Below the pieces are notes generated by a model. The model did no database searches. It saw nothing but the letters and a program-made list of their open reading frames with translations, and was not told the DNA's origin. The position numbers and the translations under genes are program-made. 64,000 nt of DNA from Watersipora subatra (lineage: Eukaryota > Bryozoa > Gymnolaemata > Cheilostomatida > Watersiporidae): assembly GCF_963576615.1 (NCBI RefSeq), contig NC_088711.1, positions 18,074,182-18,138,181 of the forward strand, given 5' to 3'. Within the stretch, counting starts at the first letter, position 1; each line of letters starts with the position of its first letter. Below are positions 1 through 64,000 of the stretch, piece by piece.

Positions 1-810
1 CATTGAACAGGATACAATTTAATCACTGTTTCGAATTATTTATTTTGCTTGTTAATAAAATTGTTTTTCACTAAACTTCAGTTCAGCAATTGTCCGTCAG
101 TTGTAGACTAATATGCATTATCTGATTAGACAGAAAGAGCGAGTTAAGTTCAGATGCTCTTCCTCTCACCTTTAGCAGTCTTCTCTGAGAGTTGAACCTC
201 GGCCTGCTTCTCACAGGTCAGCAGCTCTAGACCACTAGATTAAAGCTGCTCTTTTTCTTTTTGATAAAATACAGAGTTTTTTTGCAAATTATATACTGAT
301 AAATTGTTTTACGTACTGATTTCAGTTTGAACACTTTTTACATAACTATGGACAGTGTAAGACAAACATGTAATGGAGATTTGAAACAAAGCTCTTGAGG
401 TTATATAGAGAGTTGTCTACTACTAAGCAGAAGGAGACAATTTCAAAATATCTGCTAGCAATAGATGCTACTAATGTTACAATATAACTTAAATTTCAAA
501 TTTTTGTTCTTTCATTCCAGTAGTTTTTTAACAAATACTCTAGACAAACAAAACAACAAAGTAACCAGTATGAGTAGAAAGTTTTTATCTCTGATTGGTA
601 CAATTATTGTGACAATTTGCAACATTTTAGTCATCTCATTACAAAATCTTAATTTGCGTCATTTTCATTCATAAAATTGTCTTTTCTGACCTAAACGCCT
701 GTTATCGTTAATGACTAAAAAAATTTTTCACCTTCAAACCTGGGAGAATTTCAATGAAAATCAGATGAAAATTTTTTGGCTGATTGTTTAATTAAAATTT
801 AGGTTCTATA

Positions 811-965
811 GACGGCAAACCCACAGACAAACAAACCCACAGACAAACAAACCCACAGACAAACAAACCCATAGACAAACAAACCCACAGACAAACAAAC
901 CCATAGACAAACAAACCCACAGACAAACATACCCACAGACAAACAAACCCATAGACAAACAAAGC
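811..965. repeat. 16-bp tandem repeat (cccacagacaaacaaa), about 10 copies
   Basis: Near-identical 16-bp units, with cccacagac and cccatagac variants, read through without spacers. The array resembles the 'acagacaaac' tail that often follows the SINE-like elements of this genome. The next such element starts about 50 bp downstream in the opposite orientation. Simple expansion of a SINE tail is a reasonable origin. Confidence 0.9.
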
Positions 966-1019
966 CATATATACATCTATATATCTTATATCTATATATA
1001 TAAATAACAGTATTTGTCT

Positions 1020-1213
1020 TTTTGTTTAACTCTGTGTCCAGTTATAGCAATTAATACATAGCAATGAACAATCTATGCAGCACTGGATTTGATCTCGGGG
1101 CCTCCAGATGTAACGGCGGCTAACTTAATCATTAAGCTACACAGACTACATTCATTAGCGAAATAGTCATTACATTAGTTTCTATTACCTGTGCAACGTC
1201 GGGCATTTGCCAG
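1020..1213 (-). mobile_element. tRNA-derived SINE-like element, reverse copy
   Basis: Read on the minus strand, it begins with a form of the repeated head motif (gcccgacgttgcac). It then has a tRNA-like stretch with box A (TAGCTTAATGA) and box B (GAGATCAAATCC), and ends in the shared tail 'gctataactggacac'. At least four more copies in the window share this order of head, tRNA-like body and tail. The element is non-coding and would depend on LINE machinery supplied elsewhere. Confidence 0.7.
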
Positions 1214-1709
1214 TCTATAAATAAGATGAAATGTTTGTATTTTTGACGCGCGCGTGTGTCCAATGAATAGCGATTAGTTGAAATATTTCAACTGCGAAAA
1301 AAACTATTGGTTATTAAATAGGTTTGGTATTGTTTTTGGCATTGCATTAATTTGACATATTGGAGTTTTGTTACCATTTGTTGTGGGGCTAAAAAGGTTT
1401 AGATCTAACTGCAGTTTTAAGATACACGTGTGTACTTTTTATTATTAATTAATATTGCCTTTTCGCGATTGTTTCTTTTTTAAAAGTTTTTTAAAAGCCT
1501 TGAATTCATTATCAATTTTTTAACTTATCATTTTCAACTTAATTTAATCACCTTCAATTTTATTTTTGGCTTTCAGTTGCATTGACTATTGATATGGATT
1601 TCTTATGTAGCAAGTTCATGAGATTCAGTTTTGTAGTTAGCTAGCCTTGAACCCAAGACTACTGGTTGGTTACCCTGTTCCTGCTGTACACTTCTTTTGC
1701 ACTAACGCT

Positions 1710-1710
1710 A

Positions 1711-1743
<33 letters not shown>
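1710..1743. repeat. (TA)n microsatellite
   Basis: A pure alternating TA tract of about 34 bp. No gene is visible from 1214 to 2734; the rest of that stretch is AT-rich sequence with short AAT-rich runs around 2410-2450. Confidence 0.95.
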
Positions 1744-1747
<4 letters not shown>

Positions 1748-2734
1748 TTATATTTATACACATTAGTAAAAAGAGTGCTCAATGTTAAGAGTAAAAACAG
1801 AGCTGATATAAAACTATGTGTACTAAAAAACAACAAGTTTAGTTAAAACATTTTATTACTTAAAGTTTCGTGCGGTAGACTTGCACTCTTCAGATAAAAT
1901 GTTAAAAATAATAAATATTCTACTAGCAGAATATTTATTTATAATCTTAGGCAAGCTGATAAATTTGTCAAAGTAAAACAGTGATTTCCCGAATTTCCTA
2001 CATTAACATAGCTATAGTTGGCACCTCTTTTCTATGTATAATACTAATTGTGCAGAAAGCAATTCTTTTAGGAATGATTTTAGTGTTACAAAATTAGTTA
2101 CTAAAATCTACTCGACCTCGATTACAACATGAATTGATAGATGCGCAAATTTTTGCTACAAGAAGTAACGAAATATATGAATAACAATATTGGATGCTAT
2201 AACATGTTATAGGTTATGTGATATAAATAGCAATTCTGGACATTACATAGCACATTTTACAGAAATTATAAAGCTTAATAAAGCTAAATCTCAGTTTTCT
2301 ATGGAATTCGAAGTTTTTTAGAGTTATCTTCTCATTAATTGAAGCCACTTAATTAAAGATGTCATTTACTTTAATTTGATTGTTATAGCATCTTATATTA
2401 ACGCCAAAATAATAATAATATTAGTAATAATAATAACAATAATGATATTTAAAACTTGCTGCAGGACAAATAGAGTCTTATTAATTACTTTGCTTTTTAA
2501 TTTTATCAATTTTTCAATTTTTAGACCATTAGAAATGTTATGATCTTATTGCATAATCTATAGTTTATAGTCTATGATCTATAATATAGTATTTAAAGCT
2601 ATATTCTATGTGATCATATTCTATAACACTATGGTCTATTTACCTAGCTTATCCTTAGGCTAGGTAGGTATTTAACGACCTTACCTAGCCTATTTACCTA
2701 CTTAGTCTAATGTACAGCAAACAGTCTGTTAAAT

Positions 2735-5700
2735 TTAGCAGAAACCAGCCCAAATTGAATCATGTAGTCTGACCTTTTTGCGTGGCTTAGCAATGCCTGT
2801 CTTTAACGGTGGGCTGGTTAATTTGGAGTTGTCTGACTCTCTTGTAACCAGTGGCTGCTGAGGCAGCAGCTGTTGAGACAAACGTAGCTGGGTATTGGTG
2901 TTCTTGTGCTGCTCAGCCACTACAGCAGCACATTTCTTTAGCATTTCACTCGCTGACCCAGCTAATGGAAATGAACTGCTAGTGTGATCTGGAGTGCCTG
3001 TAAACAACATTGTGGGAACCTCAAGGCTAACGTTCTAAATTGTCTTCTCTCACACTAATCACCTAAATATTTGTCTCCATTGCTGAATAGAAAGCCTACA
3101 CAGCTAGTCAAGGCTGATTTACATGTTTTACAGCCCCTGAGTGATGGAGCCATTTTAAAAGCATTCACAAAGCCTGTCAATGTTTTGACGAAGCATGCAG
3201 ACGAATCATATTCGGAAAGCGAACAAAATAATCCTACATCATTAGCAGAACGTACAGTCATATTGTTGATATATGTACTGGTTATAATTAGCTGATGTCA
3301 CATGACCTTGCGACAACTGTCCTACATATTGACACTTGGTTTAACCAAACACGTGTGCTTTTGTGATTTAATTATGTCCTGCTTTCTGTTTTCCTATTCA
3401 GTAGTTCAATATACCTGAACATCTTGCTAGACTCACTATAATACTCAAGACTTTTATAGAAATTAAATACTAAAACTCGTCACATATTTGTTGACTGATA
3501 ATATAAAATGTATGGTAAAATGGTAATGAATATGAAGCAGTAAAATTGGTAACTATCATTTATCAATCGAAGCGACACAGCTAAACGGTCAAAGGTCATT
3601 CCTTGGAAAAGTAATTCTTCAGAGGAAAATGTTTTTATTTACTTGTAAAGTTCAGTAGTTCACAGACCAGTAATTTTTAAACTAATCTGCTTCCCAAATT
3701 ATAACTCATGGTTTTACTGACACGCTCTGTTGTATGTGTAATGTTGAGTAGTCAGTCAAAATGCCTCTATTATAAAATAGCATAGTTCATTAGCTACTTG
3801 CCTGTAGCACCTGTTGAAGCTGATACAGGAATCTGAGAGGCAAGCGGCAAAACTTGGTTAGTAGACATACCAATTGGCCGAGAAGACAACTCTACAAAAT
3901 ATATGACTGACTTTTGCAGTCACTTATACAACCCTATAAATAATAATTTTTTAATATACAATGTAAGTGAAAGGTAAAAAACCTTGGGACTGTAAATACA
4001 GCGCCAAGAGTTTGATGTTGGGCAACAAACTCTGTGTGTTTGCCTGTTGCTATTATTATTATTATTATTATTATTATAATAATTATTATAATAATAATAA
4101 TTATTATTATTATTATTGGTGATATCACATTCATTGAAAGTAGATTCTATAAGCTTTAATTCAAAGAACTATCAATTTTGTATGCGTTGTTTACTTCAAA
4201 AAAGATGATCAGGAAAGCTTTTACTCGTTGGTAGATGTGCTCATAACGACGACAGTCCTTTGTCGTAAAGTAGCAGGTGTCTAATAAAATAGTGGCAAAT
4301 GCATTCTTTCTAAAAAACCAAATTTATTACATAAAAATTGTTTCCTCAACCTGGTTAACCTTAGTGGGTGGTCATGTCTACTCAGGCTCAGGCCTGCTAG
4401 CAAAGACTCGGGAGTTGCGAGTACTTGCCTCAAGCTCAAGCTGAAGATTAAGGTTGAGCTGATGAGCAATGAGTCAATATATAGCCAAGTTGCTAGTCCA
4501 AATTATAGAACAATAATAGCTTTTACGAAAGCTTTCATTATTGTACTCTGACAAGATAAATTTAATGAATAATTGATGATTGACCGCCATTTGAACTGTG
4601 CTATCATCGACCTTTATTTTTGCCGCATAAAATAAATAACAAACAAATGATGGTGTAACATATTTTAGGAATTGTGTGGCTGCCTCACTTACCTACTGTA
4701 TCTTTGGTGTCGGCATCTATTTTTGTTATTTTTTAAAAACAAAATTATATAAAATAGATAGTTTCCAAGCAAGCCTAAAGCTGTCTATTTACAGAGTGTA
4801 ACAAAATCGTTCATATTAATCGACTGGTTAGATAATAACACATTTACCACCAGAGAGTATGTATAGTCTGATTTCATGATAAATTGCATACACGTGCATT
4901 GTTAGACCACTAAAGGGATCAGATATGAATCAATGATTTCATTGCCAAGTTCGTTGTACATAACAAAAGTTGTCTTCCGTTGTACATGTGTAGTGAAAAT
5001 GAAGCAATATTATTTTTCCAGACAGCTGTCAATATTGCTTCACTGCGATTCCCTATTTAACTCTGACTACTTGTGTAGACACCAACAACAAAGCGCTCTC
5101 CTACTTCATTTGCCAGTCTTTACTCGATCAATATAACTAGACAAACACTTGAGAACTTGTGATATTTCATTTGTGAGAAGGATGCAGGGCTTAAATGTCT
5201 ACAAACGACATTAAGATGTCACTTTTTGAAATCACGGCTCTTTATAAAGATGTCATAGTTTTATTGGCAGTTATCTTCTCTTTGTTACTTAAAACCTCGA
5301 TTCAATCGACAGATACTCAGTGTTAGCCATTTAGTTAATATTGGTTTTAAGAAGATATTTTCAGTTTGGCATTTTAAAAATATTTAAATGAATTTACCAC
5401 TAAGTCTTACGAAACCGCAATAAAGTTATATGAACAAAAATAAGAACAATCTTGCTTTTAATCTAAACTTAGAAAAAAAAGGTTTTTGCTAGCAGTAGAA
5501 GGATGCCTCAACAACAGAATGAAAGGTTTGCTCCAATTTTCAAGACCAAAATGAAAGCATACAAACATTCAGCAATACTGTTTGTATGCTAGTTGATATT
5601 TGTAGCGCTGGCCTCTGATTAGCTTGCTGATTCTTTCTGGTTCGAACAAAAGTGTAGTGAGTTCATTTACTCATTGAACTGCAGTTTACTTACAGGTAAG

Positions 5701-7749
5701 TACAGTGTTACATAACACGAAGGCAATTAGATGTAACTATTAGATATTCTGGCACATAAGTGTGTAAAGAGTTTGGAATGATTAGAAAAAGTTGAACTTT
5801 CTCTTTGCTCTGAATTGCTCTAATTGCTCTGGACCATAAACAACTAGTAATTAATAACAATGAAATTTTTAAACTGATCATTTGGAGATATAAAGCGCTG
5901 TTTTGCTAAAAAAGGTTTTTTGTTATAGATTAACCAATTTGAAAAGGTCAAGGTGATATAAACATTAGCATAACTTGGGTATAAGACTCCACTAGACAGA
6001 AAAATACCATGTCTTATTTCAAGTATGTGAGCCTATTCTCTTCCAAGATAGGTCAATCTGCATGTAAGATCGGAGCCAATCGTATCTGGCAAAATGTTGG
6101 CCTGCTGCCATTTAACACTTTGTGCACAAATTTTGCAGTTTTTTCCTATATGCTCACTATAACCTCCATCGAAACCACAAAAAACTGCTTTCTTGAGTAC
6201 CTAGTCATATGGCATATCCACGCATGCTCTCATACATAGCTATATTTTAGCAAAGGCAAATACCATGTCACCATTTTTAACTGATCTCCTATCATAAGAT
6301 CCCCTAATAGTAAAGTGAATGCACACACAGCTGCTAGAGTTGTCTTACCAGATCGTTGCTCCCCATTTGCATAGTTTCTCTCCGTATTTTTCTCTTGAAG
6401 ACTTGATGAAATACGTGGTAAATGTAGAACGGTAGAAGTGAGCAGCTTGTCACTAACAGCTCTCACTTTTCCACCTCCACTAGCAAAATCATCGGAGGTC
6501 GTGTTACACTCATCGGTAAGGGTCTGCGAAGAGTAGAGAGATGGGCTGTTGGAATGGGAAGGTATCGAACTCGTCGATATATTTGCCGCTTGCAGCAATG
6601 TCATTGAGCCATCTGGCAAAAATGCAGCGGTTAATTGTCCTTGACCTCTGTTGCTTGGTAACAAGCAACCAAACGTTAGAGGGTTTAAGAGGTAGCTGGT
6701 TAGCTGCTGTTCTAATCCGTGAGTGGTAGAGGGGCTGAGTAAGCTTGTGGAACACACCGTCTTGTTCATAGCTGTAGAAGTCGTGGTCGTGTAGGACTCT
6801 CGCAATAGTTGGATGGAATCTGATTTTTTAAGATCTATAATACAATCAATGCATTCCAGAACTTAAACACATGAATAACTTTTGCGAATCTTCAGACGGT
6901 AGAATTTTAACGTTAAATGATATTGTTGCTATATTTCTATTATTGTAAGAACTTCACTACTGCAGAGGTCTTGTTTTGCACTCACTAACTGAAACCTCCC
7001 AACATAGCTTGATGAATTTTGCTACAAAAGCTGTACACATTTTTGACCTTAGTAATTTACTGGCATCTATCTATTCTTAAGACAGCAAGATGTACCTATT
7101 GTGAAGCATTTAGCTATTCTTAGACAAGCAACAAATGATAAGTGCTAGAGTCGACTTACGGAAACTATAAAAATAATGATTGTTGTATTTACTAAGTTTC
7201 CATCTTAACAGACTGACTCAGAATTCAAAATCTCTGCTTGACTATATATTTAAACATAGTGTGCATATACATATATACGCATATATTTATACATGTGCAT
7301 GTGCATATAGACACATACTAGATTAATGCCCGGCGTTGCACGAGTAATAACAAAGTTTTTGCTCAGAAAATTTATTTTTACTCAACATATACAAAATTTA
7401 CGATACTAACTTTTAAAGGAAGATGCTTTGTTTATTTCTGTGTGTGCTATAAGTGTAACTAACTTTATGCTATATATACATAAGTATACTTATAGCATTT
7501 TAGGTAAGTCTGGGCACATATTTTGCATCTAGTAATTCAACCATTCTAGCTGAAGTGTGAAGCATGCGTAATGTAACTAATCGCCGTAAAAGTTGGCGGG
7601 TGTAAAAAATACATCTATAATTATTCCATAGTATAGTAAGTGGCCGTGTGGTGTAGTGGTTAGTGTGCCTGTCTGCAGAGCCACTGTTTTTGAGTGCGAA
7701 GCGGTCTTCCATTCCTATAACTTTATAACTGAACTCACAACAAACACTT

Positions 7750-7799
<50 letters not shown>

Positions 7800-8594
7800 G
7801 CGTAGGCCCTATGTATATACGCATGTATATATATATTCATATAGATACATGTCTATGTATTTATACGCAGATGCATCCTTGGACTGTACCGCTATATAGC
7901 ATCAGCGTTGGTATTATTTTTTTTATAGTTGAAGATTAGCTGAACGAGAAAGTAAAAACTGTATCATGAAATTATATTAAGGTAACAACCATTTGAATTG
8001 GGAAGGTCTGCATCTGTAGCCAAAGAGGTATTTGAAGAGTTGGCTGTAGATTCCTGCGAGCAGGGCAGAAGAAGCAGCATGGACTGGTCCATGGCCTTCC
8101 CTTACATCTACAGAGTAAAGAACAGAGCTATGTTTTTATATTCTGAATAAACTTTGTCATTAGTTTCAGATACTGCTTCTGCATTGGGTCTTCGCCTGTC
8201 AAATATATGTAAGCAATATTTTTTCTTGCTTTCACAACTTTGCTCATAGCAAAACTGCCAGCACATACTTGAATACTATTCAGAGAACTTCATAGCTGAA
8301 AGATTTATTTAACCAAGCTCTAGCCTAAGAGCTAAAGGAAAGATTAAATTATTAGGGGAATCATTAGTCTACTTGGCAGCGGACAGGCTGTACCACTATA
8401 CACTCCCCTATCACCCACTCGGTCTCTGGCTACTCTCTACTCTCTAGCGTTAAGTTTCCAGGTCACCGCAGTCTCATCTCCTTATCACTCACAGCAACTG
8501 ACCTGAAACCCAAGTTTTATTGGCAAGACCCAGCACACTGGTGTTAACTTAGTGCTTTTTCCTGTGCTAATAACAAACAACTGTGGACCAGAGG
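2735..8594 (-). CDS. Unrecognised Ser/Thr/Gln-rich protein, partial gene, five chained exons
   Basis: I do not recognise this gene. Five open segments on the minus strand are flanked by splice-like sites and their phases chain: 8594-8503 (30 residues, starts SGPQLFVISTGK), 8053-7990 (21 residues, ESTANSSNTS...), 6834-6349 (about 162 residues, includes GQGQLTAAFLPDGSMTLLQA), 3891-3802 (30 residues, Ser/Thr-rich) and 2997-2774 (about 75 residues). The last segment ends in PRKK. It either splices at AAG|GTCAGA or runs on to a stop at 2735. The protein is low-complexity, rich in Ser, Thr, Gln and Leu, and has a basic patch at the end, as in nuclear regulatory scaffolds. No catalytic domain is visible. 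The donor of the fourth exon is either CAG|GCAAGT (a GC-AG intron) or the nearby ACAG|GTGCTA; both keep phase. The 5' end is not located. A SAP130-like corepressor is conceivable from composition and the PRKK patch, but this is weak. Confidence 0.55.
4049..4117. repeat. (ATT)n/(AAT)n microsatellite with a strand switch
   Basis: A run of ATT units changes to AAT units and back near 4075-4105, so the tract can fold on itself. The poly-isoleucine ORF read across it is an artefact of the repeat. Confidence 0.9.
4140..6348. other. Presumed intron of the minus-strand gene, no features
   Basis: This lies between the 3891-3802 and 6834-6349 exons. I see no convincing exon, tandem array or full transposon. 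A short hairpin (agcatacaaac / gtttgtatgct) is present near 5556-5590. The ORFs of 60-76 codons here have no recognisable composition or splice context. Confidence 0.5.
7322..7740 (+). mobile_element. tRNA-derived SINE-like element
   Basis: It starts with the family head 'gcccggcgttgcacgagtaa'. A tRNA-like region follows near 7643-7700 with box A TGGTGTAGTGG. It ends with 'ctataactttataactgaa', matching the tail of the other copies. Box B is degraded. It lies in the intron between the 8053-7990 and 6834-6349 exons of the minus-strand gene. Confidence 0.7.
7750..7797. repeat. (TA)n microsatellite at a SINE tail
   Basis: A pure TA tract of about 46 bp directly after the SINE-like element. It is flanked by further TATA/CATA-rich sequence at 7260-7320 and 7800-7860. 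Confidence 0.95.
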
Positions 8595-8974
8595 CTACAG
8601 ATCTTACTACAGCATGCCTTGGCATGACTCATCTGTTTATCCGTTAAACGCATCAATTGCTTGCCAAGAAAAAATATTTTTAGTGTTTGTAACTGCACTA
8701 CACTTTGTTCTGCCGCCACACAACTTGCTGTCTTGCGTTTGTAGGCAAAGGCTGAGCTCTGCTGCTGTCTGCAGATAGTTATTCTTTGCGCAACAGCGCT
8801 CTGTAACGATTAGTACGGTACTAATCCAGCTCTCTGGCTTTTGGGCACTTCTCCTAGCTACTGTCTTTGATGTTATGTAAGGATTAGTACAACTTTATTT
8901 AGCCAACAACTACAAAAGATTGTTTTTATTAACGCTAGCAGGATTTTTTCATTTTAAAAATATGGTCAGCCTTA

Positions 8975-9190
8975 TATATGACTAGCTCAGATATGCAGCT
9001 GGGTGTTTGGCAGGCTGTTTCTCAGGAACCGGACCGAGTTTTGAAGCCATGTATTTTTAGTGACCTGGCAGAAGGTGGCAGAGCATATGCAAGTTTGGAT
9101 AAAATCCGGCAAAAAATGGAGAAATACAATGTTTATGCAGACTAACAGACAAACGCAATGACAAAGTGAGCTTTGCTAATATAGATAAGT
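8975..9190 (+). repeat. Dispersed repeat family, copy 1
   Basis: This stretch is alignable by eye with 24255-24475. Shared blocks are 'caggaacc', 'gttttgaagcc', 'acctg-c-gaagg', 'gagcatacgca' and a 3' end reading 'gctttgctaatatagata'. Copies are diverged and no ORF is kept. The family is not identified. The recurrence of a 3' end in 'aatatagata' suggests an old non-autonomous retroelement. Confidence 0.6.
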
Positions 9191-12100
9191 TTCTTAGTTC
9201 AATAGGCTACATTATAATTTAGAAATACATATACATGTAGGTGGCCCATAAAAGACAGTTGCTTTAAATAGTTTGTAATAGTGCTTATTGTCAGTTTGAC
9301 CAATGATATACAGCCACCAGGGGCTGGTGGGCTATCATTGGTTTGATTTGACTCATAGTTAGATGATTATTCCATTCTGCCTGTTATTTAAAATCTAAGT
9401 GATCAATGTGCAGTGCATCAAACTTTTTAATCAGTCTTGGTCTCACATGGTTAGCAGTGTCAACCTGTGAGGGGTTGTCTAGACCTGACAAGAGAGCGAC
9501 CTTACCCTATCAAGTAGCATGATGTATAAAAACACAGCGGATGGTCCCAAAATTCCAAATTGATAAAATCAACTACTGCATTGAACGCACTTGAAGTGTT
9601 TGCCCTAGTAGCGCCCATTGAAGGTTTTAGATATAGAAAATGGCTAGCATGTAGATTGCTGACACTGCTGACGATGATGCTTGCTGTCTCTGTAACCAGA
9701 CATAGCCCTAGCTCTAGTCTGCTGAGCATCAAACTCATAAAGTTACCGTTAATGTAAAAGTTGTTGGTATTCTATGGAGAAAAAATCCACACTATCATAT
9801 GCTCAGGTAAAACCATTAGAATGAGAATATTTAAAAATATTCTATTTGTATTTAAACAGTTAGATACAACACTTGCCAGCAGCAAATAACAAGCCTCTAC
9901 TCGATTGGTGGAAAACAGAGGGTGGGACTCTTAAGTAGGAATAGAATCGTTTAGATAAAAGGTGATTTGCAAATTTCATGCGAAGATCTTGACTGTATCA
10001 ACAATTCATTGTGATGTAGAGTTCGTGAGTGAAAAACCAAATAAGACGTGAAGAGAGATGAGTGACATTGGCAGGAAGTTCAGCTCAAGAAGATCTGTAC
10101 ACAGAGATAACCCATGAGTACAAATTGCCCATGAACTGCATTCCTTTACATGTGGCACTCTACAACAAATTCCAATGATATCAAGAGGTCAAAGGAAATG
10201 GGTGCTGTCGGCGAACCCTTGTTGACCTAGAGTCAGCATTATCGCTCAGATGAGTTCGTGTTAGAGCAGAAGATGATAAGAGAAGTGAAACATAACACCT
10301 ACCCTCGTATCAGTGAAAGCCTACACCATTGACCTTCGGCAGCAGTCGAGTCAGCGCACGCGGAGCCGCTAGTACACTAATCAAACATACTAGTTAGTTG
10401 AGAGAGAGGCTACGCTCACTGCAGACGTTTATTATTAGTACAGGTTCAGACCTCCAGTATGTGGTCAGCTTCTGATTGTAAACAGATGAGCCCTGTGAAT
10501 GAAGCCTATTGGCTCACCTGTATATAATGATGCGGCAGCAGTAACAGCGGCAATAACGCATCATCGAAGGACCTCCGCTTATACTGTGAGAAATGAATGA
10601 AGGCGGCGTAAGCGATGTCAGAATCAGAACACTGACAAATTGGATGAGAGTTAACAGATTTTTTGAGCTAATATATTTGGTTTAGCTCCATAATGGTCGT
10701 TTTTTTCATGAAAACAGTTGAGTGTTTCAGAGAGCACAAGTCAGGTCCTCCCACTAACAGAGTGGAAGAAAAAACATTCTTCCTCTACAGATACAATAGC
10801 AATTTTTGAATAAATCTTTCATTGGCCAAAATGTTTTGTTCTATGTATTGCATCTAATTTTCATACCTACAGTGTTTATATATATAGATTAGCATATTTT
10901 ACAGAATTACTTCAACTGGAAACTAGAAGAAATATTTGATTATCAATGGGGACCAGCTTTGTGAAGCTGATTGCCTCTCTGGTGATCAAGAAAAAGCGAA
11001 CATTCCTCAAAAATTGATTTTTGTGCTGTTGCAATCTAATGCTTTCATCACTACAGTAGCATAAGAAAATATTAAAATAATTAATTGAAAGAATACAACT
11101 CAAACCAGATGATGAGAGAATACAACCAAACCATTCTGGCTAGCCTCTGGATGTGCCTCACCAAACACTTCTGAGCGCAGCGGGTGTTTCTTTTTGTCTT
11201 AAACTCAAACTTCACAGCTTATACTTCAAAACTACTGCTGACACAGAAAAGCATTTTGTTCAACAAGTAAAACCTAAGAAGAAAATCTAACAATCGCCAA
11301 ACAGGTGCTAAATTGACCTGTAATGATATAGCTTGGAACTTTACAGATAGATGCCAGAGGTGTGCAGAAAAATTTAGTTATTTGTTTGCACTAACCATGA
11401 GATAACTAGTGCCATCTATTCATGCAGAAGGTTTCATATTTCATTGTTATACAAATGAACCAAAGACAAACTAACCGTATTTGTGTCATTAATACTCCCT
11501 GATCACAGTTGTTATTGTAATCAATTTGCTACCCATTTTCTAGCATTCCACATAACTTTAGGATAGTAAAATTATGCTTCCTTTGACTATGGTTTTTATC
11601 CGTTTCACAGCTCTAATAGCTGCCAGGGGTTATAAGTAGCAATAATGTTAATAGTTTTGATGTGGATCTCTATAATCAACATCTTCAAAGTTGGCGATAG
11701 AGAAAATTTTATGATGGATATTTTAGCTGCCTTGCAACTTTCAAGTGCTGAGCCAATCTAAAATACATAATGATAGTGCTAGAGAATAACCTTCATTCCT
11801 CGATATTTATAATAGAGTCAGACACAATGCAAGTTCTGTTAGGTGATACGTACTTCAAGTATTTTCTCACAGGCCTTTTAAACATAAAACCAGAATTATT
11901 ATGTTAAGGTCATATACATGTATACCTTACTTGTCCACGAAGAAAATAAATTACTACCTGCTGCCATTCTGGTGGTCACAAGAGATCTGAGACAATAATT
12001 TTGAATAAATTATGTTATTACTCCAATACTATATTATTTAAAGCTTTGCCTACATACCAACAGACTATTATAGCGGTTGGTTTATAATAGTCATATAATA

Positions 12101-12925
12101 TAATAATATAATTATAATATAACAATATATTCGATGAATTGAACCATCCAAATATGGCCTACAAGCTTAATTAAGCTGAGTAAAGCGGTAAGATATATAT
12201 TCCAGTCCAGTTTTTAATATTATCACCCCAACAGCCTATTGTCAAGCTGCTACTATTAGATAATCAAAATTATATTACAATAATAGTAATGTGAGCCAAG
12301 CTGAATTACTGTATCTAACACTCAACTCTTAGCAGGTGACCTGTGACTACAACTGGATGGCTTCTAGTCAGAAGGAAAAGAACTTTTGCTTGCTATCAGA
12401 AAATAGGTGAGCGTTTCTCTGGTGATGAAAACTCCTTTGCTATTGAACTTAGAGAGACTAAACCGAGTTTAGTATAATAGTATAACCAAGTTTATAAGAC
12501 ACCACAGAGCAATGGAGACTGTATCATGCACATCTACTGCTTGCAATAAACCAAGTAGAAACCACACTCAAAAAGTTGATAAATAGCAGATGCAGAACTG
12601 ATGACTTAAAGAAAAGAACCTTCAATTTTAATATATTATTCGCTGCTCGAGTTGAAGATATTTTGAAACATCCTCCAACACCATAAGATTCATGCACAAG
12701 AGAAAAGCAGTAAAACAAAAATCATTGTTGTATTAAAAGAAATTATGCACAAATAACATCATGGATTAGGATATTAGGTTGTAGCTGATTGAGCGGGAAA
12801 GCAAAGAGACATGATAACAGTACTATAGATAAACAGCTTAGACAAATCATGAACAGCTAATTAATCAGACAGGGTAAAGGTTCTAAGGCTAAGGATAGAA
12901 GGCTAAAGGTAGAAGGCTAACCACA
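9191..12925. other. Region between the Ser/Thr-rich gene and LRRC40; possible unplaced exons
   Basis: No complete gene could be placed. Three places may be minus-strand exons. One is 9740-9540, open for 70-odd codons (...LVTETASIIVSSVSN...). Another is 10612-10547, a 66-bp segment with a good acceptor (TTTCTCACAG) and donor (CAG|GTGAGC). The third is a GC-richer patch at 10300-10450. None could be chained in phase to the downstream exons, so they are not called. A possible LRRC40 polyadenylation hexamer (ATTAAA, minus strand) sits at 12632-12627, about 290 bp past the stop. Confidence 0.4.
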
Positions 12926-15900
12926 CTATTGCACAATCCTTCCTCTCAGGTACTCCATGAGAGCATCTGTACCCTTATTCAAAATAGCCGGCCTCGGGTT
13001 GCGACAAGGGTTCCCACCGAGCAGGAGAGACCTAACAATGACATATAAAGTCTTACAACTTTGGTTTGGCCTGGGAAAGTATAGCGTCTGATTATAATCA
13101 ATCAAAAATCTTAGTGTTCTAGTAACCTACAACCATCCATTTTAACTTACATTATAACCATATAGCTTTTGTATAGCTTTCCAAAATTAATTTAATACGT
13201 CACACATTAGCAACTTTTAGGAAAGAAAGGTGGCTTGCTATTTTATTGACAAAGTGATGTTCCTTGTTTATTGAATGGAATTCTAATGCAATCTAACCAA
13301 CTGCAGGAATACAATCCAAAGCAGTACAACTAAATACAAGGTAACTATGGGTCAACCTACACATGAGTAATAAAATACCCACCAATCCTTTTGATAATGC
13401 ACACAAACTCAACTTCAACCACTTCTGTATACAGCACATTTAATAAGCGACACTTAACTTGAGCATTTAATCAGTCATGGCACAATAAATTTTTAATATA
13501 TGAGTTTATATATCAAGTTTTCATAATGAAATGAAACAAGAAGATAAAGATTAAAAATCAAACAAAAACTAATAAATAAATTTAAAAAGTTTAAATAAAC
13601 AAATTAAACTAAAGGAAATTATATTTAGCGTAAGTTACGACATGTATTTCTCCCACTTACTCCATCCCAGAAATTACACACTGAGCAGCTTACATCTCTG
13701 GTCACCTGACTGGTCACCTGACTGGTCACCTGACTGGTCACCTGACTGGTCACCTGACTGGTCACCTGACTGGTCACCTGACTGGTCACCTGACTGGTCA
13801 CCTGACTGGTCACCTGACTGGTCACCTGACTGGTCACCTGACTGGTCACCTGACTGGTCACCTGACTGGTCACCTGACTGGTCACCTGACTGGTCACCTG
13901 ACTGGTCACCTGACTGGTCACCTGATTGGTCATCTGACTGGTCATCTGACTGGTCACCTGACTGGTCACCTGACTGGTCACCTGACTGGTTACCTGACTG
14001 GTTACCTGACTGGTCACCTGACTGGTCACCTGACTGGTCACCTGACTGGTCACCTGACTGGTCACCTGACTGGTCACCTGACTGGTCACCTGACTGGTCA
14101 CCTGACTGGTGTCCAGTCAGGTGACGCAGGTGAAGCAAAGTAGCAATAAAAACCTATAAGCTGATTAATACTTTATTAATTTAGTTTTTAGATACATTTT
14201 AAGCTTTTATATCAAGCTTTATACAGCTTTATATTATACATTAATTTTATTACAATATACGCCTCAAGTATTTATCCTTATTGCTTGGGCTCTGTAATGA
14301 ATTAGATACTATGTATTGTTGTGAAAATATGCACTTCAACATATGATGGTTTCATAACGCTAAGCAAAGATTGAAACAGATAAACTTCGTATGACGAGGT
14401 TTGACTGTTTGTGAATTAGTGTTTTTGTTTCATCGTTATCAACAGCTGGTGATGCTGAAAAGACGAAAAAGTAAGGGAGGACTAGGAAGCTGCTTTTTCA
14501 AGACTTTTGACTTTTTGAAGACTTTCTCACTACACAATGAAGTTATAGAAGCTAAATTAAGAAAATGTATAACGGTTTCGTAACTTTTTTAATATGACTG
14601 AATCCAAAATAAACTACAGCATGTAATGGTTCCTGATAGTAAATCTCAAATGTTTATGACAGTTTTGTAAGGAAACTTTTAAAACTTCACAAGGAAGCTG
14701 ATCATCCAACAAACTGTTGCCGTACTACACGTACAATTCCGTTGCCCTCACCTTTCACAGTTGATCCGCAACGGAAACTCATATATAATAAAGTTACTTT
14801 TTCATTAATTGTAATTTCCTCCTTTTCTTTCATTCATTAGGCAATTCTGAGAGTCATCGGCATTTAACATGATGTTTAGACATGATAGAGGACGTCACAA
14901 GCACATTGCACTTTTATACTTCACAAATAATAACAGGAAAATAATGTACAGCAACGGCTGCCATGACAATGATGCCCAATGAAAAATCTCACAAGACCAG
15001 AGTATGAGAGAGATTTTTGTATTCTATGTATTTTATTTTCATTTATTATCTTTAATTTTTAAATAAATATTTTTTGCCCCTCAACGAAGTAAAGCGAGGT
15101 GATTTGTGAAGTACTGAGGGATGACTAAGGGATTGCTGCATGACTAAGCTGATTTAGTAAGGTGTTACCTGAGTGAGGTGCAGTTGCCAAGCTCAGGCGG
15201 TATAGAGTTTAGGTTATTGTTTTGAAGGTCTAAGGATGATAGCTTTGTGAGTTTAATCAGACGGCTAGGATCAACCTGCGCAACTTGGTTGTCAGATATG
15301 AGAAGAGTTTCAAGTGATGACAGCTTGTAGACAACATCAGGAATAGTTTGAAATCTACAGCATATCAGTACATGTAGACAATGTCTGGTATAAACTGAAT
15401 ATATACAGTATATCAGTATATGTAGACAATGTTTGATATAAACTGAATATATGCAGTATATCAGTATATGTAGACAATGTCTGATATAAACTGAATATAT
15501 ACAGTATATCAGTATATGTAGACAATGTCTGATATAAACTGAATATCTACAATATATCAGTATATGTAGACAATGTCTGGTATAAACTGAATATATACAG
15601 TATATCAGTATAAGTAGACAATGTCTGATATAAAATGAATATATACAGTATATCAGTATAAGTAGACAATGTCTGGTATAAACTGAATATATACAGTCTA
15701 TCAGTATATGTAGACAATGTCTGGTATAAACTGAATATATACAGTATATCAGTATATGTAGACAATGTCTGATATAAACTGAATATCTACAATATATCAG
15801 TATATGTAGACAATGTCTGGTATAAACTGAATATATACAGTATATCAGTATAAGTAGACAATGTCTGATATAAACTGAATATATACAGTATATCAGTATA

Positions 15901-18900
15901 AGTAGATAATGTCTAATATAAACTGAATATATACAGTATATCAGTATAAGTAGATAATGTCTGATATAAAAGGAATATATACAGTATATCAGTATATGTA
16001 AACAGTATTAGGAAGAACCTACAAGTATATTATGTTGCTAAAGTATAAATCAGGCATGATAAACATAATTCTCATAGTCATAGACACAAAGTAGATCTGT
16101 CCTCAAAATGGTTACTTTGATAACATGACATAGTGCTACATCACTAGAGAAAGACTGCATAACATAGAACATATAAAACAAGCAAGGGCTTTGTAAAGAA
16201 ATATGCACCAATTTGTGCAGCCTTTACCTATATAGTCATACCTCAACACAAATTTGAGATACGAGCGCACGACACAGTACCCAATCCAGCCGCTAGACGC
16301 CGATGGGATGCGAGAGGTTGCTTATGAGAACAACAACAATCGATTTTTCTTGTCAAATCAGTTTGAAAATATTTTAAAAGGGACGACTAAAATTGCAGGT
16401 AAAAGCGAGGCAAAATAGAGCCTTGCAAGAAAAAGAAAAGTAAAAACCTAAAACAACGTTAAAATTGAGTTTCGTAATATATCGGGTAACGTAAAATTAA
16501 AACCTTTCTAAGTTTGTGTATAGTATGCTTAGTTCATTTAAGTTAAATTAAAAGTTTATGTTAAATTATGTCACAATAGTCTAGCGTACTGCAAATGTCG
16601 CCATTGTGTCTCGCTTACACAGCCGTTAGTCGCTCCGTCTATCTCAATGGTAAGAGCTCTATACAGTACTGTATATAATAATGTTACATTTTATTGCATA
16701 TTATAACCAGTAGATAGATATTTATTATTTTGTGAGTGCAGGTGGTGAATTAGAGCAATTAAAAACACATTTTCCTCTTGTAATATCCCGTTTTTACGCA
16801 GTTTTTAAAAGGGTGAGAATGGATTAATTTGTATTCAATTATTTTATATATGAAAAATTGATTTGAGATATGACAAAATTGACATACGAGCTTAAATTTA
16901 TTCAAGTTAAATTCAATGTTTGTGTTATGTTATGGAGAGTCACAAAAGTCTAGCTTACCGTTGCTGTCCAAGTCTTTGTCACACTGCCATTAGCCACTAC
17001 ATGTCTCGAAGATCATAACTCTATACAGTACTTACTGTACATAGTAATGTTACACTTTAGTGCAGATCATAACCGCTAAATAGGAATTTGTTTCACTTTG
17101 CGAGCGTAGGTATTGAATTAGAACAATTAAAAACACGTCTTTCCTTTGTAATATTCTGTTTTTAAGTGGTTTTTCATAGCATGGTAACGGATTAATTCGT
17201 ATTTAGTTATTTTATATAGGATATATTGCTATACGTGTAAATTGACATACGAAATTAGTCCAAGAACGCATTAAGCTTGTATGTCGAGGTATGACTGTAG
17301 TTAGAAAAGGATTTTATGACTCAAATAAGAATGACTCAAATATCATGATGAGATATGATTCGCAAGCTGAGTAGGATTAATAATAACATTTCTGTGACAA
17401 GTCAATAAACAATAGATCAATATGCGAACAGCCCATGGAAGCTATACTAAGCTAAGATCCCTAACAGAGGATAGCAACGATATCACAGTTGACCCACAGC
17501 TAAATAAATTTGCGTAGCTAGCAGAACCACTCAACAGTCCTACCTGTTAACTGAGAGGGTGAGTGTGTGCAAATGTTGAAGAGACTCCATTTCAGCAGGC
17601 AGAGTGCTAATGCAGTTGTTCCTAAATACAGAGTTGGAAATCACATGAAACGCTCACACGAACTGTTGATACTGTAAAAACTGTCATCAGTCACTTTTTT
17701 ATAAATAACAAACCATTTGCAGCAGTATAAATTTTTAATATACAGGATAAGCTCTGACAAGATTGCAATAAGCAGCTAGAAACACCTACCTGAGGTCTAG
17801 AACCTTTAGATGAAGAAATAGCCCAAGATCAGTATGAGTCGCAATGAGCTTGTTAAAACCAAGATTAATATCGGTCACCCAATCGACTATACGAACCATG
17901 CTAAAATGAAACCATCTCAGAAGTTCACACAAAATACTTGTACATGTATTTCACACTGAGCCTATGCTAATGAATGGCAGAGTCCATAGATAGTTAACAA
18001 TGGGTAGTTGCAATACTGCGAAAGAACTAAAAGGCTTTTCAAAACAGGCTAAGAACACGGCTAACTACAAACCTGCACCAGACTGGTCCATCCTGTGTAT
18101 GCACACATGAATGTGGCAAAGCAGAAGTGATTACATGACATGCCGGATGACAGAATCTCAATAGCATATCCTTATAAGTTTAATGACAGTTGAACAATGA
18201 CAGTTTACAACTATCATTGTGTGCAAACACGCTTCCAGCTTTCATTAATGTTGTTCTACGACTATTATAGCGATTAAACACACTGCGGTATGATAGCATA
18301 ATCTAAACAGAATGTGTCGTGTGAGTTGTGATAAAAATGTTAGAAAAATCCAGAAAGTAAACTCATGGCCACAATTGCCTGTTTTTTTTTTATTAATAAA
18401 CGCAATTTTAGTTAACACTAAAAATTTTATACGAAGAAAAAGACTGGATCATTTTAATTTAATCAACGTTAGTTATCATCTGTGTGTGGAAACAAAATAA
18501 AATGGGGTGGCTGTGTAAGGGATTGCGCCTATCATAAGTGTCATACAACTTTTGTGTAAGTACAACGCTCTGGCTTCGTGAAAATCAACTTGCGACAATA
18601 AAAATGGATAACAGCCATAAACTCAAACTCCTTATTTGCCGATTTCAGTGTTTCAACATGCACTACAGTAAAAGACTGTAAGTTTCAACATGTGCTACAG
18701 TAAACGACTGTATGTTTCCACATGCACTACAGTAAAAGCCTGCATGTTTTAACATGCACTACAATAGAAGACTGCATGTTTCAACATGCACTACAAGACT
18801 GTGTGTTCCCACATGCACTACAGTAAAAGCCTGCATGTTTCAGCATACACTACAATAGAAGACTGTATGATTCAGTATAAAAATAGGCACGACAAGAGGT

Positions 18901-21900
18901 GTTTGGAGGAATGAAAGGATTGCACTTTACAAATGACTTACTTGGCTGGCCATTCTTTCAGCTGATTCTTGCTGAAGTTCACATCTGTCACTTGTGAAGA
19001 GACTGCCAGCTCCCAGACATCTGCTGGTATGTCGCTCGCTTTCTTTCCACTAAAAATGGACATACCAGTGACAAAGCAAAATACAACATTCAACATTTTT
19101 CACAATTTGTTGATAGATATGCATACAGTCAGGTTTTGGGTGCAAGTAACAGCCTTTATTGAATTACGGTCATTAGCCATCACACTTGAGCCCACAAATA
19201 ATCGTGATCATCTCCTCTTTGGAATAGTTTACTAAATTAAATACAGCTAAATTACATATCGCTGATTAACTTAAATATCACCTCTGTTCAGAGACTCTGA
19301 ACAGAGGTGATATTTAATCGACCCAATATTTGGTTAATCATGTTAAATATTTGATCATATCAAATTCTAGCAGATTTTATCAGAAAGTATACATATGTTT
19401 CTATCATTTGAGAATTTTGTTTGTTGCTTTCGGTGATCGGTTTGCCAAGATGTTTCAAGATTAAAATTGACAAAACTTCATCGTAGTTAAAATTCTCAGG
19501 AAAAAACAATAGGTTGATCGATTCAGACCACACTTCACTTGAATACACTTATATAATATACACTGTATATAAGTATATTATATATAATATAGAATAATGT
19601 ATTATATATAATGTAGTATATATTATATATGATATATACAATACTTGAACATTGTATATATAGTATATATCCAGTATACTATATATAAAATACTTGAATA
19701 TTATACCTGTAATCTATAGACCGGGATGACTTGACAGAGTGTACATTTATTTGATCTCCATCTCCAAAGAGCCCGCTCTGACCGCCACTGGCTGACTGCA
19801 CAGCTGCCTGTTTCTTTGGTTCCTCCGCCACCTCTATCCTACTGCGTAGGTACTTCTTTATGCCCTCACTGCCTCTCTACTCTCACAAAAATAACAGCAT
19901 GCAGAGCAGTCAAGGTTAAAAAGCTAAAACAGTAGGAAGCTGTAGAGGCCATTAGCAAGAACACTAAATGCAGAAAGCAGAATGTTTTAAAAACAACCTT
20001 GTTGGAGATCTGTTTGACCTAGTATGTTGCAAACACCAATTAGTAAAACCTTGTAATACCACAACACATTCACAGAGTATCGTGATATGTTATGGTGTTA
20101 TTGTTAATATGTTATAGTGTTATTGTTAATATGTTATAGTGCTGTTAATTTATATATTGTCAATGTCTCTAACCAGAGCTGTGTGAAACTGTCAAAGCCA
20201 AAAAATTCCTATTGGTTAATACTACTTACCGCAATGATATCTCTCCTAATGGACTTCATGGGATTACCATCTATCACTAATGATGTCAAATTAGCCATGT
20301 TTCCTAACTCATATGGGAGCCTACAATGACCCAAGCGCAATTTTCCAAAGGCGTGAGTAAAGGTACCACATACTACTGTTTATCTAAAAAAGCAAAATCT
20401 GGAGAATTTCTGTAACAAAATGTAAGCTTATTTGATTGAATGACTGATTTAAGGTTGTTGTTGGAACAAAAAACTGCTTTATTTAACGATACAAACCTTG
20501 GCAGTTTTCAGCGTCTTTACTCTCAATAATAGCAGCCATAATAATAACAATAATAGTAACAGAAAACAGAAATAATATTGGCAGCTCAGAATGGGTTCAG
20601 CTGCAACTCTGTAGAGCTGTATGCATGATCCACAGCACCAGCCTGTGATAATTAACCTTAAAACTAGCTAGCTAAAATAGAAGTAGACATCTACATGTAT
20701 ATACTCACCCTGAGAGGTCGTTGTTGGTTATATCAAGCCTCTGCAGAGAAGAAAGTTCAGTGATGCATTCTGGTATAACACTTATTTTGTTGTCTCTCAC
20801 ATCAAGTACGGCTAGACTCGTCAGACACTTGAGCTGTTCTGCTGCGAAATTCTTGAGTAAATTATTGCCGAGGTGTAGTTCCTGTGCAAAGATCACATGC
20901 CTACTAAGCTATTCTAATTATATGATATATTATATTATATAATACACATAATAATATGTATTATAGACTAAAACTTACCCAGAAAGTCAAATTTCTCTTC
21001 ACTACACATCAATTATTGACTACGAACAAAAGTTTGACTTTCCAAATGAGTTTTAGTCTAAACAATTACTCCACTTATTACTAGTGTAATAATATTACTA
21101 TCATTCTTTTGCAGCTTAGAATATTACCTTATCTTATTTATGTTTAGCTGTAGAATTACTTCTGAACATAAACTTAGGATAGCGAACTACTTCTATACTC
21201 TAGATATATACACTATATGCATATATAGTATATATGTATATACTATATATATACTATATACAGTATATAATGTATTTACACTATATATACTGTATATATA
21301 CAGTATATTCATGTATATACAGTATATACTGTATATACAGTATACATAGTGTATATAAATGTATATACACATATATATATACAGTATATACGCTGTATAT
21401 ACAGTATATATACGGTATATACATGTATATACAATATTTACTGTATATACTGTATATACATGTATATACAGTATATGTACAGTATATACTGTATATACAG
21501 TGTATATACAGTATATACTGTATATACACTGTATAAACAGTATATAATGTATATACCATATATACCATATATACAGTATATACTGTACATATACTGTATA
21601 TACCGTATATACAGTATATAAATTTATATAAATATATACAGTATATATTTAGTCATGAAATACATCATAAACTTAGCGCTTGCTCATTTCTTTCTGTCCA
21701 TATTTAGAAAACTGTTTGCAGTATTTTACTGCAAACTTCGCCATCAAAGACTCATAGATGACCTAGATCAGTCATTGGCCAATACTTTAACTACTAAAAC
21801 CCTAGCAGTCCAGTGTTCTGTGAGAGATTATGAGGTATCTCAGAATAACTATATGCACAATTATTCAATTGGTGCCCATGTTATTGTGTCAGTATACAAA

Positions 21901-24900
21901 GCCGAATGTCAAGAGTTTGAATCCCGTACCATGCAATTTTTTTCAAACTCCAACTGTGGCTTTGGACAGACGGACGGATACAGTTCTTATTATCTTACTA
22001 GCCGAATGTCCGGTGTTGCACGGGTATTAAAAACAGCTTATTTAACAGTGGCGAGTAAAGCGGTTGCCTGCCACTTGCCATTAGCCTGGCACATTGTCAA
22101 TGGCTAATCTGAGTAAGCTAGTATTGCTAAACTTACTAATAAGAGCTGCGAGAGCAAGCATAAAATGACATTGCATCGTAATGCAGAGCGGTATTCATAC
22201 TTTCACCCACATAGCGTCATATATCACCCAATAAATCCACCAATCTCACACAGTTCAATGGTTCATATATCATCTAGGTAACAAGAGGGTCCGAGATCAA
22301 ATCTTCTGCAATACAGATTTTTCATTTCACTATTTTCTTAGCTATAACTGAACAGGCAGACATCGGAAAAGATGACAAACTTATAGATTTATATAGATTA
22401 ATGTTGTTTTGCAAATAAACAATTATTTTGTTTATTTGCAAAACCATTTGTTTTACAGATTAATTTGTTTTGCGAGTGTTATGAAACTACTGTTTGGACT
22501 TGAAACTTTTCAGATTACAAGACAAAGCATTGGGATTTGGAATAAACACAATTGCAATGAGGACAATCGTAATGAGGACAATCGTAATGAGGAGAATCGT
22601 GATGAGGACAATCGTAATGAGGACAATCGTAATGAGGACAATCGTAATGAGGACAATCGTAATGAGGAGAATCGTAATGAGGACAATCGTAATGAGGCAC
22701 ATAAGGCAAGGTTGTTTCTACATGTGCTTTAAAATAAGTTTTAGCTAATACAGCTTTGATTGAACTTTTTGTGTCTCTAGTAAGTAAAATAGAATCACTT
22801 AAATTTATTGACATGATGATATTGGGCTCAGTCAATACAATTAGTCTGATTGCTTAACTCACATTTGTAACTGATACCAGAGCTCAAGAGCCCCACAGCA
22901 TGATGCCATCTAGCAGAACAAGCTTTTAGATTGCAGTATTATAGTAGCCATGTATTCCAACATCAGTTTGAAAGCCCATAATTTTATATCACAAAATGTA
23001 GCCAATTACGCCAGAGGAAATAATCCAAACATAATCCTCAACTGAATACAAACCGGGTTGTGACCGTTTGACACTACCTTGACAAGACCATGAGAGGTGA
23101 CCCACCTTCAGTTGGCTGCAGTGCTCAAGGAGAGGCAACTCTGACAGCTTGTTGTCCCTGACATAGAGCTGCTCTAGGCTTCTCATATAGCCCAGCTCAA
23201 CAGGGAGAACTGATATCTGATTGCGTGTTAGATCCAGTGTCTTTACACCTAATGTAAGTGATAGATATAACGCAAGCCAAACTCTCTGAGAGTCACAAAA
23301 TTATAGTATACATCTAGTACATTGGTTCTTAGCCTTGTTAGACCCACCAGCCTCAAATATGCTTTCATCGAACTCTTCTTTATTTAAAAATTTAATATGA
23401 TTTTTTTCGCAAGCGGTATATGCTTTACTGGCGCACAAAATAAACTGGACATTAACATCACAGTGTTTAGCGAACAAAATCAATACAGTGCATGAACTCA
23501 AACAAATTATGTATCTTCTAATAAAGACAAGACTGCAAATCAGTGTGACTTCTGCTATTGCCTCTGAGAGACCTCCACCAAACTCCTGAGACCAACTCAC
23601 CGAACCGCTACGGTTCGATTGAACTGCTACGGTTCGATTGAAGCATTGCCAGCATATTTATTATCTGATATGGATCATGACCACTTTGTGATAGCAACAT
23701 GTATGCAGCTATTTGCATTGCTATATTTTGTGCTGAAGGAAAAAATTCTACCTACGAACAATGAAAATAACTAAATACAAATGTACCATTTGAGTTCATA
23801 AAATGAACCAAACTATAAAAAGGAATGTATTTCAACAGATTTAATTACCTACAGAATTGGAAAATTCTGTCAACAGTTCCAATTTACAAGTTTACATGTA
23901 CAATTTCGTTTCAAGTGAGAATATCTTTGTTCACATAAAATAGTTGAAACCCCGTTGTCGTTGTTGCTTGAAAGCAAATAGAACCAGCTTGTACTGAAAA
24001 TGAACAGAATGGAACTGAGATTATGCTCATAGGCGTCAACCAATCAATCACTTGCAAATGCGTCACTGTAATCTCCTAGACAAAAACCGATACCTTTGTT
24101 TTGTCTCAACGCATCGACAAACGAAACCTTTGGCAAGCCTGGTTCACGATTCATGAATGTTCAAGACCTCACATAGAGGCAGACAAAGGCATCTTAGTTC
24201 ATACTGGCAGTAAGCCTGGTGACACCTGGCATTTCTTTCTTTTATCTTTAATCAGATAACCTGCAGGTGGGTGTAAAAGAAGCTGGTTATCAGGAACCAG
24301 ATAGTTTTGAAGCCGAATACTTTTGACGACCTGACGGAAGGCATGGAGCATACGCACGTGAAGTCTGAATGAAATTGGCTAAAGAATATGAATATGCATA
24401 AAGTTTCCGCGAATTAACAAACACACCTAATGAGAAACTGTGATTTATTCATATAGATATATAAAGGATGCAAAGAAGAAGTAATTTCCTTCTAACGGAA
24501 TTTATAAATGAACTAGTTTTTAATTCATTCAAAAACTAATTTTATTTCGTATATCATTTTATTCGCCAGGTAGCTGGTGGATAAAAGGTATGGGGCATTT
24601 GCGGGTGAAGTTTGAATGAGACCGGTCAAACGTATATGCACGTACACATTGACGTTGTGAGGATTTATTAAGATAGATGGGATTGGATAGGACTCCTATC
24701 AGGAGCTCATCACCTTTAAGGAACTGGACATCAGCAGGCACAGTCTGGAGAGAGTTGTAGGAAACATCAAGGGCCTTCAGTTTGCTGAGTTGACCAATAG
24801 AAAGAGGAAGCTCTGACAGTTTATTGTTGGACACATTCTACAATACATTCCAACAATATAATAGAACTAGCTGAGTACCCAACAATATAATAGAACTAGC

Positions 24901-27900
24901 TGAATACCCCACAATATGATAGAATAAAAAAACTTTATTGCAGACATCTATACACAAGTGTTAATGTGTAATTAAAGAGTTCTTCAATAAGAGCATACAT
25001 ATCACGATTGGATGGCAATAATTATTTCAAGGTTGCAAATTTCTGCAAAATAAATGTGAATAATATAGAGTATCTATGTATTTCTATGATGCAACTGGCT
25101 GCTATGGCTTATAAAAAACTTCTAGAATATCCTTTTACCCTGTCAACTAAATAATTGAAAACCTAGTAATACAAAGAATTGGAGTTGTTTCATCATGTGT
25201 GAGCTAATCAATGCATAGTTCAGAGCTTTAACCAATGATATCATTAACAAAGCAGAGTCGTATATCATAACTCTTTTTAGTGTTTTACATTTTGAAACCC
25301 TGTACAATATAAGCTTCTCACTAAATCATCAAGTTGAGAAAGCTGTCCTATCTCATCTGGCAGTGCAGATAAGTTGTTGTGCTCTACGTGTAGATATGTC
25401 AGCTGGGAGCAAGCAAGGATTGCAACAGGTAATGCTGTCAGCTTGTTGTGACTGTCAAAACATATGAGATTCGTATGAGCAAGCAACTTAAATTAAAACT
25501 AACATGATGCACAACTTGAAGTTCGCTACAATTTTAAAAACATCGTGACAGAAATAGTATTAGAGATCTTATGAAAAACTTAGTTGAAATTGAGACAGCT
25601 CTACCAACACAATGCTTTAGCACATTATTTTAAGTCTCTTTAAGTACTTTGTGCAAAAACAAAGACTTAAAGAGCACTTTTCCTATATTCCCTATAGAAT
25701 TATAGGAAAAGTGCACATGGTTTTTATTGCAGAGTGAAATAACGATAATCTTTAATTCTGATAAGCATCATCACGCAATGGTTCAATGAATGACTAAATC
25801 ATGTAGGACCAAAGACACGTACACGCATTATAAAGGACTGGGTCAGTCAGACTGAAGTTTATTCTCATGTACAAGTTTACAGATTATAATCAAAAAAGGA
25901 TTTGTTAAAATGTAATTGAATTAAATTAATTTAAGCGTCTTAGGAGATTTAAACCTATTTAATAAATGATAACACAAATAAAACTAACCGCAAAAATTTT
26001 GAATTAGAGGCAATTTCGGGTTGCAGAAATGGTGCCAGAATAACAACACGTGCGCAGAAATTACTGTAGAAATAAACTTTCTGACAATAAAAAATTATAT
26101 CAATATAACAGCAGTATGAAGCACATAAAAACATTGCAGAAGGTAAAACCCGTGGAGCCTTGAAGAGAAGTGATAAACATCAAGAAGGATAAAAGAAGCA
26201 GCTGTAAGAACGGTTAAAAACTAAGCTTACCTCAAGTTGGCTTTCTGTAATTGCTCCAACTCTCCAATAGTCTCTGGCAGAGTTGTCAGCTCATTATCAT
26301 GTATCTACAAATAGAATTGCAAGAAACAAACAACTCCAACTGACAGCTAACTGCTTCGGGTGATGCCCAAATATACCAGTACAATACATAGCATTACTGC
26401 TTTAACTGCTTGTGAATTGTAAACCAATAAACTTCTACTTAAACCATGAAATTTCTGATTGCAAATTATAATTGACCAAATATTTGCCTTTCGCGCACTG
26501 ATTAAGAGCACAGGCTAAGTGTGCTATCTAACTGATAAGTATGTTTTATAATAACGCCTTACACTGTCCGTGATGCACTCTGAGCATGAATGTTGTAACC
26601 TCAGTCAGTGCATAATGCCCGCGTAAAGGTTGTCTTATACATTCCAAAGGTAGTATCTACACTTCCTATCAACACTAAACTCCTTCTTCACCTCTTTTCA
26701 CTTTTCCCCATTCTGTCTCCCCATATCCCCATCTTGCTCACCACATAAATTGTCCAATACTTACATCTAGAGTTTTGAGTGCATTTAAAAGCTTGACATT
26801 GTCTGACAGAGTCTTGAGCTTGTTAGATGCTAAGATGAGTTTGGAAAGTGGTTCCTGGTCCCACCAGCGATCTTCCGTTTCAAAGGTAGCTGCCTCTCTG
26901 CTTTCAGTAGCGGCATCTAAATTAACTGTCCAAACCTTTTCAGGCACTACAACACACCAAATTGGCCATAATTAGGCAAGAATAGTTCCCAAGAATATTA
27001 ACAAGTATTAACAAAATTTACAATGAATGTGACAACTAGAGTTGAAACTGTTTCCAGCTCTTATATGATACTCATACATGATGCTTGTATATGATGCTCG
27101 TATATGATGCTCGTATATGATGCTCGTATATGATGCTCGTATATGATGCTCGTATATGATGCTCGTACATGATGCTCGTATATGATGCTCGTATATGATA
27201 CTCGTATATGATACTCGTATGTGATGCTCGTATATGATACTCGTATATGATGCTTGTATATGATGCTCGTATATGATAGCCGTATATGATGTTTCGTATA
27301 TGATGCTCATATATGTTGCTAGGAGTAAGCCGGCGTTGCTCAGGATTTTTTCCTTTTCAATGCCGATGGTTCCCCAACAAAGTCCACCTAGATGTTTGTC
27401 AAGTACAGCTGCCCTTAATGAATGCGAAGATAGATTTTTGAGTTTCTGATCCAATAGATGGTGACACATTTATACGAAAAATGCAAGTTATAAGATTGCC
27501 AATTGAGCTTGGCATTGTCTGAAGTCAGTTTGATTTTATTCATTAAATTAGCTGTAGTGAGTCAGCTCTTATAACTCTTCCCTCTCGCAAAAGTTTGTCA
27601 ACATCACGGAACATCAATCTTATTATTATAAGCATTGTCAACAAATCTGTATGTCACAAGTTCGAGACCCACAGAAAGAAATCTTTTACAAAGAATTTAA
27701 ATTGCCAACGAATTCATTTGTTTAGTGCAACGGTTTCAAGATTACAATATCAGGATTAAATGACATATTAGATATTTATTAATGGAGACAACAAATCGTA
27801 GTAGCTAATGACTGATGAAACAAGTCTCACCTTGGCTCAGCCCTCGACCAGATAAGTTTAACTGTCCACTTTTACGAGCATTTTTGAGTAGCTGATCGCT

Positions 27901-27972
27901 GACACCGGAACCAGAAGATTCAGCTACTGCTCCGCCAAAAGGCTTTCCTTGAAACCGTCTAGGGCGTGACAT
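12926..27972 (-). CDS. LRRC40: LRRC40, leucine-rich repeat-containing protein 40 (complete, 14 coding exons)
   Basis: Coding exons on the minus strand: 27972-27831, 26946-26765, 26304-26231, 25451-25322, 24837-24714, 23248-23106, 20881-20709, 20320-20230, 19876-19707, 19049-18942, 17900-17790, 17621-17544, 15354-15169 and 13031-12926. All junctions are GT-AG and every phase agrees. They total 1818 nt (605 residues plus stop), close to the roughly 600 residues of vertebrate LRRC40. The N-terminus (MSRPRRFQGK, then LLKNARKSGQLNLSGR) is the family signature, followed by a WW-containing segment. About twenty LRRs of the LxxLxLxxNxLxxLP type follow, interrupted near residues 355-410 by a non-LRR linker (KKQAAVQSASGGQSG). 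The C-terminus (PAILNKGTDALMEYLRGR) matches the conserved LRRC40 tail. No signal peptide or membrane segment is seen, so it is probably a cytosolic or nuclear scaffold; its molecular role is poorly known. The start ATG has A at -3. Confidence 0.96.
13702..14113. repeat. 12-bp minisatellite (cctgactggtca), about 34 copies, in the last LRRC40 intron
   Basis: Units are nearly identical; a few T variants sit in the middle (cctgattggt, catctgac, ttacctgac). Every unit contains CACCTG, the core of a Snail/E-protein type E-box. The right end carries the unit in inverted form (ctggtgtccagtcaggtg), making a terminal hairpin. Because 12 is a multiple of 3, frames on both strands stay open (WSPD, TSQV and SGDQ repeats). 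These are not proteins. The array lies inside the intron 15168-13032. Confidence 0.95.
15357..16005. repeat. 48-bp minisatellite abutting the LRRC40 exon 13 acceptor, about 13 copies
   Basis: The unit reads 'tatcagtatatgtagacaatg...'. The array begins within a few bases of the 3' splice site of the intron ending at 15355. On the minus strand each unit has TACTGATATACTGTAT where the true splice site has TACTGATATGCTGTAG. The branch-point-like and acceptor region therefore appears to be the founder. Two units (near 15541-15560 and 15781-15800) read TTGTAGAT and so keep an AG at the acceptor position. The minus-strand ORF of tyrosine-rich repeats is a shadow. Confidence 0.9.
16233..17297. mobile_element. 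Tc1/mariner-like non-autonomous element with TA target site
   Basis: The terminal inverted repeats are (T/C)AGTCATACCTC(A/G)ACA at both ends, flanked by TA dinucleotides (16231-16232 and 17298-17299). No transposase ORF is visible. Inside is an imperfect direct duplication of about 360 bp. Shared landmarks are 'ctctatacagtact', 'taatgttaca', 'gaattagagcaattaaaaacac' (second copy 'gaattagaacaattaaaaacac') and 'gaaattgacatacga'-like ends, at roughly 16510-16880 and 16890-17260. It sits in the LRRC40 intron 17543-15355 upstream of the 48-bp array. Confidence 0.75.
18640..18880. repeat. Imperfect tandem repeat, roughly 30-35 bp unit, about 7 copies
   Basis: The units share 'catgcactacagtaaaagac' and 'tgtatgtttcaa'. 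They vary in length and sequence. The array lies within the LRRC40 intron that starts at the donor of exon 18942. Confidence 0.8.
19271..19317. repeat. 47-bp perfect palindrome
   Basis: The arms are 23 bp each around one central A, with TTAA at both extremities. It can form a perfect hairpin in the DNA or in the LRRC40 pre-mRNA. It may be a very short foldback element or the remains of one. Confidence 0.9.
19370..19502 (+). mobile_element. Single arm of the palindromic MITE family
   Basis: The block 'cagaaagtat', 'ttctatcatt', 'ggtgatcgg', 'gatgtttcaagattaaaat' and 'gacaaaactt' is the same as the left arm of the element at 47674-48283. Only one arm is present here. The ORF read on the minus strand across it is not a gene. 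Confidence 0.65.
21190..21650. repeat. TATAC/ACTGTATA low-complexity array
   Basis: About 460 bp of overlapping TATACTGTATATACAGTA palindromic units. Tyr/Ile-rich ORFs open on both strands because stops are rare in such sequence; none is coding. A related AT-rich tract lies at 19555-19690. The array lies in the LRRC40 intron between exons 23248-23106 and 20881-20709. Confidence 0.9.
21797..22000 (+). mobile_element. SINE-like element, second family, copy 1
   Basis: It shares 'accctagcagtccag', 'ctgtgagagat' and 'atgcacaattattcaa' with 50289-50450. A tRNA-like segment with box B-like 'gtttgaatccc' follows. The end 'gtggctttggacagacgga' corresponds to the end of the other copy. An element of the first family follows directly. 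Confidence 0.6.
22001..22400 (+). mobile_element. SINE-like element, first family, forward copy
   Basis: It starts with 'gaatgtccggtgttgcacgg', has box B-like 'cgagatcaaatc' and ends with 'gctataactgaacaggcaga'. The internal segment 'taatctgagtaagctagtat' and 'gagctgcgagagcaagc' also occurs, reversed, in the 29265-29622 copy. The element is therefore about 350-400 bp, with the head unrelated to tRNA. Confidence 0.65.
22553..22695. repeat. 15-bp tandem repeat (aatgaggacaatcgt), about 10 copies
   Basis: Nearly perfect units with aggac/aggag variants. All frames stay open because the unit is a multiple of three, giving false ORFs (NEDNR, VMRTI and LITIV repeats). Confidence 0.95.
23313..23640. 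mobile_element. Possible hAT-like transposon fragment
   Basis: The left end 'ttggttcttagcct' followed by 'gacccacc' resembles the CAGTGGTTCTTAACC-type end of some hAT elements. The right part has a direct duplication of 'gctacggttcgattgaa' near 23606-23645. There is no transposase ORF. The assignment rests only on the terminal resemblance. Confidence 0.3.
24255..24690 (+). repeat. Dispersed repeat family, copies 2 and 3
   Basis: 24255-24475 aligns with 8975-9190. A second, shorter piece at 24565-24690 repeats 'ggcatttgcgggtgaagttt' and ends in 'aagatagatgg'. Both lie in the LRRC40 intron downstream of exon 24837-24714; the second copy ends within about 25 bases of that exon's donor. Confidence 0.55.
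24839..24920. repeat. Short tandem triplication next to the LRRC40 exon 5 acceptor
   Basis: 'caacaatataatagaactag' recurs about every 36-37 bp in three decaying copies, starting within 15 bp of the splice site at 24838. This is a small version of the array-at-acceptor arrangement seen at 15357 and 54130. Confidence 0.7.
27066..27315. repeat. 13-bp minisatellite (gtatatgatgctc), about 19 copies
   Basis: In the first LRRC40 intron, about 120 bp upstream of exon 2 in gene orientation. The His/Tyr/Ser ORF on the minus strand across it is a shadow. Just after the array, 27325-27345 carries a fragment of the SINE head (gccggcgttgctcagg). Confidence 0.9.
27831..27972 (-). CDS. LRRC40: LRRC40 exon 1 (N-terminal cap)
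   Basis: It encodes 47 codons plus one base, with donor CAAG|GTGAGA. The cap carries the ARKSGQLNLSGR motif that precedes the first repeat in LRRC40 proteins. It is completed by exon 2 (VPEKVW...). A 451-bp foldback transposon lies about 250 bp upstream of the ATG, so the promoter is either in that short interval or further out. Confidence 0.95.
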
Positions 27973-28220
27973 GTTTCATCTATGATCAATCTACAAAGTC
28001 AGCAGATGTACATTGGTACAAACATTTACGGCTACATTCATACATTACAATCCCTTTCAAACACTGCATTGCATTGTGTGTAAATTAGTTAAAATACTGC
28101 AGTTAGTCTTACTGTATTGTGCATGTACGCTAGCATTATTTTAGTTGTTAATACATGTATAAGTAGTTATATCATTAGCTCTTCAAGAGCAAAGCACTTG
28201 CGCCACAACCTAATGAAAGT

Positions 28221-28671
28221 ATCAAAGACCGGTGCGCCATTTGCCATTGGAAAAGTTATACTCTTTATTTTTCTTCTCAAGTGCCTATTCATTAATTTCT
28301 TTCTAATTCTTTTCTAGACATTTTCATCAATCAATTCAATCAATCTGAATCAACTTAAATTTCTATCATTCTTTTACTCACTATTACTCTGAAATATACT
28401 AACATCTGTCCATAAACACCCTCGAATTCATCATCATAATCAACATATTAACTCCTGTGTGCATGTCCTGCGTTTATGGGCAGATGTAAGTATATTTCAG
28501 AGTACTAGAGAGTAAGAGAATGATAGAAATTTAAGTTGATTCAGATTGATTGAATTGATGAAAATGTCTAGAAAAGAATTAGAAAGAAATGAATGAATAG
28601 GCACTTCAGAAGAAAAATAAAGAGTATAACTTTTCCACTGGCAAATCACAAATGGCGCACCGGTCTTTGAT
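28221..28671. mobile_element. Foldback element with perfect 8-bp target duplication
   Basis: The arms are 28221-28418 and 28472-28671, about 200 bp each and largely complementary, with a spacer near 53 bp. Termini are ATCAAAGACCGGTGCGCC and its complement. The flanks ATGAAAGT at 28213-28220 and 28672-28679 are identical, fitting an 8-bp target site duplication (hAT-type). There is no coding capacity. It lies about 250 bp upstream of the LRRC40 start codon, so it may sit in or near the promoter. Confidence 0.88.
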
Positions 28672-29264
28672 ATGAAAGTTCTTAGATGCTATTTCAACCA
28701 TTATCTTTTGCTACATTAATAAAAGTTAGTTCCTCGTATTTAGTAACTATTACATTTACAAGCTTTTTATAACAACTGTTTCCACCAAAAAGACTATTGA
28801 GAAATTGTTAAACCATTTAGGCGCAAAGATGTTAGAGTCATGTTCCATACTCTATCTAATACCTATAAAAGATGACAGCTGCCAGGGTTCCCAAGCAAAA
28901 ATCTGTCAAGCCTAAAAAGTCAGGATGTGATTCATTTTTAGCCACCCGTAATCATCCATGTTTGACTATAACTGCCTATCACGTTTTTTGGTGACCTGCA
29001 TTTTATCTACCAGCAGATTAACAAGTACTTTGTGAATTTGTGTTCGCCAGATGTTATGCTGCTGAGTCAGCTTTGCCATAAAAACTCTTTTATTTCAGTT
29101 GTGCAAATATGCATGTACTATCACTATCATATAAAGAATATGTCTATACAATATATGTGCCTGTACCCCCTTATATTACCTGAAAAAGGTACTGAAAAAT
29201 TAAGTATGGTAACCTAAGCCTTCATGGATTTGTCCCATCTGCAAAATATACAAATCTCAGTGTT

Positions 29265-29622
29265 TGTTTCTTGGCTTTTTGTTGGTCTTTTTCCATCCGT
29301 GTCCAATTACAGCATTTAAAATCTAGCAATGAAAAATCCGCATCACAGAGGATTTGATCTCAGAACCTTTTTTTCACCAGGCGACAATCTAACCATTAAG
29401 CTACACAGAATACAATGGATTCACTTGGGCAGATAGTCATTATATGGGTCGAAATACGCATAATAAAGATGTATTACACACAACATCACTATAGCTTGCT
29501 CTCACGGCTCTTATCACTAAGTTTAGGAATATAATAGCTTACTCAAACTAGCCAATGGCAACTACATTACCACTGGTTATAAGCAGTTTTAATTAATGTG
29601 CAACACCGAGAATTCATCTAGT
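29265..29622 (-). mobile_element. tRNA-derived SINE-like element, reverse copy
   Basis: On the minus strand the order is head 'gaattctcggtgttgcac', internal segment, perfect box A TAGCTTAATGG, box B GAGATCAAATCC, and tail 'gctgtaattggacacgga'. It is the best-preserved tRNA-like portion of the family in this window. Confidence 0.75.
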
Positions 29623-29639
29623 AGGGTAATTAATATGAG

Positions 29640-31940
29640 TGAACCAAGATAAAAGAGATCTGAGTAATAGGACAAAAGCTAAGCCAATTTCACCTCAAAA
29701 TGTTCAATTATTTGAGAATGGAATTACAGGCATTCTTGCCAGTTTATCGCAGCTGACCGTGCAACTTGATAACTGCAGCCTTACAAGACAGCAGCTATAT
29801 ATCAATACCATGATTAAAGCTCCCCAGTTTACTATTTTAAAAATATTGTTGAAACCTTAATTAAAAATTAAGTTTTTTTAAATAGCTTGATGAGCAGTAA
29901 TTGGCATAATTCTTTTGCACCATTTTCAAATATATGTGACTATGATATGTAATTATTCTTAAAGTGCTGTGCTGTTTTAGAGTGTCATAACAGACAACAT
30001 GTTGATCTCATTGGGGAAACGGTGTATGATCGCAATGTTTCTCACAACTCTAAGTATTCTAGATTTAATCTTCAAGTACTGTATTAGACTGTAAACTGGC
30101 ACTGTTTAGTGACAGAAACCTGATAATAACATAACAACCACATAACAGTTCATTTTCTAGGCTACTTCGGCATTCTTTGGTTAGACTTTGACTAAGTAAA
30201 AGTGATGCAACAGGAAGTCATTAAAGATTGTATGAGAATTTGTAATAGGATTAATATGAAATGTAGTTGGTCATATTATTCTTAATTTGCCTAAAATCTA
30301 CGATTAAAAAGACTTTCGTCGTTAAGGCAAGTTCAAATCTATATCGAGTGTTGGTGATCCTAACAAGATCTGTGCACCTAAAAGAAAGCTAGCGAATTTT
30401 CCAAGCTTAATGTAATTACGACTACGTATAGCGATCCAATGCAGAAATATTCGATAGCTATAAAATGGTGGCTATTCAAGTCTATTTCAAAATTATTTTC
30501 TCTTGTTAAAAATGTACTATTTAAATCAAATAGTTTGGGTGGTAATAAAATGTGACAAAATTAATTAACTTTTGCAGCGAAACTGAAACTGCATATGATG
30601 AAATCAACAATATAAACAGATAGCTGGCAAAATAGGGAAAATCAGATTACGTTTCAATTTTTTTAAAACTGAAATGCTAACAGCATTTCAGTTTAACAAG
30701 TTTTCAGTGGTGGTAATTAATTCTTGCCGATCAGGTATTTGCTGTCAGCTGATATTCTTCAAGCAATGACTTGCCAAAAGGTTTGCTTGTGTACACTTTT
30801 GTAGACTAATAAAATATTTGTAAATAAATTACTTTTTTGTTTCTGTAAATGACGCAATGTCCAAATGACGTCATTGACCATTTTTTTAAAGATTATTGTG
30901 GAGTACTCAAAAGTAATCCAAACCCACCCTTAAAAGATTACTGTCACAATACAATCAGATGAGATGTATCATAAGGCTACAAACCTAGATGATTAAACTA
31001 CATACGATGACTTGTAGCAGGCAAGTCAGTCTAACATTGTAATCAAATGTTTAATTATCAACTATGGTATGCAATACCCAACTCAACAACGAACCCACTA
31101 GCAGAAATGGCTTACAAAATACAAAAGAAATGTGAAGGACTATTTATTGCCTATAAATATATATATAAATATTATTATATATATAATTATATATTATTAT
31201 TATTTATATATTATATTATTATAAATATATTGATATTAATAAAATACTGACTCACATGTCTGAGCAGGAACAACTGCTGTAAGATAGTGTAGCAAACATC
31301 TTAACTTTTCCATCGATCGCATCGACGTACTACTTGTCTCGAATCAGCTAGTTATGTGTTCAACAGATGGCAAAGATTTACAAACATTAATTAGACAAAT
31401 GATAGACCGTAGCAATGTATGAGATGGTTGAAATACAATACTATTTGTATCTATTAACAATAGTGATCGATTAGAGTAAAATTTTCAGAATCTCTGTCTA
31501 TTTTTCGCTGTTCAGACCAGAACATTGAATTTGTTTGCAACACAATCTTGCTGAACATTTTTGTTGGCAACTGGCATTGATAGCAAAGACCTTGAAGCAA
31601 AATATCCACAAAACTTGTCTTGAACTGAAATAACTGAGAATACATATTACTAAATTTTTCCACGTAAAATATCAGCTGGAGATTTCCAGTCAGAGTTGGC
31701 ACATTATTCCTGGTACGGTAAATACCACCGGTATCTATCGCACCAGTAATAATTTACTGTTCTGGGATAAAGTGGGATAAGTGGGATATAATGTTATATG
31801 AGCTCAGGAGTAAAGACAATTTCATTATATCTAACGCCTTCTCAGAAATGAAGCTGGCCTATTGTGTAAAACATATCAGCCTTTCTAGCTGACACAAGAC
31901 AATTATCACAATGTCTTTACAATAGTGGCATGTATTGAGC
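29640..31940. other. Intergenic stretch without recognisable genes
   Basis: I see no exon-like or repeat structure beyond AT-rich tracts (31155-31230) and a 13-bp-arm hairpin near 30665-30695 (aaactgaaatgct / agcatttcagttt). Short ORFs here lack any sign of being genes. Confidence 0.5.
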
Positions 31941-31956
31941 TGAACTAAACATAGGT

Positions 31957-32656
31957 ATGGCGCTTTACAGTGCCTCGTGTTGCGCGTTCACAACTCGAGT
32001 TGCCATGTTGTACAACTTGAGTTGCCGAATTGTACAACTCGGCCTGGGTTTATGATTAACGCGAGTTGTGTTATACGCAAAACTAACACGGGTTTGTAAA
32101 AAAAGCAAAGTGAGTAATTGGGGTGTTTCATTTACAGAACATTTACAGAAATTTAACACTAATAATTTAAATATATATACACATTTAAATTATATAATTA
32201 TATTGGCGATATTTGCGCATATTTATTTCTATAAATATAACGAGACAAAAAACAATTGTAGAATGTAAAAAGCAAACTAAAAAACAATCTATGTGGAAGG
32301 TAGGCCACTTCTTTTTCAAATGAAAAAAGAGTTATCTCTCTAGAACCTGACAAGAAACTGAATTAACACTGGAAATGAACATAGAAATTATTTCAACAGC
32401 GTTTAATGATGCACCAAAATAAATTCCATATATAGAAATATAGTTAGAGAAAATGAAATGATGAGATGTTCTCAAGCCGAGTTGTTGAACTCGAGTTGCT
32501 GTTTAAAGAACTCGGCCTGGATTTTTGATGAACTCGAGTTGTGTAACTCGAGTTGTACAACTCGAGTTATATTTACAAACTCGAGTTGGTAAATATAACT
32601 CGAGTTGTACAACTCGAGTTGTGAACACGCAACGCAAGGCACTGTAAGGCACCATA
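31957..32656. mobile_element. Inverted-repeat element rich in CTCGAGTTGTACAACTCGAG palindromes
   Basis: The ends ATGGCGCTTTACAGTGCC (left) and the complement of TATGGTGCCTTACAGTGCC (right) are followed on both sides by 'cgcgttcacaactcgag'-type sequence. Flanks ACATAGGT and ACTTAGGT differ at one base and fit an 8-bp target duplication. The subterminal regions (31990-32070 and 32480-32625) hold clustered ACTCGAGT and TTGTACAA palindromes. No transposase is present. Confidence 0.75.
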
Positions 32657-32659
32657 ACT

Positions 32660-35600
32660 TAGGTATGTTCACTCCCTAATAAAGTCTCAGTCCAAGAGGA
32701 ACTCACAGACTATGATTTAATTTATCGAACTTAATGATCCACTTGGAATATTACTCAAATTTGTGCTCAGGCAAACACTTTCCAATAACAAATTATTCCT
32801 GGTAGCAATAAACTGTATGCAGGAACCAAATTGTTGGCGGTCATCAAAAGTAATAAAATAATTGTTAATATAATTCAAATCTTTTACTTTATCACACTCG
32901 TTACCTATCTTTTCTGTTTTTTGCCAAATTTCCCCGCTACCCTGAGAAAAAGGGTTTATCCCGTCCTAAATGCCAACCCTGCTTCCAGTTCAACCTCTGG
33001 TACTGTAAGTTGAAATATGTAGCAACGAATGACTGTAGCACAGACTTCACAGACTTTTTCTAAGCTTATCTTGAAAAAGCTACATAAATCCTTCTGGTTC
33101 ACCATTAGATATGATGAATTAAGTGCTGAAGAAATCAAATGCTCAACACTCTGGGCACAGAAGGTCCTTAATTATTGAATAGCGATGTGAGCTCCATTAT
33201 TATAGTCATGGTTAAGTATCCAGTAGTGAAGATGTGGCATAAGACGACAGTTGTAGCTAAAGATTGTGTTTTGCTGACCACAAACATAGCAACAAAGGGA
33301 TATTGTGAATTTGAATCGATACATACTAGCCACAGCCACCTATTTGAGCACCTCCTTTAGTAGACAGCATTTTATAAGCATGACTAGCCTTTATATACAC
33401 TGTTTTTGTTTAATAAGACGTTTCCAGAATTCAGATAAATAATATATGTTTATATGTTATTCATAAACTACTAAACTACCAACAAACAAAAATTAATTTT
33501 TTGCTAATGACAACTTGCTTGTCAACAATACGCCTCCTTTTTTCCCTGGCAATACAGAACACATGAATTTCACAACCGCCAACTCTGAGACAGCAAGACA
33601 AAGTTGTTAATGTAAAAAACAAAATTCCTTCAACTTAAGTTCTGCTACTTTCAACATTTGTCCTTAGGAATTATCTATGAACATGGCAAACTTGAGCACA
33701 TTACAACTTGCAATCTTTTGAATTAAAAGCATGTATGTAAGAATTATGGAGATTATTGATATGGAGACATATCCTGTGTCATGCCCAGTAGGTGTAGTTG
33801 CTACAAAGACAAGTGTCATAAGCTTCAATGCAATTTTTGAGATATTGCAAAGATTTGGTGCAATCAGTTTTCAAAGCAAAATAATGGGAGCTTTTATTCT
33901 TAGTGCCAGAAGGTGAGAAGGAATTAAAACAATCTACATGGTAGTGTAAAATATTATGTTAAACTTGAATTGCATCTACAGATTAGTAAATGGTTGCGGT
34001 ACCAGGTAATATCAGAAGTAGCTGTGAGTTGATGTTTTAATGACCAAAAATTTAGCTAAACACAAATTTTTTCTCATATCCAGCTTTGGTTGTACAAACT
34101 TTGACCAATTTCAAGAATCTGTTACTCATCAAAATTTTAGCTAAGATCATGATTGAAAGTTGCCTAATTTTAATTGAAACATTTTTGCTAAGAACTCTTT
34201 CACGAACCAGTTGATCAACAAATATATTGCAACAAAATATGCTTTGCAACAAATATATTAACAGTTTCACTTTCTTTTTTATATTTGGAAAAAGCTTTTT
34301 ATTACAAATATCGGCAATCTTTTATATTTCATCCATTTTATAAGCACCGCGCATTGACTGAGTGCACCACTAAAAATTTGATCATATAAATTTTGAAATT
34401 TTATATTAGAAACATGACAAAAGCCTTTTAACATTACACAACTAAGTTGCTCTAGGTGAGGCTTAGGCTCACAGCCAAAGCTGTGAGCACATAAGCAATG
34501 TATGATGTTTTAAAAAAGACTGCCATTAATGAAAAGAACAATGAAACTACTGAGTCTACTCACTTGTATAAACAAAAGATAATTTTTAACATGAATCAAT
34601 TTGTCCTAGCCGTAAAACAGAAAAATATTTTGTCCTACAACCATAAAGATACATCCACGTTGAATTAGGTATTAACAAAAACGTGCTGATGTATTCAATC
34701 TACTTTGGATTGTCGTAACTCAAGTCTGTATTATCAGCTCTAATGCTGATAGCAATAATCTTCATAGTAATGCTGATATACTGATAATATATTGGCAGTT
34801 ATGACATTGAAAGATTATTTTTGGTCTTTGCACAAACCGACTACCAGTTTGAGTTCTAATTACCAGTTTAGGTTCTGATTACCAGTTTGTGTTCTGATTA
34901 CCAGTTAAAGTTCACACTAGGCTATCAGAGAATAACGAATTTCTTGGAAAGAGCCTACTCAAAACGACTTTCAAAAGTCAGACAAATGCACTGCGTTCAC
35001 CTTATCAAAAAATATTTTGAAATGGTATTAAAATATCATATGTCTTGAAAAGCTTTTTCAGCTGCAACCTAAATTAGATATTGTCATTCAAAAACAGTCG
35101 CTAGTTTCTTACCTCAGGCCAGAGAACGAACATGAAGCAAATGAAACTATTTTGGAAATAAAAGTAATATATAACAAAAATTAAAATTATGATACAAACA
35201 GGCTTACGTTTGTCAAACTGTATGAACATGTAATTGATTCAATTAGCAATAAAATAGAATAACACGATACAGGAATAGCGAGGTGCGACTGAATTAATCT
35301 AGTACATAACCAGTACTCCATATATTAAGGATACCGAGTCAATTTGGCCATTTTCTATATAAACACATTGCTTAAGGTTACTGTGATTCCACAAACAGTA
35401 TTCTGTGAGCCAATCAACATCTATTATGTAACTATTCTAAAAGTTATAAGCGAATAGCTTTGTCTTACCATTTGATTGGCCAATTGATTCTCTAAAAACC
35501 GAATCTAACTTGAATGTGTCTCTCTTCGTTAGCTTGCACGCGTAAAGCGGTTCCTGTAAGCTAACTTTGTCACATCGATATAGCTATCATTTAAAGCACT

Positions 35601-37730
35601 AATATGAACACAATTTTATATGAAGAAGAATGAGGACGATGAAGTAGTTTATAAAATAGAAGACCAATTTATTATATTTCTGTTTTGTCAGCTGTACAAT
35701 GTGGACTCATCTAAGTTTTTTGTTTAAATTCGATCTGTAAAATCATAAACCTTGCGTGATAACGTAGTAAAAATAACATAATATATGCTTGTTTGAGTTT
35801 CCTTTTGATTTGTTGTTTGCTATTTTATTTATCACTAGTGCTTTTACTATTGCTCGCCTTTAATTCTCGTATTTAGTAAAGCTTTGGTTGGTACGAATTT
35901 GATGAAATCGATATTGCTTAGATTTTAGCTTTGACATTCGCACATGTAGATTCTAAAAGTAGATTCTTTGTCGTCATACATGCTTTACATTAAATGTACA
36001 TTGATCATTTTAATTTCATCACAACAGTACATTTCTCCAAATATTGGCGAAGGTCAAAGAAAGCTAAACTGCTCGGAAAAGAGTAGCCTAAAGCGCCTGC
36101 ATGTCCATATAAACACTGGCACGAAACACATTTTCTATAGAACTGGATTTTGTCTTTTGTTTTAATTGTGTACGGTCAAAAATGAAACTACAAAAAAAAT
36201 TTCAGCATTTCATGGATATTTTAAATACAGCTTGAAACTTTTGTTTTATAATCCTCTTTACTAAAAATCTACATAACTAAACAATTCTTTAATTATAAAG
36301 CTGAGATGTAAAATAGTATACTTGAATTTTTACCTAAAATTCCTTTCAAATAGGGATTTTAGAGTAAACATCTTTGCTAGAATGCAACAAATGTATAGGA
36401 GAGAATGCATGTGTTTTGCTAAAATACGCTAGTGAAAATCCAGACAGCTTATGTAGGCCTATGTTGTGAGTGATTCTTGAGTTTTATTTTTATTGTTATG
36501 TTGAATTAAAAAAGTAACCTCAATTACAAGATCATTTTGACATTCTATCGATAGGAAAATAATGCAGCATCCAATTGATTTTGACATTCAAAACTGGTCT
36601 ACATTACACGTGGCAGACATATTTTTCCTTTTGCATCTGTCTTACAAAGGTTTAAGTTACACTCTTGTAATTTGTCTCATCATTTCAAATAAATTGCAAG
36701 TCAATTTTGATTTAGGAAGTTTGGTATAACTATAACGATCTTTTTTGGCACAAAGGTACTCGTTTTTACTTTTCAGAGGTCAATATTACTTAGCTAATCA
36801 GTCAAATGTTTTGTGAATTATTGTTTAAGGTTTTTAAGTGCCAATTATGAACAAAACCGATTTTTTTTTCTGTCTTCACGTGTTACATATATAATTTTTA
36901 AGATTTTTTTGGGATTCAGAAAAAAATGTTTGGACTGGAGAAATCTTACATATAATGTTAAAATGCTAACAAAAGTTACTATTATCAAGGATATGGTTAC
37001 CTATAAATTTTGATCTATCCACAAGTATGATGAACTTGAATTTAATTCAAGCAAACCTGCTAAAAGTACAACCATTTACTTGTGATATTTGATGTATATT
37101 TATGAATACGAAGCACTTAGCTTTTTTGGAATAAGTTTCAAGGTTTAGCAAACTTTTAAAAGGCCGCATATTTCGATAATGAAATTGCCCGTAGCGAGTT
37201 AAGATTAGTGGCTAACTGATATACAGTATATCTAACAATATATTTTGTTTGTAAAATTGTTTGATTAGTTCATTTACAAGTTTTATATTTTTGATGGTTT
37301 TGTATGCATGAACTGCTTATACATCAGCACCAGATATTAGTCTTTTTGTTCTCAAATAGTAATTTTACCAGTGAATCTTTCATTCTGTTTAATAATATAA
37401 TTACAGTTCTTGACATACAAAGTTAATCCTTTCTTACATTTTCTTCATATGTTAAAATCAGCCTGTGGACTAAATATTTGATAAGAATACATGTACATGG
37501 TACCTCGTTTAATTCTTTTTAGAACTGAAAATCTTAATGAAAAACACTTCAGGTAAATTATATATGTTAATAATATATACCATTAAATCATACTTTATTT
37601 GAAATTATGCAGAAACTGAAGCAAAAAATTAAATTATGTTTCGGAAACCAGACTAATACCACAATCATCAACGGAGAAAGGTATTTATAGTCATGGTAAA
37701 ACTAGTTGAATTGAGGTGTGGCTTTGACAT
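32660..37730. other. Long intergenic stretch without genes
   Basis: About 5 kb of AT-rich DNA. The only structure I see is a four-copy repeat of about 21 bp (ttaccagtttgggttctga-like) at 34850-34915 and simple AT tracts. ORFs up to 72 codons are present but none has domain-like sequence or splice context. Confidence 0.5.
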
Positions 37731-37732
37731 TA

Positions 37733-39597
37733 CAGGAGATGGGTGGTATGTAGGTATAGGAGATATTACAGGAGATGGGTGGTATGTAGGTATAGGTGAC
37801 AATATAGGAGATGAGTGGTATGTAGGTATAGGAGACATTACAGTAGATGGGTGATATGTAGGTATAGTAGACATTACAGGAGATGGGTGGTATGTAGGTA
37901 TAAGAGACATTACAGGAGATGGGTGGTATGTAGGTATAGGAGATATTACAGAAGATGGGTGGTATGTAGGTATAGGAGATATTACAGGAGATGGGTGAAA
38001 TGTAGGTATAGGAGATATTACAGGAGATGGGTGGTATGTAGGTATAGGAGACATTTCGTGAGATGGGTGGTATGTATGTATAGGAGACATTACAGGAGAT
38101 GGGGGTATGTAGGTATAGGATATATTACAGTAGATGGGTGGTATGTAGGTATAGAAGACATTACAGGAGATGGGTGGTATGTAGGTATAGAAGACATTAC
38201 AGGAGATGGGTGAAATGTAGGTATAGGAGACATTACAGGAGATGGGTGGTATGTAGGTATAGGAGACATTACAGGAGATGGGTGGTATGTAGGTATAGGA
38301 AACATTACAGGAGATGGGTGGTATGTAGGTTTAGGAGACATTACAGGAGATGGGTGGTATGTAGGTATAGGAGATATTACAGGAGATGGGTGATATGTAG
38401 GTATAGAAGATATTACATGAGATGGGTGGTATGTAGGTTTAGGGGACATTACAGGAGATGGGGGTATGTAGGTATAGGATATATTACAGTAGATGGGTGG
38501 TATGTAGGTATAGGAGACATTACAGGAGATGGGTGGTATGTAGGTATAAGAGACATTACAGGAGATGGGTGGTATGTAGGTATAGGGGACATTACAGGAG
38601 ATGGGTGGTATGTAGGTATAGGAGACATTACAGGAGATGGGTGGTATGTAGGTATAGAAGACATTACAGGAGATGGGTGGTATGTAGGTATAGGAGACAT
38701 TACAGGAGATGGGTGGTATGTAGGTATAGGAGACATTACAGGAGATGGGTGGTATGTAGGTATAGGAGATATTACAGGAGATGGGTGGTATGTAGGTATA
38801 GGAGACATTACAGGAGATGGGTGGTATGTAGGTATAGGAGACATTACAGGAGATGGGTGGTATGTAGGTATAGGAGACATTACAGGAGATGGGTGGTATG
38901 TAGGTATAGGAGACATTACAGGAGATGGGTGGTATGTAGGTATAGGAGACATTACAGGAGATGGGTGGTATGTAGGTATAGGAGATATTACAGGAGATGG
39001 GTGATATGTAGGTATAGGAGACATTACAGGAGATGGGTGGTATGTAGGTATAAGAGACATTACAGGAGATGGGTGGTATGTAGGTATAGGGGACATTACA
39101 GGAGATGGGTGGTATGTAGGTATAGGAGACATTACAGGAGATGGGTGGTATGTAGGTATAGAAGACATTACAGGAGATGGGTGGTATGTAGGTATAGGAG
39201 ACATTACAGGAGATGGGTGGTATGTAGGTATAGGAGACATTACAGGAGATGGGTGGTATGTAGGTATAGGAGATATTACAGTAGATGGGTGGTATGTAGG
39301 TATAGGAGACATTACAGGAGATGGGTGGTATGTAGGTATAGGAGACATTACAGGAGATGGGTGGTATGTAGGTATAGGAGACATTACAGGAGATGGGTGG
39401 TATGTAGGTATAGGAGACATTACAGGAGATGGGTGGTATGTAGGTATAGGAGACATTACAGGAGATGGGTGGTATGTAGTTATAGGAGACATTACAGGAG
39501 ATGGGTGGTATGTAGGTATAGGAGATATTACAGGAGATGGGTGATATGTAGGTATAGGAGACATTACAGTAGATGGGCGGTATGTAGGTTTAGGAGA
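37733..39597. repeat. 36-bp minisatellite, about 52 copies, with higher-order structure
   Basis: The unit contains 'ggagatgggtggtatgtagg' followed by 'tataggagacattaca'. A junction variant (gatgggggtatg ... ggatatattacagtag) occurs at 38098 and again exactly 360 bp later (10 units). The pattern taagagac / ggggac / gaagac at 38547 recurs 504 bp later (14 units), showing block duplications. Since 36 is a multiple of 3, long ORFs open on both strands (434 codons plus, 371 codons minus). Variant positions change amino acids freely and no conserved flanking exon exists, so they are not called as genes. Confidence 0.95.
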
Positions 39598-40365
39598 CTC
39601 ACTGGCAGCCGCTCCATCATCACTCTTTTCATACTATATTCTTTATTCATGAATCATGTTCTTTTCGATAATCTTTTTTTTTGTAGAAGTTTTGTTCATG
39701 TTTCAGGTAACTCTAAACGTAGTGTCTTGAAATTTATTTTCAATGTTGGGTTACATATTTGATCAAATTTTATATTTAAGGTAGATCAAGGTTTGGCCGT
39801 AGTTCTGATTGTCCTAGTGAGTTCGAGACTGATAAGCCAAACTTTTCTCCAAGTTTTTGAAGTTGCTGTAGCGAAACATGTATTTGTCATTTTATGACAC
39901 TGACTTCTATTAATAGATTCATATATGTTTTTGTAAATTTTTTTAGGTCCGAGTTATTTCAATTATTCATAACTTATGCAGGAGTTGTCTTTACTCTCTC
40001 TGAAGTTGTTACCTGCGTAGTCAGTAAGTACCAGCTGTTTATATGATTAGGTACCATTTCTAAATCTTTAGTTATGCGCATGGCAAGTTTCCAATGTGTT
40101 TTGCGAGCATTATCCCTGATCTTGGTTAACTTGCAAATAATTCACATAAAAACTGAGTGTATGTTCTCCAAGCTTTGGGTGGATGGCGTGGAAGGCAGCG
40201 TTAATGTGAACCACTATTTGCAACAGACTGGGTCTATTACATGCATATTCTATAACCTGCTTTATAGTTTTTCTTTTCAAAAATGAACTTGCACAAAATT
40301 TGAGTATATTCTATCAAAAATTATTGGTATTTTCCTATCACTGGGGATTGTTTTTTGATGTTTAA

Positions 40366-42119
40366 AGCACATAAATTACATCATTTTTTTATTGTGTATT
40401 TCAATACATCAGAGTCTTGGCTTTCGAATGAGCTATTGTTTGCCATGGTGAGACAGACATTGGTTGGTGTTTATAGGATTTCCCCAGAGCTCTACCGCGA
40501 AAGAGTTTACTGGCGTAGTCTCGAAAATTGTGACGTCACTATTCTCATTTTTGTTGTTGTGTGCTCTTACTGCTTATTTATCTACCACGATAATGACGCT
40601 AGTGGCAGGCGAAGGTAGGACAACTCAGAGAACGAATGAAGATGACAGGAATCAGAATCATTAGTTATCCATGTACATATTATTTCTATGATAAGTACCT
40701 CAGACTCCAAGAACCATGCTATATTTTCCCGATGATATTATGCACTAGCTCTTTATTTTTAATGTGATGTTGCAGGTGACGACTGAGACTAATTAATTTC
40801 AAGCATTGCGTGATCTCGCGAAAGTGCGATTGATGTTTAGTCCTAGGGCCACGCAACCGCAGGTCATAATTTAATCGATGTGATTTCATTACCTTTATCA
40901 ACGACAATACATTTATTGAAGCATAATTAATTAACCCAGAACATGTGTTTGTATCACAGGTGTCCTTTAGCGGGGATATTGCTGAAGCCGAGACCGGGCC
41001 GTAGTCTACACACACAAAAAACAACAAAAGTCCACGTAGTTATGAGCAAACACAAAAGTATCCACCCAAATATCTCACCAATCCATTGAGCAGCACACAC
41101 AAAAACTAAACCAATCGACAGAGCCACCCATCATGTCAAAATATTCCAAGTTTCAAGTCATGTCTTGCACAACTCACCTTATGGTTTATCAAAACTTGTC
41201 CCAAAGTCCCAATTAATTTGAGACTGTTCAATATCTGTTTTAGAAATGGTCGCCGCTAGCCTAGCCTAACGTCCTGATTCAACATCTTAGTAACTATCGG
41301 GGCATTGCTGAGTGCTCCCGATCCTTTTGAGTCCCTCTTAAATTTTGTTTACAATAGTGTTAACCCGATTTTGATTGGTTCTTGCATGCTTAAGAGAGAC
41401 TCAAAAAGATCGGAAGCACTCAGCATTGCCCCGATAGTTACTAAGATGTTGAATCAGGAAGTTAGGTTAGGCTAGCGGCGACCATTTCTAAAACAGATGT
41501 TGGATGGACAGTCTCAAATTAATAGAGACTTTGGGACAAGTTTTGACAAACCATAAGGTGAGTTGTGCAAGACCTGACATGAAACTTGGAATATTTTGAC
41601 ATGATGGGTGGCTCTGTCGATTGGTTTAGTTTTTGTGTGTGCTGCTCAGCGGATTGGTGAGATATTTGGGTGGATACTTTTGTTTTTGCTCATAACTATG
41701 TGGACCTTTGTTGTTTTTTTGTGTGTGTAGACTACGGCCCGGTCTCGGCTTAGGCAATATCCCCGCTAAAGGACACCTGTGGTTTGTATTGGTCGGGCGG
41801 GCGTTAGCACGATCGCGGGCATTGTTGATTATCTAGAATCTTAGTTTGTTATTAGCGCTCTTCGGGTTTAACAGCACCGATTTTCGCAGAAAAACGCAGC
41901 CTCAATGGCAGCGAAAGAGATCGACGACCTAAGGCTAAATGAGAATTAGGTCGTCACATTTTCAGTACCTAAACCAAGTGTTTTTTTGCAGGACGTACTT
42001 TTGACACCCCGTTTTTCATAGTTCTATTATTCTTTGTTTATTGAATATAGCCTCATTCGAAAGCCAAGACTCTGATGTATTGAAATATATAATAAAAAAA
42101 TTATGTAATTTTATGTGCT
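40366..42119. mobile_element. TIR element with TTAA target duplication, inserted in the MITE
   Basis: Terminal inverted repeats of about 69 bp (40366-40434 and 42051-42119) start AGCACATAAA. TTAA flanks both sides (40362-40365 and 42120-42123). Removing the insert and one TTAA restores 'gatgtTTAAggtggtctga', matching 'tgtttgaggtgatcgga' in the intact MITE. TTAA targeting is typical of piggyBac-like elements. The termini do not start with CCC, so the family is uncertain, and a TA target of 2 bp is also formally possible. There is no transposase ORF. It carries the foldback element 40955-41781. Confidence 0.75.
40955..41781. mobile_element. Near-perfect foldback element, hAT-type 8-bp target duplication
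   Basis: The arms 40955-41342 and 41390-41781 are about 390 bp each and almost fully complementary, with a spacer of about 47 bp. The termini are CACAGGTGTCCTTTAGCGGG and its complement. GTTTGTAT is repeated exactly at 40947-40954 and 41782-41789. The near identity of the arms implies recent insertion or conversion. Transcription would give a roughly 390-bp RNA hairpin. It lies inside the TTAA-flanked element. Confidence 0.92.
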
Positions 42120-42547
42120 TTAAGGTGGTCTGACCACCAGGATGTGTCAGGATTAAAATCGACAAAACTTAATCGCAGTTAAATTGCTCAGATCAAGCGA
42201 TTATGACATCTATAGTTGCAAAGAGACAGAGAATAGAGACACCTAATGCTGCAACTTGAACACAATAGCTGATATCAACTATAGCAACTAGTGACGTCAG
42301 TTTGAACACATTTTTTTCTGAGTATTTTAGCTGCCATCAAGTTTTGTCAATATGAATCTTGAAACATCTTGACAGTCAGATCACCTCAAACATCAAAAAT
42401 AATCGCAAATGATAAAAAGGTACCGATATCTTCTGATGAAATCTACTAGGGTTTTTGTAATTTCATCTTTAACCGAGTACTGTTACTGTCTCATGCCACC
42501 ATGTTTGTGTTAGCACTTCTCCAGCAAATAAGTTTTTACCAACTTAT

Positions 42548-43062
42548 TAAATCTCAAACCATAATGTATCTCAAACCATAATGTATCTCAAATCATAATG
42601 TATCTCAAATCATAATGTATCTCAAACTATAATGTATCTCAAACCATAATGTATCTCAAACCATAATGTATCTCAAACTATAATGTATCTCAAACCATAA
42701 TGTATCTCAAACCATAATGTATCGCAAACCATAATGTATCTCAAACCATAATGTATCTCAAACCATAATGTATCTCAAACCATAATGTATCGCAAACCAT
42801 AATGTATCTCAAACCATAATGTATCTCAAATCATAATGTATCTCAAACCATAATGTATCTCAAACCATAATGTATCTCAAATCATAATGTATCTCAAACT
42901 ATAATGTATCTCAAACCATAATGTATCGCAAACCATAATGTATCTCAAACCATAATGTATCTCAAACTATAATGTATCTCAAACCATAATGTATCTCAAA
43001 CCATAATGTATCTCAAACCATAATGTATCTCAAACCATAATGTATCTCAAACCGTAATGTAT
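42548..43062. repeat. 17-bp minisatellite (atctcaaaccataatgt), about 30 copies
   Basis: Units differ by C/T at the 'accat/atcat/actat' position and by 'tcgcaaa' variants. The array lies between two right-end fragments of the palindromic MITE. The unit core 'ctcaaaccat' resembles the MITE's 'cctcaaacatc', so the MITE end may have seeded the array. Confidence 0.93.
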
Positions 43063-43160
43063 CAATGCCTCAAACATCAAGAACAATCACAAACGATAAA
43101 AAATAACAGCACTTTCTGAAAAAATCTATTAAAATTTTGTGTAAGTTTATCTTTAACCCT
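43063..43160 (+). mobile_element. Right-end fragment of the palindromic MITE
   Basis: 'gcctcaaacatcaagaacaa', 'cacaaacgataaaa' and 'aaaattttgtgtaagtttat' match the right arm of the copy at 47674-48283 and of 42400-42480. Only the last 95 bp or so are present. Confidence 0.65.
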
Positions 43161-44251
43161 TTCAGGACCAATTAAATAATTCTTTTGCGACATCTAGACC
43201 TAATTATTCAATTGGCTGCTCACAACTGATAAACTCTGTGTTTCTAAATTGTCTGTATCTCCTTTTCTATTAATTTTATCCTGATTCTGTTTTTATTGAG
43301 TCCTCAATATACATTTCTATTGAGGAAGAAGAGATCTCATGCTACATTTCTATACTAAAATAATGTAGCTATGTACAAGTAAGGAAACTTTTTATGGGCA
43401 AAATTAAAAAATTTCTTCAAATCACCAAGCAATTTCAAAAAGTATTTGCCTTTAAGCATAAAAAAACAAACTCAACTTAGCAAACTATAAGTTTAAGTTG
43501 CAGCCACATTTGTTAGAATGATAAGTAAAAAAATTATAAAAATCCATGCACTACTAGCTGAAATAATTATGGTTATGTAAAACATGGTTGGCCAACTTCT
43601 GACTGTATTCAGCTGCAATTGAGTAATTATTATTGTCAATATGCCCAATTTTATCAGCAAGTAGTAAGGCTGCTTGAAAATAAATTCATACTACATCAAA
43701 GTTTACTCAACTCGCAAAAAACTACTATAACAGCTGTCAGATGGTAGCAACTATCGTTATTATTTGATACATCTTGCGCAGCCTTTATTCAAAGTCTTTT
43801 ACTTAAATGTAAGTAAATCTTATAATCACATCCGCTCTAGAGGCTTATTTAAAGGTAGTGGTAAGGTGATAAATTTATAGAGTTGGAATATGATATTAAA
43901 ATTGCAATTATAACGCTGAAAAAGCGATCCTCAAATTTTGCGTAAAGGTGGATTTTTTTACAATTTAAAAGAAAAAGCTTTATTGGTCTGTTTTGCGAGA
44001 TCTAACCTATAGCAAACTGGTACTCATTTAAAAGCTTAGAATGTGAACTTGTAGAATATTGCAACAGAATGACGATATAGCAAATGGCTGTTGCACAAAT
44101 TCTATAAAAGTCGCTTCCCAATAATTCAGGATTCAGTCAAGAAGATAAAAACATTCCCGGATATTCCGGGACAAGGTCTGAAAGAGTTGAGCATTACGTT
44201 AGAGAGTTTTCCCGTTAACTATAAAACCTATTAAATGTATTTGTTTCATAG
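43161..44251. other. Upstream flank or intron of ADAR, no features
   Basis: AT-rich sequence without exon-like segments. If exon 44252-44397 is internal, this is intron; if the ATG at 44288 is the true start, the promoter would lie here or further upstream. I see no clear core promoter element. Confidence 0.4.
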
Positions 44252-47200
44252 GCCTGTCATCTGATCGCTTATAGCTGCGCTGTTACGATGGCTTATGAGA
44301 AGAACCCGGTCAGTGTTTTAATGGAGCATGGACAACGACACTCCAGAGCGGTTGAATTTCAGGTGGTTTGTGCTTTGGGAGAAAGTCATAAACCAAGGTA
44401 AACCTAATCGTCTGGGCAGAAAATCTACTTGCTGTCATATCTTGCCATTTGTGTACTGCAGCTGCTTGTAATAGTGCTTCAGAATTTTAGTGGTATGGAA
44501 TGTCACGTGAAATGGCAACAGATGATAATATCAGTCATTTTTCCTTCTTTTTTGTAGAATTTATTGGAAATTTTACTATGTGCTTTAAAAACAAATCAAC
44601 AGCTCTGTTTCAGCTGTCTCTATCGTACTTGAAAGTTCAAGTTTCCTTTCAGTTGTATAGTAATTGTGATTTAAGTCCGTTGAAATCGGTGTATGACTAT
44701 TCTTCTTAACAGGTTTTTGTGCCGGTACAAAGTTGGCTCTCGTGCCTTCCCTGCTGTATTTGGCTCCAAAAAACAGGAGGCGAAAAAAGAGGCTGCAGTA
44801 TTAGCTTTAGAGGGATTAAAATTGCTTAAGGCTGTCAACAGAACGTTTGTGAAGTACAGTGACAGAAATGTTCCTGAGACCGTGGTGGAAGCGAGCTCTA
44901 CAGCTGGTATGGATCCATCCCTTTTTACTTCTTGTAAGCCAAATGAGATAAAGCCTATGCAGCCCCGCCTACCTCGAACCAGCATCACAGGATCTAGTCT
45001 TGCTAAGGCTGGAATGGACAAACAGAGTATTCCAGCAAGCATGGCTTGGCAAGGCAATGGCTACAGTCCGACCGGGGTGGAACAGCCTGTTTTAAATACA
45101 GACCGCAAAACCATGAAAGCGTTTGACCAAAAAACAATTGATGAACTACAAGCACGGCATAAAGCTTATGTTTTAAATGACAATATTAATAAATTGGAAG
45201 CATTAGGAAGGGGCCAAAGTAGTGGCTACCGGACGAAAGCATTACCCGCCCAAACCCGGGATAGTTCTAATAAAGAAACTGTTACCTCATCAAGCGCTGC
45301 AGTCCAATTACAACCCACTCCCTTTCTAGCATCTTCTAATCAGATAAATCCTTCCTCTCTAGACTTAAATGTTGCATTGGCTTCACTCAAACTTGAAGAA
45401 TCTCGCAATGATTTAGACGCCAAAGATAGCCGAGCCACTCCATCCCCTTCGTCTTCGTGTGAAGGACAGAATGCTATCAGCATCTTGCATGAGCGAGGTC
45501 AGAAGGAAGGCAGGCGACCCATGTTTCAAGTTTTGTCGCAGCGTGGGCCATCACATCAGCCAACGTGAGTGTATTGATGCCCTGATGATCTCACTACACT
45601 AATTGTGTAGTGAAGTGCATACTAGTGCTGTGTTAGGTTGCATGTGGTAAAACTTTTACGGTATAACCGATCATATGATATATTTGATATCGATTGTGAA
45701 TTGTGAATTGTGAGTGAATGTTTGTAATAGTTTTGGCATGTTTTGTGTAGCCACCTTCATGTCTGACTTTATTTGTAGCTCTGATAGACTTCCATAGATA
45801 AGTGAAAATAGACAGCACGGGTTTCCATAGACAACTGTGAGCACTTGAAATAATCCCACCACATTTATCGTGCAACATATGCTCTCATTATTCAACTAAT
45901 TATCATTTATTCTAATCAATTAATTGCAAATTTTTTGACCTTTTCACAATTATTTTTTATCGAAATGCTACATATGTGGATGTACCTCTGTGATTGTAGC
46001 AAACACTAATTAGGCCTAATTTTCCATTTGATCTACTACCAAAAATTTTTATACACAAAGTTACAGCAAAACCATTTCTTTATAAATAAACTAAGAGAGT
46101 TTCATCCAATAATTGATAAACAGCAGTACCTCTACTTACAAAGGTACCTCTACTTACAGTGGTACCTCTACTTACAGAGGTACTTCTACTTACAGAGGTA
46201 CATCTACTTACAGAGGTACCTCTACTTAGAGTGGTACCTCTACTTACAGAGGTACCTCTACTTACAGAGGTACCTCTACTTACAGTGGAACCTCTACTTA
46301 CAGTGGTACCTCTACTTACAGAGGTACCTCTACTTACAGAGGTACCTCTACTTACAGTGGTACCTCTACTTACAGAGGTACCTCTACTTACAGAGGTACC
46401 TCTACTTACAGAAGTTCCTCTACTTACAGAGGTACCTCAACTTACAGTGGTACCTTTACTTACAGTGGTACTTCTACTTAGAGTGGTACCTTTACTTACA
46501 GAAGTACCTTTACTTGCAGTGATATTTTTTATTTTCAAACGGCTCTTGAAGTTATAAAACATCTCTTTGAAAACAAAACCACCATTTGTTGCGCCAAAAA
46601 ATCGGAATAGAAAGAGAGCAAAAGTTGTGAAATATATATTCTTTTTATTCACTTTTCATATTTACTCATGTATATTGTATATGCATACTAGGTGAATTCT
46701 CGGCGTTGCACGGGTAATAAGATATTGAAAAAAATTTTATTTGTCAAGTTTCTTTACCCAATGAATGTACCTTAAGCTAGAACTATAATGAGACCTGTTA
46801 TTATAACTTAAGCCAGTGTTAGGAATAAAGATTGGGTCATGATCTTCAAGTGTGCTAGCTGAAGCGTGAGTATTTTAACCACTCGGCATTAAAGATTAGC
46901 GGGTGCATAAGTATGTTCACAATTATTCATTGCTACAGCCAGCTGGATACGTAGTCTAGTGATTTAGTATGTTTGTCTGCAGGCCTTGAGGTTCTGCGTT
47001 CAAATCCAGTGTGAACTGGAGTTTTTATCTCTATAACTTTATTGCTATAATTGGACACACGAATGACAGACTAATGGACAGATTTATATACAGATTTATT
47101 ATATTGTAGCCTATGAGTATGTGTGCGAGACAATATAGGTTGTAATGTAGGCTGTACTCTATTTTAATTGTTCGAACATGGCCCAGTCTGTATCATTGGA

Positions 47201-50200
47201 AGCTAATGAGGATTGCCTATATATACAAATCTGATGGTAGGATGCAAACATGTCAATTTTTATCTTTTGATTTGATTCAGGGTTTATTACAGCTTGCTTT
47301 GGTCTTTACTTTTAACCAATATACTATACAGTATCTTGTTCAACCTCCATGCTGGAGCAACGTTATGCTGCAACATGTACAAATAATCCCTCTGGTACGG
47401 GTATCAGTATTTCTGTTCAGCTATTCTTTCTAAATGGCAACTTCCTGACATTAGCTATGACTCATGCACGCTGATGCATATCTTGCATATCTGTAACTGA
47501 AATGTTCTCGCTGTTAATATATATATATACAATTTGAGTCACTTGGGACTGTTCTAAACCTGTATATTACAGATTAGTTCCTTCTTGTGGTGTGGATAAT
47601 AAGTTTTCTACTTTTTCTCATTTTGTCAAGTCTTCCTACAATGAGTTTGGTTGCTGCTCCAACGGTTTTTCACAAAGATGAACTTACACAAAATTTGATT
47701 ATTTTTTATCAGAAAGTATCAGTATTTTTCTATCATTCGCGATTGATTGTTATGTTTGAGGTGATCGGACTGTGACGATGTTTCAAGATTAAAATCAGCA
47801 AAACTTGATCGATGTTCAAATGCTCTGATCAAGCTAATGTGTGATTATGATGTCTATAGGTGCAAAGAGACTGACAGAAACAAGATTTGTAATGCTTCCA
47901 CTTGAACACAATAGACGATATCAACTACCGCAACTAGTGACGTCATTTCGCATATATTTTTGCGAAATTCAATAGCCGATATCCATTATAGCAATGATAG
48001 CAACCAGTAATGTCATTATAGCAATGATAGCAACCAGTAATGTCATTTTAGCACACATTTTTCTTCCGAGCATTTTAACTGCTATAAAGTTTTGTCAATT
48101 TTAATCTTGAAGAAACATTCTGGCAGTCAGATACCTTCAACATCAGCAACAATCACAAGTAATAGAAAACATAGAAACATTCTGGCAGTCAGATACCTTC
48201 AACATCAGCAACAATCACAAGTAATCGAAAAACGCAAGTATTTCCTAATAAAATTGTCTAAATTTTGTTTAGGGTCATCTTTAATTAATATCATTTGATG
48301 TGTTTTAATTTTAATGTAAAGCAATAGGTGAAGTTGTCCACTCTTTAACATTGCCTCTGGCTAAATGTTATGAGCATCAGTGATACTAGTAGCTGAGAGG
48401 TAGAATGCTTGTTGATATAAAACATAATCTTTCACAGTTAAGAAAAGCTTATCCTACTGGTAATAGTTGTACTAAAATAATGTTATGAGATGTATGTTAG
48501 AGACGGCTGATACAAATTATTTTACAACCTGAGATAGTGGAAATCATTATTTCGAGTCTTCAGTTACATGTGTGTTGTAAGGGTTAGTAGCTTCATGATG
48601 TGATATTAATAATATAGGTTTTTTGAAATTCTCAATCAGCATACTGACAACTTCTGGAAAATCATAGCAAAAACAGTCGTTAGTGCATCTTTGTTATGCG
48701 CTTTATTATAAATGATCATGCAGTTTCTCTTCTGGAGAAACCACATTTGGTACAGCCTAGTATCACATCTCAAACAACAGTATTTCTTGCTATGGAACCT
48801 CTGCTTGGGCAAATGGACATTTTAATTATGTCCATATGAAAGTCCCCTATTTTTACACTTTCTGTTATTTTAGTAAATTGAATTAATTACTTTTTATATG
48901 TTAAAAGTGTTTCCACAGTTTATAAGGTTTGTACTTTGTTCGAAACAACTTATTATATATAATAATTATATATTATTATATATAATAATGTAATAATAAC
49001 TATATTGTATACAATATGAGCCACTACAAAAGTTAGTAGCGGCTCATATTGTAAACACTTATAGTATGTGCTGCAGGTTTGAATGCAGATGTCAATATGG
49101 TGATGTTGAGGCGACTGTTAGTGCAGCAAGCAAAGAGAAAGGCAAGCGTGAAGCTTTCAGACAAGTGCTTGCACATCTTAACAGAGCTCAACTAGACAGT
49201 CCGAAGGCCAATGAATTGTGAGTAGCGCTATGAGCTTTGTCGATTTATATGCCCCAAAGCAGACGTTATATACATTTAGTTAGAATGTGCAATTATTCAA
49301 TAATGCTTTTGTGGTTCTTTTCACTTTTCATTGTTTTTTTGTTCTTGTGGTACCCTTTAGGAAGATACCTTCAACTTTCCTTGTGGTACTTTTTAAGGAA
49401 ATAACAGCCACTTACTTTCTGGTACCGTTTAAAGAAATACCATATACTTTCCTTCTGGTATCTGTTAAGGAGATGTCATCCACTTTTTTTGGTACTCTTA
49501 AAATTAATTCTATCCATTTTTATGATACAGTTTAAAGAGAAAGTATTCGACATTTCTGCATAATCAATTCTTGGCCTCTATTCTTGGTAGACATTACCGC
49601 ACTAGACATAGCATTACGCATTAAAGAAGTTTTCATTCCATACAGATGGACCGTCGGGTCATTATATGCAATATTTTGTGGAGCTGCCTTATATATGGTT
49701 ACTAGATGTTAGTGAGGCAGGACACTTTTTACTACTATAATTGATAGTTAAGGGGCTCTCTCTGACTGCCAAATTTCTATAGAAGAGCCGAAGAGCTTAG
49801 ACTTACTGCGTCTGCTTATGATCATAACAAACCGTCTTATATAATTATTGCATTACATAAAAAGTGAGAAGGTTTATAGCGGCTCATTTTTTCACTAATT
49901 TGTAACATTTTGTGCTAATAAACTTAAAAATTTCTAATTTTAGCTAACCTCAAACTGAAAACAACCACTTTTCACGAGTCCATTCTATAAGTTTGTATCA
50001 ATATTACCAAGCAACATTCCAATGCAGTTAATATGTCTCTTGAATGTACTCTTAGGTGAATATATGCAAATAAAAAGGCAAAGTGTTATTTTGCAATTTA
50101 GAAAATTATATTAAACTGATAACGCCAAGAAATTTAGTAACTATTAAAACAAATGAAGTTAATTTAATTAATATGAGAATTACATGCTTATTTGGATGGC

Positions 50201-53200
50201 TTTGCTTATTCTCTCTACAAAATAGCTATATAAGTATATATATAAACATGTATATTGACACTGACTTTTGGTGTTATATATCAACTAGTACCCTGGCAGT
50301 CTAGTATGCTGTGAGAGATCATCCGGCGTGCCGATAACAGACAGAAAATGCACAATTATTCAAAAATGCCAGAAGGTGCTTGATTGGTGCATTCGTTAGA
50401 GTATCAATCTACTAAGCTGATTGTCCAAGTTTGAATCGTGTTTATGGCAACCTTTAACCTCAACCTTTAACCTCAACCTTTAACCTCAACCTTTAACCTC
50501 AACCTTTAACCTCAACCTTTAACCTCAACCTTTAACCTCAACCTTTAACCTCAACCTTTAACCTCAACCTTTAACCTCAACCTTTAACCTCAACCTTTAA
50601 CCTCAACCTTTAACCTCAACCTTTAACCTCAACCTTTAACCTCAACCTTTAACCTCAACCTTTAACCTCAACCTTTAACCACAGCTCGTGTCTGTGGACA
50701 GACACGTCTCTCATTATAATAAAGATTACGAGACTTTCAAGTTTTTGCACTGTGGCATGCACTGTGATGATCCCACCTATGTAGCGTTAAAATACATACA
50801 CTGCCAATGATCCCACCTATGTAGCGTTAAAATACATAGACTGCCAATGATCCCACCTATGTAGCATTAAAATACATACACTGCCGATGATCCCACCTAT
50901 GTAGCATTAAAATACATACACTGCCGATGATCCCACCTATGTAGCATTAAAATACATACACTGCCGATGATCCCACCTATGTAGCATTAAAATACATACA
51001 CTGCCGATGATCCCACCTATGTAGCATTAAAATACATACACTGCCAATGATCCCACCTATGTAGCATTAAAATACATACACTGCCGATGATCCCACCTAT
51101 GTAGCATTAAAATACATACACTGCCGATGATCCCACCTATGTAGCATTAAAATACATACACTGCCGATGATCCCACCTATGTAGCATTAAAATACATACA
51201 CTGCCAATGATCCCACCTATGTAGCGTTAAAATACATACACTGCCAATGATCCCACCTATGTAGCATTAAAATACATACACTGCCGATGATCCCACCTAT
51301 GTAGCATTAAAATACATACACTGCCGATGATCCCACCTATGTAGCATTAAAATACATACACTGCCGATGATCCCACCTATGTAGCATTAAAATACATACA
51401 CTGCCGATGATCCCACCTATGTAGCATTAAAATACATACACTGCCAATGATCCCACCTATGTAGCATTAAAATACATACACTGCCGATGATCCCACCTAT
51501 GTAGCATTAAAATACATACACTGCCGATGATCCCACCTATGTAGCATTAAAATACATACACTGCCGATGATCCCACCTATGTAGCATTAAAATACATACA
51601 CTGCCAATGATCCCACCTATGTAGCGTTAAAATACATACACTGCCAATGATCCCACCTATGTAGCATTAAAATACATACACTGCCAATGATCCCACCTAT
51701 GTAGCGTTAAAATACATACACTGCCAATGATCCCACCTATGTAGCATTAAAATACATACACTGCCAATGATCCCACCTATGTAGCGTTAAAATACATACA
51801 CTGCCAATGATCCCACCTATGTAGCATTAAAATACATACACTGCCAATGATCCCACCTATGTAGCATTAAAATACATACACTGCCAATGATCCCACCTAT
51901 GTAGCGTTAAAATACATACACTGCCAATGATCCCACCTATGTAGCATTAAAATACATACACTGCCAATGATCCCACCTATGTAGCGTTAAAATACATACA
52001 CTGCCAATGATCCCACCTATGTAGCATTAAAATACATACACTGCCAATGATCCCACCTATGTAGCATTAAAATACATACACTGCCAATGATCCCACCTAT
52101 GTAGCATTAAAATACATACACTGCCAATGATCCCACCTATGTAGCGTTAAAATACATACACTGCCAATGATCCCACCTATGTAGCATTAAAATACTTACA
52201 CTGCCAATGATCCCACCTATGTAGCATTAAAATACATGCACTGTGATGATCCCACCTATGTAGCGTTAAAATACATACACTGCCAATGATCCCACCTATG
52301 TAGCGTTAAAATACATACACTGCCGATGATCCCACCTATGTAGCGTTAAAATACATACACTGCCAATGATCCCACCTATGTAGCGTTAAAATACATACAC
52401 TGCCGATGATCCCACCTATGTAGCATTAAAATACATACACTGCCAATGATCCCACCTATGTAGCATTAAAATACATACACTGCCAATGATCCCACCTATG
52501 TAGCGTTAAAATACATACACTGCCAATGATCCCACCTATGTAGCATTAAAATACATACACTGCCAATGATCCCACCTATGTAGCGTTAAAATACATACAC
52601 TGCCGATGATCCCACCTATGTACATTAAAATACATACACTGCCGATGATCCCACCTATGTAGCATTAAAATACATACACTGCCAATGATCCCACCTATGT
52701 AGCGTTAAAATACATACACTGCCGATGATCCCACCCATGTACATTAAAATACATACACTGCCGATGATCCCGCCTATGTAGCATTAAAATACATACACTG
52801 CCGATGATCCCACCTATGTAGCGTTAAAATACATACACTGCCGATGATCCCACCTATGTAGCGTTAAAATACATACACTGCCGATGATCCCACCTATGTA
52901 GCATTAAAATACATACACTGCCAATGATCCCACCTATGTAGCGTTAAAATACATACACTGCCGATGATCCCACTTATGTAGCATTAAAATACATACACTG
53001 CCAATGATCCCACCTATGTAGCGTTAAAATACATACACTGCCGATGATCCCACCTATGTAGCGTTAAAATACATACACTGCCAATGATTCCACCTATGTA
53101 GCGTTAAAATACATAGACTGCCGATGATCCCACCTAAGTAGCGTTAAAATACATACACTGCCAATGATCCCACCTATGTAGCGTTAGAATACATACACTG

Positions 53201-56200
53201 CCAATGATCCCACTGATGCAGCGTTAAAAATATACACTGCTAATTATCAGGCACAGGGACAAAACCTGTTTGTCACTCTTCTAGATTCCATGGCAAATGA
53301 GCTAAAACTGTCTGTGAAACTGGATGATTTTAGCTTCCACAACCCATTTTTGGTCCTTGACAAATAGCAGAGTATTACCGTGACGAAAGTTTAAATGACT
53401 TTTGTCTGCTTCAAACCCGACATCAATAATGTTTTAAAGCACTAAAGTTATCATATTTAATCAAATACTGTCTGCAGTTGAGGCCAGCAAGGTTTTGTTT
53501 TATCTATGAAAATGGCATTACCATTGTTCTAACCCTTATCTTTTGTTGTACTCGGCGTACATGATAGCAGTGATAATGTCTGATAGTGGTGGCAGAAATG
53601 TCCTTGTCATAAAACTTACCCCGCAGGGGATTTACCCTTTTTACACTGGTAAATCTCCTGATACGCATTCCATAGGTTGTTGACTGTAGCTAGTTTCTCA
53701 ATCTTATTATTTATTCAACCTATAGGGACTGTGTATTGTAAGTCAAACTTTGGGATTTATGTGAAGCTCATGCGTCGGTGTAGCAATGCTTCATGCGCTC
53801 ACCTGTTGAATAAACTTAATCAAACGGACTCGTTGTTTGTATTTATCGTCAACTGTGTCTCGCAAAAGTTTTCAAGTTCAAAATGTTCCAAAGAAAAAGG
53901 CGTATTTCGAAGAACGAAGATGATTCATCCCATTCATCGCCTAAACGCTGTCGCGAGGATGACATTAGTACGTTGCCTACATCGTCAGAATCGGTCGAGC
54001 AAAAGCAATTTGGCACGCTTAAACCTTCTAACACTCCCACAGTGTTTAGATTGCGGTAGGTTATATTTCTTCAGTTCATAGAAATAGATAGCAAATTACT
54101 GTGTGTGTTGCATCTCTGCGATGCCTTTCCGTTGTAATGTCATAACAAGTCTTTCTGTTGTAGTGTCATAACAAGTAGTCTTCCTGTTGTAGTGTCATAA
54201 CAAGTCTTGTCAAAGTGTCATAACAAGTCTTCCTGTCAAAGTGTCATAACAAGTCTTCCTGTTACAGTGTCATAACAAGTCTTCCTGTTGTAGTGCCATA
54301 ACGAGTCTTCCTTTTGCAGTGTTATAACGAGTTTTCCTGTTGCAGTGTCATAACGAGTCTTCTTGTTGCAGTGTCATAACAAGACATCCTGTTGCTGTGT
54401 CATAACAAGACATCCTGTTACAGTGTTATAACAAGTCTTCCTGTTGTAGTGTTATAACAAGTATTCCTGTTGCAGTGTTATAACAAGTATTCCTGTTGCA
54501 GTGTTATAACAAGTCTTCCTGTTGCAGTGTTATAACAAGTCTTCCTGTTGCAGTGTCATAACGAGTCTTCCTGTTGCAGTGTCATAACAAGTGGACAAAA
54601 GGATGGTGATGACAATAAAAACCCGATAAGTTGTGTGATGGAACTCGGCAACAAGCTGGGTATCACACCAGACTTTGAGTGCACACAGCTGTCTATCACA
54701 CCTGTTAGTAGGTAGGTAAAATACTTCTTTACAGGTACATAAACACACATTCCCTTACTAACTAGCTATTTCACTCGCATGTTTCCTATCAGACGGTAGT
54801 TGGGTTAAGGCTGGTTCACACTATATCGCTGTATCTCGGCGTTGATGCCACAATACTTCGGTGATCGTCAATGATAACCATGTTCACACTATCACAATCC
54901 GATCCGCGTTTGCATCAGCAAATACTCCGTGACAATTATCTTTTTAGATTTTCTCGAAAAATCTCTTTGTTTTCACATGCGATAATCAAAAACTATTCCC
55001 ACAGCGACTATTATAAACGGATATAAATAAATCACTCTATCTACGACCGCGAACTACCATCGCCGAAATGGTTCACATTTGAAAGATGATCGTCGATGCT
55101 CAGCGAAGCATCGAGAAAGTTTGACAGCTGCGAACTTTCCCGACGTGTCCGAGTTGCTTCGTCGATGCCATCAATTCCACATAATCGATGATGAACGCTG
55201 AAAGGAAAACGCTGACAAACGGCAACATAGTGTGAACCGGCCTTTAGTCACAGCTGATCCACGACATATTGTCATATGTCGAAGTTGTCCTCTCAGCGAT
55301 TATTCATTGACTATGTGCGCCATAAACCGACGGCATCGTCGGTTTATGGCCATATTGTTGGGTCGTCGATATGTTGGGAAATATTGCGGCTGTCAAACTT
55401 ATTTGAATGTTTGCTATTCTTTTTAAAAGATTTATTCTGGAAAATTATTGTTTTATTCATCGTCAGGTTTGAAGGGTATTGTGTGTTTGGAAAGCAACGG
55501 TTTGGTCCAGTGGAAGCGCAGAACAAGAAGCTCACAAAAACTGAAGCGTTCAAGTTGGCGTATCAGCAACTAAAAGATAGCTCAAGGATCCAGGGCGAGC
55601 TTGCGAGAGAAACTCACTCTATCAAAATGAGAGATTCTCCCTTACCTTTGTCAGACACGTCACTAGGGCTAACCACTGTCAACACGGAAGGTATGTTAGG
55701 CCATAAAGAGGGTTTTCTTTTTTTATTGTGTATTGGTGTGTTGGTATGTATTTCTTAGGCTATATCTAAAGGTTTTGATACATAACAATAATGCAAATAA
55801 TAATAAACTTTCATCTTCTATAAGTTTCAACAGTTATTATCTGCTTGCTTGTGAACAGCCGCAGTTCATTCATTGACATACACCCATAAACATTGACATA
55901 CACCTATAAACATTGAAATACACCTATAACCATTGACATACACCTATAAACATTGGCATACACCTATAAACATTGACATACACCTATAGACGTTGACATA
56001 CACCTATAGACGTTGACATACACCTATAACCATTGACATACACCTATAAACGTTGACATACACCTATAAACGTTGATATACACCTATAGACGTTGACATA
56101 CACCTATAAACGTTGACATACACCTATGAACGTTGACATACACCTATAGACATTGACATACACCTATAGACATTGACATACACCTATAAACGTTGACATA

Positions 56201-59200
56201 CACCTATAAACATTGATATACACCTATAACCATTGACATACACCTATAAACATTGGCATACACCTATAAACATTGACATACACCTATAGACGTTGACATA
56301 CACCTATAGACGTTGACATACACCTATAAACGTTGACATACACCTATAAACGTTGATATACACCTATAGACGTTGACATACACCTATAGACGTTGACATA
56401 CACCTATAGACATTGACATACACCTATAGACGTTGACATACACCTATAAACGTTGACATACACCTATAAACATTGATATACACCTATAGACGTTGACGTA
56501 CACCTATAAATGTTGACATACACCTATAGACATTGACATACACCTATAGACATTGACATACACCTATAAACGTTGACATACACCTATAAACATTGACATA
56601 CACCTATAAACGTTGACATACACCTATAGACGGTGACATACACCTATAGATGGTGACATACACCTATAAACATTGACATACACCTATAAACGTTGACATA
56701 CACCTATAAACGTTGACATACACCTATAAACGTTGACATACACCTATAAACGTTGACATACACCTATAGACGGTGACATACACCTATAGATGGTGACATA
56801 CACCTATAGACATTGACATACACCTATAGACATTGACATACACCTATAAACGTTGACATACACCTATAAACATTGACATACACCTATAAACGTTGACATA
56901 CACCTATAGACGGTGACATACACCTATAGATGGTGACATACACCTATAAACATTGACATACACCTATAAACATTGACATACACCTATAAACGTTGACATA
57001 CACCTATAGACGGTGACATACACCTATAGATGGTGACATACACCTATAAACATTGACATACACCTATAAACATTGACATACACCTATAAACGTTGACATA
57101 CACCTATAAACGTTGACATACACCTATAGACGGTGACATACACCTATAGATGGTGACATACACCTATAAACATTGACATACACCTATAAACGTTGACATA
57201 CACCTATAAACGTTGACATACACCTATAAACGTTGACATACACCTATAAACGTTGACATACACCTATAGACGGTGACATACACCTATAGATGGTGACATA
57301 CACCTATAAACATTGACATACACCTATAGACATTGACATACACCTATAAACACTTTTGTTGCTTGTTGCATCAGCCCATTTAAGTCAAACATCAATCAAT
57401 CTTGGTTGGTCTGCTCTGTTGGTGCCTTGAAATAATTGTGTACAATGCTACAGTTCCGCACCAGCTGGTTTGACCTCTAGCTAGACTTCCCAGTCAATAA
57501 CTATTTAGCAGAGGATACATGGAAATTGTGTAGAGTTGTCCCTATAATGACATTGTGATAAAGACACTAGCTAAGTAATAAATTAAATCTTTGATCTCTA
57601 GAGACTGTATGCAGTTAATTCACCAAATAAATTCAGGTTTCTAAAGCCACTAGTCAACCTACATTTAGATTACTAATGTTGGCAAAGTCAATTTAGAAAA
57701 CAATATGAAGTAGAATTGTCTCTTGTCAACATGCGCTTAGGGTTAGTCAAACCTATTTATGATCATCTCAGTATAAGGATTTTGCTACATGCAATGCTCA
57801 TTTTTGGAAATACTTTACTCTACATTCAAATTAATTCCAGTATGCGGCACTCGAAGTTTCTTGAAGCATTGCCATTTGGTAAGTGGGTGAAAGGCTGAAT
57901 GTGAAAAGTAAACAAAAAATGTGAAAGGTATAAAAACCAAAAGTACCAGCGAGGGGTATCAGCTAATTAGTTTCAAATTCACTCAGACCAGGTTGAAGTA
58001 AGTTGCACCGCATGTGTTTAACGCTACCTCTGCTTGTCTACCTTCTATTTCCAGTTCTACCTCACATTCCATCCAGCATTTTATCCCACGTGCGAATTCC
58101 AATTCGACCAAGGATGGAAATTAGAACCGCTCAAATTCCCCGAGCGAAAGTTCAATTTCAGTTCGAAGAAGGTTTTTGTTCCTAGATTTTAATCGCTATA
58201 ACTGGGCACACAAATGACAGACAGACATTCACATTTATATATATCGAATAAAATTAATAAGAATATAAACTAAGAATATAGAATAAGAATATACAAGTAG
58301 AATACTTAACTAGTTTGTTGTTTTTACATATCTCTTTTACATTGCATTTTAACGTTAAGTGTAATTAGCCGTAGGAATTATGGAGGAGTTATAGTAGGCT
58401 TTTAGGCTGTATAACCAATTGATTGAACTATAATGCATTTTTATTGAAATGTTTGATCTAGCATACAACAGGTTTCAACATACGAAGCAGTTCCAGGAAT
58501 GAATTGACTTTGTATTTAAAGGTTTGACTGTACTTGTATTTCTCTCAGCTGACCAATCAGGAGTTTCTGATAGGAAATGTACATATCTATAGATAAGATG
58601 ACATGCATCCAGTATCTGGAAAGTGACACTTTGCGCTTTGCACAGCACAACAGGAAGCTCGTGGAGTTGTCTGCCTACTATTATAATCATATGCCTGTCC
58701 GTAAAACTTTTTACATGTTTTGCTTACCTTGTTCCAAACCAGTTATTGTGTTAGCTTTTTTCTAGAAGCTCCAGCATTAGTTACATTATGCTTGCTGAAG
58801 TAGGCTGTACTGTACCTTCTGACATATTATAATTATTTGCATCTTCATGCATGTTGTAAACAAATTTTATAACCTCCATTCTATTTTAGGTGTTCGCAAC
58901 TTGTTAAGCCAGAAGCATCCAGTAAGTTCCATTCTTGAGTATGCGCAGGCACGACACGTATCTGCATTGTTTGACGAGGTAGATGATAGTGGACCTGCTC
59001 ATGTTAGAAGGTGAGACTATTGCTGCTTTAGATACTGAATAGCGCCTTCTGCAACATCTTTGCTTCTGCACCTAAGTACCATTTTAATCATTGCATGTTG
59101 GCAGCATTTCTGTCTCTCCACTTTGGCAGCATTTCTGCCTCTCTACTTTGGCAGCATTTCTGTCTCTCCACTTTGGCAGCATTTCTGTCTCTCCACTTGG

Positions 59201-61092
59201 GCAGCATTTCTGCCTTTCTGCTTTGGCAGCATTTCTGCCTCTCCGCTTTGGCAGCATTACTTTCTCTCCACGTTGGCAGCATTTCTGCCTCTCGACTTTG
59301 ACAGCATTACTTTCTCTCCACTTCGGCAGAACTTCTGCCTTTTTGCTGTGGCAGCATTTCCGTCTCTTTACTTTGACAACATTTCCGTCTCTTTACTCTG
59401 ACAGCATTTCTGGATTTCTTTATCAGCATACCTGCTGCAGCAGTTAAAATAGCTATTACTCTGTCTCTCTGTAAGTTTAGATCTAGAATCAACTGGATTG
59501 GTATGAAACAGAATTGCCTGCACGCTTTCTGAATTATACCCAATCTTTACAGCGCATAGACTGTTAGATCTATTATACCCAATCTTTACAGCGCATAGAC
59601 TGGTAGATCTATTATACCCAATCTTTACAGCGCATAGACTGTTAGATCTATTATACCCAATCTTTACAGCGCATAGACTGGTAGATCTATTATACCCAAT
59701 CTTTACAGTGCATAGACTGGTAGATCTATTATACCCAATCTTTACAGCGCATAGACTGTTAGATCTATTTAAATATAAATAAACATAAATATTGAAACGG
59801 ATGCATTTTTTCTTATATATTTTTCTAACTTTAACGTTTTCTAACGTTTAAGTAACTTTGACATGTGCAGAATGTTGTCTGGAAACGCTAGTATCGTTAT
59901 ATTTTATTTGAAGATGTTACTGGTTTGTCCTTATCTTTGTCAAATTATTCATCTAATGCATAAACAATCAGGTGGAAGGATTCGTAATAATTGACAGCTT
60001 TTACTTGCCTTAAGTTTTGCATCACTTCAAAGCAAACCAATGAGAAGAGTCAGATTTTTATAGAGTAGATGGTATCACGCATCACGAGTGGTCTGAAAAA
60101 AGTTATAATTTTATTTTAAATTGTGAATAAAAAATGTTTCAAAGTCTATGATTCGCAAATAGCAGTAGCAAAATACTATCTTTTCTATACTGCCCAAAGG
60201 GTTCTAGTTTGTCTTGGCATTTGATGACTTTTGTTTAAACATACATGTAGTTGTACTGTTTATTGGCTAAGAGATACTGTTGATTTAGGTATGTGCTATT
60301 GGTTTTCCTTATGACCATTACACTGCCTGTATATCTCTCATTAGGTCATTATTATTTTTGTAGTATTCCTCAAATGAACCCTTCATGAAGTTTTCCCCAA
60401 TCTTGGTTGTAGGAATCATGGTCTTGACCGCACTCTGCTCCTGTTTCTTATTCTGACTCATAACTTTATTCTGTTGTACACTTTGGATTTCACGTTAATA
60501 GCTGTCATCTATATAAGTTGTTTCTTTAGTTTTACCTATAGATGTATTGTTGATGGAACACCCTACCCATCAGCCACAGCTCGAACAAAGAAGGATGCAA
60601 AGAAGCATGCCGCTGAGTTAGCTCTCCGTGTGATAGCGGGCACCACGACACCAGCCACAGATGCTACAGCACCTGCATCGGGTGCCACAGCAGCAGTCTC
60701 TGATGTCATGGGGTCAGCTAGTAGCTATACTACGGTGTGTTACCTATTCGCCTATCCATAGTACTCACTCACTGCTTTGGCTTAGCGAGCTACTCACAGA
60801 TCATGAGCTAGCATACATGTATGCTGAAGTTTAGCGCTCCCTTGTTACATAAATGCATTGCAGATTTATAAGATATTTATTAGCAATTCGAAATTGAAAG
60901 ACATGATGCAAATATTACCCATCAGCAATGGGAAGGCAATGAGATTATGCTAGAACAATAGGTACTAATACTACTTGTAGGGAAAACTAAAAATTCACTA
61001 CTTTCATTCAATGCCAGTAGGTATACATTTGTAGTAATGCAGCACATGCATGCAGCTGCTTAAAATATTTTTAGTCGAGTTTTTGATTGATC

Positions 61093-61124
<32 letters not shown>

Positions 61125-63979
61125 TGATTATATTTTGATTTTGATTTGATCTTTATCAACTCTCTTTTTCATTTGCACCGCTGACAGCTTTGACCTGCCA
61201 CAAAAGTCTCACAACTGATTAACATTAAGTGTTGCGGTTTGATTGTTTTTTAATGTTCTAATGATAGCATTGCATCTAGAGGATTAATATGCAGTTATTG
61301 ATATTACACTGTATATAGTCACACAAAATGTATGTAAAATTACACTATTTTGCATTTTTCTTGACCAGATCTAGACCCTGGTACCCTTGACCCTTGACCC
61401 TGGTACCCTTGACCCTTGACCCTGGTACCCTTGACCCTTGGTCTTTATCTTTTTTTCTATTTTTCTCTATTCAAGTTTGTTTTCAGTCTGAATAATGCTT
61501 TGAAATGCTTGAAGTATCTGTGAAAGTTATAAATACTGTTTGAATGGACCTTCTATAATCATTATCTATGCTGCTTCATTCATATGTAGAGCGCTCTTAC
61601 TTTTACATTATCAACATCTTAGCCTAGTCTTACTCATAGATGTCTGTAGGAGTAATAGCAGGTAGTAAGTAGCAAGTTTAACCTAGTTCGAGGTCAAGTT
61701 TCATGTCTTAAGCATTTTCCTCACAAGCTTTCTGGTTGAATTGATGTATATTTTCACTTATACGTGGCCTAAAAACTGTTATTTTTATATGGTACTGCCT
61801 GTTATTGATGCCCCTTGAATGTACTTATTGGGTAATACTGAGGAAAGGGCATGATGTAGCTTTAGAGGTTAGACTGTGATTCACCGGAGCTGTTGGTAGG
61901 CTAATGGTATGCTCTTGCTTGACTCGTAGTTTTACAACATGTAGGCTGAGGGAGGAGCAGGCTCACTAAGTTCTGCCAGTGCAATGCCTTCTTTTCCAAG
62001 AACAGTTCCTCAAAAGAAAAGTGATCTAATAGCTAATGAAGTGTTTAAGAAGTTTGCTGAGGTGAAGGTTAACTGTCCAGCTGACCTTGGCAAGGTCATC
62101 CTTGCTGGCTTTATAATAGAGAATACTACCCAGTCAACATTCATTGTTGTTTCCCTGGGCACAGGTCTGTTTTGTTTTCTTTAATGTGGGTTTTCAGATG
62201 TGTTTACTTCTCGGTAATGCATGTTCACCTTGGTATGGATATCTGATTACCATAAAGCCCTTTAATCCAGGGCATGTGTTGCTGAGAATTGTGTAACACA
62301 TAATTATATGTTTATGTGTGAATGGAAAATGAAGTTTCCATTCAACTATACCATTCAACATTACGGAGAAGTGAACACTACTATATAGTAGTATTCACTT
62401 CTCTGTGATATGTGCTTACCTTGGTACAGTAGTGTTTACATTTCTGTAATGTGTGCTTACCTTGGTACAGTAGTGTACTTTTTTAAACCATTTTACTTGC
62501 TGTGTGATTTTGCATGTGTATCGTGCTCTCTCTCATTTGGCTGTTTCTATCGACACAGGTGTATAGTTAATACCTAGATTATTTTTACTGCACCATGGTG
62601 CTCATGAAGTATAGTTAATAGCTAGATTATTTTTACTGCACCATGGTGCTCATGAAGTATAGTTAATAGCTAGATTACTTTTACTGCACCATGGTGCTCA
62701 TGAAGTATAGTTAATAGCTAGATTACTTTTACTGCACCATGGTGCTCATGAAGTATAGTTAATAGCTAGATTACTTGTACTGCACCATGGTGCTCATGAA
62801 GTATAGTTAATAGCTAGATTACTTTTACTGCACCATGGTGCTCATAAAGCCAGTACTGAACTTTGTAGGTCAGAGAACAAATATAGAAATACATCATTGT
62901 AGACTGATATTTGGTTAACCTGTGTTCCCAGAGATTTTAGAACTCAGCCACAAATGTCCATGTTGATAACCATAACAATCTTAGATTTTTCTGTGCATCA
63001 AAATGATTAGATTGTTTCATTGTTACTTGATACTCAAATATCTTGCATACTGATTATAATTAATACTGACATAGCTGCATGGCAGAAGATTGTTGAGGAC
63101 TCTCAGTAATAATTTTGTCATAATTCTGTTTTCACAAATCAAAGGCGAAACCCAAATGGTTGTTACTATCTTGTTACTGCATAATGTAACCTCTAAAATT
63201 TTGCTAATTGTTCAGAAATATTTTGAATATCTGGCACAGAGGCCTCGAGTTTCTAGTGATTTTCTGAACATAAGAGATTCTTATGGGGGCACACTTTGGG
63301 TACACAGTGAATGCTTCTCCTTTCTGAACCAATCTGTTGCTAATACCTTAGCTATTACCTTAACATAATACTGAGCATACATTTAATCTGAGAAAAGTGC
63401 AATGTTATTGATGTAGTATTGACATATTTACACTAGAGTTCTTTGACACACGGTTTTTACTTTTGATTTGAACCAGTATAATATTTGATGGTGTAGTCAT
63501 TGCTGATAAGAAATTAATCCTTGGCACTTTCATTTCCTGTAAAATTATTAGCGAGCCAAGTTACTTGCAAATAAAATTGTAGCAGCTCTATAACACTAAG
63601 AAATAAGAAACGTTGAATTGCTAAAAAAAATTCAGGGGCTGCCCTTAACAATGGATTGTGAAAATCATTTCAACTCAGCATAAAGGCACGTGCACTTAGT
63701 GCTATTCAAGTCATGCTATCTCTCATTAATGAATAGATTAATCACTCACAAACCTGTGAACATAACCTTAGTGGGCTTGATGACCGAGTGATGCCACAAT
63801 TTTTTCAGGGCAAACATTGTTGCTATACAACAAATTGAACACCACAATCTGGTGTAGTTTCTATTGGTGATTGTTTTACATGTAGGCAACAAGTGTTTGT
63901 CGGGGAAATACTTGTCCATACAAGGCACTGCTGTCAATGATTGCCATGCTGAAGTGATTGCAAAAAGGGGCTTACACAG
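44252..63979 (+). CDS. ADAR: ADAR1-type double-stranded RNA adenosine deaminase (5' and central part; 3' end beyond window)
   Basis: This enzyme converts adenosine to inosine in duplex RNA. Exons: 44252-44397 (ATG at 44288), 44713-45564, 49077-49217, 54580-54711, 55467-55690, 58890-59010, 60542-60734, 61945-62164 and 63886-63979. All junctions are GT-AG and all phases agree, giving 695 full codons from the ATG. Domains: dsRBD1 residues about 5-72, a Ser/Pro/Gln-rich linker, dsRBD2 about 290-356, dsRBD3 about 382-450, dsRBD4 about 496-558, deaminase from about 617. VVSLGTGNKC and [13 protein letters not shown] match ADAR1 more closely than ADAR2; His685 should bind zinc and Glu687 transfer protons. 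The next donor (CACAG|GTGAG) leads out of the window. The first exon has a splice acceptor (tttcatag) and is open upstream of the ATG, so more N-terminal exons, possibly with a Z-alpha domain, may exist; none was found. Confidence 0.95.
44288..44910 (+). CDS. ADAR: ADAR dsRBD1 (exons 1-2)
   Basis: The fold starts [20 protein letters not shown] in exon 1 and continues [20 protein letters not shown] in exon 2. [11 protein letters not shown] forms the basic N-terminus of the second helix that contacts the RNA phosphates. The intron splits the domain after the HKPR turn, the same relative place as in the other three dsRBDs. That suggests duplication together with the intron. The ATG has A at -3 and G at +4, a good initiation context. 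Confidence 0.93.
45452..49217 (+). CDS. ADAR: ADAR dsRBD2 (end of exon 2 and exon 3)
   Basis: [20 protein letters not shown] begins the domain, and exon 3 supplies [20 protein letters not shown]. The RNA-contacting helix reads SKEKGKREA. It is weaker than the canonical KKxAK, so this domain may bind RNA less tightly. The long exon-2 linker between dsRBD1 and dsRBD2 is about 215 residues, rich in Ser, Pro and Gln, and probably disordered. The intron 45565-49076 holds an 18-bp array, a SINE and a MITE. Confidence 0.9.
46119..46519. repeat. 18-bp minisatellite (acctctacttacagaggt), about 22 copies, in an ADAR intron
   Basis: Unit junctions form AGGTACCT palindromes. Each unit has CTTACAG followed by AGGTAC, resembling a 3' and a 5' splice site in tandem. 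LYLQRY- and LLTEVP-repeat ORFs over it are shadows because 18 is a multiple of three. It lies in the intron 45565-49076. Confidence 0.93.
46686..47095 (+). mobile_element. tRNA-derived SINE-like element
   Basis: Head 'gaattctcggcgttgcacgg', tRNA-like part with GTAGTCTAGTGATTTAG (box A region) and GCGTTCAAATCC (box B), tail 'gctataattggacacacgaa'. It is in the same orientation as ADAR, inside its second coding intron. Confidence 0.75.
47674..48283. mobile_element. Palindromic MITE, intact copy
   Basis: Inverted arms of about 150 bp. The left starts AAAGATGAACTTACACAAAA and the right arm's complement starts AAAGATGACCCTAAACAAAA. The middle contains 'caactagtgacgtcatttcg', and a local duplication of 'gcaatgatagcaaccagtaa'. 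The right arm has a tandem duplication of about 70 bp (aacattctggcagtcagata near 48113 and 48177). It is in an ADAR intron. Other copies or fragments are at 19370, 40279 and 43063. Confidence 0.75.
49218..50288. other. ADAR intron 3, proximal part
   Basis: Between the exon 3 donor (TT|GTGAGT) and the SINE at 50289. It holds a short imperfect repeat of 'ggtaccttt-aaggaaat' type at 49345-49500. I see no exon. Confidence 0.45.
50289..50720 (+). mobile_element. SINE-like element, second family, carrying a 13-bp array
   Basis: 'accctggcagtctagtatg', 'ctgtgagagatcat' and 'atgcacaattattcaa' match 21797-21865. A tRNA-like segment (gattggtgcattcgttagag ... gtttgaatcgtg) follows. After it come 17-18 copies of aacctttaacctc (50453-50682), then 'gtctgtggacagacacg', corresponding to the element's end. 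The array expanded inside the element. Confidence 0.7.
50765..53240. repeat. 40-bp minisatellite, about 62 copies, in ADAR intron 3
   Basis: The unit contains 'gatcccacctatgtagcatt' and 'aaaatacatacactgccaat'. Two variable sites dominate: gccAatg/gccGatg and gcAtt/gcGtt. Runs of the same combination recur (G/A blocks at 50880-51600, alternating A/A and A/G at 51640-52170), so block duplications have occurred. Single-base deletions appear near 52620 and 52740. There are no spacers, so it is not CRISPR-like. It makes up over 2 kb of the intron 49218-54579. Confidence 0.96.
53241..54125. other. ADAR intron 3, distal part
   Basis: The ORF at 53677-54081 (134 codons, Ser/Cys/Leu/Arg-rich) has no recognisable domain and no phase-compatible splice context with ADAR exons 3 and 4, so I do not call it. 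Nothing else stands out. Confidence 0.4.
54126..54591 (+). repeat. 26-bp minisatellite made of splice-acceptor units, ending at ADAR exon 4
   Basis: About 18 units of tcttcctgttgcag followed by tgtcataacaag. Each has a pyrimidine tract and CAG (variants GTAG, ACAG, AAAG). The acceptor that keeps the ADAR frame is the last one (CAG at 54577-54579), and 12 bases of the final unit are exon sequence. Splicing to the preceding CAG would add 26 bases and meet TAA within the next unit. Confidence 0.93.
54580..55690 (+). CDS. ADAR: ADAR dsRBD3 (exons 4-5)
   Basis: Exon 4 (54580-54711) gives [20 protein letters not shown]. Exon 5 (55467-55690) gives [20 protein letters not shown] with [10 protein letters not shown] as the basic helix. 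Exon 4 starts at the last CAG of a 26-bp minisatellite, so its first residues (VITS) are encoded by repeat-derived DNA. The TT|T phase fits exon 3 exactly. The intron between the two exons contains a 440-bp MITE. Exon 5 ends in a Ser/Thr-rich linker. Confidence 0.92.
54805..55246. mobile_element. MITE with TAAGGCTGGTTCACACTAT-type termini
   Basis: Left end AAGGCTGGTTCACACTAT; right end is the complement of AAAGGCCGGTTCACACTATG. Inside, subterminal inverted segments (ccgatccgcgtttgcatc, gcatcgagaaag) and higher CpG content contrast with the AT-rich intron. It is about 440 bp with no ORF. The target duplication is not clear. It lies in the ADAR intron between exons 4 and 5. Confidence 0.7.
55319..55350. 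repeat. Short perfect hairpin
   Basis: Arms gccataaaccgacg and cgtcggtttatggc (14 bp each) around the loop gcat, about 115 bp upstream of ADAR exon 5. In the pre-mRNA it would form a stable stem just before the branch-point region. Confidence 0.85.
55873..57352. repeat. 20-bp minisatellite (gttgacatacacctataaac), about 74 copies, in an ADAR intron
   Basis: Variants are at aac/gac and gtt/att/ggt. The pair 'gacggtgacata'-'gatggtgacata' recurs at about 56630, 56770, 56910, 57010, 57130 and 57270. The spacings of 100-140 bp show amplification in blocks of five to seven units. It lies in the intron 55691-58889. Confidence 0.95.
57353..58889. other. ADAR intron 5, distal part with a SINE tail fragment
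   Basis: Unique sequence with no exon seen. At 58165-58225 the block 'tttttgttcctagattttaa' plus 'cgctataactgggcacacaa' and 'atgacagaca' is the tail of the first SINE family. The upstream part back to about 58010 may be the rest of a diverged copy. Confidence 0.45.
58890..60734 (+). CDS. ADAR: ADAR dsRBD4 (exons 6-7)
   Basis: [20 protein letters not shown] in exon 6 and [20 protein letters not shown] in exon 7, with a canonical [13 protein letters not shown] helix. This domain aligns best with the last dsRBD of vertebrate ADAR1, which begins with an LLEYA motif and ends just before the deaminase. Exon 7 continues with an Ala/Thr-rich linker. Its donor is ACG|GTGTGT. Confidence 0.92.
59098..59418. 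repeat. 25-bp minisatellite (tttggcagcatttctgcctctccac), about 13 copies
   Basis: Starts about 90 bp downstream of the ADAR exon 6 donor. All three plus-strand frames are open across it because TAG/TAA are absent from the unit, giving overlapping Ser/Leu/Phe-rich ORFs that are shadows. The strand is pyrimidine-rich and includes gcag trinucleotides after T-rich tracts, again resembling weak acceptors. Confidence 0.9.
59534..59767. repeat. 39-bp tandem repeat, 6 copies
   Basis: The unit 'ttatacccaatctttacagc' plus 'gcatagactggtagatcta' is almost perfect, with G/T alternation at ctgGtag/ctgTtag in neighbouring units. It is in the same ADAR intron as the 25-bp array. Confidence 0.92.
60735..61944. 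other. ADAR intron 7
   Basis: Holds an (ATT)n microsatellite at 61087-61125 and a three-copy 22-bp repeat (gaccctggtacccttgaccc) at 61375-61440. No exon seen. Confidence 0.6.
61945..63979 (+). CDS. ADAR: ADAR deaminase domain, N-terminal part (exons 8-9)
   Basis: Exon 8 carries the start of the deaminase fold ([14 protein letters not shown], then [10 protein letters not shown] and IVVSLGTG). Exon 9 carries the first catalytic motif, NDCHAEV. The two zinc-binding cysteines and the inositol-hexakisphosphate-binding residues of the family would be further downstream and are not in the window. The acceptor of exon 8 is CATGTAG|GCT. The intron 62165-63885 holds a 48-bp tandem repeat. Confidence 0.93.
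62565..62850. repeat. 48-bp tandem repeat, 6 copies, in ADAR intron 8
   Basis: The unit contains 'tagttaatagctagattact' and 'ctgcaccatggtgctcatga', the latter with the palindrome CACCATGGTG. Copies are nearly identical. The rest of the intron (62165-63885) shows no exon. Confidence 0.92.
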
Positions 63980-64000
63980 GTGAGAAGATATGAATCGCTG

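Follow-up and report, generated by a model that had tools for sequence, protein, structure and literature searches.

A putative ADAR-family deaminase gene of Watersipora subatra with four predicted dsRNA-binding domains, the third of them degenerate

The locus raises the question of whether a row of dsRNA-binding domains (dsRBDs), followed on the same strand by the start of an adenosine deaminase, belongs to one ADAR or to two neighbouring genes. According to Grice and Degnan, dsRBDs number one or three in ADAR1-like proteins and three in certain ADAR2-like ones, and no protein with four is described in the available part of that work (PMC4323055). Rosani et al. report, in the text at hand, 48 ADAR-like genes altogether and, in oyster, four ADAR-like proteins that differ in how many binding domains they carry (PMC6651903). 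No dsRBD counts are given in the available portions of Zhang et al. (PMC9989829) or of a planarian study (PMC8797187). Among the matches listed by an open-access literature search with a limited set of wordings, no title or start of an abstract named an ADAR with four dsRBDs; another such search brought up a paper on Staufen. With four predicted dsRBDs versus one to three in the relatives compared, the domain layout described here appears to be real and unusual for an ADAR.

We consider it probable that the window, by which we mean the whole stretch of 64,000 nucleotides that was analysed, contains one ADAR-family adenosine deaminase gene whose long transcript runs E1-E2-E3-E5 to E10 and onward, encoding four dsRBDs and then a deaminase with the HAE motif; the RNA contacts and the activity of the predicted enzyme are what we infer. 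Our model has ten exons on the + strand, with ends picked by hand for fit to the frame and to GT-AG, and extends from the ATG of E1 to the end of E10 (44288-63979), the same bounds as in an earlier note on this DNA. When E1-E2-E3-E5-E6-E7-E8-E9-E10 are joined, they give 2099 bases or 699 codons without a stop, with GT-AG at all eight joints, which were selected to fit. Together, frame and splice sites suggest that all of these exons lie in one transcript.

The first half of dsRBD1 lies with the ATG in E1 (44288..44397), which ends in SHKP, and its second half is in E2 (44713..45564), followed by some 210 residues of linker and the first half of dsRBD2. The second half of dsRBD2 is in E3 (49077..49217), which ends in phase 2 at ATT/GTGAGT, whose TGA would be a stop if left unspliced. 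The degenerate dsRBD3 is divided between E5 (54580..54711) and E6 (55467..55690), and dsRBD4 between E7 (58890..59010) and E8 (60530..60734), E6 and E8 each continuing into a linker; E9 (61945..62164) carries linker and the N-terminal start of the deaminase region, and E10 (63886..63979) the active-site motif of A_deamin. The linker between dsRBD1 and dsRBD2 is contained in a single exon, and a Pfam scan of the 699-residue protein assigned no domain to it. Splice sites were scored with a matrix of assumed splice-site frequencies, by which the acceptors of E8 and E9 are poor (top 23.4% and top 10.7% of all AGs, respectively) and the sites of E3 middling (donor top 5.3%, acceptor top 4.9%). An acceptor-like AG upstream of the ATG (top 2.9% of AGs) would give an in-frame exon start at 44252, so that a further coding exon before E1 is possible. 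The four introns inside the dsRBDs (E1/E2, E2/E3, E5/E6 and E7/E8) are all in phase 2 and occupy the same alignment position, just before the phenylalanine with which the second strand of the dsRBD fold begins; the earlier note's observation that all four domains are split at about the same place is thereby borne out. The remaining introns are in phase 2 (E3/E5), 1 (E6/E7), 0 (E8/E9) and 1 (E9/E10).

At the level of sequence, the count of four predicted dsRBDs, the third of them degenerate, is firm. A local HMM was built from nine solved dsRBDs, whose rows were aligned jointly with the domains of the window and thus lean slightly towards them, and was run on 1922 stop-to-stop pieces of at least 20 residues from both strands. 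Nine matches exceeded 6 bits. Eight of them are the half-domains that were expected, standing in order, the ninth is a chance piece at 6.2 bits, and no fifth dsRBD was found among these pieces; the weakest half-domains were the second of dsRBD2 (12.5 bits, E 0.011) and the first of dsRBD3 (12.9 bits, E 0.0069). After splicing, dsRBD1 to dsRBD4 scored 66.6, 51.1, 38.2 and 80.7 bits, values reached by none of 5000 shuffles of each. The Pfam profile PF00035 gave 38.3, 34.4, 15.0 and 56.6 bits, respectively (cut-off 23), and matched the whole 699-residue protein in three stretches; in the dsRBD profile search by which the earlier note had proposed to check its count, three of the four domains thus pass and dsRBD3 fails (E 0.038). 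That note's claim of an ADAR-family gene with four dsRBDs is upheld by the eight half-domains in order, followed by the start of A_deamin.

To locate the RNA-contact motifs, the four domains were mapped onto ADAR1 dsRBD3 through one MAFFT alignment. The GPxH loop, GPPH in ADAR1 dsRBD3, reads GESH in dsRBD1, GPSH in dsRBD2, SITP in dsRBD3 and GPAH in dsRBD4, and the lysines of KKxxK read KQK, KEK, KKK and KKK, respectively. By this alignment dsRBD4 is fully canonical in its contact motifs and dsRBD3 is without the minor-groove loop; the loop of PKR dsRBD2 deviates too, as GVHG. As a likely mechanism, we propose that dsRBD4, which adjoins the deaminase and has the full GPxH and KKxxK motifs, would dock the enzyme on the duplex beside the target adenosine, and that dsRBD1 and dsRBD2, with the long linker between them, would bind more distant parts of the duplex and so improve affinity or reach. 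The third domain, degenerate and with no GPxH loop, might bind RNA weakly, or might act as a spacer or in protein contact as type B dsRBDs do.

The deaminase start matched the first 34 of the 329 columns of A_deamin (PF02137) with a score of 47.3 bits (cut-off 27), or 43.1 bits within the 699-residue joined protein, and the HAE active-site motif is present in E10, aligned to ADAR1 and ADAR2. The end of the window cuts the deaminase, and the two further zinc-ligand cysteines and the IP6-binding residues would fall beyond base 64000. The arrangement that defines the ADAR family, a dsRBD N-terminal of A_deamin, is found in one joined frame, with 34 of the 329 A_deamin columns in the window. Among solved structures the best match of the joined protein was ADAR1 (9b83), with 157.2 bits over three stretches, one of which (94.4 bits) spans dsRBD4 into the deaminase; ADAR1 was also the best solved match of dsRBD1, dsRBD3 and dsRBD4, and TARBP2 that of dsRBD2. 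The two-dsRBD chain of ADAR2 matched dsRBD4 at 39.6 bits, compared with 111.9 bits for the three-dsRBD chain of ADAR1. The deaminase start alone (85 residues) scored 54.3 bits with ADAR1 and nearly as much, 49.6 bits, with ADAR2 (PDB 1zy7, 6vff). The long frame holds four dsRBDs and the frame starting at E4 two, exactly two being the number of the ADAR2 class. NCBIfam returned, for the 389-residue frame, RNase III and a seadornavirus dsRNA-binding protein only, both far under cut-off, and for the deaminase piece no match; a search for relatives in viral contigs gave 33 pattern matches, none of which was confirmed.

The ADAR1 class is defined by at least one Z-alpha domain, according to the available text of PMC4323055. 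Neither strand yielded a Z-alpha match in a motif scan, and Pfam found none in 110 + strand pieces of at least 40 residues starting at 27.0-54.6 kb, a set of 112 less two minisatellite frames dropped by hand, from which starts in three minisatellites and lengths above 400 residues were excluded. As a control within this set, dsrm matched one of the four pieces that carry dsRBD halves (E up to 0.1), so that a Z-alpha domain split over exons would escape the scan. In addition, an earthworm ADAR without Z-alpha was named ADAR1 from its deaminase residues, as reported in the part of PMC7762157 at hand, and an absent Z-alpha would therefore not decide the class. The designation "ADAR1-type" is less secure than the earlier note has it: it draws on the dsRBD matches and on a slight edge in the deaminase start, and the upstream scans gave no Z-alpha. 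We regard the gene as a predicted ADAR that is ADAR1-like, its place in the ADAR1 class being likely, if unproven.

In vertebrate ADAR1 (PDB 9b83 and 7zj1, chains that we take to be human), dsRBDs are likewise followed by a deaminase with HAE. The third dsRBD of ADAR1 was matched by dsRBD4 at 43.6 bits, in a match running on into the deaminase, and was also the best match of dsRBD1. Vertebrate ADAR1 has three dsRBDs and two Z-DNA-binding domains (PMC4323055, available text), whereas here there are four dsRBDs and no Z-alpha was found. Nine residues are reported for the dimer of ADAR1 dsRBD3, namely V747, D748, K757, V759, Q761, W768, P770, A771 and C773 (PMC11582362, available text); they correspond to V, D, S, T, R, P, P, S and T in dsRBD4, with three of nine kept (V747, D748 and P770), and to V, C, R, L, R, A, P, A and F in dsRBD1, also with three of nine kept, and in this one alignment neither domain displays the vertebrate-type dsRBD3 homodimer surface. 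ADAR2 has two or three dsRBDs compared with four here; three dsRBMs are reported for squid ADAR2a, and an extra-dsRBM isoform exists in squid (PMC10278661, in the portion available). As here, altered domain counts occur in the ADAR1-class invertebrate enzymes of squid (PMC10278661) and earthworm (PMC7762157), which have one dsRBD each in the accessible parts of these studies, the squid dsRBM lying in a single exon and the earthworm enzyme lacking Z-alpha.

From the shared intron place, the earlier note had inferred that the extra domain arose by duplication, probably of an exon pair. Such a split recurs elsewhere without being general, and it dates no duplication. Fish PKR, a kinase and not a deaminase, has one to three dsRBDs, each encoded by two exons in fugu (PMC2291453, in the text at hand), so that the split is not peculiar to the present gene; the dsRBMs of squid ADAR1 and ADAR2 each lie within a single exon (PMC10278661, available part), which makes the split no fixed ADAR trait and the spread of one split domain in this lineage possible. 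By shuffle z-score, the best match was in all four cases a reference domain of ADAR1 or TARBP2 and not a sister domain: ADAR1 dsRBD3 for dsRBD1, TARBP2 dsRBD1 for dsRBD2, ADAR1 dsRBD1 (weakly) for dsRBD3, and for dsRBD4 both ADAR1 dsRBD1 and, equally close, PKR dsRBD1, its highest raw score being with ADAR1 dsRBD3. In a tree of 13 dsRBD sequences over about 70 columns, dsRBD2 and dsRBD3 form a group with UFBoot 92, both on long branches; dsRBD1 is placed with this pair, apart from all other sequences, at 68, and the remaining nodes have supports of 27-66. This tree is too weak for naming the duplicate, and only dsRBD2 and dsRBD3 may pair. The gene would be either a diverged old multi-dsRBD ADAR1 or the outcome of a long-ago expansion of dsRBD1-3 in this lineage.

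Two further proposals are compatible with a single four-dsRBD gene. The earlier note's suggestion that a lineage-specific duplication of an exon pair produced the fourth dsRBD is in our view possible but less likely than not: it draws on the position and phase of the intron, shared by all four domains, as against the unsplit squid dsRBMs, on the UFBoot value for dsRBD2 with dsRBD3, on an EAF common to these two domains, the remaining 11 in the alignment having AA, and on the three dsRBDs of Tetraodon PKR1, whose weak middle one (E 0.013; PMC2291453, available text) may be compared with dsRBD3 here. However, dsRBD2 and dsRBD3 are identical at 21 of 60 positions, about as either is to other dsRBDs, their mutual z-scores are 8.7-8.8 whereas those between dsRBD2 and TARBP2 reach 22.6, all other branches have at most 68 and the two paired ones are long, and the two-exon dsRBDs of fugu PKR tell against the intron argument. 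Alternatively, dsRBD3 could be a dead remnant, leaving three functional dsRBDs as in vertebrate ADAR1, a reading that we find credible yet do not favour. Its Pfam score under the cut-off and SITP in place of GPxH are what a remnant might be expected to have; both of its halves nevertheless retain open frames and have splice sites that score well, all three lysines of region 3 are kept, and its score on the local HMM was matched by no shuffle.

The main uncertainty is whether a single transcript carries all four dsRBDs, as the locus could also hold tandem genes, E1-E3 encoding a short two-dsRBD protein that ends in ANEL at the TGA, and E4-E10 onward a two-dsRBD ADAR with the usual ADAR2-like count. 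Such a second gene could begin at E4 (53883..54055, + strand), where an ATG starts an open frame of 58 codons that includes two basic NLS-like clusters (MFQRKRR...SPKRCR) and leads to a phase-2 donor in the top 0.6% by the same splice matrix, and from which the frame is open for 389 codons to E10. In the gap of 4.7 kb between E3 and E4 (49.2-53.9 kb), which is rich in minisatellites including an array of 62 copies of 40 bp, there are 44 AATAAA/ATTAAA words, 37 within the 40-bp array and 7 outside it; the nearest relative of dsRBD2, TARBP2 dsRBD1, also fits a separate gene. Against this, the TGA that would terminate the first gene, the next in-frame stop of E3, sits within the GTGAGT donor of that exon in the phase needed by E5, which favours onward splicing, E3 and E5 join without a stop, and dsRBD1 is nearest to ADAR1 dsRBD3 (42.0 bits). 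Tandem genes strike us as improbable.

Within the single gene that we prefer, the reading of E4 that fits best and is simplest is that of a candidate alternative first exon for a two-dsRBD protein, given that E4, like E3, has a phase-2 end that fits E5. E4 may also be a chance frame, and Pfam gave no match to it at E up to 1. As an internal exon E4 was disfavoured: read from its ATG, the E3-E4-E5 frame has 20 stops, and the two in-phase acceptors in the interval searched (53815-53960), for exon starts at 53894 and 53900, had scores of -1.3 and -2.7 bits, which place them in the lower half of all AGs. A second start at E4 may yield a short isoform, perhaps nuclear, in which dsRBD3 and dsRBD4 are the only dsRBDs, and because it could give such a form, the doubt already voiced in the earlier note, that exons 1-3 may belong elsewhere, stands. 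Here we speculate, with more doubt than conviction, that promoter choice sets dsRBD number, the long form having four dsRBDs, one of which has become a protein contact or spacer, and the short, nuclear form having two. If true, dsRBD number would be switched here in the way that Z-alpha is between p150 and p110 of vertebrate ADAR1. Repetition of dsRBDs is said to raise the affinity of ADARs, and dsRBD number to shape substrate choice, in the available part of PMC7762157; a natural four-dsRBD enzyme, perhaps switchable to two, would make this idea testable within one gene.

Splicing to dsRBD3 could be throttled by a row of decoy acceptors. A minisatellite of 18 copies of 26 bp (54127..54592, + strand) consists of tandem copies of the E5 3' splice site (CTTCCTGTTGCAG/TGTCATAACAAG), and of its 16 acceptor-like sites only the last (54580) keeps E3-E5 open, the other 15 giving 1-11 stops. 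A literature search for splice acceptors borne by minisatellites found no related paper. Long and highly regular minisatellites, with units of 13-40 bases in 18-74 copies and 92-100% matches, occur in the introns and in the upstream flank, others being located at 37726-39598, 42551-43063, 50448-50680, 50767-53248 and 55873-57351. Upstream of the ADAR gene, on the opposite (-) strand, 15168-25492 holds exons of a leucine-rich-repeat protein, perhaps LRRC40; four of the seven pieces scanned match Pfam LRR models, two of them above the curated cut-off.
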